From a virus, in the IMG/VR virus record IMGVR_UViG_3300047585_000154, positions 1 through 51,896 of that record: a stretch of DNA of 51,896 nucleotides; one strand, 5' to 3'. The position numbers and the translations under genes were made by a program. The notes beneath the pieces are model-generated. The model did no database searches. It had not been told where the DNA came from and saw only the letters and a program-made list of their open reading frames with translations. This document shows positions 1 to 51,896 of this stretch, piece by piece; the first letter of the stretch is position 1, and each line of letters begins with the position of its first letter.

Positions 1-294
1 CTTGGTGAGTGGACGCGTGAGGAGCTGCAGGAAGTCCTGCAGGTTGGGCGGCCAGGTCTTCGGGAAGTTGGACTTCCATCCCGGAGGAAGCGGTGCTGTC
101 GGGTCTTGCCAGCGAATCCATAGCGAGTAGCGCGTGATGCCATTCGCTTGCTCGATCTCCTTCAAGTAGTTCTGCAGCTCCTGCGCCTTCGCGACGTTCA
201 CCGAGCCGTCGGGCTGGATGGTAGAGCGCTGCGCCAGTGCGATGATGGCTTCGTACTGCTGAACTGAGAGAGTGAAAGACGTGGGGGTCGTCAT
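1..294 (-). CDS. Conserved phage hypothetical protein, C-terminus cut by window edge
   Basis: The reading frame opens at an ATG at 294 and stays open to the left edge, giving 98 visible residues that begin MTTPTSFTLSVQQYEAI. An AGGAG Shine-Dalgarno sequence lies about 7 nt upstream of the ATG, in the short gap after the HNH gene stop (303-305). The visible part has a predicted helical N-terminus and then a Trp/Pro-rich stretch (SLWIRWQDP, PLPPGWKSNFP, TWPPN). It resembles a type of small conserved phage protein I have seen beside structural genes, but I cannot assign a function. It is the last visible gene of the leftward operon. Confidence 0.7.
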   Translation of the reverse strand, partial: MTTPTSFTLSVQQYEAIIALAQRSTIQPDGSVNVAKAQELQNYLKEIEQANGITRYSLWIRWQDPTAPLPPGWKSNFPKTWPPNLQDFLQLLTRPLTK

Positions 295-302
295 GCGTGC
301 TC

Positions 303-836
303 CTAGATGTGCGTCCAGATCTGCCTCTGGAGGATACGGCAAACTAAGCCCGAAGAGACCCCATACTTCTCGGCGAGCGCTACCTGTGTTGTGCCCTCCG
401 CGCGCGCTCGCCGTAGTGCCCTTACCTGATCCTCCGTCAGCTTGGCATGGCCACGTGCGCTTCCTTTAGGGAACGCTTCTGGTTTCGTACGTGCCCCATT
501 CCGATTCCCGCTCGCGGTACGTCCGCGAGCTTGTCGGTCACGCATGTTGTCCGCGTGTGTGCCGGCGTACAAGTGTAGTACGCATAGCTTCACGTCGCAC
601 TCATGAAGAACCTTCATGCCCGGCGGAACAGGGCCGTGCCGTAGCTCGAAAGCCGCGACGTGAACATAGTGCGTTTTGCCATCGTGTCCTCCACTACCGA
701 TGGTGCCGTAGCCGTGCTTCTTCGACACAGCACCCGTCCAGAGTTGACAAGGCGTGGCCATGTGGGGCTGCACGCTGCCCTCCCTAACCTTGGCCCACAG
801 GCGTTCCGCCAAGGGCCTACGCGGAACACCTCGCAT
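303..836 (-). CDS. HNH homing-type endonuclease with C-terminal helix-turn-helix
   Basis: This 177-residue protein has a central HNH_3-type nuclease motif at about residues 76-100. It is built on VLHECD, LCVLHLY and GTHADNMRD, the layout of free-standing phage HNH endonucleases. Near the C-terminus (about 130-170) the segment QVALAEKYGVSSGLVCRI reads as a helix-turn-helix DNA-binding unit, as is common in homing endonucleases. The start at 836 is supported by GGAGAAG about 6 nt upstream, and only 1 nt separates it from the dNMP kinase stop, so it is transcribed with the nucleotide-metabolism genes. It is one of three HNH genes in the window and is probably a mobile genetic passenger. Catalytic activity is inferred from the motif alone. 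Confidence 0.85.
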   Translation of the reverse strand: MRGVPRRPLAERLWAKVREGSVQPHMATPCQLWTGAVSKKHGYGTIGSGGHDGKTHYVHVAAFELRHGPVPPGMKVLHECDVKLCVLHLYAGTHADNMRDRQARGRTASGNRNGARTKPEAFPKGSARGHAKLTEDQVRALRRARAEGTTQVALAEKYGVSSGLVCRILQRQIWTHI

Positions 837-837
837 C

Positions 838-1587
838 TTACTTCTCCTGGTCAGGGTAGATGAATCTCAACGCGCTGAGTTCCTTGCCCACCAACTGCTC
901 GAGGTCATCGAGTGGACCGTTGTGGTTGTTGAGCGCCGAGGCAAACTTCCCACGGTCGATACTGTTCTGCTCCTGTTCGCTGGCATGCTGACCCGCTGCA
1001 CCCTCGAGCCCAGGGACAGGGCGCTCGATCTTCCAGACGAAGCCGCCGGCTTTACGAATGGCATCCACCTCATTGATGAAGCGCACGTCAGGTATGACAA
1101 TGCCCGAGGGAGTGGTGGGGTACTGCGGGTCGTACCCTGGGCCACCGTTCTTGTAGAGCCCACGCTGCGAGTCATATCGCCAGATGCTTTCGTTGATGAT
1201 GTACTTCTTGAGTAGGCCGCTGGCAATGCGCAGGGCGTACTCCACCCAGATGTTCGGGTAGCAGGCTCTCCCCCACTCCGTGCCCAGTATCTGCAGGGCG
1301 TAGCGCGGGGTGAGGTACGCATTCGGGTGCGCGTACTCTGCCGGTACACCCATCCCCTTGATAGTGCCCTCGGACAGCGGGTCAAGCGCACGTCTGTACC
1401 GCAGGTCAGGCTCGTTCCTCTTTGCACTGGGACCCCATAGCTGCTCGTTCGAGAAGTCAAAGACGTCTCGGCAGATGCGCTTCAGTGGGTCTGCGAATGC
1501 GACCTTCACGAAGTTGTTGTTCTTCACAAGGAAGTCCGCAACGGTGTCCTTGCCCACACCAGCTTGCCCGCAGAGCCCGATGATCAT
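838..1587 (-). CDS. Deoxynucleoside monophosphate kinase
   Basis: This 249-residue P-loop kinase begins MIIGLCGQAGVGKDT, with a Walker A motif at residues 7-14. It continues with VAFADPLKRICRDVF and a NEQLWGPSAKRNEPD segment, the pattern of the T4 gp1-like dNMP kinase family. Such enzymes phosphorylate dNMPs (dTMP, dGMP and modified dCMP in T4) to the diphosphates in the cytoplasm. The ATG at 1587 overlaps the previous stop as ATGA, and an AGGAG lies 5 nt upstream. The neighbouring dCMP deaminase and MazG-like genes point to a phage dNTP-supply pathway. Its substrate cannot be read from the sequence. Confidence 0.88.
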   Translation of the reverse strand: MIIGLCGQAGVGKDTVADFLVKNNNFVKVAFADPLKRICRDVFDFSNEQLWGPSAKRNEPDLRYRRALDPLSEGTIKGMGVPAEYAHPNAYLTPRYALQILGTEWGRACYPNIWVEYALRIASGLLKKYIINESIWRYDSQRGLYKNGGPGYDPQYPTTPSGIVIPDVRFINEVDAIRKAGGFVWKIERPVPGLEGAAGQHASEQEQNSIDRGKFASALNNHNGPLDDLEQLVGKELSALRFIYPDQEK

Positions 1588-1841
1588 GTACTCTCCTGTG
1601 CAGGGCAGCCCTGTTCACTGACCAGCTGCATTATGTGCGCGACGTTTTGCAGCGTCGTGTTCTGTGCCTTGCTGCGCACGTACGCCGCAGCGTACTGAAG
1701 TAGCAGTCTTCGGCCCTCCGGTGTTTTGGCCTTCTCATCGATGAGACGCCTGAGACCATCCGCTATGTCGGCATCAGTGCGCGCCTCTTCCAGCACCTCC
1801 GTAGTGTTCTTCCTTAGCCGATCCCAAAGCCCGATGATCAT
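1584..1841 (-). CDS. Small helical hypothetical protein, 85 aa
   Basis: The start is placed at the ATG at 1841. It forms an ATGA overlap with the stop of the preceding 45-residue gene and has GAGG about 9 nt upstream. A longer in-frame extension to 2036 would cross the coding sequence of that small gene and reads as unnatural protein. The product is charged and probably helical (DRLRKNTTEVLEEARTDAD, GLRRLIDEKAKTPEGRRLL). No family is recognised. Its first residues, MIIGLW, echo the MIIGLC start of the kinase that follows, from a 16-nt identical DNA stretch at both starts. It overlaps the kinase start by 4 nt and is clearly co-translated. Confidence 0.7.
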   Translation of the reverse strand: MIIGLWDRLRKNTTEVLEEARTDADIADGLRRLIDEKAKTPEGRRLLLQYAAAYVRSKAQNTTLQNVAHIMQLVSEQGCPAQEST

Positions 1842-1975
1842 GTCAGTCTGCCTCGATAGTAGGGATTGTTGTCGTTCGGCCTGTCGATGTACTGGCAGCA
1901 GACCACGGATTGATGGCAGCGAAGACGACGCAGCCACCGCCACGGCATGAGATAGCTGCGAAGGAACTCGCTCAT
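1838..1975 (-). CDS. Very small basic protein, 45 aa
   Basis: This short gene fills the only gap in an otherwise overlapping operon. Its ATG at 1975 overlaps the upstream stop as TGATG, and its TGA overlaps the next ATG as ATGA. A GAGG motif is found about 8 nt before the start. The product, beginning MSEFLRSYLMPWRWLRRL, is basic and Trp/Arg-rich with a short amphipathic N-terminal segment and a CC pair in the middle. No homology is recognised. The call rests on exact operon spacing at both ends; codon or protein-level confirmation is not possible here. Confidence 0.6.
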   Translation of the reverse strand: MSEFLRSYLMPWRWLRRLRCHQSVVCCQYIDRPNDNNPYYRGRLT

Positions 1976-2286
1976 CAGTCCGCCTCATCCTCGAAGGTCG
2001 ATTCCCGCGTGAAGAAATGAAGGACCAAGCTACCACCGTCGAGAAGAACGGTGCTCAGATGCTTCGGCTTAGTGACGCTGTCGTGCTGGTGCGCCATGTC
2101 ATGCCCGGTGCCGTAGACCTCGAGCTCGTGATTCTGCAGCGGTTGCTCCGTGTCTACGAGCGCCCACAGACAGAGCGCACGCCCCTGCACAGCGACGTGC
2201 AGGGGTTCTGCGAACCGTGGCATCTTGAGCGTGATGGTGTGGCCGCCGTCAGACTCCGGCAGCTGGAACTTGTGAACCGCCCTCAC
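1975..2286 (-). CDS. Conserved phage protein, DUF7352-like
   Basis: This 103-residue protein has the signature of a small phage family: VHKFQLP at the N-terminus, ITLKMP, LHVAVQ, LCLWALVDTEQP and the GTGHDM motif near residue 60. I associate this pattern with the domain annotated as DUF7352, recalled rather than searched. The function is unknown; the fold is probably all-beta. The GTG start at 2286 overlaps the preceding stop as GTGA. It lies between the DUF1653-like gene and the 45-residue gene. Confidence 0.75.
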   Translation of the reverse strand: MRAVHKFQLPESDGGHTITLKMPRFAEPLHVAVQGRALCLWALVDTEQPLQNHELEVYGTGHDMAHQHDSVTKPKHLSTVLLDGGSLVLHFFTRESTFEDEAD

Positions 2287-2585
2287 GCCACGCCCCAGCG
2301 GGTGATGAGGGCCTCAAGAGTGTCTGATGCGAATGCTTCTTCGGCTGTAAAGCGACAGCGAGTCTTCTTGTCCGGCCACGTCAGTTCATCGGTCCAAGAG
2401 TCCTGCACACGTGAGTCCTTCCGTAACGGTCGGGTGCAGAGCTTGCCGGTGCTGAGCACCACATAGACAACGTCGAAGTCGCCGCTGTGGTTCGCTGTCT
2501 CAGCGACGCCAATCACTAGGTACCTGCCGCCCTTGTAGTGCCGGTAGACCTGCCCGCTGCGCACGGTAGGTTTGGGCGAGATCAC
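2283..2585 (-). CDS. DUF1653-like small beta protein
   Basis: This 100-residue protein contains the DUF1653-type core: YRHYKGGRYLVIGVAETA, then VVYVVLSTGKLCTRPL. Families with this core are small SH3-like beta barrels found in bacteria and phages, with no established biochemical role. It starts at a GTG at 2585 that overlaps the upstream TGA by 4 nt, and its own stop overlaps the next GTG in the same way, so the chain of genes is translationally coupled. The C-terminal portion (TAEEAFASDTLEALITRWG) is predicted helical. Confidence 0.75.
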   Translation of the reverse strand: MISPKPTVRSGQVYRHYKGGRYLVIGVAETANHSGDFDVVYVVLSTGKLCTRPLRKDSRVQDSWTDELTWPDKKTRCRFTAEEAFASDTLEALITRWGVA

Positions 2586-3292
2586 GTAAGACGCCCCGAG
2601 AGCACTGACCGTTCAAGGTCAGTGAGATTCCACTGCGCCAGCACGACGTACATGTACCCGTGGACGTGCTTCAGTAGGATCGGATCAACGGGGGGTACTG
2701 CCGTCCACTCTGCCTCGAAGAGGACATGGTACCCACTCAAGTCACCCGCGGGACGAAGATGTACAGGTACGCTGGGCACTAGCGCCCGTGCGGGCAGCGT
2801 CGGCAGACCCTGACCTTTACGCCATTCTTGGTTCTGTAGCTCGGCTCCGAATGTATGCAACGGAAAACCCGTGCCACCGTTGACATACTTGTGGTTCTCT
2901 CCGTACCCGCGAGTACCCGGTCCCCAAGCACTCCTATAGAACTCGAAACGATCTCTGTGGCCCCACCTGAGATGGCAGTGCTCCCAGTCCGCACCAGCCA
3001 GCGCCAGGTTGGGTAGCTTCTGCTTATTGAGCCCGGCTCCATGCAGAACCGAGGCGACGTTTACGATGCGCTGTCCCTGCGCCATCACGCGGTAAGACTC
3101 CATCAGCGTCTCGTCTTCCTTCTCTACAGCGGACTTCGCGATGCGACCCGCGCGAAACATTTTGCCGCCCTCCACGACGTTCTTGTTCGCGAGCGCAAGG
3201 CGCAGCGCACGATGCTCACGTACCTTCTTGCGGTACTCCTTGTAGTGGACTCGTGCGATGTTGGGGTTCATCTCCATGGTCGCTATGTTCAT
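2582..3292 (-). CDS. Hypothetical protein, 236 aa
   Basis: The start is set at the ATG at 3292 because it overlaps the dCMP deaminase stop as ATGA; an upstream in-frame start would run into that gene. The N-terminal ~60 residues are basic and helical (RVHYKEYRKKVREHRALRL). The C-terminal half is aromatic and beta-like, rich in Trp, Tyr, Gly and Pro (HLRWGHRDRFEFYRSAWGPG, GYHVLFEAEWTAVP). I recognise no family. The position between dCMP deaminase and small conserved proteins gives no specific function. Confidence 0.65.
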   Translation of the reverse strand: MNIATMEMNPNIARVHYKEYRKKVREHRALRLALANKNVVEGGKMFRAGRIAKSAVEKEDETLMESYRVMAQGQRIVNVASVLHGAGLNKQKLPNLALAGADWEHCHLRWGHRDRFEFYRSAWGPGTRGYGENHKYVNGGTGFPLHTFGAELQNQEWRKGQGLPTLPARALVPSVPVHLRPAGDLSGYHVLFEAEWTAVPPVDPILLKHVHGYMYVVLAQWNLTDLERSVLSGRLT

Positions 3293-3846
3293 GCTTTTGC
3301 TCCTACGGACACTGTTGTCGCATGCGTCTCGCACACACGTGAGAAAGAACCATTGGCGGCTTCACAGCCGCAGGCATACCCAGCTGGGCCGCCCAGTTCC
3401 GGAGGCACGAATACAGGGATCATGGCTCCAGGCAGGTGCACCGCTTTGATGGAGGCGCGCTCGAACCATTCGAGCGAGTCCTTGATACGGTAGTCATTGC
3501 GATACACCACGCGCTGCACGCCCCCGAGATTGATGAGGAGCTTAGCGCAGCCCACGCAGGGCAGATGACTGCAGAAGACGACCTTCGCCTTCTCTCTGCT
3601 GGCGCGGCAGTTCACCACCGCGTTAGCCTCGGCGTGGATGCACCCGCAGCTGCCCACCGCTTCCTGTCCATGGCGGTCGCAGCCGTTCTTGTCACCTGCA
3701 GCGGAGCCGTTGTAACCAATGGCGAAGACGTACCTGTAGTCGAGGCTGGTGATGGCCGCCCCTACCTTCATACGTTCGCAAGTGGAGCGCTCGCTCATCA
3801 TTACTGCGAGACGCAAGTAGATGTCCTGGAAACTAGGTCGTTCCAT
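3289..3846 (-). CDS. dCMP deaminase
   Basis: This 185-residue protein is a zinc-dependent deoxycytidylate deaminase, converting dCMP to dUMP to feed dTMP synthesis. The catalytic HAE motif is at residues 71-73 (HAEANAV) and the paired zinc cysteines at 97 and 100 (PCVGC). The N-terminal FQDIYLRLAVMMSERSTC and KVGAAI are typical of phage dCMP deaminases. An extra C-rich segment before HAE (GCDRHG, GSCGCIHAE) matches the T4-type second zinc site. The start ATG at 3846 is just after the previous stop, with AAGGG about 4-7 nt upstream. It shares an operon with MazG-like and dNMP kinase genes. Confidence 0.92.
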   Translation of the reverse strand: MERPSFQDIYLRLAVMMSERSTCERMKVGAAITSLDYRYVFAIGYNGSAAGDKNGCDRHGQEAVGSCGCIHAEANAVVNCRASREKAKVVFCSHLPCVGCAKLLINLGGVQRVVYRNDYRIKDSLEWFERASIKAVHLPGAMIPVFVPPELGGPAGYACGCEAANGSFSRVCETHATTVSVGAKA

Positions 3847-3853
3847 TGTGCCC

Positions 3854-4138
3854 TTAGTAGCTGGTGTAGACACGAATGACTTGAATGTCCGGTGGGATGG
3901 CGCGCAAGTCGATCTCGTAGCCCTCACACATGTCGTTGTCGGTCCAACGTCTGACCCCGTGCACCTTGTCCATGTGTATGGTGACGCCAGCAGGGTCCGG
4001 CCTCTCATCGTTGAAGAACGTCGAGACCTCATCTGGCACTTCAATGCCAGCGCTTGTGCAGGCGTCATGCACTGCCAGCATCTTCTTGAACTTCTCATCG
4101 GGCGTCTTGAAGCCCACCACGTGCGTAGACGCACCCAT
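3854..4138 (-). CDS. Hypothetical phage protein, 94 aa
   Basis: The start is taken at 4138, where the MazG-like gene stop and this ATG overlap as TGATG. The product begins MGASTHVVGFKTPDEKF and has a predicted helix (KKMLAVHDACTSAG), then an acidic segment and a beta-rich C-terminus ending IQVIRVYTSY. It resembles unnamed proteins common in phage nucleotide-metabolism clusters. I do not recognise a function. Confidence 0.7.
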   Translation of the reverse strand: MGASTHVVGFKTPDEKFKKMLAVHDACTSAGIEVPDEVSTFFNDERPDPAGVTIHMDKVHGVRRWTDNDMCEGYEIDLRAIPPDIQVIRVYTSY

Positions 4139-4461
4139 CACATGCCTCCGCCTTTGAGTTCCTGATCGCGATGCCATTCCATGAAGATCTCGAACTTCTT
4201 CTGACACCGCCGGTCAGCGTCCATGATGTCGCGCTCGGTGAGGTTCTTCACCTGGAAGAAGGCTAGCGCCGCGCGCACATCCGCTATTTCTTCCACGAGA
4301 CGCGCCCGCAGGTGCGTGCCGTCCCAGTGCTTCGTCTCCGTCTCCCCCTCTGCCCCCACGAGCTTGCCTAGCACCTGCTGGAGCTCGCCCATCTCCTCGA
4401 TGAGCTTGGACACACCAGGCCAGACCTGGCTGCCAATGGAGAAGTCCCCGTTCCCTTTCAC
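4138..4461 (-). CDS. MazG-like nucleotide pyrophosphohydrolase
   Basis: This 107-residue all-helical protein carries the MazG/dUTPase-2 metal-binding pattern: EEMGE at residues 22-26 and EEIAD at 57-61, separated by one helical hairpin. The family hydrolyses NTPs or dNTPs to NMP and pyrophosphate. In phages it can protect the dNTP pool or modulate (p)ppGpp-linked stress. The GTG start at 4461 overlaps the preceding TGA by 4 nt. It stands in the same operon as dCMP deaminase and dNMP kinase, consistent with dNTP-pool control. Whether its substrate is dCTP, dUTP or another nucleotide cannot be seen. Confidence 0.82.
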   Translation of the reverse strand: MKGNGDFSIGSQVWPGVSKLIEEMGELQQVLGKLVGAEGETETKHWDGTHLRARLVEEIADVRAALAFFQVKNLTERDIMDADRRCQKKFEIFMEWHRDQELKGGGM

Positions 4462-4721
4462 TTCAGCACCGGCAGCTCGAAGCGTTCTACAGCGAGCTCG
4501 GCGTAAGGAAAGAGCTTCTTGATTCGCTCGAAGTACGCAGGTAGCGGACTACCAGGCAACGCAGCCCCGTGCATCACGATCTTCGGCAGCACCTCAGCGG
4601 CCTTGGCTTCCAGCTCTATTCGCTGGAGAAGTCCGATAGGCTCTTCGCCCAACGCGACACGTACTATTCCATCCGGACTGATTCGGATGACCAGATCATC
4701 CTTCAAGTAGTCGTTGTTCAT
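4458..4721 (-). CDS. Hypothetical protein, 87 aa
   Basis: The ATG at 4721 overlaps the upstream stop as TGATG, which decides the start over a longer in-frame alternative. The product begins MNNDYLKDDLVIRISPDG and is mixed beta/helix, ending with RFELPVLK. No family is recognised. It is tightly coupled to the MazG-like gene downstream, with a 4-nt overlap. Confidence 0.65.
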   Translation of the reverse strand: MNNDYLKDDLVIRISPDGIVRVALGEEPIGLLQRIELEAKAAEVLPKIVMHGAALPGSPLPAYFERIKKLFPYAELAVERFELPVLK

Positions 4722-5008
4722 CACACTCCTCGTCGTTGAAGTACCTCGGTGATGATGTCTCGGGTGTGATCGCAGGCACGCCGCTGCACCGTCCACAGGG
4801 GAGGTGCGCGTCGCATCGACGCACCAAAGACGAAGGCCCGGGTGAACACCTTTTCGTAGGTGTCCCCGGGCCAGCTGACCCGCACGGCGAACTCGCCTGC
4901 AGGTCGTGCTTCTATCGTGACTGTTGCGTAAGTAGCGCGCTGAAGCATGTCGCGCCGTGCCTCTAGCTTGACCCGAAGGTCAGCTAGAAGAATGGCGCCA
5001 CGGTCCAT
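4721..5008 (-). CDS. Hypothetical protein, 95 aa
   Basis: This gene has a TGATG coupling at both ends: its ATG at 5008 overlaps the stop of the histone-like gene, and its stop overlaps the next start. The product has an N-terminal helix (LLADLRVKLEARRDMLQRA), a beta section with Trp and Pro (VRVSWPGDTYEKVF) and an Arg-rich C-terminal helix. Its function is not recognised. Confidence 0.65.
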   Translation of the reverse strand: MDRGAILLADLRVKLEARRDMLQRATYATVTIEARPAGEFAVRVSWPGDTYEKVFTRAFVFGASMRRAPPLWTVQRRACDHTRDIITEVLQRRGV

Positions 5009-5766
5009 CAGCCGAGGGGCTGCGCTGCCGGCGTAGCGTTGGACGAAGCGGTGAACTCACCACCCACCATGGCACGCGTGGCGGCACTCACCTGCTCGAT
5101 GGCCTTTGCGTCAGGACGCGTACCAGGAGCCGAAGCCGGGGGGACCGGTGACGTGGCCATCTGCTCACGCAGCGACACAAAGGGCTTCGGTGCTGCCGCG
5201 GCCGGCGTGAGCGCCGTGTCGAAAGACTGTTCGGCAGACACGAGGGCTTTGGTGTAGACGCGCTGCTCCAACGCATCACGACTCTGCAGCGCTGCCAACG
5301 AGCAAATGATGTTGCTTGCGTTGTTCTGGCGAAGCACTGCCTCTCCGATGAGCGCGGGGGCCGTGCGAATGGGCATCGTGAAGCTGCTGTCAGTCAGCTC
5401 CGCGGCAGGTGCTGCCGGTGTTGACGCTGCCTTCATCGTGGGTGTCCGGCGTGACACCGCGCGCTTGGCCGGGGCTGCCTTCGCGACCTTCTTCGGGGCC
5501 ACGACGGCCGGTGCAGCCTTCGCAGCTGCTTTCTTCGCGGTCTTCTTGGCCACCTTCTTCGCGGTACTCTTCGCTGCACGGGGGGCTGCCGTCTTGGCGC
5601 TGTCAGCGCCGAAGTGTGTGTTGATCAGACCAGCTGCCACGACCTTGTCGTGCGCACTCCAGTCGTTGGCCTTGCCCACCGCACGGCGCGCGCCGGTAGC
5701 GGTCTCGTACTTCCCCGCCTTCAGATTCTCGTGAAAACTCGACAACGTCATCCGCTCGTAGGCCAT
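5008..5766 (-). CDS. Histone H1-like Lys/Ala-rich DNA-binding protein
   Basis: This 252-residue protein has three parts. The N-terminal ~55 residues (MAYERMTLSSFHENLKAG, GARRAVGKANDWSA) are a small helical domain. Residues ~58-112 form a low-complexity Lys/Ala/Pro tract with AKKVAKKTAKKAAAKAAP repeats, like eukaryotic H1 tails and bacterial Hc1-type proteins. The C-terminal half (FTMPIRTAPALIGE onward) is less basic and probably helical. The tract suggests non-specific DNA or RNA binding in the host cell or virion. The start at 5766 has AGGAG about 8 nt upstream. It is the first gene of the leftward operon, directly behind a divergent control region, as expected for an abundantly expressed protein. 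Confidence 0.7.
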   Translation of the reverse strand: MAYERMTLSSFHENLKAGKYETATGARRAVGKANDWSAHDKVVAAGLINTHFGADSAKTAAPRAAKSTAKKVAKKTAKKAAAKAAPAVVAPKKVAKAAPAKRAVSRRTPTMKAASTPAAPAAELTDSSFTMPIRTAPALIGEAVLRQNNASNIICSLAALQSRDALEQRVYTKALVSAEQSFDTALTPAAAAPKPFVSLREQMATSPVPPASAPGTRPDAKAIEQVSAATRAMVGGEFTASSNATPAAQPLG

Positions 5767-6045
5767 CTCTGTCTCCTGTTCTTTAGTAGAACGTGAGAAC
5801 AACAAGTACTCCGGTTGTTCGCGAAGTCAACGCCAAGAACGAATCTTGCGAACAAGGTAACGAAAGCCCAGCAGGGCCAGCTGTCGAAAGGACGGGCTCA
5901 ACGCCGGGTAAGGCGTGCACATGGCACGTAGTGCGCGGTCTGAGAAAGGTAGCGGCGTTCTTTTCATCAAGTACCTTGTACCCGCGACGCGCGCGCAGTT
6001 GTACTCGAAACTAAGGGATAAGGACAACGGAAGACTGCAACTGCT
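5767..6045. promoter_or_regulatory. Divergent control region between leftward and rightward operons
   Basis: These 279 bases lie between the starts of two divergent operons and contain no gene I can support, so promoters for both sides are expected here. Visible elements are two tandem inverted repeats near the leftward gene (listed separately), a direct repeat of GTACC at 5971-5975 and 5978-5982, and a CGTGC/GCACG inverted repeat near 5914-5928. I cannot identify -35/-10 boxes with confidence, and the phage polymerase may use its own promoter sequence. Confidence 0.5.
5778..5820. promoter_or_regulatory. Two tandem inverted repeats upstream of the histone-like gene
   Basis: The first repeat is GTTCT-N5-AGAAC at 5778-5792 and the second is GAACAAC-N10-GTTGTTC at 5797-5820. 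Both share a GTTC/GAAC core. Read as leftward RNA they form hairpins in the 5' leader, the inner one ending just before the AGGAG ribosome-binding site of the histone-like gene. They could be an operator or an mRNA structure; the sequence does not decide between these. Confidence 0.4.
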
Positions 6046-6447
6046 ATGCTAGCCGGCATGCAAAACCTACCCGTGTTTGTACTGGTGGCAGCGCTTGTTG
6101 CATGCCACACGCCGTGCCCACCGGCCTCGACGGACAGCGCGCCGTCCATGGCTGCACCTTGTCCTGTGGCAGACGCTGCAGCGCCCAAACCCCCACCTCC
6201 TCCTCCGCCCACTCCGCACCCTGCGGCAGACGCGTCGGCAGAACCGCACGATGCCTGCTGGAACGCGGCACAGAAGCTCCTCGCACTCAGCTGCAAGGAC
6301 ACCCGCGGTCGCCTCATCGGTGGCCCTGACCTTAGTGGTGTCAGCTGGTCCACGACCTGCCGACAGAACCTCACCAACGGAGTCAACCTCAACGCAGCCT
6401 GTATCACTGCAGCGGCAAGCTGTGTGGTCGCGGAGGCATGCAAATGA
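6046..6447 (+). CDS. Probable Cys-rich lipoprotein
   Basis: This product of up to 133 residues has a hydrophobic N-terminal segment followed by a lipobox: VFVLVAALVAC, with the Cys at residue 16 counted from the ATG at 6058 or 20 from 6046. The segment lacks the usual Lys/Arg, which weakens the call. After the Cys comes a Pro/Ala-rich linker (KPPPPPPPTPHP) and a C-terminal domain with several Cys residues (CWNAAQ, LSCKDTRG, TTCRQ, AACITA, SCVVAEACK) likely forming disulfides in the periplasm. The two possible ATG starts (6046, 6058) cannot be separated by their ribosome-binding sites. It is translationally coupled to the cysteine protease that follows. Confidence 0.6.
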   Translation: MLAGMQNLPVFVLVAALVACHTPCPPASTDSAPSMAAPCPVADAAAPKPPPPPPPTPHPAADASAEPHDACWNAAQKLLALSCKDTRGRLIGGPDLSGVSWSTTCRQNLTNGVNLNAACITAAASCVVAEACK

Positions 6448-7265
6448 ACTTCGCTCAGTATCGTCTTGATCACAAGTTCGACAAGGACATGCCGGCGGCG
6501 CTGCGCGCAACGCTGCCCAAGCCTGTTCCCTTCGAGGGCGCAATGCACGCCTTCAAGATGTCCTCTACGTCACAGGCTGGCAGCGACTACGACATCCCCA
6601 ACCAACCGGCGGCCTACGACCAGCTGGATGAAGGCTCCTGCGTCCTCAACTCCACGGTCGGTGCAATGAGCATCGTGCTCGGGGTGGAGAAGCAGGCCGT
6701 TGTGATGCTCTCACGCAACTTCCTCTACTGGCTATGCCGCCTCTCCATGGGCACCACGAGCCAAGACAGCGGGACCTACTCGCACCTGGCCGTGGACCGT
6801 GTGGGCAGCATCGGCGTCTGCTCGGAGAGCACCTGGGCCTACGGAGACGCGACGTTGTACGTGCCGCCCTCCTTGCAGGCGTACAGTGAAGCCTCAGACA
6901 ATAAGGCTACCTCCTGGTTCCAGCTCGACTCACCGCAGGCTGTGACGCCGCGCCTCACGCAGATCGAGGCGTCTGTCCGCTCGAATCACCCGGTCATCTT
7001 CGGCACCCCCGTGGACCAGACCATCCAGACCTACCAGCCTGGGCAGATCCTCACGACCCCGGACTCGAACGCCATCATTGGCGGCCACGAGATGGTGGTC
7101 ACCGGCGTGCACTACGTCAACGGGCAACGCGTCTGGATCTGGCGTAACTCCTGGGGCACGTCCTACGGGAACAACGGCTACCTGATGGTCGATGACAACT
7201 GGATGAACTGGGCGCAACTCCAAGACATCTGGAACATGACTCGGATGAGCCCGCTACTCTTCTAA
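6444..7265 (+). CDS. Papain-family (C1A) cysteine protease
   Basis: This 273-residue protein has a complete papain-type active site. The oxyanion-hole Gln60 and nucleophile Cys66 are in DQLDEGSCVLNS with the classical six-residue spacing. His215 lies in GGHEMVVTGV, and Asn235 in WRNSWGTSYGNNGY. There is no signal peptide or obvious inhibitory prodomain, only ~55 residues before the core. The start is put at 6444 rather than 6438 because the ATG overlaps the lipoprotein stop as ATGA and GGAGG lies 7 nt upstream. It is followed at once by a strong terminator. The target is unknown: it may process virion proteins, attack host proteins or act with the lipoprotein. Confidence 0.85.
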   Translation: MNFAQYRLDHKFDKDMPAALRATLPKPVPFEGAMHAFKMSSTSQAGSDYDIPNQPAAYDQLDEGSCVLNSTVGAMSIVLGVEKQAVVMLSRNFLYWLCRLSMGTTSQDSGTYSHLAVDRVGSIGVCSESTWAYGDATLYVPPSLQAYSEASDNKATSWFQLDSPQAVTPRLTQIEASVRSNHPVIFGTPVDQTIQTYQPGQILTTPDSNAIIGGHEMVVTGVHYVNGQRVWIWRNSWGTSYGNNGYLMVDDNWMNWAQLQDIWNMTRMSPLLF

Positions 7266-7289
7266 AGCAGTACGTAAGGCAGCAACCCG

Positions 7290-7325
7290 CCCCCGGCACC
7301 CACAAGGTGTCGGGGGTTTTCTTTT
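7290..7325 (+). terminator. Rho-independent terminator after the protease gene
   Basis: An 11-bp GC-rich stem (7290-7300 with 7306-7316, one G-T pair) closes a five-base loop CACAA and is followed by TTTTCTTTT. It sits 25 nt after the protease stop and immediately before the GGAGGTG ribosome-binding site of the next gene, so it separates or attenuates the two transcription units. Confidence 0.9.
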
Positions 7326-7337
7326 GGAGGTGTTCAC

Positions 7338-7556
7338 ATGTCACGACGATCCGTTTTCATCTGCGACGGCAAAGGCTGTGGCACGGTACTGCTCGAGGCG
7401 CATGACGGCTTCATCATCAAGGGCACCATCAGCGAAGCGTTAGTGGACGCGCCCAAGGTGCTGGTCGGCACGGAAGAAGGGTCTTCTCCTGGCATCGCCA
7501 CAGAGACCGCGCTCTGCGAGAAGTGCTTGCTTCAGGTACTTGGGCTGAGCAAGTAG
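7338..7556 (+). CDS. Small Zn-ribbon-like protein, 72 aa
   Basis: The product begins MSRRSVFICDGKGCGT and has four cysteines in two pairs: Cys9 and Cys14, then Cys60 and Cys63 (LCEKC). This is a plausible split zinc-ribbon around an insert. The start is set by GGAGGTG 6-12 nt upstream, right behind the terminator hairpin. The function is unknown; small zinc-ribbon phage proteins often bind nucleic acid or host transcription factors, but nothing here proves that. Confidence 0.65.
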   Translation: MSRRSVFICDGKGCGTVLLEAHDGFIIKGTISEALVDAPKVLVGTEEGSSPGIATETALCEKCLLQVLGLSK

Positions 7557-7560
7557 AAGC

Positions 7561-7986
7561 ATGCCCACTGCCATCCCACAGAAGCGCCTCGACATCATCT
7601 TGTCTGGTGAGCTCGCTGTTCTGCTAGATGTGCTGGTGTGGCAAGTGCAGAAGCAGTGCAAGGCCGAAAGAAGGCGCGCACCCACGCGGAACCAGGTGTT
7701 CTCCGCTATCTTTCTGGCGTACGTCATCGACAACAAGCAGGCGATCTTGGATGCTATCTCCAATGAAGCCGAACGCGCCCTTGCTGAAGAGTCCATCCGC
7801 AGCTGTCGATCCTCCAGCCTCCTACGCTTCGGCTACCGTAAACGTGAGCCCGCTACTCGTGCCAAGCGTAGAGGAGCTGGCAATGCATCTGTCGGGGGAG
7901 CGCGAGCACCCGATGTTGGTGACGCCCTCCCCTTACCCGAGGGAGTCGAAATCCCTCTTGCGCGGCCTGCTTGGTGGGAACGTTGA
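7561..7986 (+). CDS. Hypothetical protein, 141 aa, long overlap with next gene
   Basis: The first ~85 residues look like a natural helical protein (KRLDIILSGELAVLLDVLV, RNQVFSAIFLAYVIDNKQ, EAERALAEESI). After residue ~80 the frame becomes Arg/Ser/Gly-rich and less natural, while the +1 frame reads better. Either the two genes overlap by 104 nt, or the gene continues into the other frame by a frameshift. The start at 7561 lies 4 nt after the preceding stop. No family is recognised. Confidence 0.55.
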   Translation: MPTAIPQKRLDIILSGELAVLLDVLVWQVQKQCKAERRRAPTRNQVFSAIFLAYVIDNKQAILDAISNEAERALAEESIRSCRSSSLLRFGYRKREPATRAKRRGAGNASVGGARAPDVGDALPLPEGVEIPLARPAWWER

Positions 7987-8284
7987 CGTGCTCATCGACG
8001 ACTACGAACGAGAACCAACACGATACAGTCCGGAAGTAGGCGAGCTACTATCCTGCTTCGGTGGACGCGCCCCTGGTCCGCTAACACCAGCGGAAGAGCG
8101 GATGCTGAACACAGCCGTGCTCGAGTTCGCTGCTGCCCCAAAGCCTGCTGCGCCCGCGGCAATGAAGACGAAGGTCGCCCGCAAGGCACCCGTTCTTCAG
8201 ACGGGAGAAAGCATCGAGCGCGGTCGCCCTTGGGAGGACGCCGCGCCCGGTGTTACACCAGAGCTTTACTGGTGGATGAAGTAG
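7883..8284 (+). CDS. Hypothetical protein, 133 aa
   Basis: The start at 7883 is chosen because GAGGAG lies 6 nt upstream; the same frame is open further upstream with ATGs that lack a ribosome-binding site. The product has a helical N-terminal half (SKSLLRGLLGGNVDVLIDDY), an Ala/Pro/Lys-rich linker (FAAAPKPAAPAAMKTKV) and a C-terminal TPELYWWMK. Its function is not recognised. It is the last gene of the rightward unit and ends inside a convergent terminator hairpin. Confidence 0.55.
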   Translation: MHLSGEREHPMLVTPSPYPRESKSLLRGLLGGNVDVLIDDYEREPTRYSPEVGELLSCFGGRAPGPLTPAEERMLNTAVLEFAAAPKPAAPAAMKTKVARKAPVLQTGESIERGRPWEDAAPGVTPELYWWMK

Positions 8285-8303
8285 GGTCCGTGCCCTTCTT
8301 CTT
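8279..8303. terminator. Convergent terminator-like hairpin
   Basis: AAGTAGGG (8279-8286) can pair with CCCTTCTT (8293-8300) with one mismatch around a six-base loop, followed by CTTA. It lies exactly between the stop of a rightward gene (8282-8284) and the stop of a leftward gene (8306-8308). The sequence resembles the stronger terminator at 50501-50525, which also separates convergent genes. Confidence 0.5.
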
Positions 8304-8305
8304 AG

Positions 8306-9400
8306 CTACTGGGTGAAGGAACCGTCCACCATCAGGTTGCCGTTGAGCTCGTACTCGATGGAGTAGTTGTGCCCGCCACCGTGCGTGGTTGCGGAGGTAA
8401 GCCCGAGTGCCGTGTTGGCCGTACCTGCACCGACCACGATGACAGCCGCTGCGTAACCAGACAGCAGCGTCTGGAGCACGAGCTTGTTACCACCGCCGCC
8501 ACCCTGGACAGCCGTAAGCGCCGGCCACTCAGCTTCGATAGCCGCAAGCATGGCTGCTTCACTGGCATCGTTGCCTGTGCCAGCACCAGAGAACGTCATC
8601 GTGGTGGGTCCAACCCCGTCCACGGTCAGGATGAGCGTGAGGCCAGTGCCGCCGCCGGCAAGTGTGCCACCGGAGCTGTAGAGAGCGCTTGCCGTGATGT
8701 CGGCCGTGCCCGTAACAATCGCAGGTGCGCTTGTCGTGGGGGCAGTCGCCGGAACATACGCACCGAAAGGCGGATGCGCTGCAACCGTGGAGAGCGTGCC
8801 AGTTGCAGGAGGACCGACAAGGGCTCCATCCACGATCTCATTACGCACGAGACCCACGAGCTGCCCAGTGCGCAGCATCGGAGTGGAGCTGAGGCCGATG
8901 ACAGCACCCGTACCCACGGAGAGCGTTGCGTCAGTACCAGTGCCTGCCGGCGTGACCACGCTGTTGACCTTCGCGAAGCACTTGATGCCCGTGTAGGTTG
9001 CTGCTCCGCCGTTCGTACCGGTGATGGTCTCGCTGAGCGCGTTGCCCTGCGCATCGAATCCGTTGACAGTAAGACTTGCAGGGGCATGTGTTGCCGTCGT
9101 ACCTGCCGTAGTGACCGTCATGTTGCGAGGGGGGCTGATGGCGCCGTCGCCGACAGAACCCGTGAGCTGCGCGTACTGGTAGTCCTGCGCTGACAGTGAG
9201 GACGCCGTGACTGCCATGATGGCGGCGGGTACCGCTGCAGGCGGCGCGTCGTACTCCTCGATGGCAACGCCAACGAGAGGAGCGAAGGTGGCCATGAGGT
9301 CCCTGCGGACGTCCGCGACTTCCTTCGCGATGCCACCGGGGCCGATGATGAGGTGGGGATGGGTCGGGGACTGCGTGCCCCAGAGTCCTGAACCGTTCAT
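8306..9400 (-). CDS. Virion structural protein with sheath-type repeat domain
   Basis: This 364-residue protein has a short helical N-terminal part and then long Thr/Gly/Ala-rich beta-like sequence. Its C-terminal third (about residues 235-345) is clearly related to a segment of the tail sheath: GGTLAGGGTGLTLILTVDG, then TGNDASEAAMLAAIEAEWPA, then GTANTALGLTS, matching the sheath segments GTLDGTTLILNVNG, SESTLLAAIAVEWPA and GTANTALGLST. The start at 9400 has AGGAG at good spacing. It is the last gene of the virion operon and could be a tail or decoration protein. Confidence 0.65.
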   Translation of the reverse strand: MNGSGLWGTQSPTHPHLIIGPGGIAKEVADVRRDLMATFAPLVGVAIEEYDAPPAAVPAAIMAVTASSLSAQDYQYAQLTGSVGDGAISPPRNMTVTTAGTTATHAPASLTVNGFDAQGNALSETITGTNGGAATYTGIKCFAKVNSVVTPAGTGTDATLSVGTGAVIGLSSTPMLRTGQLVGLVRNEIVDGALVGPPATGTLSTVAAHPPFGAYVPATAPTTSAPAIVTGTADITASALYSSGGTLAGGGTGLTLILTVDGVGPTTMTFSGAGTGNDASEAAMLAAIEAEWPALTAVQGGGGGNKLVLQTLLSGYAAAVIVVGAGTANTALGLTSATTHGGGHNYSIEYELNGNLMVDGSFTQ

Positions 9401-9409
9401 GATGTTCTC

Positions 9410-9961
9410 CTAGAGTAGTGGTGTACCGAGCTGGGGCTGACCGTACTGATTTACGCCGTTGGCTAGTTGAGTGCCAAAGCGGCCACCACCGAATGTAGCA
9501 GGTCCCTTGGGCTCTTGTCCCAACGCCTGTACTCCGGTGTTGATTGCCTTGGCACCTAGAGCTCCAGCACCAAGTACTCCTGCCCCCGCTACAAGACCGG
9601 GGTGCTTCATCGCGAACCTGCCGGCACCCGCCACAAGGCTGCCCATGCCCGCAATCTTCGCAAGGTCAGTACCCATCTTCACGCCAACAGAAGCGAGTCT
9701 CTCCATCTGCGGCACATCCGTATGTTGCAGCGCATGCAGTGCGGGCTCGAGCTTGGCGAGCGCATGCTCACGGCGACCCTCGTACTGCCTATCGTGCTCT
9801 TCTTGCACAACCACGTCATCCGCGTGATTACTAGCGAGCAACGCCTCGTTGAGTAGCAGAATGCCCATACGCTCGATGAGAGAACCAGCACCCGCGTTCT
9901 TCTCGCGCAGAACCTCCTCCGTGCCGTACCGGCTCAGAAGATCTGCACGAGGGCCGTTCAT
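9410..9961 (-). CDS. Virion-associated glycine-zipper protein, 183 aa
   Basis: The start at 9961 overlaps the upstream stop as ATGA. The N-terminal ~90 residues are helical and charged. The second half holds hydrophobic Gly/Ala segments (GMGSLVAGAGRFAMKHPG, LVAGAGVLGAGALGAKAI) that look like membrane-active glycine zippers, and the C-terminus is Gly/Gln-rich. The KIAGMG sequence resembles the KxA peptides in other virion proteins here. The exact role is unknown; an internal or ejection protein is possible. Confidence 0.55.
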   Translation of the reverse strand: MNGPRADLLSRYGTEEVLREKNAGAGSLIERMGILLLNEALLASNHADDVVVQEEHDRQYEGRREHALAKLEPALHALQHTDVPQMERLASVGVKMGTDLAKIAGMGSLVAGAGRFAMKHPGLVAGAGVLGAGALGAKAINTGVQALGQEPKGPATFGGGRFGTQLANGVNQYGQPQLGTPLL

Positions 9962-10353
9962 CCGAGTACCCACACCCTCAGAGAACATGCGCTGGTAAAC
10001 GCGAAGCTGGCAGAGACGACGCCCTCCACCGGGCTAGCATTGAAATACGCCAGGAAAGAACCAGGCGTTAGCTCGAGGGGCTCCGACCCACCATTGATGG
10101 TGAGGTAGACCGGGGCTGCCTCTGCCTGGTTCGGTCCGTCGTACCGAACAAGAAGCCCAATGAGTCCAGGGGTGCTCAGCGTGCCGAAGGGAACGTCCAC
10201 GGTCCCTGAACCAGACACGTTGAGCCCGCTGTACTGCAGCGCGGTGTACGACCCAGCGTAGGTGAACGGGATCGGGTCTTGCGGCAGAGACTGGTCTGCC
10301 GCAAGCTCGAATTGCCCCGCGAACGCCACGGGCAGTAGTGCGGGTCCGGTCAT
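9958..10353 (-). CDS. Small beta-rich structural protein, 131 aa
   Basis: The sequence is predominantly beta-like (PFTYAGSYTALQYSGLNVSG, GLIGLLVRYDGPN, PVYLTINGG, SASFAFTSACSLRVWVLG) with no charged helices, as in decoration or tail-tube accessory proteins. It lies directly downstream of the putative tube gene, 3 nt after its stop. No family is recognised. Confidence 0.55.
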   Translation of the reverse strand: MTGPALLPVAFAGQFELAADQSLPQDPIPFTYAGSYTALQYSGLNVSGSGTVDVPFGTLSTPGLIGLLVRYDGPNQAEAAPVYLTINGGSEPLELTPGSFLAYFNASPVEGVVSASFAFTSACSLRVWVLG

Positions 10354-10356
10354 GGG

Positions 10357-11115
10357 CTAGGAGTTCGGGATGCCCGGGAAGGTAGCTGCGGAGCCACCGG
10401 CGTTCGAGGAGGTGCTGTTGGTGACAAGCGTGAGGGCAGAGACTGCCACCGGTACTGCGCGCTCGAACTGAACGGCCACCGACTCTTGGATGAGAACGCC
10501 CTGGGCATCCGTCGCCCAGCTGTGATTCGGCAGGTAGCATGCCTCGAAGTACACCGCCCCGAGCGTGTCGAGATTGATGTCGCGAATGTACATCAGGATG
10601 CCGATGGGCTGCGCGAACAAGTCCGACGCCAGGTTGACGTAGATGTTCTCGTAGCCCGGAGGGATGATGACATCGTGCGGGTTGGACACCGACGCCGCAC
10701 CAGCGTTGGGGAACATCGCCGGAACGACCGTCGGAGGGATGAGGTCCTGGTAGTACGCGTACAGGATGCGAAGGAGCGAGGCCCCATGATAGTAGATGCG
10801 CCCGAGACCGAGCTGCCCGACCGTCCTGCCCGCGATGAAGTAGGAGCGCTCAGAACCAATCTCGAAGATGCGGGAGAACTGCCGCGTGTGCGAGAGGTTG
10901 AAGTTCTGGATGACGCCGATGGGGAAGACGATCTGGTTGGCTGCCTGGCCGTTGCCCGCGACAGCGCCAGCAACCGCGGCAGCTCCACCGATGTTCGCAA
11001 GCCGGGGCGGACCCGCTGCGAGCATGGTGAAGCCTGCGTTCGCGTAGGCTCCATCGACCAAGCCCGCCTGGACGTAGTTCGAGTACGGCGCCCAGTCTGA
11101 GAAGTTCCCTGCCAT
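10357..11115 (-). CDS. Virion structural protein, candidate tail tube
   Basis: This 252-residue protein contains a conserved-looking core: QNFNLSHTRQFSRIFEIGS, then RTVGQLGLGRIYYHGASLL, later PHDVIIPPGYENIYVNLASD and RDINLDTLGAVYFEACYL. This reads like a tube or baseplate structural protein of large myoviruses. Sheath and tube genes are usually adjacent, and here only an HNH gene intervenes. The start at 11115 has AAAGGGAC upstream. The tube assignment is inferred from context. Confidence 0.55.
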   Translation of the reverse strand: MAGNFSDWAPYSNYVQAGLVDGAYANAGFTMLAAGPPRLANIGGAAAVAGAVAGNGQAANQIVFPIGVIQNFNLSHTRQFSRIFEIGSERSYFIAGRTVGQLGLGRIYYHGASLLRILYAYYQDLIPPTVVPAMFPNAGAASVSNPHDVIIPPGYENIYVNLASDLFAQPIGILMYIRDINLDTLGAVYFEACYLPNHSWATDAQGVLIQESVAVQFERAVPVAVSALTLVTNSTSSNAGGSAATFPGIPNS

Positions 11116-11135
11116 GGTGGTGTCCCTTTAGTGAG

Positions 11136-11873
11136 TCAGGCTCGGAGTCGTGTGATGGTTGAGGGTACGTGTCGCAGACTGCTGCGGTACTCCAGCAGGA
11201 GATGCCGCAGAGAAAAGGGTAGTGTGTCCTGTTGAAGAAGAAGCTGCACAGCCGTGCCTGCGTCCATCTCGTGCCCAGGTGGGTGCGCCTCGCCGTCGCG
11301 CTTGGCGCGGCCATCGAGTAGCTCCAGATTCTCCCAGATGTTGTTTGCGCGGTTGCCATCCTTGTGATGGACGATCTCCCACTCCTCCAAGAAGCGTCCC
11401 AACGCCTGCTCCATCACCAAGCGATGCTCGAGGATGGAACCGTCCTGCCTGGCGCGTGGGTGTCCGTACGGTGCCTGCACCAGCGCGTACCCTTCGCGAC
11501 CCACCCAGCGTTCCTTCTTGCGTGGACGACGGAACGGTTGTGGCTCGCGCAGCTTGTTTCCCTGAGCGTCGATCAGCCCCACACGCCGTCGCTGCGCGTG
11601 CGTGGCACACATGCCTCTGCTGCGTGCTGGCGCCATACATTCCGTGATGAGGCACTCCACGAAAGACCCTGGTGGGTCCTTCTTGTAGGTGAGCCGCAGG
11701 AGAGGGCGAAGCGCTCCCCCCGTTTCCCAAGACAGCCGCCCCCGTCGCGCAGCAACGTAGTGCGTATGGCAGAAGCCCTTGCTTCCGCCTTCGGTCGTCG
11801 CACTGCATCCTTTCGCTTTGCACGGGGGCCACGGTCCTTCTTGTTTCGGTCGTCCAGGGTGTCGTGTGTTCAT
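11136..11873 (-). CDS. HNH homing endonuclease with N-terminal zinc fingers
   Basis: This 245-residue protein has an HNH core at about residues 148-188: EHRLVMEQALGR, then WEIVHHKDGNRANNIWENL, the canonical arrangement of phage HNH homing enzymes. The N-terminal 95 residues hold two CxxxxC...CxxH-like clusters (PCKAKGC/FCHTHY and ECLITEC/MCATHA) that probably bind zinc and DNA. The start is the ATG at 11871-11873. It lies directly behind a perfect hairpin that contains the AAGGAGG ribosome-binding site. It sits between sheath and tube genes and is probably a free-standing mobile gene. Confidence 0.88.
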   Translation of the reverse strand: MNTRHPGRPKQEGPWPPCKAKGCSATTEGGSKGFCHTHYVAARRGRLSWETGGALRPLLRLTYKKDPPGSFVECLITECMAPARSRGMCATHAQRRRVGLIDAQGNKLREPQPFRRPRKKERWVGREGYALVQAPYGHPRARQDGSILEHRLVMEQALGRFLEEWEIVHHKDGNRANNIWENLELLDGRAKRDGEAHPPGHEMDAGTAVQLLLQQDTLPFSLRHLLLEYRSSLRHVPSTITRLRA

Positions 11874-11891
11874 CAAGGAGTCTCCTCCTTG
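11874..11891 (-). promoter_or_regulatory. RNA hairpin with GNRA tetraloop covering the HNH ribosome-binding site
   Basis: In the leftward mRNA the sequence CAAGGAG-GAGA-CTCCTTG forms a perfect 7-bp stem with a GAGA (GNRA) loop, and the ATG follows with no gap. The stem contains the AAGGAG Shine-Dalgarno bases, so folding would block translation of the endonuclease. T4 I-TevI is known to be controlled by a hairpin over its ribosome-binding site; here the regulation is inferred from sequence only. Confidence 0.7.
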
Positions 11892-11903
11892 TTTGATGTC
11901 ACA

Positions 11904-14900
11904 CTAGATCGTGAGGGTCAAGCGGATGTAGTTGCACGGCAGGGGAACGTCCAACGTAATGTCAACGTCCACCTGGTCGGGCTCCGTTGTGTCCTGCACC
12001 AGGTTGTTCAAGCTCGCACCGATGAGCACACCCGAGTCCGTGAGGAATCCGAGTAGACCCGCAATGACGTGCCCGAGAGAGTCGAGGAAGCCCTGGGTGA
12101 TGTTGAAGCGCCCGATGTAATTCTTCAGGCCGGTGCGCAGGAACTTGGCAACGAAGTCCACAATCTTCGTCACAGAGTCCGTGCGTGTCTCGACAGACGT
12201 CATGTCTGTCGTGAGTGCCATACGGCTGTACAGCGGGGTGCCTGGGCTGTCCTGGATGATGATGTAGTTCCCACCTGCCGCCATGATGTTCATCTGCGAC
12301 TGGCTGAACGTGCCGGTCGAGCCGATGACACTGGTGAACCCAGTCATGGGGAAGTTGGTGAACGACTGCTGCGGAGGCTGTGCTCCAATCATCCCGACAA
12401 TGGCGGCGTTCAAGTAGAAGCCGTCGAGCTGCTGCTGGACACCGTTGATAGTGGCCGAGCACATATCCGGGAAGGTGGACCACACGCGGCGGTTCGCGTA
12501 GCCCTGTGCAATCTCCTGCACAGTCAGCGCGATGTTGTCGTAGTCCGGCATCCCATCCGGGAGCAAGAGTGCTGCACCACGGATGCGGAGCGCGAAGGGC
12601 TCGGAGATGAGCGGTGTCGGAAGCGGCGTAGTGGCGTAGTAGCCATCGTCATTCTGACCGGGCAAGAAGCCCGAGGTCTGGATGGAGAGTACAGACCCGA
12701 CGACGTTGACGACGCTGTAGTGGTTGCCGTCCCCGATGTCGAGGTAGATGCCTGCCGTGACCGAGTAAGGGCCCGTACCAGACTCTCCCTGCGCTACGAG
12801 CAAGGAATCCAGACCCGCGATGCCCGTGTCGAACTGGTTCGCGGTCAGCGTGGTATTGCCATCCGTGCCCGAGGCCACCAGCGTGTCCACGTAGGTGGTG
12901 GGGATAGTCGGATTGATGAGGACGATGCGCTCGCCCTTCTGCTCCGGTCCGCTCATCAACGTGACGTGCGTGTTGAATACCTGGAAGATCGTGGGGTCGT
13001 GGGTCAGCGGGGCGATGCCGTAGACTTCGTAGCTCTCGAGGAACTGTGCGGCGCGCGTGAAGCCGTCGAGCGTGCCGAAGGGAGACCCCTCCGACTCTTC
13101 ATCGACACCGATGCCAGTTACCGCGATGCCCGGTGCATTGAGCAGAGCGAAATAGAAGCCCAGCCCCAGCGGGTTGTCCGAGGTGATGGGGCTCAGGTTC
13201 GTGGCCAGCGTCGTAGTGTCCCCGAAAGAAAGGAGGCCAGCGTTGGCGGCCTGCGCAGTCACATCGAGGCGCAGCGCGCGGTACTGCACGTAGAACTGTG
13301 CGCGTGCCGTGGCGACAGGGTTGCCTTGGATATCGCGAAGAACGTTCGCCTTGATGGTGGCGTCCCCGATGTCATCCACCGTGAGGTTCGGGATGGGCCG
13401 CGTCACGCCGGTGTTGGCGTTGTCGATGCTCAACCCGTTGGCGGTGATGTACCAAGCGTTACCCACGTCGTTCGAGACCGGCACCTGGGTGCTGATCTGG
13501 AGCTGACTCGTGACGCCGCCAGGAGCCACCTTGACGATGGTCGCGTAAGCCGTCCCATCGACCGTGATGGTGTCACCTGGGAGCGGCTGGTAGGGCGCAC
13601 CCGTCACAGTACCCGCTGCTTGGGCAGTGACCAGCCCCAACACGGTAAGCGCGGTGCCTCCGATGATGGTCAGGATGGACTCAGCCCCAAGCTGGGTGCT
13701 CGTGAGCACGAGGTCACCAGAGCCGTTGGTTGTCGCTATGGTCTGTCCGCCAGCAGCCTCACCGAATAGCGCATTGATCTGCGCCTTGATGAGCGTCGGC
13801 GTCGAGGCTCCCAGGAAGGACAGCGTCTGAGGACCCGTACCGTCATCAAGCTCGAGAGTGAGCCCATCCGTCACAACCGTGAGAGCCACGGTCCCAACGA
13901 TGGATGCGCTCCCTGGAGCTGCGGTGAAGTTCACGCCTGGGAAGTTGAGGATGGTGGTGACAGCGGAGCCACTACCCGCGTTGAGTGCCTGCACACCCGC
14001 GATGCCCAGAACTGGAGCACCTGCCGTAAGCCCTAAGTTGGTGAGCGCGGTGCCGCCTGTGAGCTGCAGCGAGTAGTCCGCGCCATACGAGACGTTCTGC
14101 AGCTGCAGAAAGTGACTGGTAGGGAGCTCAGTCGCGGTTGCCAGCGCACCGAGAGAAGAAGTGAACGTGGAGAGGATGTCTCCAATGCTGAGCGGCACAC
14201 CGAAGGTGATGGTGAGCGGCGTCGCACCGTTGAGGGAGATGAGAACCGTCTCCCCATCGAGCTCACCAGCCACGCCCACATGCGGTCCAGTGGACAGTCC
14301 GAGCGCGGTGTTCGCGGTGCCGCCACCCACAGTGATGCTGCCCGCAGCACCAGGCACCAGGTCTGTCAGCGTGAGGAAAGTCGCTACCACCGTGGGGTCA
14401 ATCGCGGGCCACTCCACCGCGATGGCGGCAAGCAACGTTGACTCGCTAGCCGCGTTGCCTGTGCCCACCAGGTCGAGCGTGAGCGCTCCCGCTCCGTTGA
14501 CGTTGAGGATGAGCGTTGTGCCGTCCAGCGTGCCGCCCCCGCCGTACAGCAGGCCGGAGGTGACATCCGTATCACCGGTCACTGTCGCGTACGTTGCGTA
14601 CGTGATGGCAGTGAGCGCCACGTCACCTGTGATGGTGGCCTGCGTGCCGATGCCGTTCTGCAAAAACGCGGACGTCTGCGTAACCTCGAGCAACGCGCTG
14701 CCGAGACCCGCACCACCGAGGAAAAGGAAGACACGAACAGTGTCCGGCTCCACAACGATCTCGGCGATGTTGTTGTTCGGGTCGGGAAAGCTCTCGATGA
14801 GGATGGGTGTGATGTCCTGGGTGTAGAAACTAGCACCCGTGTACTCACGCCCAACGGAGAAGCCGAACGCAGCAAGAACCGCGGGGTCCGTGCCAGTGAC

Positions 14901-15350
14901 AACCACGATGGTCTGGAAGTCATCCGCCGCCGTAGAGCGGATGCGCCACTGGGTGGTGCCTACCGCCTCCACGATGTAGTTCACGATGCTGTTGGCTGCG
15001 AAGACCGCCTGAATCGTGGCCACAACCTGGGCCGGAGACAGTGGGGTACCCGCGAACTCAATGGTCAGCGGCGGCCCATTCCCAAGGGAAAGCACGAGGT
15101 CGAGACCGTCGAGCCCCGCATACACCGGGGGCGTACCCACAGCAGGCACTGCGACGAGCGCTGCCTGAAGCGGTACTTGTGCCTCGCTGTTGAGGACCTG
15201 CGCACCAGCAGCATTGGTGGTCAGAACATCGACTTCCTGGCGGCAGACACCAACGATGCACGGAACAAGCGTGGGCGTGATGACCGTCGGCGTGGTCGCC
15301 GAGAACTGCTGTATGACTTCAACCCCGGGCTGGGGCAACGATGCGGCCAT
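11904..15350 (-). CDS. Tail sheath protein, unusually long
   Basis: This 1148-residue protein starts with a typical sheath N-terminus (MAASLPQPGVEVIQQF, PTLVPCIVGVC) and ends with a typical sheath C-terminal domain (FLRTGLKNYIGRFNITQGF, QVDVDITLDVPLPCNYIRL). The sheath polymer contracts around the tube to drive DNA injection. It is far longer than T4 gp18 (659 residues). The extra length is a string of beta-rich inserted domains between about residues 60 and 620. At least three end in GTANTALGL- or GGTALTxLGL-like motifs, so they look like repeats. The ATG at 15350 has GGAG upstream. HNH genes flank it on both sides. Confidence 0.9.
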   Translation of the reverse strand: MAASLPQPGVEVIQQFSATTPTVITPTLVPCIVGVCRQEVDVLTTNAAGAQVLNSEAQVPLQAALVAVPAVGTPPVYAGLDGLDLVLSLGNGPPLTIEFAGTPLSPAQVVATIQAVFAANSIVNYIVEAVGTTQWRIRSTAADDFQTIVVVTGTDPAVLAAFGFSVGREYTGASFYTQDITPILIESFPDPNNNIAEIVVEPDTVRVFLFLGGAGLGSALLEVTQTSAFLQNGIGTQATITGDVALTAITYATYATVTGDTDVTSGLLYGGGGTLDGTTLILNVNGAGALTLDLVGTGNAASESTLLAAIAVEWPAIDPTVVATFLTLTDLVPGAAGSITVGGGTANTALGLSTGPHVGVAGELDGETVLISLNGATPLTITFGVPLSIGDILSTFTSSLGALATATELPTSHFLQLQNVSYGADYSLQLTGGTALTNLGLTAGAPVLGIAGVQALNAGSGSAVTTILNFPGVNFTAAPGSASIVGTVALTVVTDGLTLELDDGTGPQTLSFLGASTPTLIKAQINALFGEAAGGQTIATTNGSGDLVLTSTQLGAESILTIIGGTALTVLGLVTAQAAGTVTGAPYQPLPGDTITVDGTAYATIVKVAPGGVTSQLQISTQVPVSNDVGNAWYITANGLSIDNANTGVTRPIPNLTVDDIGDATIKANVLRDIQGNPVATARAQFYVQYRALRLDVTAQAANAGLLSFGDTTTLATNLSPITSDNPLGLGFYFALLNAPGIAVTGIGVDEESEGSPFGTLDGFTRAAQFLESYEVYGIAPLTHDPTIFQVFNTHVTLMSGPEQKGERIVLINPTIPTTYVDTLVASGTDGNTTLTANQFDTGIAGLDSLLVAQGESGTGPYSVTAGIYLDIGDGNHYSVVNVVGSVLSIQTSGFLPGQNDDGYYATTPLPTPLISEPFALRIRGAALLLPDGMPDYDNIALTVQEIAQGYANRRVWSTFPDMCSATINGVQQQLDGFYLNAAIVGMIGAQPPQQSFTNFPMTGFTSVIGSTGTFSQSQMNIMAAGGNYIIIQDSPGTPLYSRMALTTDMTSVETRTDSVTKIVDFVAKFLRTGLKNYIGRFNITQGFLDSLGHVIAGLLGFLTDSGVLIGASLNNLVQDTTEPDQVDVDITLDVPLPCNYIRLTLTI

Positions 15351-15352
15351 GT

Positions 15353-15925
15353 TCAGTTACTCCTAGTGTCCCGTGTTTGACTGCTCGTTGATTCAACAGC
15401 AGCAAAGTCTGCTGCGAGTACTACTGCGCGACACAGCGCGATGAACTCCACTGTAGACAGCGCAAACTTCGCGCGGTTGACGTCGGTGAGCACCCACTGA
15501 AGATTGTCCAGCACCGTGGGGCCGCCCTTAGAAACGGGCACTATGTGGTCAAGGCTTGCATTGGTGCCGGGCACCAACCTGACCCCTGTCAGTGCACAGG
15601 TACCGTGCTGCCTATCCCAAAGCTGGCGAAGCATATCCAGCCCACCGTTGCGCCGATTCAGCTTGTGGAAGCTGCCAATGTTCTTCAGCCAGTGTGAAAA
15701 GCAGAAGATACCTGCAGTAGCCTGTGCAGCGCAGACGGTGCACTCGCCGCGCGCTGCGCGTGCATGGTACTTGTCACGTTCCTTCGCCATGCAGCCGCCG
15801 CAACGCCTGCCACCGTTGCTGTTCGGTTGCATGCACTGCTGACACCTACCCGTTGCCACAAGCGTAGCTGCGCGCTGCTTCTGTGCTGCGCTGGCTTTCG
15901 CTTTCTCAGAGGACATAGGGTTCAT
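15353..15925 (-). CDS. HNH endonuclease with N-terminal Cys clusters
   Basis: This 190-residue protein has a McrA-like HNH core at about 110-150: TCALTGVRLVPG, SLDHIVPVSKGGPTVLDN, NLQWV. The N-terminal part has three or four Cys pairs (CQQC, CGGC, CTVC, FCFSH) that are probably zinc-binding. Its ATG at 15925 overlaps the upstream stop as ATGA; a second ATG at 15916 is possible. It differs in type from the HNH gene on the other side of the sheath gene, so the two were probably acquired separately. Confidence 0.85.
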   Translation of the reverse strand: MNPMSSEKAKASAAQKQRAATLVATGRCQQCMQPNSNGGRRCGGCMAKERDKYHARAARGECTVCAAQATAGIFCFSHWLKNIGSFHKLNRRNGGLDMLRQLWDRQHGTCALTGVRLVPGTNASLDHIVPVSKGGPTVLDNLQWVLTDVNRAKFALSTVEFIALCRAVVLAADFAAVESTSSQTRDTRSN

Positions 15926-16890
15926 CGAATCCGCACGCGCTGTACCGGACTGCAGGTCGATTGTTCCACACTCGGAGTTGCTAAGGGAATAGGACGTCCC
16001 CCTATGCTCGGGGGGCGCACCGCGGGGGAGTTAGGTCGAGAAGAACGAACGAAGACGCGCTGTGCCGGGTTGCGGGGGTCGGGCACCGTCAGCAGTTCTG
16101 GTGCGCGTTCTCCCGGTTGTGGAGTACCACCGTATACGTCACTGGCCGCAGGGGCGAACGCGGGTGGGTAGCGCGCATCAAACTCAAACGGTAGACCGGG
16201 ACCAAGTGTGCCAATAGGTCCACCGCCATCCTTAGACTGCGCACGTATGGTGGCGAGCCGCTGACGCAGGTTGAGCTGCAGCCCCTGTAGAATCTGCTTG
16301 TTCAACGGGCTCGTCTGCGAAGTTCGGTAGAACTGAAATGGACAAGACACCGACGTCGCGTACCACTCATCTGCTGAATCACCACTCACGATAGCGCCAG
16401 CAGAAGAGACAGACCCGATACCTGGTTGCCGCCCGATTTCAAAGAAGCCTTCTGCCATCAACATCTCGCGATGTAGCCAAAGTTGTTCCGCACACACCCA
16501 CGCGATGTTCTTCGACTCCGTAGGTACTCTCGAGCACGCGTTGATGGTCATCGTCCCTGGGACAAGTACCGACTTCCGCTTCGTCCCTGTTGCAGGGTCG
16601 TAGCTCATCATGTCATCGAGCCCAAGCGAGTAGAACTGCACGGGACCCAGCGTGAAGCACAGGCCAGGGCGAGTGCCCATCGATGTGTCCTTGAGCGGGT
16701 TCTCTCCGGAGATGTAGATCTCCGTCAGGTCATCATCACCGGACCAGTGGTAGGCACCTGGTGGAGACGCATTGAAGAGTCCCTGGTAAAAAGCTATGTA
16801 CAGCGAGCTGACGTGTTCGAGAGGGGAGTACTTGAAACTATCCTCGGGAAACGCCCCCGCTGCTGTGGTGGTCGGGATTCGCGAGGGCAC
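15922..16890 (-). CDS. Virion structural protein, 322 aa
   Basis: The GTG start at 16890 is supported by GGAGGAGG about 8 nt upstream, inside the preceding gene (53-nt overlap). The sequence is a mix of beta and loops (YHWSGDDDLTEIYISGEN, CFTLGPVQFYSLGLDD), with a helical segment SPLNKQILQGLQLNLRQRL and a Pro/Arg-rich tail. The position just upstream of the sheath suggests a neck or tail-terminator role, but I recognise no family. Confidence 0.55.
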   Translation of the reverse strand: MPSRIPTTTAAGAFPEDSFKYSPLEHVSSLYIAFYQGLFNASPPGAYHWSGDDDLTEIYISGENPLKDTSMGTRPGLCFTLGPVQFYSLGLDDMMSYDPATGTKRKSVLVPGTMTINACSRVPTESKNIAWVCAEQLWLHREMLMAEGFFEIGRQPGIGSVSSAGAIVSGDSADEWYATSVSCPFQFYRTSQTSPLNKQILQGLQLNLRQRLATIRAQSKDGGGPIGTLGPGLPFEFDARYPPAFAPAASDVYGGTPQPGERAPELLTVPDPRNPAQRVFVRSSRPNSPAVRPPSIGGRPIPLATPSVEQSTCSPVQRVRIR

Positions 16891-17185
16891 GGTTGATATC
16901 CTCCTCCTGGCTGCTGTGTGCGCGCTGGTACGCTGATGCTAGCAGACCGCCAACTACAGGGGCTGCGACGCCCAGATACTTGAGCGGTATCTTCTGCCCT
17001 TGGTTGTAGTGCGCGTAGATCTTGCTCGCGAGAAGCCCTGCGCCAGCACCGGCTGCGGTACCTGCTCCGAAGGCAAGAGAGTTCCGCACGCCAGCACGCA
17101 TGTGAGTCCTCCATGCTCCCGGCTTCTGCTCTTCAGCCAGCTTGCAGATGTTGGCCGCGTCCTCAGTGGACAAGTACGAGAACAT
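16838..17185 (-). CDS. Small membrane-like glycine-zipper protein, 115 aa
   Basis: The start is the ATG at 17185, 12 nt after the upstream stop; longer in-frame starts lie inside that gene. The product has the helix LSTEDAANICKLAEEQK, then two hydrophobic segments (NSLAFGAGTAAGAGAGLLAS and LKYLGVAAPVVGGLLASAY) separated by a short basic loop, and a polar tail. It could be a virion-internal membrane-active protein. It shares the KLAEE peptide style with neighbouring virion proteins. Confidence 0.55.
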   Translation of the reverse strand: MFSYLSTEDAANICKLAEEQKPGAWRTHMRAGVRNSLAFGAGTAAGAGAGLLASKIYAHYNQGQKIPLKYLGVAAPVVGGLLASAYQRAHSSQEEDINRALANPDHHSSGGVSRG

Positions 17186-17196
17186 GCTGGGAAGGC

Positions 17197-18093
17197 TCAC
17201 GAGTTCCTCTTCTTTGGGTACAGGTCGAATATGGCAGGCAGCTTCTCGTCCATGAACCCCTCGAGCGTGGTGGGATTCGAGAAGTTGCGTGAGGGACTGA
17301 GCCACAAGTCGCGCAACGGGATGCCCAGGTCTAGTGGGATGTCGAACTCCAGGTCACGTGGTGGTATCTCGTGGAGCCCTACTTCCTGATGGATGCCTGC
17401 ACGTCCCTTCTCCGTCTGCGATACAGACGTCACTCGCCAACGACGGTTCTCCCCCTCGATGACCAGGTCACGCGGCTTGAGCGGTGGGTACCACGGCATG
17501 CGCATGGTTGTATTCGACTGCTGCTGCGCACCCACATTGGTATTCTGCTCAGACTTCGGAGACGGATCAATCTGCATCCAGCTCTCAACAGGGTGCATGT
17601 ACCCGCGCACGTACGTTGTGCCGTAACAGGTCTTGCAACCTGAGCGTGTGGCCTGCCGCAGCTGCGGGTTCCAGCAGGTACAGCGCTGGCCGAACGTGCG
17701 CACCGGAAGTACCCAGCAGCGCCTGCCTGCGAACTCCCTGAATAACAGAGCGTTATGTCGGCGGAGCTCGAGGGCGATGAGGTCTGGGTCAGGGTCCTTG
17801 GTGGCGGGACCGAAATCCTTGAAGTCCCCCGTGGGTACGTGCACCACGTGGAGCTGATAGAAGTACTTCCTCCAGCGATGCCCTGTGTGGATAGTGTTGT
17901 CGATGAAGCGGTAGCTGTCTGAGAACGGCGCATCAAGCGCATCCCATGGGCCGTTGCCGGACTCGCTACGCTGCACCTGGAATGTGTAGTCGAGCACGTC
18001 CTCAGAGGTGTCCTCGAGCTCCCACGTCATCTCGTTGAAGTCGCAGTCCAGCGACCGTACGCGGAGACGGCGTAGCTCGAGGAGAACTGCCAT
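17197..18093 (-). CDS. Virion structural protein with Cys4 motif, probable neck or tail-completion
   Basis: This 298-residue protein has an N-terminal beta-sandwich-like part (ELEDTSEDVLDYTFQVQRS, HRWRKYFYQLHVVHVPTG) that resembles an FN3-type fold. A Cys cluster follows at about 138-160 (CTCWNPQLRQ, SGCKTCYGTTYVRGY), a motif I associate with phage connector or tail proteins and probably zinc-binding. The C-terminal half is beta-rich. It lies between glycine-zipper proteins and the sheath region. The role is inferred. Confidence 0.6.
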   Translation of the reverse strand: MAVLLELRRLRVRSLDCDFNEMTWELEDTSEDVLDYTFQVQRSESGNGPWDALDAPFSDSYRFIDNTIHTGHRWRKYFYQLHVVHVPTGDFKDFGPATKDPDPDLIALELRRHNALLFREFAGRRCWVLPVRTFGQRCTCWNPQLRQATRSGCKTCYGTTYVRGYMHPVESWMQIDPSPKSEQNTNVGAQQQSNTTMRMPWYPPLKPRDLVIEGENRRWRVTSVSQTEKGRAGIHQEVGLHEIPPRDLEFDIPLDLGIPLRDLWLSPSRNFSNPTTLEGFMDEKLPAIFDLYPKKRNS

Positions 18094-18101
18094 CGTACTG
18101 C

Positions 18102-19511
18102 TTAGCGCCGGAGGTCCGGCATTGCAGGCATCGACTGCACGTTGTTGGCGACCTTGCCGGGTACCGCGCCTGCGGCCATGTTCTTGGCCTTCTGCAGCAT
18201 GCCGCCGCCGTATGTCTTGGCAGCATCCCCTAGAGAGGCACCGGCTGCCATGTGAGCACCAACGCCGTGCACAGCGTGCCCTGCCCCCGCACCCATAGCA
18301 CCGCCCGCGAGAGCTCCACCCAGGCGATTACCTTCGCCTCCCATCAGTGCTCCACCTGCGGCACCAACAGCAGCACCGGCGAGTGCGGGATTCTTCTTCG
18401 CCAGGCCCACGGCCTTGCCGGCTAGTCCTGCCATGTCGGCGGCCCCGAAGGCGACCTTGGCGAGTCCCGCACCTGCCATCCCGCCCACATTCAAGAGCTC
18501 GCCGGCCTGCGCCATCTTTGCGAACTCAGCGCGCGCTAGCATGCGCCCCATCTTGTCGGCGAATGCAACCTTCTCTTCGGCCTCTGCATACTTGTCTTCT
18601 GCGCTGAGTACGCGCTCGTGCGCTTTCCCCAGTGCAACGTCTGCGTTACCGTGGCTACCGCCCACTATGGCACCCGCGCCCATCCCCAAGACGCCAAGCA
18701 CGCCAGCGCCAATCATGGCAAGGCTCTTCGGGTCTGCATTCGCGCCGAGACCCTTGGCCAACGCCCCCACACCGTAGCCTAGCGCGCCGCCAGCACCTGC
18801 CCCCATGGCAGCTCCGCCAACCGTTGATAGTCCTTCGCGCAGGTTGGTACCCTTCGTCTGCTTCGCACCGTAATTGCGATACGCAGACACCAGGCTGGGG
18901 TGCAGACCCTGTCCATCGAACTCATCGGCGTGCTTCGTGCTACCCATCTTCGCGACACCACCACCGAGACCACTGGAGCTATCCTGCACACCTTCTGCGG
19001 GGACAGGCCCTGGGGCACCAGAGCCTTGAGCCTCCGCGCCTGGGCCAGGTGCCACCGCAGGAGAGCCACCGTTCTGCTGCTTGGCCAGTTCAAGCTCGAG
19101 GAGGCGCTTACGCAAACGAATCTTGTCGCGTGCATCCCACAGCTGGTCATCACCCTGGTTCATGGCGCGCCGCTCCTGCTTCTTCTGCTGGTCGAGCATT
19201 GCGGCCTGAATCTCCTCCTGCTCGAGGGCGATGGCCTGGTCGAAGAGCGGGGTGCCCTTGAACGCTTCGAGGAAGGTGAGGTCGTTGTCTCCGCCGCATA
19301 GCTTGGTCAGCTCGCCAGAGCTCGCGGTCTTCACCCCAGGTGTGCCGGGCGCGCGGTGGTCGAGGTAGCCGTAGAGCTCGCTAACAGGCACGCCTTCAGC
19401 GATCTTCTCGACCTCCCAGTCCGGGAGTCCCTCGAGCAACCCGACCACCTCGAAAGTGGCCTGCTTGCGGGTCTGCTTCTCGTACGAGACCTCAAGGTAT
19501 TCCTCGAACAT
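18102..19511 (-). CDS. Virion glycine-zipper protein, 469 aa
   Basis: The ATG at 19511 is chosen over a GTG one codon earlier because it overlaps the upstream stop as TGATG and has AAAGGAG 7 nt before it. The N-terminal ~150 residues are helical and charged, then comes a Pro/Gly linker. From about residue 225 there are several long Gly/Ala hydrophobic segments (GGAAMGAGAGGALGYGVGAL, GVLGVLGMGAGAIVGGS, LAGAAVGAAGGALMG). It also carries KVAFADKMGRMLARAEFAKM and EKIAEG peptides. Such proteins may be ejected into the host membrane with the DNA; this is inference. Confidence 0.6.
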   Translation of the reverse strand: MFEEYLEVSYEKQTRKQATFEVVGLLEGLPDWEVEKIAEGVPVSELYGYLDHRAPGTPGVKTASSGELTKLCGGDNDLTFLEAFKGTPLFDQAIALEQEEIQAAMLDQQKKQERRAMNQGDDQLWDARDKIRLRKRLLELELAKQQNGGSPAVAPGPGAEAQGSGAPGPVPAEGVQDSSSGLGGGVAKMGSTKHADEFDGQGLHPSLVSAYRNYGAKQTKGTNLREGLSTVGGAAMGAGAGGALGYGVGALAKGLGANADPKSLAMIGAGVLGVLGMGAGAIVGGSHGNADVALGKAHERVLSAEDKYAEAEEKVAFADKMGRMLARAEFAKMAQAGELLNVGGMAGAGLAKVAFGAADMAGLAGKAVGLAKKNPALAGAAVGAAGGALMGGEGNRLGGALAGGAMGAGAGHAVHGVGAHMAAGASLGDAAKTYGGGMLQKAKNMAAGAVPGKVANNVQSMPAMPDLRR

Positions 19512-21373
19512 CACTCAGCTCCTTTGGCAACGCGCGCTGCACTCACGTTCTCTCGAATGTGTTTCAACCCCCGCACAATGTCTGGCCCCACGGCACCACC
19601 CAGCGCACCACCTGCCAGCGCACTCATACCCGTGAACTTACCAGGGTGCTCCTTGGCGTAGTCACTTAGCAGCATCTTGCCCTTGGCCTTACCCAGCGCC
19701 TTGGTCTCGGAGTAGCTACGGTCTGACTTCGCCTCGAGCTTGTCGTGCCTCTCCTTCATGCCCTTGCCGCTGTGGTGTGCCTCAGCAGCGCCGGTTGCGG
19801 CACCAAGAACCGCACCCGCAGCGGCATGAGGAGCGCGACTTTTGAGCTCCTTGAACGCTGCCGACACAGCGGAGCCCACCTTCTGCTGGTCCTTCTGACC
19901 TACAGCGGTAGCCGGCTGCGCCGTGTCCATCATCGGCTTACTCATCGCGATACCGTCCGCGTTGGGAACCGTGGGGTCTCCTTCGGGAGCAGGGGAGCCC
20001 GGGGGAGTGCCCGGCGCAGGGGCCTGCCCTGCAGGACCCCCGGCCCCAGCTGGCGCGGGCGTGGCTCCTCCATCCGGAGTAGCTCCGCCTGGTGCAGCCC
20101 CTGCCTGACCTGTGCTGGCAGCTGCCATGGCAGCTTGGTCCGAGCTCATCATCGGAGGGTCACTCGAGACGGTGTTGAGGATCTGCCCGCGGAGTTGCTG
20201 GTAGGCCATCCGCATCGCAGCGGCGCCCTGCTGTTCCTTGAGCACCTGGTCTGACGCAGTCATGGCCTTCTGGGTGGAGTCGGCCACCTGCGCCTGAATC
20301 TGCGCGAGCTCAGCCTCGTGCGCGGCCTGCTCCTGCTGAAGCTGCTGGTTCTCCTGCGTGGCCTGCTCCATCTGCGCCTTCAGCTCCTCGAGCTTCTGCT
20401 GATAGAACTGCACCGCGCTCGCGTCCGTAGCTTCCGCCTGTGCCTGCTGCAGCTGAAGGTACTGCTGCGTGGCTTCGTCGAGCGCAGGCTGCACAGGGAC
20501 CGGCTTAGCGGGCGGCTGGTCGAGTGCCTGTGCAGCCTGCTGAGGGTCCACGGGAGACGATGCCCCCATACCCATACCGGCGTTCTGCACGCCCTCGAAG
20601 GCGCGCTTCACTGCAGCACCGAGCTTGGACATGTCCGCTGCGTTCTTCTCGTGCGCGCGCTGGTCCATCACAGCACCAACCTCGCGCCCTGTCTTCCCCG
20701 CAATATGATGCCCCGCCATGATGCCTGCGATGGTACCGAGCGGGTTGCCCTTGCCGTAGTGGTGCGCAGCAGCTCCACCAAGCGCGGCGCCTGTAAGGCT
20801 GCCGACGAGACCACCTCCATGCTCACGCTTGTGGGCCTGTGCCTTCTCGTGTTCCGCGCTGAGCGAGGCTCGAGCTCGTTCCTTGCCGACCTCCTCGGGA
20901 GACTTGTCCGTGGCAGCCGTCTTGGTAGCGTGCTCCGCCTTGTAGAACGCTTCATGGAAATCACGTAGGTCGTGTAGCTGGCCTGCGTCGGTCATCTGCT
21001 TGCGGATCTTATGCCAGTCCTCCTTCATAGAGGCGGCATCGTGGTCGTTGAGTCCGAAGCCTTTCTTCCACACCTCCGCAGAGGGGGAATACCCAGCGGC
21101 TTCGTACTTCGCTAGATGAGGCGCAGGCGCGGGTGGCTTCTTGGAGAACAACCCTGCCGCCTTCACGGTGTTCGACCCCATGGCCGTGTTGGGCAGCGTG
21201 ATGGGAGCAGGCGCGGGCATCTGCTGTCCGGTGGCGGTAGCTGGAAGAGCAGGCGGGGCCATGCCTCCTGCCGTGGCCAGCTTCGGTCTGTCGTACCCCA
21301 GGAGCTGAACGTGAAAGGCCGCTGCGTCTGCGAGCGGCAATCCGTTGAGCAATGCGTTCTCGAAGGCGTTCAT
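19511..21373 (-). CDS. Virion glycine-zipper and coiled-coil protein, 620 aa
   Basis: The ATG at 21373 has GGGAG about 7 nt upstream. The protein has an Ala/Pro-rich N-terminus, a glycine-zipper segment near 190-230 (GSLTGAALGGAAAHHYGKG, GTIAGIMAGHHIAGKTG), a long Gln-rich coiled coil near 300-390 (QFYQQKLEELKAQMEQA, ENQQLQQEQAAHEAEL), a Pro/Gly/Ala linker, and a second zipper near 540 (AAAGAVLGAATGAAEAHHSG). The coiled coil and membrane-like parts suit an internal or ejection protein. A tape-measure role is less likely because long uninterrupted helices are missing. Confidence 0.6.
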   Translation of the reverse strand: MNAFENALLNGLPLADAAAFHVQLLGYDRPKLATAGGMAPPALPATATGQQMPAPAPITLPNTAMGSNTVKAAGLFSKKPPAPAPHLAKYEAAGYSPSAEVWKKGFGLNDHDAASMKEDWHKIRKQMTDAGQLHDLRDFHEAFYKAEHATKTAATDKSPEEVGKERARASLSAEHEKAQAHKREHGGGLVGSLTGAALGGAAAHHYGKGNPLGTIAGIMAGHHIAGKTGREVGAVMDQRAHEKNAADMSKLGAAVKRAFEGVQNAGMGMGASSPVDPQQAAQALDQPPAKPVPVQPALDEATQQYLQLQQAQAEATDASAVQFYQQKLEELKAQMEQATQENQQLQQEQAAHEAELAQIQAQVADSTQKAMTASDQVLKEQQGAAAMRMAYQQLRGQILNTVSSDPPMMSSDQAAMAAASTGQAGAAPGGATPDGGATPAPAGAGGPAGQAPAPGTPPGSPAPEGDPTVPNADGIAMSKPMMDTAQPATAVGQKDQQKVGSAVSAAFKELKSRAPHAAAGAVLGAATGAAEAHHSGKGMKERHDKLEAKSDRSYSETKALGKAKGKMLLSDYAKEHPGKFTGMSALAGGALGGAVGPDIVRGLKHIRENVSAARVAKGAE

Positions 21374-21376
21374 CGC

Positions 21377-21922
21377 TCACTCCCAGGTGAAGATCACCAG
21401 TTGACCGTTGTTGTCGGTGTCCGACCACGTCCAGCAGGGCGCTGTCGGAGTCACTTCGACCGGCGTGTACAGCTTACCCACCGAGTCGTTGTTGATGTCG
21501 AAGCCCAGGATGCTGTTGGCCGTGCCAGTAGCGTCTACCGTGACGCCATTCGTGGGGGTCACTTCGAGAATCTGAAGAACGCCCGTAGCCATCGAAACAA
21601 CAACCCCCGAGATGGCCGCTTCGATCTGTGCCTTGATGTCCTTGAACAGCAAGGTGTTTGGGTCTGGGTTCGTGCCCGGGGCTACGCCGCTACCACTGCC
21701 GAGGTTAGACGCCACGAAGGTACATGTACCTGCCGGACCGGGCGACTTCGTCTTGAGCGTCAGCCCTACCAACCCACCAAGGCCGGGACCAAGGGCCGGA
21801 GCTTGTGTACCGCCGCCACCGCTGCCAATAGTGACCTGCACGTTGTTACCGAAGACAGCACCGTTCAAGAACGCGGTCAGCTTGTCGATGGTTGGGAACT
21901 TGTAGACCTTGTTCTGAGCCAT
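21377..21922 (-). CDS. Beta-rich structural protein, 181 aa
   Basis: The product begins MAQNKVYKFPTIDKLTAFL and has Gly-rich loops (IGSGGGGTQAPALGPGLGG). Its C-terminal half resembles the repeated sheath domain: FKDIKAQIEAAISG, LQILEVTPTNG and GTANSILGFD correspond to the helix, strand and TANTALGL motifs there. It ends WSDTDNNGQLVIFTWE. A tail or head surface role is likely; I cannot be more specific. Confidence 0.6.
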   Translation of the reverse strand: MAQNKVYKFPTIDKLTAFLNGAVFGNNVQVTIGSGGGGTQAPALGPGLGGLVGLTLKTKSPGPAGTCTFVASNLGSGSGVAPGTNPDPNTLLFKDIKAQIEAAISGVVVSMATGVLQILEVTPTNGVTVDATGTANSILGFDINNDSVGKLYTPVEVTPTAPCWTWSDTDNNGQLVIFTWE

Positions 21923-21926
21923 GGCG

Positions 21927-22082
21927 CTAGTTTCTCACGGAAGGGGTAACGAGCGGAACCGCTGCCACGTTATGTGACCCACAGTCCGCGCACTGGAAGG
22001 CAGCGCCTTTACCGTGCCTGCCTATGCGAAGCTGCAGATTCAAGATGTCGTTGTTCTCCTTAGTAGGCAGCGTACGTTGCAT
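21927..22082 (-). CDS. Mini zinc-ribbon protein, 51 aa
   Basis: This short gene fills a 137-nt gap. The ATG at 22082 lies inside the end of the upstream gene (23-nt overlap) and has GGAG exactly 5 nt upstream. The product begins MQRTLPTKENNDILN and carries FQCADCGSHNVAAVPL, half of a zinc ribbon (CxxC plus a nearby His). The rest is polar and basic. The function is unknown; with only one CxxC it may dimerise around zinc or use the His. Confidence 0.6.
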   Translation of the reverse strand: MQRTLPTKENNDILNLQLRIGRHGKGAAFQCADCGSHNVAAVPLVTPSVRN

Positions 22083-22575
22083 TTACGCTCCAGAGCTCAC
22101 TGTGAACTCCAGTCTGGCTTGGCCCAAGAATCCCCTCGATGTTGAGGGCGACCTTCACACGTTGCTTCTGCTGCGTGACCCACGACTTGTAGTACTGCAG
22201 CCAATTCATCAGCAGCGGGGTCTTGTCGTTCACTCCGACGTTGGTCCCGCCGTCCGAATAGTTGATGTGGTTGCGCGTCTGCAGTAGGCCCACGCTTTCC
22301 ACCACGGAGCACACTGTCATGCGCAGCAATAGCGCATGCTGGTTGCGCTGCAGCAGGTCTTCTAGCGTGAGCGAGGTCAGGTGCGGTGTGCCGTTGAAGT
22401 CGCTCATCGCGTCGAAGACGGCCCACGCAATCATGCGGTCGCTGGTTTCCTCACCCGAGACGATGCGATTGAGCTCCGCGAAGTCACGCATGTAGAGCCG
22501 TACCATCTGGACAAAGTCCTGGGTGGTCTGGCTCGCAAACGGGATGCCTTGGAGCGGGTGATTCGCGTGCAGCAT
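22060..22575 (-). CDS. Virion structural protein, probable head completion or neck
   Basis: This 171-residue protein is mostly helical (TTQDFVQMVRLYMRDFAEL, SLTLEDLLQRNQHALLLRM), followed by NHINYSDGGTNVGVNDKT, LLMNWLQYYKSWVTQQKQR and a beta C-terminus ending VHSELWSVNATY. The NYSDGG and YYKSW...QK pattern recurs in structural proteins of other large phages as I remember them. It lies four genes downstream of the capsid gene, which suits a neck protein. Confidence 0.55.
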   Translation of the reverse strand: MLHANHPLQGIPFASQTTQDFVQMVRLYMRDFAELNRIVSGEETSDRMIAWAVFDAMSDFNGTPHLTSLTLEDLLQRNQHALLLRMTVCSVVESVGLLQTRNHINYSDGGTNVGVNDKTPLLMNWLQYYKSWVTQQKQRVKVALNIEGILGPSQTGVHSELWSVNATYAAY

Positions 22576-22580
22576 GGGAC

Positions 22581-22829
22581 CTACTTCGACTGCAGGAGTG
22601 TTCTATTCTTCGCTAGCACGTAAGACGCCGGAGGCTGCGGCCCCACCGCTGCAGCACCGTGGGTCACAAGTTCCTGCAGGCCGGCACGCGACATCTGTAG
22701 CCAGTCATCTGCAACCTCCATGGACTGCCCTGGCACAATCAGGCGCGGGCCCACGACGATAGGCATCCTGACCATGCCCTTCTTGGTCAGGACCGCGGTC
22801 TCTACATCGGTGAGGTTGTGTACGAGCAC
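22581..22829 (-). CDS. Small hypothetical protein, 82 aa
   Basis: The GTG start at 22829 has GGAGG 5 nt upstream. The product (MLVHNLTDVETAVLTKKG, VVGPRLIVPGQSMEVAD, LQMSRAGLQELVTHGA) is a small beta domain with a C-terminal helix. This pattern is common in small phage virion or connector accessory proteins. No family is named. Confidence 0.6.
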   Translation of the reverse strand: MLVHNLTDVETAVLTKKGMVRMPIVVGPRLIVPGQSMEVADDWLQMSRAGLQELVTHGAAAVGPQPPASYVLAKNRTLLQSK

Positions 22830-22837
22830 GGGACCTC

Positions 22838-23401
22838 CTAGCGACGGTTCTTCTTGTTCTTGCGGGTCTCCTCGGGAGCTACCGAAGACTCAGTGTCTCC
22901 AGCTGTCGCAGCCGCGATGGCGGCGTCGAGCTCAGGGTCTTCTGGTGCCGGGATGACAGGGGGCAAGTCTGGCGGAGGCGGTTCTTCCTCATGGAGGAGC
23001 GCCGGCTTCATGCCAGGCGGCAGTACCTGCGGAATAGCCCCATCGTCGCCAAGCTGCGGTGGCAGCAACCTGCCCGCCGGCTTGTCGCGCGCTATGGAGT
23101 CCAGCGGCTTGTTTACCAACGGAGGCGTGACCTGTGGAGCAGCTACTGCCAGCGTAGCCATGTCCACGATGCGGTCATCGAGTGTGCGTACCTCGAAGAT
23201 GTGCGCAGCGGTCTTGTCGCGGAGTTCTGGGAGGCACTCGTTGAACTGCTCCTGGGATAGGAACACTGGACGCCCTGGTAGCACGCGCATTTGCGTGGCA
23301 CCGACGTGCTGCTTCATCCGAGGATTCGCTGGCAGAGCACTACGCGCCCCACGGTTGTGTCGCCCGTGAGCGACGTTGATCACCTTGTACGCAGTAGTCA
23401 T
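22838..23401 (-). CDS. Hypothetical virion-operon protein, 187 aa
   Basis: The ATG at 23401 has AGGAG 6 nt upstream and follows a terminator hairpin, so it may begin a new expression level after the capsid gene. The N-terminal part (YKVINVAHGRHNRGAR, RVLPGRPVFLSQEQFNECL) looks like a small structured domain. The C-terminal 80 residues are Pro/Glu/Asp-rich and disordered (EEEPPPPDLPPVIPAPEDP), ending in a basic tail KNKKNRR. The function is unknown. Confidence 0.6.
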   Translation of the reverse strand: MTTAYKVINVAHGRHNRGARSALPANPRMKQHVGATQMRVLPGRPVFLSQEQFNECLPELRDKTAAHIFEVRTLDDRIVDMATLAVAAPQVTPPLVNKPLDSIARDKPAGRLLPPQLGDDGAIPQVLPPGMKPALLHEEEPPPPDLPPVIPAPEDPELDAAIAAATAGDTESSVAPEETRKNKKNRR

Positions 23402-23437
23402 GTGGTCTCCTGCTGTCAGTCTACACCCACAAATGCA

Positions 23438-23468
23438 GAAAGGGCGCACCGGAAGTCCGATGCGCCCT
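23438..23468 (-). terminator. Terminator hairpin after the capsid gene
   Basis: AGGGCGCA and TGCGCCCT (23441-23448 and 23461-23468) form an 8-bp stem whose loop can pair further (CGGA with TCCG). In the leftward direction it is followed by TTTCTGCATTTG. It lies in the 85-nt gap behind the capsid gene, a usual place for a partial terminator that sets capsid expression above downstream genes. Confidence 0.65.
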
Positions 23469-23486
23469 CTCGTACTGCTACTTCCC

Positions 23487-24611
23487 TCAGTAGGTGTTGA
23501 CCTGGGGGAAGAACAGGCCGGCATCGACCTGGTTGTTCGGGGCGCCGAGTGCGTCCTCGCTGAGCGGGATGAAGTTCGTGAGCAGCCCGTCCGCATTCGT
23601 GACGGGGTTCGCGTCTGCCGAGTAGAGCTCGAGCTTGCGAACCGCCGCGATGTTCAGTAGGCCCATGCCCACATCTTCCCAAGCCTGGAACGTGATGACG
23701 TTCGCAATCTTGTCGATGTAGAACTTCGTGTTGTTCAGGATGTAGAACTTCCCGAAGAACTCCGGCTTGGTGAAGACGTAGATGTTCCCCGGGCGGAGAA
23801 TGTCCGTCTTGATGGTACGGATGTACGCACGTCCGAGGAGCGTGTTGTACTTGTACCCATCGACCGCGGTCTCGGATTGAATCCGGTCGCCGAAGTCCTC
23901 GACTGTCCACTGAAGAACGTCGTCCCAGTCTACCTCGGTCGTGAGCAGACGCTCCGAACGCAGGCGGTTCCCGTCCAACAGCTTGAACAGGTTGACGAGG
24001 TCGGGACGCTGAACTGGGCGCACCGTCGCATCGTTCGTGGTGGCCGTACGAGCAAGGTCACCCTTGCGGATGGAGAACTCGACGACTCCGCCAGCCTTGA
24101 TGGTGGTCGCGTTGAGCGCTGTAGCAACGCCCCCGTTGGCCTGCATCTGGAGGGACTGGCACGCGGCTTCCGTGTTGATCGTGAACTCATGGTCCTCGAT
24201 CTCCTGGATGTCCTTCACCGAGTTCTCCTCGATGATCTTGGTGATGGGCATCTCGTAGGCGAGAAGCTCCTGTTCCGTCTTCTGGAACACTTCGCTGCTG
24301 ACCGTGAAGAACCCGATCTCAGCCTTGGGGCCTCGGATGAAGCGAGCCGTGGGGGTGCCACGGAAGCCCATCGTCATGGCCTTTGACTGAGGCTCGATGT
24401 CCACGATCTTGACGAGCGTGTCGTGGTTGACGGACCGCTGGCAGTCCGTGCGGGTGACCTGCTCCGGAGGAAGAATCTTCCGGGTGAAGGACACTTCGCG
24501 AAGTCGGTCGCGGATGTACGAGCCTCCGTACTCCGCGAGCTTCTCCTTGCTGTCGGACGAGCCGAGCTTGGTGGTGAACAGGTCGTTGAGAACGCGTGCC
24601 GGAACACTCAT
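23487..24611 (-). CDS. Major capsid protein
   Basis: This 374-residue protein fits an HK97-fold major capsid protein. It has an N-terminal arm (MSVPARVLNDLFTTKLG, YIRDRLREVSFTRKILPP), a long beta region (MGFRGTPTARFIRGPKAEI), a spine-like helix (EELLAYEMP-type, IIEENSVKDIQEIEDHEF) and C-terminal strands (NIYVFTKPEFFGKFYIL, ITFQAWEDVGMGLLNIAAV). No cleavable delta domain is obvious. The ATG at 24611 has AAGAGG upstream. Its neighbours are a beta-rich decoration candidate upstream and a terminator hairpin downstream. It is among the safest virion assignments after sheath and terminase. Confidence 0.85.
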   Translation of the reverse strand: MSVPARVLNDLFTTKLGSSDSKEKLAEYGGSYIRDRLREVSFTRKILPPEQVTRTDCQRSVNHDTLVKIVDIEPQSKAMTMGFRGTPTARFIRGPKAEIGFFTVSSEVFQKTEQELLAYEMPITKIIEENSVKDIQEIEDHEFTINTEAACQSLQMQANGGVATALNATTIKAGGVVEFSIRKGDLARTATTNDATVRPVQRPDLVNLFKLLDGNRLRSERLLTTEVDWDDVLQWTVEDFGDRIQSETAVDGYKYNTLLGRAYIRTIKTDILRPGNIYVFTKPEFFGKFYILNNTKFYIDKIANVITFQAWEDVGMGLLNIAAVRKLELYSADANPVTNADGLLTNFIPLSEDALGAPNNQVDAGLFFPQVNTY

Positions 24612-24645
24612 TGAGTAGCCTCTTTCCTTTCCTATGGGTTCCGGT

Positions 24646-25179
24646 TTACTGCGCGTAACCCGTCATGAACCGGAGTTGACCGCCATTGCTGGACGGTAGA
24701 CGAGTAACGTACCCGACGATGGGGTCCGTGTCGGAACCCACACCGCCATGTCCAACGAGACCGGAGTAGGCGCGACCGCTGAACGACACGGTAGCGACCT
24801 TGACCGGCTGCATGATGAACGTGATCGCCACCCCAGCATGCACCGTCGCCGCGGCGTCGAAGATGCGGGTGTCGAACTCGTAGAACCCTCCGAATAGGAA
24901 GGTGACCTTGTGCTGCGACATCGACTGGACGTCGTAGCGGCCACGCTCCACGAAGACCGGGAAGCTCCGAACGGCGGCGTACCCGCCAGCCGGCGCTGCA
25001 ACGTCACTCGTTGCCCGGACCAGCTGGTAGCTGGTGTTGATGGTGACCCACTCGCCGTCGCACAGCACGATGCTGTTGAGCGGGTTGACGAGGGTGGGGT
25101 CCGCGATGGGAAGGTCGCGGCGGTTGACATCCAGGATGCTGGTGACCGGGGTGAAGTTGATCTTCTGCAGCGTAGACAT
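24646..25179 (-). CDS. Structural protein beside capsid, candidate head decoration
   Basis: This 177-residue beta-rich protein begins MSTLQKINFTPVTSILDVN and ends SSNGGQLRFMTGYAQ. Segments such as SIVLCDGEWVTINTSYQLV, FLFGGFYEFDTRIFD and GVGSDTDPIVGYVTRLP are strand-loop patterns typical of capsid decoration or stabilisation proteins. It lies directly upstream of the major capsid gene. GGAG precedes the ATG at 25179. The role is inferred from position and composition. Confidence 0.6.
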   Translation of the reverse strand: MSTLQKINFTPVTSILDVNRRDLPIADPTLVNPLNSIVLCDGEWVTINTSYQLVRATSDVAAPAGGYAAVRSFPVFVERGRYDVQSMSQHKVTFLFGGFYEFDTRIFDAAATVHAGVAITFIMQPVKVATVSFSGRAYSGLVGHGGVGSDTDPIVGYVTRLPSSNGGQLRFMTGYAQ

Positions 25180-25215
25180 GACGAGAATCTCCTAACGGTT
25201 GTGCGTGTTGGTCGG

Positions 25216-25587
25216 TCAGCCCACAGTCCCGACGATGAATCTCTCAAAGTCGGAGGCTTGTGCCCCAGGCTCCGATACATCCGACGTGAGCTGCGCGACC
25301 TTCATGCCCATGTCGGGACCAACCATGTCCACGCCATGTTCAATCGCGTCGAGCTTTCCGGGAGTTGCTTCGGCCATCTTCTCGAGACGATCCGCAAGCA
25401 CCTCAACCGAGCTGTCGAGCTCGATTCCTTTCTCGTGCATGCTGTGCGCGAGCTTCTCGACGCGATCACGCATCGAGCGAGACGCCAGCTTGCTCTGCAG
25501 GTCGTGAATGGTCTCCTGCTGGGAGCGGAGAGTGGACGCGGCGTCCGACATGACGTCCGCGAGCTGCTGGCTGCTGATCTTGTCCAT
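25216..25587 (-). CDS. Coiled-coil head-region protein, 123 aa
   Basis: Nearly the whole protein is helical with heptad-like spacing (LADVMSDAASTLRSQQETI, HDLQSKLASRSMRDRVEKL, VEVLADRLEKMAEATPG). It is small, charged and located just upstream of the decoration and capsid genes, so a scaffold or head-internal role is possible. It contains EKLAH and EKMAE peptides of the recurring KxA type. AGGAG precedes the ATG. Confidence 0.6.
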   Translation of the reverse strand: MDKISSQQLADVMSDAASTLRSQQETIHDLQSKLASRSMRDRVEKLAHSMHEKGIELDSSVEVLADRLEKMAEATPGKLDAIEHGVDMVGPDMGMKVAQLTSDVSEPGAQASDFERFIVGTVG

Positions 25588-25596
25588 GGTGGCTCC

Positions 25597-26988
25597 TCAC
25601 GCCCCTGTCTTGTTCGCGTCGGTCTCTTGGATGGCTGTGGTGAGCCGAGAGAGAAGAACTCGTGCTGCCGCCGTCTTCTGCGAGATGCCAGCATCGGCAC
25701 TCGCGAACTTGGTTCCCGCCTGCCCCGTGTGCTCGAGGACATCGCGTAGCGTGCTGTCATGCGCCATGCTGAGCGCGGGCTCCTTGAGGTACTTCCCGAG
25801 CTCCTCACGGCGGGGGCCATGTGACTGCCCCTTCGTGTAGTTCTGCGCGGACTCGTTGGAGCCGATGAGGCTGGTCGGGCCTTTGGGGGCTCCGCCAGCA
25901 GGCTCACCACCGGGCTGACCCGCAGCGCTCGTGTCCGGAGGAACGGCAGCGCCTGCTGAAATCTGCGCAGGGTTGATGGCGTCTTCTGCCTGCTTGATGT
26001 GTGCGCGCAGCCCGTCCGCGAGACTGGAGATCGCAGCTGCGCCCTCCTTCTTGTTCTCGGGCTCAGACTCGTGCGCCTTCTCTGCCTTGTCGAGACCCTT
26101 CTTGGCCTCGGCCATCCCCTCGGTCTCCTTCTTCTCTGCCTCGGGTGCGGCCGTCTTCGCTGCCGCTAGCTTCTCGCGGATGAGTGCGATGGGAGAGAGG
26201 GCGCTACCCTTCTTCTCGGAGACGATATTCGCAGGCATCTTGCCCGGGACACCGTGATCGAGGTTGTTGTCCATCTGAGTAGCGCCGTGCTCCCCAGGCA
26301 GACCCTTCTGCTCACCCGGATTCTTGGGGACGACGTTGACCCCCTGCCCGTGGTGGTCCTTGAGAGTCGCACCACCGATGGCCTCGGAGACTCCCGGAGG
26401 GTTGCCGACCTTGCTCTCGGTGAGGTTGTACGGGCCGCCCATGCCGGCAGCTTCCTTGCGAAGAAGGTCAGCCCCGAAGTCGCAGGCGTTGGCGAGCTTC
26501 TCGACAAGGTCGTCCGTGACGACCTCACGGGAAGCCATCTTGCCCATGCAAGCGCACTTCTCCTTGCCGCACTTCTCGCACTTCTTCCCGTCCTTCTCTT
26601 CCTTCTCCGCCGTCTTCACAGACTGAAGGTGGGCTTCGTTGGTCACCCGGACGCGCTCTGCTGTCTGGGCAACCGCAGTCTTCACCATCGACGTCAGACT
26701 CGTACGACCTGCCAAGTTTCCCATGAACTCTTCTCCGGATGCCAGCTTCGGCAACATCTCAGCGCCCTGTGGGGGCATACTCTTCTGCGCGCTTGCTCCC
26801 GCATCGGACACCGGCGGAAGACCGGCATTGACGTGCGAGTAATTGGTCCGAGGCCCTATGCCTACAGGTCCGCGTTTGCCCGGTGCTTGTGTTGGAGTGA
26901 TGCTGGGGGCGGGGATGGGAGCGTCCGCGTTCACGCCCGTGGATGATGGAGGAGCTTCCCCCATCTTCACGAGCTTGAGCACGGTCAT
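25597..26988 (-). CDS. Internal virion or scaffold candidate with CxxCGxxxCxC motif
   Basis: This 463-residue protein is Ala/Lys/Glu-rich and probably largely disordered or helical. It has a Pro-rich N-terminus, a Cys cluster near residue 140 (KCEKCGKEKCACMG) that may bind zinc, and charged helices (AEAKKGLDKAEKAHESEPE). Many KxA peptides occur (PKLASGE, VKTAVAQ, VKTAEKEE, EKLANAC, EKLAAAKTA, QKTAAARV). It is located between head-gene candidates, which suits an internal head or scaffold protein. No family is recognised. Confidence 0.55.
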   Translation of the reverse strand: MTVLKLVKMGEAPPSSTGVNADAPIPAPSITPTQAPGKRGPVGIGPRTNYSHVNAGLPPVSDAGASAQKSMPPQGAEMLPKLASGEEFMGNLAGRTSLTSMVKTAVAQTAERVRVTNEAHLQSVKTAEKEEKDGKKCEKCGKEKCACMGKMASREVVTDDLVEKLANACDFGADLLRKEAAGMGGPYNLTESKVGNPPGVSEAIGGATLKDHHGQGVNVVPKNPGEQKGLPGEHGATQMDNNLDHGVPGKMPANIVSEKKGSALSPIALIREKLAAAKTAAPEAEKKETEGMAEAKKGLDKAEKAHESEPENKKEGAAAISSLADGLRAHIKQAEDAINPAQISAGAAVPPDTSAAGQPGGEPAGGAPKGPTSLIGSNESAQNYTKGQSHGPRREELGKYLKEPALSMAHDSTLRDVLEHTGQAGTKFASADAGISQKTAAARVLLSRLTTAIQETDANKTGA

Positions 26989-27009
26989 GGCCTCTCATCC
27001 CCTTGTCCT

Positions 27010-27888
27010 TCAGGTTGTCCAGGTGACGGGGTAGCCAGCGACCTCGAGAATCTCGAGGGCACGGATACCAATGCTGGTCTGGTAGTCGGCTTCGCTCGCG
27101 ACCTTCTCGCTCTCCCCAAGGAGACCAAGCTCGAGGACGGCCGCAACCTTGCGGCCCGCCTCCTCCGTGTCCCAGCCCTGTGAACCGGCGAAACCAACCG
27201 CGGTCTCACCGGCCACCTGCTCGAACGCCGAGCCGTGCTTCTTGCCATAGTGCATCGCAGCCGCACCGGCAGCTGCTCCAGCGGCGCCAGCAGCCGCGTG
27301 TGAAGCACCGGGGTGCTTCTTCACTTCGGCCACGGCCTTGCCCATATGGCCCTTCGCAGCCTCGAAGGCTTTATCTGCATGCTCCTTAGCTGCAGCGCCG
27401 TGCTCCTTCGCCGCACCGATAGCCTTGCCAGCGTGTCCCTTGGCAGCTTCGATACCCTTGCGTAGAGCCTCCGGCATCCCAGCAGCCTCCTTTGAGGCAG
27501 CTTCCTTGGAGATGTTGCCGAGCTCCTGCACGAAGGAATGCGCGATGACGCGGCCGAGGTAGTCAGCCTCCGCGAGCTTCTCCGTGGTTGCTAGCTTCGT
27601 GGCATGCTCAGCCGCAGCAGCCGCGTGCTTCTTCTCCTCTTCCTCCTTCTTCTCCTTCTCTTTCTTCTCCTCCGGCGGCTCCTCGGAGGCGGCCTTCACG
27701 AACTCGCCGTACAGGTACTGTACCTGCTCATCGGGAAGGGAGTGGAGGTCGATGTTCTCAGCGGCTGCGACCTTGAGGAACATGTCCACCGACGCCTGCT
27801 TCTGCAGTTCGTCGTCCGAAACAACGGGGGCCGCGGCCACCTTGGCCGTGCCGTAGAACTGCGCGAGGTAGTCGTTCATGTCGGGCAT
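27010..27888 (-). CDS. Internal virion protein candidate with Ala-rich repeats, 292 aa
   Basis: The N-terminal part has AKVAAAPV and LKVAAAEN peptides and a Lys/Glu-rich stretch (EEKKEKEKKEEEEKKH). A segment ATTEKLAEADYLGRVIAHSF is followed by Ala/Gly/Lys repeats resembling KGHAGKAIGAAKEHGAAAK, a glycine-zipper run (AAGAAGAAAGAAAMHYGKKH) and a helical C-terminus. It lies directly downstream of the candidate prohead protease gene. Low complexity prevents a firm family call; a scaffold or internal core role is plausible. Confidence 0.55.
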   Translation of the reverse strand: MPDMNDYLAQFYGTAKVAAAPVVSDDELQKQASVDMFLKVAAAENIDLHSLPDEQVQYLYGEFVKAASEEPPEEKKEKEKKEEEEKKHAAAAAEHATKLATTEKLAEADYLGRVIAHSFVQELGNISKEAASKEAAGMPEALRKGIEAAKGHAGKAIGAAKEHGAAAKEHADKAFEAAKGHMGKAVAEVKKHPGASHAAAGAAGAAAGAAAMHYGKKHGSAFEQVAGETAVGFAGSQGWDTEEAGRKVAAVLELGLLGESEKVASEADYQTSIGIRALEILEVAGYPVTWTT

Positions 27889-27890
27889 GA

Positions 27891-29588
27891 TCAGGAGTCT
27901 CCAGTGGGTACGGGCCGGGGGTAGTTAGAGGGTGCCCCCTCTACTGCTTCGGCGACAGTTGTAGACGGTACACCAACCTCGTCCCAGTAGGCCAGCTTGA
28001 GGTAGTGAGCTGAGAGTGGAGTGAACAACGAATCAACAGAAGCCGAAGCGAGCTTACGCGCCTGCGCCGTCTTCGCAAACTGCGGAGACGAAACAAACTC
28101 TTGTGCGTACGCGACGAGGTCCATGATCCCTGTTCGATATCCGTTGTAGGCAGCTCCTATCTTACGCAGCGAAACAGAGGGAAGGGAAGAAGCCGTCCCA
28201 CGCTTCTCTTTGGGACCACCATGCGGGAGAAGAATGCGTTGTTCTACATGCGTTCCGAATGCGGAACGTTCTGCCAACAGTGGCAGTAGCAGCTGCGCCA
28301 GTGCTGCAGAGAAGAACTCCGGTCCCATCGGTACATCCAGCTTCTCTTCTGTCTTAGGAAAGACCGTTCCTTTGCGCTCTAATTCATCAGCAAGAGGACG
28401 GTTCCCCATCTGGATGAGGATGATGCGTTGGAACTCCCTCGGTCGCAGAACCATCCCAAGTCCAGAAGGTGTGGAAAGCGCCTCCTCGAGTGGTGACTCA
28501 CCCAACATGTCGAGTATGTCGCGTGGAATGTCCCGCTCGCCGTTCGTCAGTACCGGCACAGCCTTGGCTGCGAACTGACTTGGTAGGGTGTCCTTGATGA
28601 TCTCTGCGCCCTTGTCCTTGGCGCCCTTGAAGAACACAGCTGCGAGCTTATCGCCTTCAGGGATGGATTCGTCGTAACCCAGCTTCTCTGCGAGCTCTGC
28701 ACCACCCATGAAGAAGTAGGACTTGCCCTCGCCTGCAATCTTCATCATCACCTTGGCCGTCTTATCAGCGCCAATGAAGACGAAGCTAATGTCAAAGAAC
28801 CGAGGATAGTCGTTGAACACGAACACCTTCCGCCCATCAGGGAGGATGCGGTTCAGGTTCTTCCTAGTGAACTCGTCGTAGTCTGTGCGCGTGATGGAGA
28901 CACCAGGGATGCCTCGCTTGGTGCGCTTGATGAGGTCCTTATGGAACTCAAGCACCGCGTCACCTGGAGAGCGGTGCTTCTTCGGATCGAAGGTAGCCTG
29001 CGCCTTTCGGTACAGGTCCCAGTCAAGCGTAATGGATGACGTGTCGAACGGAACACGCGTACCCATCGACACGTCCACGAACTGACCGGCGTGCAACTTG
29101 TCCCAGACACCAGTGCCACCGAACTGCTGGCACTTGTCTGCATCCACGCGGACCACGAGCTCGACCCGCTTCATGCGTGGGTGCCACGCTGCAAGCTCTA
29201 CTTCTCCGAATGCGCGCTTTGCATCCTTGTTGCGATGGTGCGCAAAGGGATGTGCGTTGTAGAAGGTGGGGAAGCCGTACGCCCACTCCTTCGACTTGAT
29301 TTTGTCGAGTAGTGGATTGCCAGTCCAGTCATCCGGCTTGTGGATGAGGCACTCTTCAGTGAAGGCATCGCCGTTGACGTTGGCGCCCCAGTACTCGCTG
29401 GCCCCCATCGCGTTGACTAGGACGTACTGCGAGTTCTTGCTGGGCTTGAGCGACGCGATATACCGCGCGACCTCGGGCAGTAGGTCAGGCGCGGCGGTCT
29501 TCTCAAACACGGCGTCCGATGGACCGAATAACGGGAAGGTGTGAACCCCCGTCTCGTCCTCACCACGGAACAGCGCGACTTTGAGCAC
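27891..29588 (-). CDS. Candidate prohead (capsid maturation) protease
   Basis: This 565-residue protein has an N-terminal half with the order of motifs seen in phage head maturation proteases as I know them. ANVNGDAFTEECLIHKP is followed by GFPTFYNAHPFAHHRNK with candidate catalytic His113, then FGEVELAAW, RMKRVELVVRVD and FVDVSMGTRVPFD with candidate nucleophile Ser174. The long C-terminal extension (about 260-565) is helical and carries AKTAQARKLASA-like peptides. The start is a GTG at 29588. It sits among head genes. If real, it would cleave internal head proteins during maturation. The catalytic assignment is inference from motif layout. Confidence 0.6.
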   Translation of the reverse strand: MLKVALFRGEDETGVHTFPLFGPSDAVFEKTAAPDLLPEVARYIASLKPSKNSQYVLVNAMGASEYWGANVNGDAFTEECLIHKPDDWTGNPLLDKIKSKEWAYGFPTFYNAHPFAHHRNKDAKRAFGEVELAAWHPRMKRVELVVRVDADKCQQFGGTGVWDKLHAGQFVDVSMGTRVPFDTSSITLDWDLYRKAQATFDPKKHRSPGDAVLEFHKDLIKRTKRGIPGVSITRTDYDEFTRKNLNRILPDGRKVFVFNDYPRFFDISFVFIGADKTAKVMMKIAGEGKSYFFMGGAELAEKLGYDESIPEGDKLAAVFFKGAKDKGAEIIKDTLPSQFAAKAVPVLTNGERDIPRDILDMLGESPLEEALSTPSGLGMVLRPREFQRIILIQMGNRPLADELERKGTVFPKTEEKLDVPMGPEFFSAALAQLLLPLLAERSAFGTHVEQRILLPHGGPKEKRGTASSLPSVSLRKIGAAYNGYRTGIMDLVAYAQEFVSSPQFAKTAQARKLASASVDSLFTPLSAHYLKLAYWDEVGVPSTTVAEAVEGAPSNYPRPVPTGDS

Positions 29589-29599
29589 GGTACCTGCGA

Positions 29600-30112
29600 C
29601 TACCCGTGCTGGGACTTCGACCCGCCGCCAATGCCGCGCTTGGCACCGGTCAGCATCTCCTGTCCAATACCACCGCTTCCGTTACCCACCATCTTCCTGC
29701 GCGAGTCCAATGCGTCAGAGACGAAGCCACCCACACCGTGGGGACTGTCCATCATCTGGCGCATGTACGCACCGGCCACCATGGGGTCTCGTGTGAACTC
29801 AGGAGCGAAGGTGCGCAGCGTGGAGAACATACGGTTCAACTCGCGAGGCTTCTCTGCATGCAGCTTCGCTACATCCTCGTTCTCAGCGAGCATGTTCTTG
29901 AAGTCGCGAGACTTCGTAATAGCGTCGTGGAGTGCAGACGCGCCGGCACCGATACCGGCGATGGCCCCTGCCGCAAGAGCACCTGCGCCTGCACCCACGA
30001 CACCTTTGGCCATGTTCTTCGCGGAGAATGCTTCTCCAGCGGCCTGCCCAAGCTCCTGCCCGAAACTAGCCTTCTTCTCGAAGTAGACCTTCAGCGGATT
30101 CTCACTGGCCAT
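29600..30112 (-). CDS. Virion glycine-zipper protein, 170 aa
   Basis: The ATG at 30112 overlaps the upstream gene by 11 nt. The product begins MASENPLKVYFEKKASFGQE, followed by one long glycine-zipper segment (GVVGAGAGALAAGAIAGIG), then helices (KSRDFKNMLAENEDVAKLH) and TFAPEFTRDPMVAGAYMRQM, ending in a Gly/Lys-rich tail. The RDFKNML and FTRDPMVAG patterns recall unnamed structural proteins of other phages. It is probably internal to the virion or ejected. Confidence 0.6.
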   Translation of the reverse strand: MASENPLKVYFEKKASFGQELGQAAGEAFSAKNMAKGVVGAGAGALAAGAIAGIGAGASALHDAITKSRDFKNMLAENEDVAKLHAEKPRELNRMFSTLRTFAPEFTRDPMVAGAYMRQMMDSPHGVGGFVSDALDSRRKMVGNGSGGIGQEMLTGAKRGIGGGSKSQHG

Positions 30113-31316
30113 TCTGGATTCTCCACGCGTGTTCGGCGGCGGCTTGGGTGCCAGGGACTTGTCGCGCAACAAGGTCCACAGCCCCACGCGCGGCGCGGGC
30201 AGGAAGACTCGGACTGTTCTTGACGTGTTGATACGCTTCGTTGCCTGCGATAGCGGCACCCACGTGCGGGGCGTACTCGATGGCACCCGCTGCCAATCCA
30301 CCGGCCGTGTCACCCAGTGCGGCCTTGAGGTGCGGCTTGGCCTTTGCTGCTGCGCCAGCCGCGGTGTCAGTGATGCGCGACACCGCCTTGGTCACTGCAC
30401 CGGCGTTCTTCAGGATGCCGGTGAGTCCCTTGTGGTTCTCTACTGCCTCGTCCCGAAGTCCGCGGAGCTCAGCCAGTTTCTCCAGCACGCCGCAGAAATC
30501 CCCAAATGACACCACCAACGGGTGCTCTGCATTCACAAGGCTGCCATCGCTGGCCACCTTGTCGAAAGAAGAAAGCATCAGGTCCGAGCTGGCGAACACA
30601 CCCTCGCGCAGGAGGCGCGGGGTCATCAGTGTGAAGGCGACCTTGATGTACTCCTCGGTGGGCGCCACAGTCTCCCACGCCTGCAGTACCTGCCCTAGAG
30701 GTACTCCCTCGAGCGCGGCCTGTTTCACCTGGTGGTAGACCGCGTCCCCGAGCTCTGCGTAGGCGATCTCGAGACCGCTGATCTCCGATAGCAAGTGGTT
30801 CGCGGCACCCGCGAGCTTGTCGCGCAGGTCAACGATGGGGCCAAGCGGCTCTGCGAAGGGCTCTTCTGCCGAACTCTCCTTCACACCGAACATCTCGCGC
30901 ATCAACGCGTCGTCATCCGCAGACGCGTGCTTCGCGTGTCCGTGGTGAGACGGGGGGGCGTTGTAGTCGCCAGTACCACGGTCAAAGACTGACCCACCAC
31001 CGCCATCGTTGAGGTCCTTCAGAATCTCGCTGTAGTCCGCGGGACCACCAGCAAACTCGATGACCCTGTGCGCCGCACCCTCTTTCTTGAACTCCGACAA
31101 GAATGCGTTGGTGTTGGCGAACTCAACCACCCGCTTCACTTGCTCGGGGGAGAGCTGCGCTTCTTTCACCGTGGCGGTGACTGCTTCTGTGAGGGTCGGG
31201 TAAACCGCGCGCTGCCAGTCCGCAGCCGCCTTCTTTCCCATCACCTCAAGGTGCTCACCCGACTGGGGGTGTGCGTGTGCCTGCTGCGAGAGCGCTTGCG
31301 TGGGGAGGTCCGACAT
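30102..31316 (-). CDS. Virion-associated protein, 404 aa
   Basis: The start is put at the ATG at 31316 (MSDLPTQALSQQAH); a GTG at 31334 is an alternative. It carries LSPEQVKRVVEFANTNAFL, EFKKEGAAHRVIEFAGGPA and EILKDLNDGG, a pattern I know from unnamed structural proteins of large phages. Later parts have IKVAFTLM, SFDKVASDGS and LEKLAELRG peptides and Ala/Gly-rich C-terminal segments (GGLAAGAIEYAPHVGAAIAG). Its start faces a rightward gene; the 49 bp between them must hold at least one promoter. Confidence 0.6.
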   Translation of the reverse strand: MSDLPTQALSQQAHAHPQSGEHLEVMGKKAAADWQRAVYPTLTEAVTATVKEAQLSPEQVKRVVEFANTNAFLSEFKKEGAAHRVIEFAGGPADYSEILKDLNDGGGGSVFDRGTGDYNAPPSHHGHAKHASADDDALMREMFGVKESSAEEPFAEPLGPIVDLRDKLAGAANHLLSEISGLEIAYAELGDAVYHQVKQAALEGVPLGQVLQAWETVAPTEEYIKVAFTLMTPRLLREGVFASSDLMLSSFDKVASDGSLVNAEHPLVVSFGDFCGVLEKLAELRGLRDEAVENHKGLTGILKNAGAVTKAVSRITDTAAGAAAKAKPHLKAALGDTAGGLAAGAIEYAPHVGAAIAGNEAYQHVKNSPSLPARAARGAVDLVARQVPGTQAAAEHAWRIQNGQ

Positions 31317-31365
31317 GATTCGAGTATATGGCACGCCCCCCAGTTCCTACAACATCGAGGAGACG
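31317..31365. promoter_or_regulatory. Short divergent intergenic region
   Basis: These 49 bases separate two divergent starts and should contain the rightward promoter. I see GAGTATATGG at 31322-31331 as an AT-rich stretch and GAGGAG before the rightward ATG, but no convincing paired promoter boxes. Confidence 0.3.
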
Positions 31366-32097
31366 ATGAAGGCAGACCTCAGCGCCTATGTGACTCGACA
31401 CGAAGCTGCCGAGCTGATGGGAGTACACGTAGACACCGTCACCAAGTGGACCCTCAGAGGGCGCCTTGTCTCGGAAACGTTCCGTGGTGCAAGCCAGGGG
31501 CGACCACAGGTCTACTACTTGCGCTGCCACATCATGGAGGTACTCGCCGCCATGGATGACGGTAACGACGTATGCCGCACTCGAGACCTTGCCATCCGCG
31601 CGCTGGCTATCTCCTCGAGCAATGAGCGGCGCCTCATCGAGATCTACGACGCCATGGGTCTGGGTGTGGAACCGCTGGCTCGCGACCCGGACTCCATGCA
31701 CGAGCTCTACGCCTCCACGTACGAAACACCGTACGCGCCACAGCTACGTGCGGTGCAATGGGTGCGCTTCTGGGCCAGCAGCTTCTTCGCCATGGAGACG
31801 AATTACCTACATCTCGCGAGCGAGGTGGCGCACAACCCAGATATCTGGTTGCACTACGTCAACTTCGCAGACCTCATAGAGAAACGCGCGCGCAACCTGG
31901 TGGAGCATGACCTACGTAGCGACCCTGAGCTGGCACACGCGTACAACTATTTGTCCGCGGCGAAGAAACATCTCGTCTATCAGGGCTTCGCGTACTGCGT
32001 GCAGAAGTACTCAATGGAGGTCGCCATAGCCAAGCTGGGCAAGCAGCGCGACCCCGTCAACGAGCTCTGCGCACTCCTAGCTACCCCTGGTTCGTAG
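31366..32097 (+). CDS. MerR/Nu1-like winged-helix DNA-binding protein
   Basis: This 243-residue protein begins MKADLSAYVTRHEAAELMG, and continues VHVDTVTKWTLRGRLVSE and GRPQVYYLRCHIMEVLAAM. That is a MerR/excisionase-type winged helix of the kind also found in lambda Nu1. The C-terminal ~170 residues are helical with no recognised domain. The start at 31366 has GAGG 5 nt upstream; an in-frame ATG at 31315 with GGAGG is an alternative but overlaps the divergent gene. The gene is convergent with the terminase large subunit (17-nt overlap). It may be a terminase small subunit or a regulator. Confidence 0.65.
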   Translation: MKADLSAYVTRHEAAELMGVHVDTVTKWTLRGRLVSETFRGASQGRPQVYYLRCHIMEVLAAMDDGNDVCRTRDLAIRALAISSSNERRLIEIYDAMGLGVEPLARDPDSMHELYASTYETPYAPQLRAVQWVRFWASSFFAMETNYLHLASEVAHNPDIWLHYVNFADLIEKRARNLVEHDLRSDPELAHAYNYLSAAKKHLVYQGFAYCVQKYSMEVAIAKLGKQRDPVNELCALLATPGS

Positions 32098-33958
32098 GCC
32101 CTGTGTTGCCGGTACGCAGTGGACCCTGGTTCGGCAGCTCCCTGTTTGGGGCGATGATGTCTGGACGCGGGTACATCAGCATGGACGCGAGGAAGCAGTA
32201 GGTCGTGGAGTGCAGCGTATCGTCCGGACGGTCTGGCCGGTGGTCGTACTGAATCATCCGCAGCTGGTTGTTATACTTTGCGAAGACGTTCAAGAAGTCC
32301 TGCGCGTACGGGTCCTCGAAGTCTGACCAAGCGGGAAACGTCAGCTGCCTACGCTTGATGGCGTTGAAGATGTCGCTCAGCACCTCAGTGCGCACAGCCT
32401 GAAAGCGACGGAAGTTGCCCTTCCACTCGAGCTTCTTCTTGCCGCGAGCCATCCACTGATACTTCCACACACGCTTGGGCCCAAAGAGACGGGTCAACCG
32501 GTCATTGGGGTGGAAGCCTCCGCCGTAGTCCGTGCCGATAAGCCGCACGTTGAAATACTGGATCATCTGCGCGATCTTCGTGAGCTGCGGCTCTGGGTCT
32601 ACGTCTTCACCGGTGAAGCGGTGCGCGTAGAAGATGGTGAACTTGCTGTTCACGTACATGCCCAGCGTGAGCACCGTGTAGCTGTTCTCTCCGGTGCCCC
32701 AGTCGATACCCGCAAACACGGCAGTGGCCGCACTCAGCTCCTTGTACTTCTCGAGGTACTTCGGCGTCATCGGGTCGCCGATGCAGACGTCCCGCATCTG
32801 CTGCCGCGTAAGGGGTCGCAGGCCAGAGTCGTACGAAATACCGAGCACCTCGTTGTAAAAGCGCGCCCTGTCGTAGCGACCGTAGTCGAGCATGATCTCA
32901 TCCCATGACCGCCATGGAACCATCAGCTGCGGGATGCGGTAGTTCTCGAAGATGCCCTTCTCCTGCGTCATCGCCCAGCACGCATCTGCGTGCATGGGGT
33001 CAATGAGCTGATGGCACTTCTCGCACGAGAGGCCCTTCTTCTGGATGTTCCTCTCGCCCAGGATGTTCCAGTACCGGCCACCCTCCCCGCCGTGCCTGTC
33101 GCAGGGGACCATCCACTCCCCCATTGTGGACATCGGGGTACCGTCTTTGGCCGTGCCGCTACGGTAGAACTCGAGGGAGTTATCCAGGCTTTTGGGCGTA
33201 CCGGCGTAGATGAAGCTCTTCCAGCGCTCTGGCGCGTGGCTAGTGGCCTGCTCGATGACCGGGATGTTGTCCGATAGGATGTCCTGAAGCTCGTCGATTA
33301 GCAGACGCCAGGCCGGGATGCCTCGAATGCGGTCGGCGTTGAGGAAGGCGTACCGCAGCGTAATCTTCGCGCGATTCACGAACTGCTTCTCGAAGACGTT
33401 CTGCTGTAGCAACGTCGTGGTGAAGCCCTTCAGGATATCGCTGGTCTCCAGCGGCTCCTTCAACCGGTCTACAGAGAAGGTCTTGGTCTGCGTGGCCGAA
33501 GGTGAGACGTAGAGCGTACGGTACCCAGGAACTAGACAGGAGTACGCAATGGCCGAGTTGCCTAGCAGGGTGGACTTCTCTACCTGCCGTCCACACGTCA
33601 GAAGGACACGACGCGCAGACGTGTTGTAGATCTTGCGCATGTGCCGACGGCCATCAAAGGTGAACGGCCCGTACCCCTCACCGTCGCTCCTCGGCATCCG
33701 AAAGGAGTACTCGGTGAACTCCGCTGGCAGTACACTGCCCATCTCCTGGATGATGGAGTTTTCGTCGTCGAACAACGCCGCTGCATCACCACATGGGTCC
33801 TCGGCGATGGTCCATCCTGTCGCGCGTATCTCGTCGTCTAGCTCCTCCTCTGCGATATCCTCTGCGATATCCTCCTCAGTGAAGGGCACGGCGCCACTCA
33901 CGATTGACGATGCAGGTGAGACGCTTAGGCTAGTGTTCACGAGGACCCATGTTTCCAC
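32081..33958 (-). CDS. Terminase large subunit (GpA-like)
   Basis: This 625-residue protein packages DNA into proheads. The ATPase half has a deviant Walker A CGRQVEKST at residues 122-130 and Walker B LLIDELQD at 219-226. A Cys pair region (VPCDRHGG at 285-291, SCEKC at 311-315) resembles the zinc-like site of GpA-type terminases. The nuclease half shows acidic residues in GIDWGTG (Asp419), IGTDYGGG (Asp477) and PDDTLHS (579-580). The first ~75 residues are acidic and variable. The modelled start is a GTG at 33958 without a clear ribosome-binding site, so the true start may lie downstream. Its start overlaps a divergent gene. Confidence 0.92.
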   Translation of the reverse strand: METWVLVNTSLSVSPASSIVSGAVPFTEEDIAEDIAEEELDDEIRATGWTIAEDPCGDAAALFDDENSIIQEMGSVLPAEFTEYSFRMPRSDGEGYGPFTFDGRRHMRKIYNTSARRVLLTCGRQVEKSTLLGNSAIAYSCLVPGYRTLYVSPSATQTKTFSVDRLKEPLETSDILKGFTTTLLQQNVFEKQFVNRAKITLRYAFLNADRIRGIPAWRLLIDELQDILSDNIPVIEQATSHAPERWKSFIYAGTPKSLDNSLEFYRSGTAKDGTPMSTMGEWMVPCDRHGGEGGRYWNILGERNIQKKGLSCEKCHQLIDPMHADACWAMTQEKGIFENYRIPQLMVPWRSWDEIMLDYGRYDRARFYNEVLGISYDSGLRPLTRQQMRDVCIGDPMTPKYLEKYKELSAATAVFAGIDWGTGENSYTVLTLGMYVNSKFTIFYAHRFTGEDVDPEPQLTKIAQMIQYFNVRLIGTDYGGGFHPNDRLTRLFGPKRVWKYQWMARGKKKLEWKGNFRRFQAVRTEVLSDIFNAIKRRQLTFPAWSDFEDPYAQDFLNVFAKYNNQLRMIQYDHRPDRPDDTLHSTTYCFLASMLMYPRPDIIAPNRELPNQGPLRTGNTGPTNQG

Positions 33959-34269
33959 CCAAATGTACTGCCAATCCGCAGGAGCTGTTGAACAATCTCT
34001 GGGGTAGCGTGCAGCGTGCAGGGCCGGTCTTCACAGAAGAAGCACGCGTACTGCCCGACAGCAGCGGGCACAAGTGTTCCATCCAGCTGGCCCCGGGCGT
34101 GCTGTCTGAGGACGTGCGCAGCTCCCTGAAGAAGTACATGCGCAGCTACGCGAAGGAGAGTGGTTGGAAGCTCTCCAAAGTGCGCTTCGAGCGAGGCTAC
34201 TTGGCGTTCAGCATCGAGCCTTCAAGCGCCTTGTCCAGTGCATCGCAGAACCCCAACGCGAAGCCTTGA
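33949..34269 (+). CDS. Small hypothetical protein, 106 aa
   Basis: The ATG at 33949 has GAGG about 4 nt upstream. The product begins MFPPKCTANPQELLNNLWG and has a helix-rich middle (SEDVRSSLKKYMRSYAKES) and a short strand GYLAFSIEP. It is divergent from the terminase gene with overlapping starts, and convergent with the next leftward gene (73-nt overlap). No family is recognised. Its orientation, opposite to the virion genes, suggests a separately expressed gene. Confidence 0.55.
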   Translation: MFPPKCTANPQELLNNLWGSVQRAGPVFTEEARVLPDSSGHKCSIQLAPGVLSEDVRSSLKKYMRSYAKESGWKLSKVRFERGYLAFSIEPSSALSSASQNPNAKP

Positions 34270-34667
34270 GGATCGAGCTTCATCCCCGCTTGCTTCGCGC
34301 GCAGCCACCACGACGCCTGCTCCGCGGTGTACGCCGCTCTCAGCCGTGACTCGTCGCAGTTGAAGTACTCCTTGGCGATCTTTTCCAGCTGAGCCGGGAA
34401 TAGCTCGAGCCAGTACTTGTGCGGGGTGATGGACAGCCCCACCTCTCCGTTGGCGCTCTTCCATCTGGGAAGCTCATTGACTTCCTTGGTGGCATAGAAG
34501 TGGTAGACCGCGTCACCATCCGTGATGGCCACCTCGGCGGTGAAGGTCGTCAGGTCCTCAACCTTGATGAATTGCAGGGGCAGTAGCGGAAGAACACCCT
34601 TCTGTTCACTCTGGACCGTTCGTGTCACTTGGGTCGGTGTCAAAGTCGGGACCGTCATCTTCTCCAT
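34197..34667 (-). CDS. Hypothetical protein, 156 aa
   Basis: The start at 34667 has the near-perfect ribosome-binding site AAGGAGGT 5 nt upstream, although it lies 62 nt inside the preceding gene. The product starts MEKMTVPTLTPTQVTR and has a beta section (FTAEVAITDGDAVYHFYAT) and a helical C-terminus (RLRAAYTAEQASWWLRAKQ). No family is recognised. It lies just upstream of the terminase gene in the leftward direction. Confidence 0.65.
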   Translation of the reverse strand: MEKMTVPTLTPTQVTRTVQSEQKGVLPLLPLQFIKVEDLTTFTAEVAITDGDAVYHFYATKEVNELPRWKSANGEVGLSITPHKYWLELFPAQLEKIAKEYFNCDESRLRAAYTAEQASWWLRAKQAGMKLDPQGFALGFCDALDKALEGSMLNAK

Positions 34668-35583
34668 CTGCTACCTCCTTGGTGGGGAGCATCTCGACTG
34701 TGTGCCTACCCCCTGTGAGCTCTTGAATCGTGGGTGCTTTGACCGGGTCTGTTCGTAGCGAGATGGGCAGGTTCTTCAACGCATCATTCGGCTTCGCGAT
34801 GCTCTGACTAACCTCGTTGATGCGTTGACTACCGCCCGCAAACATCGCGTACTTCTCGAACGCGGCAGGCCCGTTGTCCAAGATGGCTTCGTGCGCGCGC
34901 TGCACGCCAAGAAGCGCAACCTCATCGATGCGCTCCGCAATCTTCGCCACAGGTGGCATGATGCCAAGGGCCACCTGAGCGGCGAACGCCGTGCACGGAG
35001 ACCACGGCATCTCTGACACAATGCGCCGAGGGTCCTTGTAAGACGTGCGCTTGAGACTCGCTGCCCTGCCCTTGAACTCAGGGATGTCCCGTTCGATGAT
35101 GGCGTCGCGCAAGTCGTGTAGCCGCCGCATGTCCAGTACGTCCAGCAGGTTGATGTTGCAGAAGTAGTGCATGAAAAGCGCGATATCGTCTGCCGCGCAA
35201 GTCACGCGGCACATCCTCGAGACCGCGGCGGCGGTTATCGCGTGTGCCTGCCCGCTACCAATCATGGTCTCTATCTGCAGCTTCGCCCTGGGCAGCCGCA
35301 GCAACATGAGCGCAGTGCGCATGGTGCGGTCCGGGATGAATAGCCGGTCAATCTGCTGGTCGCAGATGTACATGTTCGACGGCATGTGGTGCTCATCCGT
35401 TGGGTAGAACGGCACCGGCACCCGCGGCATCTCCTCGCGCACACGCTCGAGATACTCATCGCCGATGAAGTCCAAGCTCTCCCTCAAGAGCCGCTTCTTG
35501 ATCTGCTCGACGGTGTACCCATCTGGATGAATCACCAAGTACTTGATGTAGAACTCGGCCGGACTACTCAGCTGGAATGACAC
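34606..35583 (-). CDS. Virion-operon protein, 325 aa
   Basis: The protein begins MSFQLSSPAEFYIKYLVIHP at a GTG and continues with GYTVEQIKKRLLRESLDFIG and VPFYPTDEHHMPSNMYICDQ. It is largely helical in the middle (MRTALMLLRLPRAKLQIETM) and has an acidic C-terminus (EDDGPDFDTDPSDTN). The position before the terminase suggests packaging or neck function, but no motif proves it. I do not recognise the family. Confidence 0.55.
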   Translation of the reverse strand: MSFQLSSPAEFYIKYLVIHPDGYTVEQIKKRLLRESLDFIGDEYLERVREEMPRVPVPFYPTDEHHMPSNMYICDQQIDRLFIPDRTMRTALMLLRLPRAKLQIETMIGSGQAHAITAAAVSRMCRVTCAADDIALFMHYFCNINLLDVLDMRRLHDLRDAIIERDIPEFKGRAASLKRTSYKDPRRIVSEMPWSPCTAFAAQVALGIMPPVAKIAERIDEVALLGVQRAHEAILDNGPAAFEKYAMFAGGSQRINEVSQSIAKPNDALKNLPISLRTDPVKAPTIQELTGGRHTVEMLPTKEVADGEDDGPDFDTDPSDTNGPE

Positions 35584-35604
35584 AACCTCTGTGGTAGCGC
35601 CCTC

Positions 35605-37920
35605 TCAGCTGGCTGTAAAGGCCAACTGATGCAGCCCGTCGAGTACTTCTTCAACAGTACGCATCGCCTTCTCGAGAGCTGGCACCGGGATGTTCTTCAA
35701 TCCCAGACGCGACGCCAGTAGAAGCTCGCAGATCTTCTCCTGTGCCTCGTCAATCTTCGGGAGGTACGAGATGAAGATGCCGAGGTTCTCTGCGTTGAGG
35801 AAGCCGAGCGAGAGAACGGTGTCCACGGCCGTGGGGTCGGGAATGACCGCTGCCTCTTTCACAAGGTCCTTGCGGAGGCTGTTCGCCAACTTGGTGCGGG
35901 GCTCCATCCTGGCAGCTAGCTTTGCAGTGGCCGACTGTGCCTGCGCCCACACCGGGCTGATGTGGTGCGCAACACGAACCTCGGCAGACCCGAACCCCGC
36001 CTCCACGTAGCCGATCTTCTGCTGCGCATAAGCCATGTCCGCGCCGAGTCCTGCAAGCAGGAACAAGGTCTCATCGACGGAGAGGAACGACTTCTCGTCC
36101 GAAGCCAGCTTCTCCACAGGAAACCCAGAGACCGAGTACGCACCTCCGCCGCCACGCAAGGTGACCATCGCCATGGATCGCCGAGCCATTGCCTCCTTGC
36201 TGAACTCCTCGGGCTTTTCGCACAACGTGGTGTCTTCCGCCTTGTCGAGCGGGAGCCACGAGAAGCTGTCTGGGATGAGCAAATGCTCCTCACCAGGAGT
36301 GACCTTCTGGATGTTGGGTTGCACCACGACTTGCACTTCACGGCCATCGTAGGTGAGGCAATGAAGAACCACGCCGTTCTCCTGGTCGTTGACGGTGCCT
36401 TGCACGGTCATCGGGATCAGTGCCTCGGCCTTGCCGTTCGAGAGCACGTGGTAGAAACAGCCCGTACCCTTGGGTGTACCCTCGAAGATGCTGCCGCCGT
36501 GCCCGGCATGGATGCCGGCGATGTCGCTCTGCACCGCATACTGGCTGCCGTTGGTGAAGAGCGCGATGGGTAGCGACGTGCCGTCGATGTCGATGAGGTT
36601 CGGGAAGACGTAGCCAACCAGGTGCCGACCCTTCTCGTCCTGCACCTTGTACACGCCGAATGCCTCGATGGGCTTGGGCTGGTCTTCCTCGGGACTCTCC
36701 GGCTCGGATACCGGCTGCCCAGTGGACATCGTGGCAGAGCCGGTCTCGTCTGCAGCGAGAACAACCTTCGCACCGAGCAGCCTGTACGCGTCGCCGCGGT
36801 TCAGAAGCTGCTCCTTCGGGAGCCAGCAAGAGTGCGAGGCCGTCTTGAGCAGGTAGCCCTCATCCATCTTCTGCAGCTGCATGACATTGGGGGTGATGCC
36901 ATCGAGCGTCGCTGCGGCGGCAAGCTTGGCTACCTCCAGCGGTGTGTAGTCACCCAACGTCTTGAGCGAGGCACCTGTCGCATGGCCGTTCGAGACGTAC
37001 TGCCGTTGCAGCCCGGTATCTCCGGCCATCTTGTCGAAGAATGCGTCGTAATCCTTCGAGCTGATGGTCGGCAGGATGGCTGCGAGGACAGAACCAAGCT
37101 TGCTCTGTGCGATGCGCTGCTTCGCCGCGACGTCCGCGGCCGCACGGGACAGCACGCGCTTCGTGGTGTTGGCGTCAGACGCCTTGACTGCGGCTTGGTG
37201 GTCGGCCCAGGTACTACTCTCGGAGAGACCGGCCTTTGCCAGATGCTTAGCATCCAACTTGTGCACCGCCTCGCGGAATTTCTCGAGTCGTGCGGGTGTT
37301 GCCTTGGCGTGCGCTACCGCCTTGGCTACCGCAACAGAAGATACCGCAACCTTCTCTGCAGCCTCTTCCAAGTACTGCTCGAGGGCAGAGCCCTCCTTGC
37401 CCATGCCCACGTTCATCGTGGCGCCGCCTCCGCCGAAGCCATAGTTCTGTCGGTACGGCGGGTAGAGCTGCCCGATGAGGGACATGTCTCCTGGACCACG
37501 GCCCGTGATGTCGAACGCCTGCGGACGGAAGATGGTCTGTCGCAGACGGTTCTCGGTAAGGGGTAGGAGCTTGTCCTCACCAGCCACCATCAGGTCGAGG
37601 GGCTGGAGCTTCTTGTCCTTGATGATGACGGGGACGCGCACCTTCTGGATACCCGCGGCCTGCACGCCAGCAGGGTCTGCGCCGTGCTGAATCTCCGTCT
37701 TATTCTGCACCTCGATGTGGCCGAACCCGAAACCGCGCTCACCATCGACCTTGTCCATCGTGACCTGCGGCTCAAAGTCCGCCACGAACGGGCACTGCTT
37801 GTAGACCTCTTGCATGACCTCAGTCGGCCACTGGTTCGGGTCGTCGGAGAGCATGGTCTCGCCGCCAGCAGTCTTATCGAACTGCACGTCGGGAACGAGG
37901 AAGAGCGGTTGCATCGTCAT
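35605..37920 (-). CDS. Large virion protein, 771 aa, carries FDKxA peptides
   Basis: The ATG at 37920 has GGAG 8 nt upstream. The N-terminus reads MTMQPLFLVPDVQFDKTAGG. It is followed by RVPVIIKDKKLQPLDLMVAG and LPLTENRLRQTIFRPQAFD, then a helical Ala/Lys-rich middle (residues ~180-300, with FFDKMAG at 294-300). The next section is beta-rich and Gly-containing, and the C-terminus is helical (YLPKIDEAQEKICELLLAS, ALEKAMRTVEEVLDGL). No catalytic motif is visible. It is probably an abundant internal or baseplate-proximal structural protein. Confidence 0.6.
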   Translation of the reverse strand: MTMQPLFLVPDVQFDKTAGGETMLSDDPNQWPTEVMQEVYKQCPFVADFEPQVTMDKVDGERGFGFGHIEVQNKTEIQHGADPAGVQAAGIQKVRVPVIIKDKKLQPLDLMVAGEDKLLPLTENRLRQTIFRPQAFDITGRGPGDMSLIGQLYPPYRQNYGFGGGGATMNVGMGKEGSALEQYLEEAAEKVAVSSVAVAKAVAHAKATPARLEKFREAVHKLDAKHLAKAGLSESSTWADHQAAVKASDANTTKRVLSRAAADVAAKQRIAQSKLGSVLAAILPTISSKDYDAFFDKMAGDTGLQRQYVSNGHATGASLKTLGDYTPLEVAKLAAAATLDGITPNVMQLQKMDEGYLLKTASHSCWLPKEQLLNRGDAYRLLGAKVVLAADETGSATMSTGQPVSEPESPEEDQPKPIEAFGVYKVQDEKGRHLVGYVFPNLIDIDGTSLPIALFTNGSQYAVQSDIAGIHAGHGGSIFEGTPKGTGCFYHVLSNGKAEALIPMTVQGTVNDQENGVVLHCLTYDGREVQVVVQPNIQKVTPGEEHLLIPDSFSWLPLDKAEDTTLCEKPEEFSKEAMARRSMAMVTLRGGGGAYSVSGFPVEKLASDEKSFLSVDETLFLLAGLGADMAYAQQKIGYVEAGFGSAEVRVAHHISPVWAQAQSATAKLAARMEPRTKLANSLRKDLVKEAAVIPDPTAVDTVLSLGFLNAENLGIFISYLPKIDEAQEKICELLLASRLGLKNIPVPALEKAMRTVEEVLDGLHQLAFTAS

Positions 37921-37974
37921 GGGCGGTCTCCGTGAACAAGCGTACCAAGAACAGGCGCAGCGCGGAACAACGCG

Positions 37975-38652
37975 CTACCCAGTGGCGAAGATGACGGTCA
38001 TAGCAGTGGCCGCTGAAGGGTCTTTGGTGATGAGCATGATGCCAGACACGTCGTCCGTGGGTAGTAGCGTTGTCGGGCCAAATGGTCCGCTGCCCGTGAT
38101 GCCACCGGCCGCTATCATCCCCTCCAAGTCATTGCTCACACTCTGCAGGTTCTCCGTCCCCTGCGCAGGGAAACCAAAGGCAAGCAACATCACGGGCCCT
38201 GCAGATACCGCCGCGCTGATGGAGGCGATGAGATCCACGAGCGGTAGCTTGATGGCGAGCGATGCGCTGATGAGCGCCTGGATGCCAGCTACTTGTATCC
38301 CGAGCACCGCCGTGAGTCCCAGTGAAGCAGACAACGAAGCGCTGAGTTGCAGCGAGATGGACGGCAGACCCAACGAAAGAACAACAGCTATGCTCGCCTG
38401 AATCTGAATGATGGCCTGCAGCTGTGCCTCGAGCGCCGCGATGGGGTTCGAGATGGAGAGCCCGACGTTCAATTGGAACGACAGCGACGCCTGAAGCTGC
38501 AACGAGAGGTTGCCGCCCAGGATGCCCAACCCGAAGCTGCCCGTAAGCATCAGGTCGAACTGCGCTAGCAGCGGAACAACCGCCGTGATGGCGCCGTCCA
38601 GTGCCACGTTGATGGCTCCTAACGGGAGCGCGCCGAGTACGGTGAGACTCAT
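37975..38652 (-). CDS. Hydrophobic structural protein beside the baseplate spike, 225 aa
   Basis: The ATG at 38652 overlaps the spike gene stop as ATGA. The first ~150 residues are a low-charge alternation of Leu, Ile, Ala, Ser and Gln (GGNLSLQLQASLSFQLNVG, QLQAIIQIQASIAVVLSLG) that could form long amphipathic strands or helices. The C-terminus is more ordinary and ends TKDPSAATAMTVIFATG. Association with the tail tip is inferred from location. Confidence 0.55.
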   Translation of the reverse strand: MSLTVLGALPLGAINVALDGAITAVVPLLAQFDLMLTGSFGLGILGGNLSLQLQASLSFQLNVGLSISNPIAALEAQLQAIIQIQASIAVVLSLGLPSISLQLSASLSASLGLTAVLGIQVAGIQALISASLAIKLPLVDLIASISAAVSAGPVMLLAFGFPAQGTENLQSVSNDLEGMIAAGGITGSGPFGPTTLLPTDDVSGIMLITKDPSAATAMTVIFATG

Positions 38653-39944
38653 GCGAGGACGTCTGGGTTCCCGCCCGTGATGGTTCCAAGAACCTTGCCG
38701 ATGAGCAGCAGGTTACCGGGGGTGGGTACTATCTGGCACACCGCCGCATTGGGTACTCCTGGAACAAACGGGATCGCCACGGTAATCATCATGTTCATCA
38801 ATGGAGATGCAGCAGTGAATGGCTGCGTGACGTCGATGGGCGTTGTTACAACGTCTCCCTGCCGTCCGACAGGCAAAGTACCCGCACCAAGCCGAACAAC
38901 CTTTCCCTTGATGGCCGTGTAAGCGCCACCATCGATGTCGAAGCCAGTCACCGCGGTCATGGACACCGCAGCAGCACAGGTGAGAGTGACGTTGCCCATC
39001 ACGTCGAACGTGAGGGCCTTGGTTACTTGGAAGTAGAAGTTGCCAGCGAAGCGGGTCAGACCGTTGCCTGACCTGTCGAAGGTGAACTTCATCACCGAGG
39101 CCGCGACAGCTCCACTAAGTGCTTCACCAGTCTGCGCATTGAAGCCCTTTGGTGAGACAGTCACCTCATAGATGATGGGGTTCTTCCCCTTACCGTCGTC
39201 CCCAACACCTACCCCCGCGGTGGTCAGGTTCGTTCCTCCATCAGGCTCCGGAATGGGATTCGTAACATCGCCGGAAGCAATCTTGATGTCCGCAGCTGCG
39301 TCATTTGCGAACACGCGCAGCGTCTGCATGTACGTCGCGGGGTACTGCGTGAGCGACGGTCCAACCTGGATGCCCCACGCGATGGTGCCGCCAGAGTTGT
39401 TGTGCTCGTAGTTCTGGCTGACGTCGATGACCTGGTTATTCAACGGGATAAAGATGCGTTGAGCGAGCTCGGTTGCACCTATCTGCAGGACGCCGCCACG
39501 GCGCAGCACCACGAAGTTGTCATCGCGCGTGCGCAGCCAGATGTCCCCAGGATTCGCAGGAGGGCGCCCACCGGAGTAGCTCGAGTCCGTGGGGTTGGCC
39601 GCAGGCGCGCCATGAGAAGAAGTACCCTGCGGAGCATCTGGTGCAGAGGCATCTACTGTCTCTGCGGCCATGACGAAGCAGAGGACGAAGGGCGCAGCGC
39701 TGTCACTGGGGATGCACACCATCACGGTGGCGTTGACCTCCGGGATGACGTAGAAGCCCTCACCGTTGGAGTGGTGCAGGTACGGTGAGCCCACCTGGAT
39801 GTTGAAGTAACGCGTACGGTCAAACTGCCCGACGATGTCCACCGTCCACTTCGTCAGGTTGTAGTTCGTGACCTTCCCCTGCACGACGCGCCCGGCGTCA
39901 TGCCCCTGACGGCTGGTCATCGAGGTACGAAACTTGGTGGCCAT
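38649..39944 (-). CDS. Baseplate spike protein with OB-type domain
   Basis: This 431-residue protein has an N-terminal OB-like segment (VVQGKVTNYNLTKWTVDIVG, FNIQVGSPYLHHSNGEGFY, NATVMVCIPSD) as in gpV/gp5-type central spikes. A linker and GDIWLRTRDDNFVVLRRGG, LQIGAT follow, the usual start of a beta-helix or shaft. The C-terminal part is a long beta-rich shaft ending LLLIGKVLGTITGGNPDVLA. It would pierce the host outer membrane. It lies between the RNA polymerase and the hydrophobic protein. Confidence 0.75.
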   Translation of the reverse strand: MATKFRTSMTSRQGHDAGRVVQGKVTNYNLTKWTVDIVGQFDRTRYFNIQVGSPYLHHSNGEGFYVIPEVNATVMVCIPSDSAAPFVLCFVMAAETVDASAPDAPQGTSSHGAPAANPTDSSYSGGRPPANPGDIWLRTRDDNFVVLRRGGVLQIGATELAQRIFIPLNNQVIDVSQNYEHNNSGGTIAWGIQVGPSLTQYPATYMQTLRVFANDAAADIKIASGDVTNPIPEPDGGTNLTTAGVGVGDDGKGKNPIIYEVTVSPKGFNAQTGEALSGAVAASVMKFTFDRSGNGLTRFAGNFYFQVTKALTFDVMGNVTLTCAAAVSMTAVTGFDIDGGAYTAIKGKVVRLGAGTLPVGRQGDVVTTPIDVTQPFTAASPLMNMMITVAIPFVPGVPNAAVCQIVPTPGNLLLIGKVLGTITGGNPDVLA

Positions 39945-39963
39945 CGGCTACGCCTAGCCTACT

Positions 39964-42900
39964 TCAATACAGGTGGTCTGCTACATCCTTCAGGTGCCCA
40001 CGCCCCGGCATGAGAGAGTCCTTCTTAGATAACCCAATTTCGCTGCCGAAAGCCAGCGCAGGTACGGGATGATGTCCGTGAATGAGTGAAACACCGTGCA
40101 CTGCCGCTGCTTCTTGCAGCGTTTCACGCAGGTGATTGTGCTGTAGCTTCGCCATCCAGTCCTCGTGGAGCTCACGGGGCATGACGTCGATGCCCTTCAG
40201 TACCGGCGTGTGCTCGATGGGGGCCTTATGCTCTCGAATCAGCTCCTCGTTCATCTTTCGGACAACCGGCAAGGGGCGGAACTCCCCGCGCAACACGCTG
40301 TCGTGGTCACCTGGGTCCTCCACGCGCGTGAGGCTGCCCATGGACTTCACCACCATCTCGATGGCGCGCCTCTTGAGTCCCTCGTTCTTGTAGAGGTTGA
40401 AGATGGAGGTAGTGAGGTGGTCCTGCACGCGGTCCATTGACCCCGTCGCAGCATAGAGGTGGTGCGGGTTCAACACGGTGCGGTTAGGGTCCGACAGATA
40501 AGCGCCGGCCGCCACTTTCATTCCTACCTTCGGCGGTGACCAGTCGATGTAATCCGACATGACAACTGCACCAGGCAGGTTCTCGTGCAGCGTGAAACCA
40601 CCTGCGTCCTTACCTACGTGGTGCTTCTTGCCACCCACGTAGATGTCCACGCCTGTGGCGGTGGGCTGCACCTTATCCACGGTGCCGGACACAGCAGAGA
40701 TGGTGGCCTGGTTCGCCAGCTTCTTCGGCAGCCGCAACAAGTTGTCGAAGTGTGCGAACGCACTGAGTAGCTTGGAGCTGTTCTGCTCACCAACGCCACC
40801 CGTGTGGAAGCTCTTCAGGGTGAGCTGCACCGCGCGCTCCCCCACGGCGTGTGCCGCCTGTACCCCCACGTTGGTGCCGAGCTCGTAGTGCTGCCCGCCC
40901 GATGTCAGGCCCGCGCACTTCTGACAGACGCCATGCTCTTCCTCGCACTTCAGCGGTGAACGCACAGTGATGAATGCATGCGGGTCTACTGCACGAATCT
41001 TACCCACGTCCGCCGGGGTGAGCGGGCTATTTGCAGAGATGTGCACCTTGCCATGGATGAAGTCCTTCTGCAGGTAACGGTCGTGCACGTCAGGCTCGTT
41101 GATGCTGAGCTGGATGCCATCCTTCGTGCCGCAGTCATGCTCGTTCACAAGAACGTTCATCATGTTCTGCATGAGGACCTTCGAGAGAGCGCCAGGTTTC
41201 TCAACTTCCTGCACCTTCATGACCTGCCCACGGCGAGCTCCGTGCAGCTGGGTCCAGTAGCTGCCCATGTCGAGCCCCTCGGAGTAGCTCTTCGTCACCG
41301 CGTTGGGGATGGGACGGTTGTGCGCGTCCAAGTAGATCATCGGCGCCAGCACCATCTGCTTGTACTGGTCCCAGCCCGGCTTCACTCCGGCCTTGTACAT
41401 CGTGAAGAGGTTGGTCGGATGCGCTTCCTGGCTTTTCACATGCAGCTTCTGCATGTCCGTGGCGGCTTGTTCGTAGACCTTCACCACCTGATGGTCCTGC
41501 TGTGCCTTCGTGAGTTTGGTGTCTGCGCGGATGCCCTTCGCCTTCTCTTCAGCAGGGCCCAGCACACGCTCGCGCGATGCGACATCGGGCACGAAGTCCT
41601 TGAGCGACAGCGAGTGCGTGGGCATGGGTATGAAGATGCTCTTGCTCGGGTCCGTCACCGCGACGTGGGTTCCATCGAGCTTGCTGAACGCGAAGGGATG
41701 CCCCACGCTCGTGGGTCGTGGCACCATCACCGAGCCAAAGGACGCCCCATTGCCCAGGTCTTTGAGCTTATTCACGGCACTGCCGTAACTGTCAGAGTGC
41801 TCCTTCGCGATCTTCATCAAGAGCGCGTCCAGCCCCTTCGTCCCGCCATCCTTCTTGCTGGCGTTGTCGAGGCGGTACTCCATGTTGTGCATCATGTGCT
41901 TCTCGAGCGGCTCTGGCACTGCGCTCGCGAGCAGCACACGCCCTGGCGTTGTCTCACCGCCTGGCAGGTGCACTTTGTCGGTGATGTCGATGGTCCCCTT
42001 CTGCGCAGCCTGCAGCACCTCCGCTGGATTCGAGAACTTCTTCCCTGTGTCCTTCCCCACGACCGAGAGCTTGTAGAGCCCGAGCGCGCTCTCCAGCGTC
42101 GGCTGGTACATACTCTTCCCCGAGGCATCGCTGAACAGGTTGTTCGAGGGGAACATCTTGCGTGCCTCAGCCACGGCCTCGCGCGTGATGGGCACGTACG
42201 CACTCATTGTGTCGCCGTCGAAGTCCGCGTTGAAACCACCCGTCACCAGGGGGTGAATCTTGATAGCGCTACCCTCCACGGTGTGCGGCTTGAACGCCTG
42301 GATGCTGTACTTGTGGAGCACAGGATCGCGCTTCAACAAGACAGGGTGCTCTGCCATAGCCTTGTCTAGCGCTCGCCACACCTGCGGGGTGGGCTTAGCT
42401 AGCAAGGGCGGCACCTCGAGCTCAGAGCGTACCGCACCCATTTCCTTCAGCTTGCGAGACACAAAGGGTCGATAGAGGTCCAGCGCCGCAGCCTTGGGTA
42501 GCCCAACTTCATCGAGTCCCAGCGACGGCTCCGGTACAATCGTGGACCGCATCGAGAGGTCCTGGCGACGACGTAGCAGCACATGCTGGAAGTAGCCGTG
42601 CTTAGGCGAGCTGCCCGCGATGCGATGGAGGATGCCCTTCTCTTTGACGTCGCCGTACGGCGCGCCCACACCCATGAGCGCCTTCACACCGTCGTAGTAC
42701 TCGAAGCGCATGTCGCGCTTTCCCTCGTCAGTGAGATTGGCCGACCAGATGGGGTCCTTCAGCTTGTCGTTGACCTTTGCGAAGTCGGAGTACAGCTGAT
42801 TGAGGTCATCGGGCTTGAGATTGCCGTCGGGCATCGGCGTGATGGGTCGCATGATGGGCGGAATCACGGGCAGGTTATGCAGGATGTACGCCTCGCTGGG

Positions 42901-45900
42901 CTTCAGCCTAAGCCCACTCAGCGCGCGCAAGAACTTCACGCGCTTCAGCGCGGGGTCGATCTTCACGCCCTTCGCTGCGTCCAGCGCCATCTGTGCGAGA
43001 GGCAACTCCTTGCGCACGTCTACCCTGTCGAGCAGGAGCTTGATGCCAGCGCCTCCAGTGACGCCAGCCTTGAGATCCGTGAGCTGTCCCGAGGGGGAGA
43101 CGCCGCGCTCCCCGTGCACGACTGACTCAAACTCCTTGCTACTCAGCTGCGCCACGCTGCGGATGGCCCTCTCGAAAAACGGGTTGGGCAGCGGTTCGCT
43201 GAGCTCGATGCGCGTCCAATGCTTCCCACCGTGTCCCCCGGTGAGGCGCTCATCGAAGAGCCCACCAGTCTTCGGCTTGAGCTCACCTTTGGCGTCAATC
43301 TTGGTGTTCACACGTTCTGCCGGATGCGGCAACGCCTTCGGCGCGAGCTCTAGTACCTGCGCGTCAGTCATCGGCGAAAGTGCGATGCTATGTCCGTTCT
43401 TGTCCACGTTCACACCGGCAGCGCGCAGCATGTCGGTGAACTTCTGGTAGGCGAATGTCGGCTTGGGTGGCGGCAGTAGTCCACCCGACTGGATGGCAGC
43501 CCAGACCTTGTTGTGATCGCTGGGCCACGCCTTGCGTGGGTCTGTCTGCGGGTCCGGTCCCTCGGACTTGTACGTCTGCATCTCGCGCAGGTTGGCCTTC
43601 GCACCGTGAGCTAACAAAGCGTACAGGTCCAGTCCGCCAATAGATGGTCCACCAGTACCGGACCCGCCCAGGGGCTGGAGGTTCAGGTCGTAGCCCTCAT
43701 GCTGCATACCTGGGACGTTCATCCCGCTGCGCACCGAAAGCTTCTTCTCCACCTGGTGCACAAGCTTGAGCAGATGCTGCGGTCCCACGAGTGCCTTGCC
43801 CAGCGACTGCTTGGTGGCTGGGTCGAAGAGCTCCTCGGTATCGCTGATGTCGTGCGCCTTGAGGTCAGCGATGACCTTGTGCAACGCGTCGAACTTCGGC
43901 TGGAAGTTCTGCACGATGTACGGCTTGCCTGTCTTCTGCGCGATCTTCCCGGCCGCGGTCTCGAGCACCTGCCCCACGTTCATACGACCCGGAACACCCG
44001 AGGGGTTCAGCGCCACCTCGATGTGCTTGCCGTCCTTCGTGTGCGGCATCTCCACGTTCGGTAGAATCATCGTAACAATGCCTTTGTTGCCGTAGCGGCC
44101 CGCCATCTTGTCGCCCACCTGCATGGGCTCCACAGTGCGGACATGCACAGTCACGCCGTCCTTGGTGTGGTGCACGCCAACGACGTCACCCTCGAACTCG
44201 CTGTCCCATCGCAAGCTCTTGTCCGTGTGCGATGCGCTCATGACTCGGCGGATGGCCGCCAGCCCCGTACGATCCTTGAGCTGGTAGGGCTTCATCGCTG
44301 CAATGAGCGGGTCACCGGGCTTCACCTTCTGCCCCACCTGAATGATGCCCCTGTCGTCGAGCTTGCTGATCTGCTCCTTGTTGTAGAGCCCGTGATGCTC
44401 CAGCAAGAACTTCTTCTTGTCGAGTACCACCGCGTCATCCAGCGGCATCGAGGGCTTGTGCATGTGCGCACTCGACAATGCCTCTGCAGCACTTTGACTG
44501 ATGACCACGCCGTCCTCGAAGTTGTACCCCTTGAAGGGGATGTACGCGACGCGTAGGTTGTTCCCCAACGCCAGCACGCCGTTCTTCGAGTAGTTCGTGT
44601 CAGCGACGACCTGCTTCTTCTTCACATGGTCGCCAACCTTCACGATGGGCGTGGAGTCCAACACGCCCTTCGCTTCGTTGACCGGGAAGTTGTCGTAGAT
44701 CTGCACCTCGTGTGACTTGCCGTCATCGCTGAGGATGGTGACGCCGTCCTTCTTCACCGCGGTGACCTTGCCGTTCACTGGCGATACGTGTGATGTCAGC
44801 CCGCCCATCAGGTGCTCAAAGGTCTGCCCTCCCTCGAGCGAGGAGCCGGTGCCCACCTGCACTAGCGGGGGCGCACGGTGCACCAGTGAAATGGCCTGCT
44901 CCATGTGACGACTTGCCATGGAAGCACGGCCACCCGACGTGTTCGCCAGGAAGGGGAGCAGATTCGACGTCATGTTGAAGAGCTGACTCGGGGAGCGCAC
45001 CACGTACTGCGCCTCCGAGAACTTGCCGTGGCGTACGTCGTCCCCACCACCTGTCATCTGCACCGAATCTGCGATGGGCTTGGGGACGCCATTCTCCCAG
45101 CGCACCTGATCCGGCAAAACGATGTGCACCTTTGATGCCTCTCCCGGTGACACCAGGTCCAGCTTGTGCGTCTTCAGGTTGTAAAGCGGGATGCGCGCTT
45201 CACCGCGGGGCTCCCCGTTCACCATGTGGTCCACCTTCTGCAGACCGAAGGGCAGACGTAGGGTCACGCCAGTAGACGCGCCCTCGGGAGTGTTGATGGG
45301 GTCGAGGAAGCCGAGGTGGCTGACGTTGACGAACTTGACCTCGTCCTTGATCTGCCGGTCGCTCTGGATGCCACCAGGACCCATGACCGTGGTCTGGAAA
45401 GAGGCAGCCAGCATCTCCACCGGGTTGATCTGCGCGGCAGGTCCGGCAGCTGCGTTCTTCTGAAAGGTCTCTAGGATAGGCTTGTTGAACATGCCGAGCT
45501 GGATGACATCGCGCACGTTCTTCGCGGTACTGATCTTCGAGGCGACCTTACGCTGGATGCCCTTGCGTCCTGCCTCCAGAATGCGCTCGTAGGCGAAGTC
45601 GCCCACCGACCGCAGGTCCTTGAAGATGAGCGACTCGCGGTCATCTTCTTTCTCACCGCCCTGCACCCGCAACAGCTTTTGCGTTGCACGTGTGAGTGCA
45701 TCCCCAGTCACGTGCTCGAACGGTTTGCCCAGCGTGAGCTCGGTGGAGTCGGGCCGCAGTGTGGATGCGGTCATCATGTCGTAGAAGTGTGCCGCAGCAA
45801 TCTCCCTGTTGGGGGCTACTTCCTTCTTCGTGCTCTTGTAGAAGGTGTTGAGCGCGTTGTCCTTCTTTGCGGCGTCCTTGTTCGCCTCGAAGACCTCCTT

Positions 45901-46476
45901 GCCCCATGCCTTCTCCAACGTGGCATCATCGGCCCCGAGAGTCTTCACCAGGCTGTACAGAGGAATCTTGCTGGCGCTCTTCCCATACTCCATGTGGAAG
46001 ACTTTGCTGGCCGGGTCGAAGACCACGTCGAAGCTCTTGCGATTCTTGATGTTGAAGCGTGTCTCGAGCTCTCCGTTGGTACGGCGCTGTGTATAGACGC
46101 CTGGCTTCAGCTGCCACTGGTTGTTGACCTGGTACTCCTTCGCTCCACTACGCGACGCCACGACGTAGGAGTACCGTTGTGTCATCTTTGGGATGTCCGC
46201 TATGCGCATACGCCGCGCATCCACGACCTTGCCGGTCGCGTTGTCTCGCAGCGACAGGTCCGCGTACACAGGCACCGACCACGTCCTGCCTTCTAGCCTG
46301 GCCTTGTGCTGGTCGCGGATGTCCCCCGGGTCGAGGTCGTCCTTGATTGTGAGCCCCTCAAGATGAAGCGACTGCAGCTTCCCCTTGATGACACCGTCAG
46401 GGAATTGGCTCCTGATCCCTTCCAATACGCGCTGTTGGAGGTTCTCAGACGCTTCCTTGGGATCGAGATAGGACAA
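39964..46476 (-). CDS. RNA polymerase, fused beta and beta-prime subunits in one chain
   Basis: This protein of ~2170 residues contains a full bacterial-type beta followed by a full beta-prime. In beta: NTPEG at ~395-399, NLLPFLANTSGGRASM, IPFKGYNFEDGVVIS, GDKMAGRYGNKG at ~788-799 and the C-terminal LYALLAHGAKANLREM. In beta-prime: GGLFDER, clamp-helix region LPVIPPIMRPITP, catalytic NADFDGD at ~1416-1422, a bridge-helix region WDQYKQMVLAPMIYLD, trigger loop SEGLDMGSYWTQLHGARRG, zinc site 2 (Cys1782, 1844, 1851, 1854) and QLTLKSFHTGG. The first beta-prime zinc ribbon is absent. The start is put at the TTG at 46476 because GAGGAGG lies 6 nt upstream. No sigma or alpha is nearby. Confidence 0.95.
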   Translation of the reverse strand: MSYLDPKEASENLQQRVLEGIRSQFPDGVIKGKLQSLHLEGLTIKDDLDPGDIRDQHKARLEGRTWSVPVYADLSLRDNATGKVVDARRMRIADIPKMTQRYSYVVASRSGAKEYQVNNQWQLKPGVYTQRRTNGELETRFNIKNRKSFDVVFDPASKVFHMEYGKSASKIPLYSLVKTLGADDATLEKAWGKEVFEANKDAAKKDNALNTFYKSTKKEVAPNREIAAAHFYDMMTASTLRPDSTELTLGKPFEHVTGDALTRATQKLLRVQGGEKEDDRESLIFKDLRSVGDFAYERILEAGRKGIQRKVASKISTAKNVRDVIQLGMFNKPILETFQKNAAAGPAAQINPVEMLAASFQTTVMGPGGIQSDRQIKDEVKFVNVSHLGFLDPINTPEGASTGVTLRLPFGLQKVDHMVNGEPRGEARIPLYNLKTHKLDLVSPGEASKVHIVLPDQVRWENGVPKPIADSVQMTGGGDDVRHGKFSEAQYVVRSPSQLFNMTSNLLPFLANTSGGRASMASRHMEQAISLVHRAPPLVQVGTGSSLEGGQTFEHLMGGLTSHVSPVNGKVTAVKKDGVTILSDDGKSHEVQIYDNFPVNEAKGVLDSTPIVKVGDHVKKKQVVADTNYSKNGVLALGNNLRVAYIPFKGYNFEDGVVISQSAAEALSSAHMHKPSMPLDDAVVLDKKKFLLEHHGLYNKEQISKLDDRGIIQVGQKVKPGDPLIAAMKPYQLKDRTGLAAIRRVMSASHTDKSLRWDSEFEGDVVGVHHTKDGVTVHVRTVEPMQVGDKMAGRYGNKGIVTMILPNVEMPHTKDGKHIEVALNPSGVPGRMNVGQVLETAAGKIAQKTGKPYIVQNFQPKFDALHKVIADLKAHDISDTEELFDPATKQSLGKALVGPQHLLKLVHQVEKKLSVRSGMNVPGMQHEGYDLNLQPLGGSGTGGPSIGGLDLYALLAHGAKANLREMQTYKSEGPDPQTDPRKAWPSDHNKVWAAIQSGGLLPPPKPTFAYQKFTDMLRAAGVNVDKNGHSIALSPMTDAQVLELAPKALPHPAERVNTKIDAKGELKPKTGGLFDERLTGGHGGKHWTRIELSEPLPNPFFERAIRSVAQLSSKEFESVVHGERGVSPSGQLTDLKAGVTGGAGIKLLLDRVDVRKELPLAQMALDAAKGVKIDPALKRVKFLRALSGLRLKPSEAYILHNLPVIPPIMRPITPMPDGNLKPDDLNQLYSDFAKVNDKLKDPIWSANLTDEGKRDMRFEYYDGVKALMGVGAPYGDVKEKGILHRIAGSSPKHGYFQHVLLRRRQDLSMRSTIVPEPSLGLDEVGLPKAAALDLYRPFVSRKLKEMGAVRSELEVPPLLAKPTPQVWRALDKAMAEHPVLLKRDPVLHKYSIQAFKPHTVEGSAIKIHPLVTGGFNADFDGDTMSAYVPITREAVAEARKMFPSNNLFSDASGKSMYQPTLESALGLYKLSVVGKDTGKKFSNPAEVLQAAQKGTIDITDKVHLPGGETTPGRVLLASAVPEPLEKHMMHNMEYRLDNASKKDGGTKGLDALLMKIAKEHSDSYGSAVNKLKDLGNGASFGSVMVPRPTSVGHPFAFSKLDGTHVAVTDPSKSIFIPMPTHSLSLKDFVPDVASRERVLGPAEEKAKGIRADTKLTKAQQDHQVVKVYEQAATDMQKLHVKSQEAHPTNLFTMYKAGVKPGWDQYKQMVLAPMIYLDAHNRPIPNAVTKSYSEGLDMGSYWTQLHGARRGQVMKVQEVEKPGALSKVLMQNMMNVLVNEHDCGTKDGIQLSINEPDVHDRYLQKDFIHGKVHISANSPLTPADVGKIRAVDPHAFITVRSPLKCEEEHGVCQKCAGLTSGGQHYELGTNVGVQAAHAVGERAVQLTLKSFHTGGVGEQNSSKLLSAFAHFDNLLRLPKKLANQATISAVSGTVDKVQPTATGVDIYVGGKKHHVGKDAGGFTLHENLPGAVVMSDYIDWSPPKVGMKVAAGAYLSDPNRTVLNPHHLYAATGSMDRVQDHLTTSIFNLYKNEGLKRRAIEMVVKSMGSLTRVEDPGDHDSVLRGEFRPLPVVRKMNEELIREHKAPIEHTPVLKGIDVMPRELHEDWMAKLQHNHLRETLQEAAAVHGVSLIHGHHPVPALAFGSEIGLSKKDSLMPGRGHLKDVADHLY

Positions 46477-46554
46477 GGCGTGCCTCCTCGTCAGCGTACT
46501 CCGCTGCGTGAAAGCGGTGCAAGCCGCGCGTAGATACGGGAACAAGGATCATGC
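46477..46554. promoter_or_regulatory. Divergent region between RNA polymerase gene and MoxR/VWA cassette
   Basis: These 78 bases separate the TTG start of the polymerase gene and the ATG of the first cassette gene, so they should hold promoters for both. GAGGAGG (leftward ribosome-binding site) and AAGGA (rightward) are visible, as is an inverted repeat CCGCT-N7-AGCGG around 46501-46517. I do not see clear sigma70-type boxes. Confidence 0.4.
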
Positions 46555-46707
46555 ATGAAAAACAAGCCTAAGCCGCAGGTCCAAACACAAGGGGCAATGT
46601 TCGCCGAGCTCATCGCAGACATGTTCAAGCCGGAGCAGAACAACGCCGCTACGCCGCCGAAGGACGACAAAGAAGCTGAGAAGAACCGAGATAAGGAAGG
46701 TACGTGA
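46555..46707 (+). CDS. Micro-protein, 50 aa, Lys/Glu-rich
   Basis: This first gene of the cassette starts at an ATG with AAGGA 6 nt upstream. The product begins MKNKPKPQVQTQGAMFAEL, has the short helix AMFAELIADMFKPEQ and a highly charged tail (PPKDDKEAEKNRDKEG). Its stop overlaps the next GTG as GTGA. No family is recognised; coupling to the next gene supports it as real. Confidence 0.55.
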   Translation: MKNKPKPQVQTQGAMFAELIADMFKPEQNNAATPPKDDKEAEKNRDKEGT

Positions 46708-46805
46708 ACACGCTCTTCAAGTTCTTCATCGCAGGTTTTTTCAACGGACTCATGCTCTGGATTCGCGACCTGTTCAAGGAGGCTGATGCTCATCAACGCG
46801 TATGA
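46704..46805 (+). CDS. Micro-protein, 33 aa, single hydrophobic segment
   Basis: The GTG start overlaps the previous stop by 4 nt and has AAGGA 6 nt upstream. The product contains the hydrophobic aromatic segment LFKFFIAGFFNGLMLWI followed by charged residues RDLFKEADAHQRV, as in small membrane-inserted peptides. The next gene's ATG lies inside it, with AAGGAGG in the coding sequence. It could be a membrane anchor or a cell-envelope effector; this is inference. Confidence 0.55.
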   Translation: MNTLFKFFIAGFFNGLMLWIRDLFKEADAHQRV

Positions 46806-47391
46806 AACGAGACCAGCCACCAGGCAAGGCTCGAGACAACTGGAGGCGCTCATCGGCATCGAGGGCGCCCGCATCCAAGACTTGTACAACGCTGACCGTC
46901 ACTGGACGGTGGGAGCTTCATACCTGCCGTTCTACGACCGCCTGATAGGTGGCATCCGGGTGCAGCTCACCGACCAGAAGGGCTTCATCACGTTCTGCAA
47001 TCAGCGGGACATGGAGGTGCTTCTGGGAAGTGGGCGACCCGGTGAATGGTGCCGCTGGGCTGCCGAACCCTACGTCGCTCCAGGTGACGAGAAGTGGGTT
47101 GGCTTCTACTGCGACGAGGCGGATGTGGAGGACATCCTCTACGACCACGAGATGCAGCTGCGCGAGTACAGCCCGTACCGACCGTGGCTGCTGCCACCCG
47201 GCGTACCGGTACCGCCCGTGGACATCGAGTTCCGCGTGCACACCGAGGCTGGGTACGACGTGGAAGAGCGGCACGTGCTCGTACTGGACCACGACCCCGA
47301 GACTGGGTACGGCCCTGACATGCGCCTAGATACACTTCACCAACGATGGGCGCGCTCAGAAAGGAGGCGCATCCAATGGAACAGGGTTTGA
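46786..47391 (+). CDS. Hypothetical protein, 201 aa
   Basis: The ATG at 46786 has AAGGAGG about 4 nt upstream. The product begins MLINAYETRPATRQGSRQLE and is a mixed alpha/beta protein rich in acidic and aromatic residues (EKWVGFYCDEADVEDILYDH, SPYRPWLLPPGVPVPPVD, VEERHVLVLDHDPETGYG). No family is recognised. It overlaps the micro-protein and the next gene, so all are co-translated. Confidence 0.6.
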   Translation: MLINAYETRPATRQGSRQLEALIGIEGARIQDLYNADRHWTVGASYLPFYDRLIGGIRVQLTDQKGFITFCNQRDMEVLLGSGRPGEWCRWAAEPYVAPGDEKWVGFYCDEADVEDILYDHEMQLREYSPYRPWLLPPGVPVPPVDIEFRVHTEAGYDVEERHVLVLDHDPETGYGPDMRLDTLHQRWARSERRRIQWNRV

Positions 47392-47972
47392 CACTAGCTC
47401 CAGAGCTGCGCCGAGACTCCGGTTACGAATGCGCGGATAGTGACTGCGAAGCAACCATCTATTACGGCGAGGAAGCCGTGCTGCTCCAGGTGGCGCTCGT
47501 ACAACAAGGAGACGGAGAGCTCCTGAAGTACCCCGTGTTGGATGAGGATGACCCAGCGCGCGACTTCTTGTTCGAGCCGCACTACTTCTGCACAGAGTGC
47601 TGGCAGAAGACCTACGACTTCATCGTAGGTGAGCTGGCAGACACACCACCTATCTACGACCCGATGAGCAAGCTGGTCTGTGACTGCTGTGGCAGTGGCA
47701 TACGCGAATGCGTCGAGTACACCGGGGTCGCCGAAGTAGGTGAGTTCAGGCGGTCACGCCGCTCACCAGATTGCCTGTACGGCCCACGCTTCGAGACGAC
47801 CTCCAAGCCGATGATGCTTTGCCTGAGCTGCCTCCTGGTCATCAGTGAGGGGTACATCGAACTCTGGTCCAACCTGACACAGACCGACGAATGCATCGAC
47901 TGCAGCACTGCACGCTGCTGGCGAGCACCTTGTAGCTGCACCTGCCACTCCAACACGGGAACTACCGAATGA
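47376..47972 (+). CDS. Cys-rich, probably zinc-binding protein, 198 aa
   Basis: The start at 47376 is supported by AAAGGAGG about 8 nt upstream. Cys residues are arranged as pairs or clusters: ECADSDCEA near the N-terminus, FCTECW near residue 75, VCDCCGSGIREC near 105, LCLSCL near 150, and a terminal cluster DECIDCSTARCW, CSCTCHSN. This looks like several zinc ribbons or knuckles. It is coupled to the MoxR ATPase by a 4-nt overlap, suggesting a partner in the same system. The function is unknown. Confidence 0.65.
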   Translation: MEQGLTLAPELRRDSGYECADSDCEATIYYGEEAVLLQVALVQQGDGELLKYPVLDEDDPARDFLFEPHYFCTECWQKTYDFIVGELADTPPIYDPMSKLVCDCCGSGIRECVEYTGVAEVGEFRRSRRSPDCLYGPRFETTSKPMMLCLSCLLVISEGYIELWSNLTQTDECIDCSTARCWRAPCSCTCHSNTGTTE

Positions 47973-49201
47973 CTACGAACATCAAGATGCTCATGTACAT
48001 CGCAATGCTCACCCCGATGAAGCGCCTGGGGAAGGGCAATTACCGCTGGGGTGCGCCCTTCTTACTGATGGGGGCTCCCGGCTTGGCGAAGACCAGCATC
48101 ATCCAGCAGGTCTGCGAGAAGATGATCCTGCTCGCGGAGACGATGTACCTGAGCACACACCAACCGGAAGACCTGTCCGGCATCCCAGTGATGGTCAACA
48201 ACGAGGGCAAGCTGGTCAACTTCGTGGAGCAGATCAACCGCTGCGCCAAGCTGGGCTCCAGCGTGCTCGTGCTGGACGAGCTCACAACCGCACGAGAGAC
48301 GACGCAGAACGCGGGCATGGGCCTGGTCCTCGAGCGGTGCATTGCCGGCAACCCACTGCCCCCGGGGCTACGCATCGCAGCAGCCGCGAACCCTCCAGAG
48401 CAGGCTGCCGCTGCACGAGACCTATCGCTGCCGGCAGCGAACCGCTTCCTTCACTTCGACGTAGACGGCGATAGCTTCATAGGCTTCTGCGAGTACATGG
48501 CGCAAGAAGAAGCCGACGCCATCGGTGCGACGTTGCCGCCCTTCACACAAGAGGGCGACCTCAGCTCCTGCGTGGACGGTGAGGCTACTGTCATGCGCAA
48601 CTGGTCGAAGGCGTTCCCTCGTGCATGGGGGCTGGTCAAGGGCTTCCATGTGCACTCCGCCAGTAAACTCAACGCCGTGCCACCGATAGGCAGCCCAGCG
48701 CGTGGTCGCGCATGGCCGTCTTCCCGCTCCTGGGACATGGGTACACGGGCCATGGCTACTGCCGACGCCCTTGCGCACGGCGAGTGCGCATTGGATCTAC
48801 TGACCGCTGCAGTCGGTCTTGAACCAGCCACGGAGTACGCAGAGTGGGCTGCCAAGTTCGACTTGCCTAAGCCCATCGAGGTCATCACAGGTGCGTGGCG
48901 CCCAGACAAGTTGCGCAACGACATCGCCACAACGGCCTTCCACACAGCCATCGTGTTCGTACTCGCGGAAAAGGATGTGAAGACGAAACACAAGCTCGCG
49001 ATTGAGCTGTGGTCCTCCTTGGGCTTTGCTGCTGAGAGATGTGGGCTCAAGGACGTGGTTATCCCAAACGCAGAGACGATGGTGCAGCACCAGTTGTCCT
49101 CGAAGGCTGCCAATCCCGCGCTATGGACCGCTGCTGACCCGGTGCTGAACATGCTCAATCTACACGTCGGCGCCAAGCACGCAGCAACGGCAAAACCGTA
49201 G
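47969..49201 (+). CDS. MoxR-type AAA+ ATPase
   Basis: This 410-residue protein has Walker A GAPGLAKT at 35-42, Walker B VLVLDE at 99-104, sensor 1 in AAAANPP (Asn141) and the arginine-finger region LPAANRFLHFDV near 155-165. These are the marks of the MoxR family. Such ATPases act with VWA-domain proteins to remodel or load metal into target complexes. The gene is followed with no gap by a VWA protein, the classical pairing. The C-terminal ~170 residues are helical, without a second ATPase domain. ATGA couples it to the Cys-rich gene upstream. Confidence 0.9.
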   Translation: MTTNIKMLMYIAMLTPMKRLGKGNYRWGAPFLLMGAPGLAKTSIIQQVCEKMILLAETMYLSTHQPEDLSGIPVMVNNEGKLVNFVEQINRCAKLGSSVLVLDELTTARETTQNAGMGLVLERCIAGNPLPPGLRIAAAANPPEQAAAARDLSLPAANRFLHFDVDGDSFIGFCEYMAQEEADAIGATLPPFTQEGDLSSCVDGEATVMRNWSKAFPRAWGLVKGFHVHSASKLNAVPPIGSPARGRAWPSSRSWDMGTRAMATADALAHGECALDLLTAAVGLEPATEYAEWAAKFDLPKPIEVITGAWRPDKLRNDIATTAFHTAIVFVLAEKDVKTKHKLAIELWSSLGFAAERCGLKDVVIPNAETMVQHQLSSKAANPALWTAADPVLNMLNLHVGAKHAATAKP

Positions 49202-50497
49202 ATGACCGATACGCGAGAAGCCGAAGAGAAGATATCGCTGGCGCGTACCATCGTGCGTTACAAGGCGCCATACTTCTCCACCTCGCTGGCGAGCCTGGTC
49301 TGTATGCCGATGGTCGGCATCAGAACCATGTGCCTCACCAAGAACCTCATCCTCGGTTACGACCCCGAGTGGGCGGTACTGGCGAAGCCCACGGTACTCG
49401 CAGCTGACGTGGCTCACGAGATCAATCACTTCCAACGACGCCACCTGTACCGCGGGCTGGGTCTTGACCCCCGCATCGTCAACATCGCTGGAGACCTCGC
49501 CATCAATCCCGACCTAGTAGCAGCAGGTTGGGACCTGGCGGACGAGACCTCCGACCGCCCAGCCATCCTGCCGAAGCACTACAACCTGCCCGAAGGTCTC
49601 TCCATGGAGGAGTACTACGCGCTACTCACGCAGGCTGCGCAAGGCGGTAGCAGTAAGAACGACAAGGCGTTGCAGAAGCTGATGAATGACCTGCGCAACG
49701 GAGAAGGATCAGTGGGCAAAGGAGCCTGCGGCGGCATCGCCCATGGCAGCGCGCTCACTGCTCTGGAGCAGGAGCTAGAATCCATCCCTGGAGCAGGCAG
49801 AACCAAAGCTGAGGTCAAGAGCATCGAGCTCAGAGCTGCAAAGCAGATCAAGGACCACATCACTAACAAGGGACGCGGCGTTGTGCCGGCAAGCCTTGTT
49901 CGTGACACCGAAAAACTGCAGGAACTGTCCCGGATACGTTGGCAAGACGTCCTTGCGCGCGTCATCCGCACTGCCACAGGGCAGCTGATGATGGGGGACC
50001 TCGAGCCCTCGTATGTACGGCCATCACGGCGCGCAATGCCGGGCAGCCCCATCATCCGCCCGAGTTACGTCACGCAGCTGCCAGAGATCGCCATCGTGCG
50101 AGATACTTCTGGCTCCATGCAGTCGCAGCAGTTGTCGGACTGCGTTCGAGAGTCGTACGCCATCGTAAAGGATCTAGGCATCGACGACATCTGGTTCACG
50201 GACGCGGACGCAGCAGTAGCGATGCCATGGCAGCGCGTCAGGAAGGAGTTCTTCAAGACGCTAAGCACGTCACGTGGTGGGGGCGGCACCGACTTCGCCC
50301 CCGCCATCGCAGACGCACAGAAGCTGTACCCCCGCCCCGACCTGCTGATTTACTGCACGGACGGTGACGGGGGTGCAGGTCCACCGCCGCGCGGTATGGC
50401 GGTGGTCTTCGCCATCGTGCCCTCGTACTGGAACAGGTCCCCGTGCGACTGGGCTACGACGGTGTTCATCGAACCGCCAGTGATACCTGAGTCGTAG
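49202..50497 (+). CDS. VWA-domain protein with HExxH metallopeptidase-like N-terminus (DUF2201-like)
   Basis: This 431-residue protein has an N-terminal HEINH motif at 72-76 (AHEINHFQRRH) followed by DPRIVNIAGDLAINPD, as in the putative metallopeptidase half of DUF2201-like proteins. The C-terminal half is a VWA domain with a full MIDAS: DTSGS at 301-305, Thr363 in GGTDF and Asp387 in CTDGDG. The ATG follows the MoxR stop directly, so the pair is expressed together. The probable role is substrate binding and presentation to, or regulation of, the MoxR ATPase. It ends just before a bidirectional terminator. Proteolysis is inferred from the motif only. Confidence 0.85.
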   Translation: MTDTREAEEKISLARTIVRYKAPYFSTSLASLVCMPMVGIRTMCLTKNLILGYDPEWAVLAKPTVLAADVAHEINHFQRRHLYRGLGLDPRIVNIAGDLAINPDLVAAGWDLADETSDRPAILPKHYNLPEGLSMEEYYALLTQAAQGGSSKNDKALQKLMNDLRNGEGSVGKGACGGIAHGSALTALEQELESIPGAGRTKAEVKSIELRAAKQIKDHITNKGRGVVPASLVRDTEKLQELSRIRWQDVLARVIRTATGQLMMGDLEPSYVRPSRRAMPGSPIIRPSYVTQLPEIAIVRDTSGSMQSQQLSDCVRESYAIVKDLGIDDIWFTDADAAVAMPWQRVRKEFFKTLSTSRGGGGTDFAPAIADAQKLYPRPDLLIYCTDGDGGAGPPPRGMAVVFAIVPSYWNRSPCDWATTVFIEPPVIPES

Positions 50498-50500
50498 CGG

Positions 50501-50525
50501 AAGAAGGGCCTGCGCCCTTCTTTTT
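50501..50525. terminator. Bidirectional terminator between VWA and portal genes
   Basis: AAGAAGGGC (50501-50509) and GCCCTTCTT (50514-50522) form a perfect 9-bp stem with a four-base loop, followed by TTT on the plus strand; the mirror A/T-rich flank serves the minus strand. It lies between two convergent genes and overlaps the portal stop codon. Confidence 0.85.
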
Positions 50526-51896
50526 AGCCCATACCACCTGCACGCCGCGGCGGTCGCTGCTGCGGCAAAGGTCGCGTGTCCACACCCGCCACGGCTCCAG
50601 AACCTGCCGCGCCACCTGTGCCGGAGTCATCCCCACCCTGTTGCTGCGTGAGGTACTGCTGCACCAGGTCTGCTAGCTCGGGGCTCTGGAAACGCAGATT
50701 GGTGATGGCCTGCGACTGCTGCGCCTTCGGCAACGTAGCGATGGTGCGCGCCTGCATCATCGCAAGCGATGGCAGGTCCACGTTCTGCGTGGGCTGCCCT
50801 CCTCCCGCGCCCTGCATCTTCTGCCCACCAGAGAGTTGGCTGCCAATCTGCTGCAGGAAATCCGGAGGTGAGGAGCCGCCGTTAGCGGGCGTCTGTTGTT
50901 GCTGCGCCTGTTGCTGTTGAGGCTGACCTTCTCCAGGTTGCCCCTGCTGTGCTGGCGCGGGTGCTCCGGTAGGCACTGCGCCTTCCGCGCCGCCAGGCTC
51001 CCCCGGTGCGGTGGGCGCTCCCATCGCGGTCGCCTGTTCCTGCTGCGCACGCGCCTGGTACTTCATCATCACGAGTTGCGCCTCACCCTGGATGGTGGCC
51101 ATCGCAATCTGCTGCTTCTTGGTGGCCTCGAGCCGCGTATCGGTCTCGCGGATCATGATCTGGTTCTCGTCCTCCTGGGACATGTCGGAGCTCGCCAGAA
51201 GCGTCGTGTCGCTGATCTTGCCGGCTGCGTTGAGTTGGAACTCGAACGCCTTGCGCTGTAGGTCGTCTGCCATCTTGAACGGCTTGAAGCGGATGTTCGC
51301 GAGGGGCCAGCCCAGATACGAAGACACCTGGCGCATGATGAAGCGAGCGAGGTCGCGCTGTCGCTGTAGGTACCCGATGAACATGTTCTCGAGCATGCGC
51401 ATCGATACGTTCGTGCCCGCGTAGCTCATGCCGCCCATGAGGAATTCACGAGGCACTCCCATGCCGACCATGATCTGCTCCGACCATGCCTGAATCTCTT
51501 GCGTCAGTAGCAGCGCGCGTCCGTCACCACCGATGGTCTGATTGCCCACAGGCAGCGGGAGGATGGGGATGTAGTTGTTGTCCGTGCGCCAGCGAGCAAT
51601 CTCTTGAGCAATCTGGTCGCGCCAGTCGATGAGGTTGATGGTGGTGTACGGGTCCGAGCTGCCCGAGCCTGCCTGCGGGAAGAGCACGCGCAGCGGCACA
51701 ATGTGTTCGACGAGGATGGCCTCCTGCGCTTTCTTCATGATCTGCAAGTAGAAGGTGTCCTTCAGCACCGGCAGAAGAAGAGGCACACCCACGCCGCGGT
51801 CCTGACCGGCCAAGGTCGGACGACGCATGTGGAAGAAGTTGTCCTTCGAGAAGATGACACCCTTCTGCTCGCGCATGGCCTGAATGAAGACCTGCG
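50524..51896 (-). CDS. Portal protein, N-terminus cut by window edge
   Basis: About 456 C-terminal residues are visible and the frame remains open to the edge, so the start lies outside. The core reads LPLPVGNQTIGGDGRALLL, then QAWSEQIMVGMGVPREFLM, GTNVSMRMLENMFIGYLQR and AGKISDTTLLASSDMS, a typical portal region with the wing and stem helices. The C-terminal ~180 residues are Gln/Pro/Gly-rich and disordered (QQQQAQQQQTPANGGSSP). It forms the dodecameric DNA gate of the head. It is separated from terminase and capsid genes by the MoxR/VWA cassette and the polymerase. Confidence 0.85.
   Translation of the reverse strand, partial: QVFIQAMREQKGVIFSKDNFFHMRRPTLAGQDRGVGVPLLLPVLKDTFYLQIMKKAQEAILVEHIVPLRVLFPQAGSGSSDPYTTINLIDWRDQIAQEIARWRTDNNYIPILPLPVGNQTIGGDGRALLLTQEIQAWSEQIMVGMGVPREFLMGGMSYAGTNVSMRMLENMFIGYLQRQRDLARFIMRQVSSYLGWPLANIRFKPFKMADDLQRKAFEFQLNAAGKISDTTLLASSDMSQEDENQIMIRETDTRLEATKKQQIAMATIQGEAQLVMMKYQARAQQEQATAMGAPTAPGEPGGAEGAVPTGAPAPAQQGQPGEGQPQQQQAQQQQTPANGGSSPPDFLQQIGSQLSGGQKMQGAGGGQPTQNVDLPSLAMMQARTIATLPKAQQSQAITNLRFQSPELADLVQQYLTQQQGGDDSGTGGAAGSGAVAGVDTRPLPQQRPPRRAGGMG

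What the first reader, a model, noticed from the sequence alone, without database searches (positions are those of the whole stretch)
39964..46476. Single-chain phage RNA polymerase: complete beta fused to complete beta-prime
One open frame of ~2170 codons runs from beta landmarks (NTPEG, GDKMAGRYGNKG) straight into beta-prime landmarks (NADFDGD, bridge helix, trigger loop, second zinc site) with only a short junction near residues 970-1070. Known phage multisubunit-type polymerases are mostly split into several genes (phiKZ-like), while known single-chain ones (YonO-like, crAss-like) are much more divergent from bacterial beta/beta-prime. Natural rpoB-rpoC fusions exist in Helicobacter and Wolbachia. 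A fused enzyme this close to the bacterial pattern in a tailed phage is unusual and would be a simple two-in-one transcription machine.
Basis: partly seen in the sequence, partly recalled or inferred. Interest (0 to 1): 0.88.

Follow-up and report, generated by a model that had tools for sequence, protein, structure and literature searches.

The report
Single-chain bacterial-type phage RNA polymerase
This phage gene makes one 2,170-residue protein in which the two big halves of the bacterial RNA-making enzyme are joined end to end; the same one-piece enzyme runs through a large, little-described group of big tailed phages, and in a cultured relative a closely similar enzyme is packed into the virus particle.

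Summary
One uninterrupted frame (46476..39964, TTG start behind GAGGAGG, 2,170 codons) is bacterial-type RpoB joined to RpoC, with the catalytic residues kept. The join is a tight turn where bacterial beta ends and beta-prime begins. Beta-prime is not quite complete: zinc finger 1 is missing in all 64 relatives examined, and several sigma-contact positions have changed. It is not a sequencing artefact, and not rare: 50+ distinct metagenomic phage contigs (33-85% identity) carry the same single ORF. A sister group (Salmonella phage Arash, Vibrio phage D69) keeps the join but has beta-prime cut after the active site. Arash's fused piece is the protein most often detected in its virions (100% peptide coverage). 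No phage alpha subunit was found in 23 records, but 21 of 23 encode a divergent sigma-like protein whose Arash homologue is also in virions. Best reading: a virion-packaged, sigma-assisted one-chain polymerase that starts phage transcription without host RNAP. Packaging and sigma dependence are inferred for this phage. The family very probably overlaps the published 'mReC' RNAPs, whose paper does not mention their fusion. New variant of a known kind.

The parts
39964..46476 (-). Single-chain beta-beta-prime RNA polymerase gene, 2,170 codons plus stop, TTG start
   Evidence: Open frame; family models; conserved as one ORF in 50+ contigs
46483..46489 (-). Shine-Dalgarno GAGGAGG, 6 bases before the TTG start
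   Evidence: Read; start position agrees with the family alignment
43396..46476 (-). Beta (RpoB-like) half, residues 1-1027
   Evidence: NCBIfam RpoB 4e-103; aligns to cyanobacterial beta over nearly its whole length
44512..44517 (-). Beta E654-D655 (E. coli E813-D814)
   Evidence: Invariant in 57 fused sequences
44080..44115 (-). Beta catalytic lysine motif GDKMAGRYGNKG, K790 and K798 (E. coli K1065, K1073)
   Evidence: K790 in 57/57 and K798 in 56/57 fused sequences
43372..43413 (-). Junction, residues 1022-1035: beta C-terminal strand, tight turn, beta-prime N-terminal strand; no flexible linker
   Evidence: Alignment to bacterial beta end and beta-prime start; modelled as a hairpin with pLDDT 86-93
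39967..43389 (-). Beta-prime (RpoC-like) half, residues 1030-2170, lacking zinc finger 1
   Evidence: NCBIfam RpoC 1e-119; model pLDDT 87, Foldseek TM about 0.78 to bacterial beta-prime; zinc finger 1 absent in 64/64
42211..42231 (-). Catalytic NADFDGD, D1418/D1420/D1422
41161..41268 (-). Bridge helix
   Evidence: Mapped from E. coli beta-prime 769-804
40915..41133 (-). Zinc site 2: C1782, C1844, C1851, C1854
40795..40827 (-). Trigger-loop helix QLTLKSFHTGG with H1891
   Evidence: Q and H invariant in 57/57 fused and 7/7 split sequences
50524..51894 (-). Portal protein, upstream of the RNAP as in phage Arash (open at the window end)
   Evidence: Family HMM hits Arash portal at 2e-77
32081..33958 (-). 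Terminase large subunit
   Evidence: phrog_675 1e-44; Arash TerL 6e-73
23487..24611 (-). Major capsid protein
   Evidence: phrog_2522 9e-8; Arash major capsid protein 8e-37
11904..15350 (-). Tail-sheath-like structural protein
   Evidence: Matches Arash virion protein gp236 at 8e-35; 'sheath' is an inference from size and position

Best explanation
A bacterial-type two-barrel RNA polymerase core made as a single polypeptide. Beta comes first; its last strand turns directly into the first strand of beta-prime, so the two halves fold against each other as in bacteria and share one active centre (three aspartates from beta-prime, two lysines and an E-D pair from beta). Being covalently joined, it probably needs no alpha dimer to assemble. 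It is most likely packed into the virion, injected with the DNA, and directed to phage promoters by the phage's own divergent sigma-like protein, so early phage transcription does not depend on host RNAP. Shown: single ORF across many phages, residue conservation, loss of zinc finger 1, confident fold of two overlapping fragments, no alpha gene found, near-universal sigma-like partner gene, and in the relative Arash full peptide coverage of the joined piece in virions. Inferred: packaging in this phage, pairing of the sigma-like protein with the polymerase, rifampicin insensitivity, activity.
For: Frame and start. Family models for RpoB and RpoC in one chain. Same single ORF in 50+ contigs at 33-85% identity. 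Catalytic residues conserved; zinc finger 1 missing in 64/64 phage sequences but present in 15/15 bacteria. AlphaFold of residues 340-1500 (across the join) pLDDT 85.5, pTM 0.75, and of 1010-2170 pLDDT 87.1, pTM 0.82; Foldseek best matches are bacterial beta and beta-prime. Alpha (PF01193) in 0 of 23 phage records with 13 of 14 controls ringing. Sigma-like family in 21 of 23, with Pfam Sigma70_r3/r4 support. Arash paper PMC10585845: Gp206 is the most detected virion protein (3,516 spectra, 128 peptides, 100% coverage), Gp216 1,210 spectra, sigma Gp10 467 spectra. Shared virion module with Arash: portal 2e-77, TerL 6e-73, capsid 8e-37. Inteins inserted in catalytic motifs of relatives suggest an essential protein.
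Against: No experiment on this phage or any fully fused member. Arash is from the sister clade with beta-prime cut in two, so packaging is by analogy, and its authors note the enzymes could be carried over from high expression. Clamp-helix sigma contacts (R275, E295) and flap F906 are not conserved, so sigma binding may differ or be absent. The sigma-like gene lies outside the window; two linear records lack it. No promoter motif was found. The full chain could not be folded at once, nor active-centre distances measured.
Confidence: 0.75

Rival explanations
1. Single-chain core polymerase made after infection (non-virion), used for middle and late genes, with early genes read by host RNAP.
For: No virion data exist for a fully fused phage; only one RNAP locus was seen in each of three genomes searched, unlike phiKZ-type phages with separate virion and non-virion enzymes.
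Against: The nearest cultured relative's enzyme is the most detected virion protein; the gene sits in the structural module next to the portal.
Confidence: 0.2
2. The chain is cut by a protease into beta and beta-prime and works as an ordinary two-subunit enzyme.
For: Phages of the sister clade make the enzyme from two genes; many virion proteins are processed.
Against: The join is modelled as a tight, ordered hairpin with high confidence and is conserved over the family; Arash Gp206 was reported with 100% coverage as one entry, though this does not exclude cutting.
Confidence: 0.1
3. Recent capture of a naturally fused bacterial rpoB-rpoC gene (as in Helicobacter or Wolbachia).
For: Fused bacterial genes exist; two more turned up here, L138 Caldisericota and L135 SKW160.
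Against: Phage sequences form one deep clade apart from all 15 bacteria, the two fused ones included; the bacterial fusion whose junction was read (L138) keeps zinc finger 1 and has a longer linker.
Confidence: 0.02
4. Assembly or sequencing error joining two genes.
For: The record is a metagenome assembly.
Against: 50+ independent contigs show the same single ORF.
Confidence: 0.005

Closest known systems
mReC: multimeric RNAP-encoding Caudovirales (Weinheimer & Aylward 2020, PMC7481178)
   Same: Tailed-phage beta and beta-prime alignable to cellular ones, NADxDGD motif, deep clade apart from Bacteria, contigs from IMG/VR
   Different: The paper's text never says that the mReC subunits are one chain; the capsid family PF07068 and terminase family PF03237 it reports were not hit here. 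Its sequences are not held, so overlap of the sets could not be checked
Salmonella phage Arash Gp206/Gp216 and Vibrio phages D69, D148, D181
   Same: Beta joined to the beta-prime N-terminal half with the same junction lacking zinc finger 1; same virion module (tested for Arash); homologous sigma-like protein
   Different: Beta-prime is cut after the catalytic barrel and its C-terminal half is a separate gene; about 31-33% identity; in D181 beta is also interrupted by a homing endonuclease gene
Bacterial RpoB/RpoC and fused bacterial RpoBC (Helicobacter, Wolbachia; here L138, L135)
   Same: Domain order, catalytic residues, bridge helix, trigger loop, zinc site 2, flap
   Different: The phage form lacks zinc finger 1, the first ~20 residues of beta-prime, several sigma contacts and rifampicin-pocket residues; no phage alpha gene
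crAss-like phage gp66, YonO, P23-45 gp64/gp96 (single-subunit two-barrel RNAPs)
   Same: Both barrels in one polypeptide; crAss gp66 and P23-45 gp96 are virion enzymes
   Different: Those are highly diverged with little sequence similarity to cellular RNAPs (PMC10770324, PMC7481178); this one is recognised at E<1e-100 by RpoB and RpoC models
phiKZ/AR9-type multisubunit phage RNAPs
   Same: Phage-encoded relatives of beta/beta-prime; a virion form exists
   Different: Split over four or five polypeptides (PMC7598289), no sigma reported (PMC7824862)

Membership tests
Two-barrel (multisubunit-type) RNA polymerase | DxDxD aspartates in one barrel, two lysines in the other | tested here: met
   D1418/D1420/D1422, K790/K798
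Two-barrel (multisubunit-type) RNA polymerase | Bridge helix and trigger loop | tested here: met
   R1748, G1762, Q1884, H1891 conserved
Two-barrel (multisubunit-type) RNA polymerase | Transcription activity | not testable with these tools
   No assay
mReC RNAP clade | Tailed phage with both beta and beta-prime detectable by cellular models, NADxDGD motif | tested here: met
   portal, terminase and capsid
mReC RNAP clade | RNAP falls in one deep phage clade apart from cellular RNAPs | tested here: inconclusive
mReC RNAP clade | Capsid PF07068 and terminase PF03237 (reported for those members where found) | tested here: not met
   terminase hits PF05876, capsid no PF07068; the paper reports 8 capsids and 17 terminases among 97 contigs, so supportive rather than defining
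Bacterial fused RpoBC | Zinc finger 1 and a bacterial position in the tree | tested here: not met
phiKZ-type phage RNAP | beta and beta-prime each split into separate polypeptides | tested here: not met
   Single ORF
YonO/crAss/QDE-1-type single-subunit RNAP | Highly diverged from cellular beta/beta-prime; beta barrel of YonO and relatives lacks the flap insert | tested here: not met
   RpoB and RpoC models match at E<1e-100; flap segment present
Virion RNA polymerase | Protein present in mature particles | not testable with these tools
   Only by analogy with Arash Gp206
Sigma-70-like factor (partner, A4 family) | Sigma region 2/3/4 homology | tested here: met
   Sigma70_r3 above cut-off in two of three members, r4 in one; below cut-off in the closest relative G006

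The most novel reading that the evidence does not exclude
A large lineage of big tailed phages carries, inside the virion, an entire bacterial-type transcription machine reduced to two proteins: a one-chain beta-beta-prime core without alpha or zinc finger 1, plus a dedicated divergent sigma. Phage transcription would then be independent of host polymerase from the first minute.
Probability: 0.5. Interest if true: 0.78.

Novelty: new variant of a known kind. Interest (0 to 1): 0.6.

Why it matters
It would be among the simplest polymerases still close to the bacterial enzyme: one chain, no subunit assembly, ready for structure work and one-gene expression. It tests which bacterial parts (alpha, zinc finger 1, canonical sigma contacts) are dispensable. 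It also suggests that published phage 'beta and beta-prime subunits' used for deep phylogeny are largely one fused protein, and offers a natural series (fused, cut in beta-prime, intein-bearing) for how polymerase subunits join and separate.

Tried and rejected
Plus-strand reading of the coordinates: full of stops. Sequencing error: refuted by independent contigs. Pfam sigma region 2 and 4 searches alone: only patchy hits; superseded by the Arash Gp10-based model. De novo promoter motif in 115 upstream gaps of the window and its closest relative: nothing above shuffled sequence. Whether the uncut beta-prime is ancestral: not settled, as support for the fused clade varies (0.455 in the full tree, 1.0 in the reduced and beta-prime trees, 0.498 with beta alone). 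Viral structure library (BFVD): no match covering both halves among the 50 listed. Paper searches found no description of this phage beta-beta-prime fusion; a hydrothermal-mat paper (PMC10159854) has a gene 'RNAP1' for beta and beta-prime near mReC, without discussing fusion in the passages read.
Full report
Observation. The stretch 39964-46476 is closed on the plus strand. On the minus strand, frame 46545..39964 is open for 2,193 codons. At 61% GC an open frame that long has a chance near 1e-30, and codon-position GC is typical of a gene. The window is a whole virus record of 51,896 bases, probably a genome fragment, since relatives' contigs reach 160-200 kb.

What it encodes. NCBIfam's fused beta/beta' model matches at 1e-137, RpoC at 1e-119 and RpoB at 4e-103; Pfam Rpb2 and Rpb1 domains come in bacterial order. 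Against E. coli RpoB and RpoC, beta E654-D655, K790 and K798, and beta-prime R1383, D1418, D1420, D1422, R1748, G1762, Q1884 and H1891 are kept, as are the four cysteines of zinc site 2. The rifampicin-pocket residues D516 and H526 are replaced, so insensitivity to the drug is predicted (inference).

The junction. Bacterial beta ends with a strand ('LGINIELEDE' in E. coli); beta-prime starts with about 20 residues and then 'AIKIALASPDMI'. Here the two run together as 'AGVNVDKNGHSIALSPMTD'. The model of residues 340-1500 shows helix 1008-1019, strand 1022-1027, strand 1030-1035 and a helix, with pLDDT 86-93. So the join is predicted to be an ordered hairpin, not a floppy linker. Shortly after it, the zinc finger 1 segment (CxC...CxxC) is missing in all 57 fused and 7 split phage sequences and present in all 15 bacteria. 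Clamp-helix contacts R275 and E295 are also replaced.

Fold. Residues 1010-2170 fold with pLDDT 87.1, pTM 0.82, and match bacterial beta-prime with TM about 0.78. Residues 340-1500 give pLDDT 85.5, pTM 0.75 and match bacterial beta. The viral structure library lists only matches that cover part of the fragment.

Distribution. A single-sequence scan of IMG/VR gave 22 loci, 17 of them with one uninterrupted ORF. A profile scan matched 258 stretches, 233 of them relatives; every full-length locus among the 79 kept has beta and beta-prime in one ORF, at 33-85% identity. Some contigs appear in both scans; the distinct fused sequences used for alignment number 56 besides the window. The exceptions, from the first scan and from named phages, are L017-L019, L021/L022, Salmonella phage Arash and Vibrio phages D69 and D181, where the beta-prime C-terminal half is a separate frame (cut near residue 1508). 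In L021 the rest is spread over two frames, and in D181 a homing endonuclease gene interrupts beta.

Tree. With bacteria as outgroup the fused and split phage enzymes form one deep clade (support 0.998-0.999 concatenated, 0.951 beta-prime alone, 0.397 beta alone). Fused and split groups are sisters, with varying support for the fused group (0.455 full set, 1.0 reduced set and beta-prime alone, 0.498 beta alone). Both share the loss of zinc finger 1 and, in most, the join, so the join most simply predates their split; whether the cut in beta-prime is derived or the older state is open.

Partners. RNA polymerase alpha was found in 0 of 23 phage records, with 13 of 14 control genomes ringing. Pfam sigma searches gave patchy hits, but a model from Arash Gp10 and two relatives is found in 21 of 23 records, including the closest relative G006, whose 97-151 kb stretch is colinear with the window. 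Pfam sees sigma region 3 in all three model members (above cut-off in two) and region 4 in one. Among 50,697 phage records only Arash and the three Vibrio phages have strong matches, with weak ones in Synechococcus phages.

Virion link. The Arash paper (PMC10585845) reports Gp206 (the beta plus beta-prime-N chain) as the most detected protein in particles: 3,516 spectra, 128 unique peptides, 100% coverage; Gp216 (beta-prime C) 1,210 and sigma Gp10 467 spectra. The authors allow that this could be carry-over from high expression. The window's portal, terminase, capsid and tail proteins are homologous to Arash's, so the inference to this phage is reasonable but unproven.

Comparison with the known. 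mReC (PMC7481178) is the nearest published group. This protein meets its detection criteria, but its text does not mention fusion of the mReC subunits, its sequences are not held, and the capsid and terminase Pfam families it reports were not hit here. Single-chain two-barrel enzymes are known (YonO, crAss gp66, P23-45), but those are highly diverged; the P23-45 paper (PMC10770324) mentions 'derivatives with fused DPBB domains' in the cellular-type clade without naming them in the text read. phiKZ-type enzymes are split into four or five chains (PMC7598289). Hence: new variant of a known kind, not categorically new.

Noticed in passing
L010 group, L066, L070, L089, L098, L101 (RNAP ORFs): Probable inteins of 330-420 aa sit in catalytic motifs of relatives' polymerases: at GDKM/GNKG, after NADFDGD, after TPEG and in the trigger loop; L089 carries three in one 3,259-aa protein.
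   Followed up: partly
L138:4426-12231 and L135:2924-10753: Bacterial rpoB-rpoC in one ORF (2,602 and 2,610 aa) in a Caldisericota MAG and bacterium SKW160, beyond Helicobacter and Wolbachia; both keep zinc finger 1.
   Followed up: partly
L026:2911-8479 versus L024:7911-12548: In Vibrio phage D181 a homing endonuclease gene interrupts the beta part that is intact in D69.
   Followed up: no
47969-50497: A MoxR-like AAA ATPase and a DUF2201 metallopeptidase/VWA protein, opposite in strand, wedged between portal and RNAP; relatives have homologues, the Arash stretches searched do not.
   Followed up: partly
L203:1429-2265 (G006 61429-62265): Divergent sigma-like protein family present in 21 of 23 of these phage records, mostly missed by Pfam region 2 and 4 models.
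   Followed up: yes
6438-7265: Protein with the look of a papain-type cysteine peptidase (WRNSWGTSYGNNGYLMV near the end), read by eye only.
   Followed up: no
303-836: HNH-like protein similar to ORFs in the closest relative G006 and to a locus of phage record G018.
   Followed up: no
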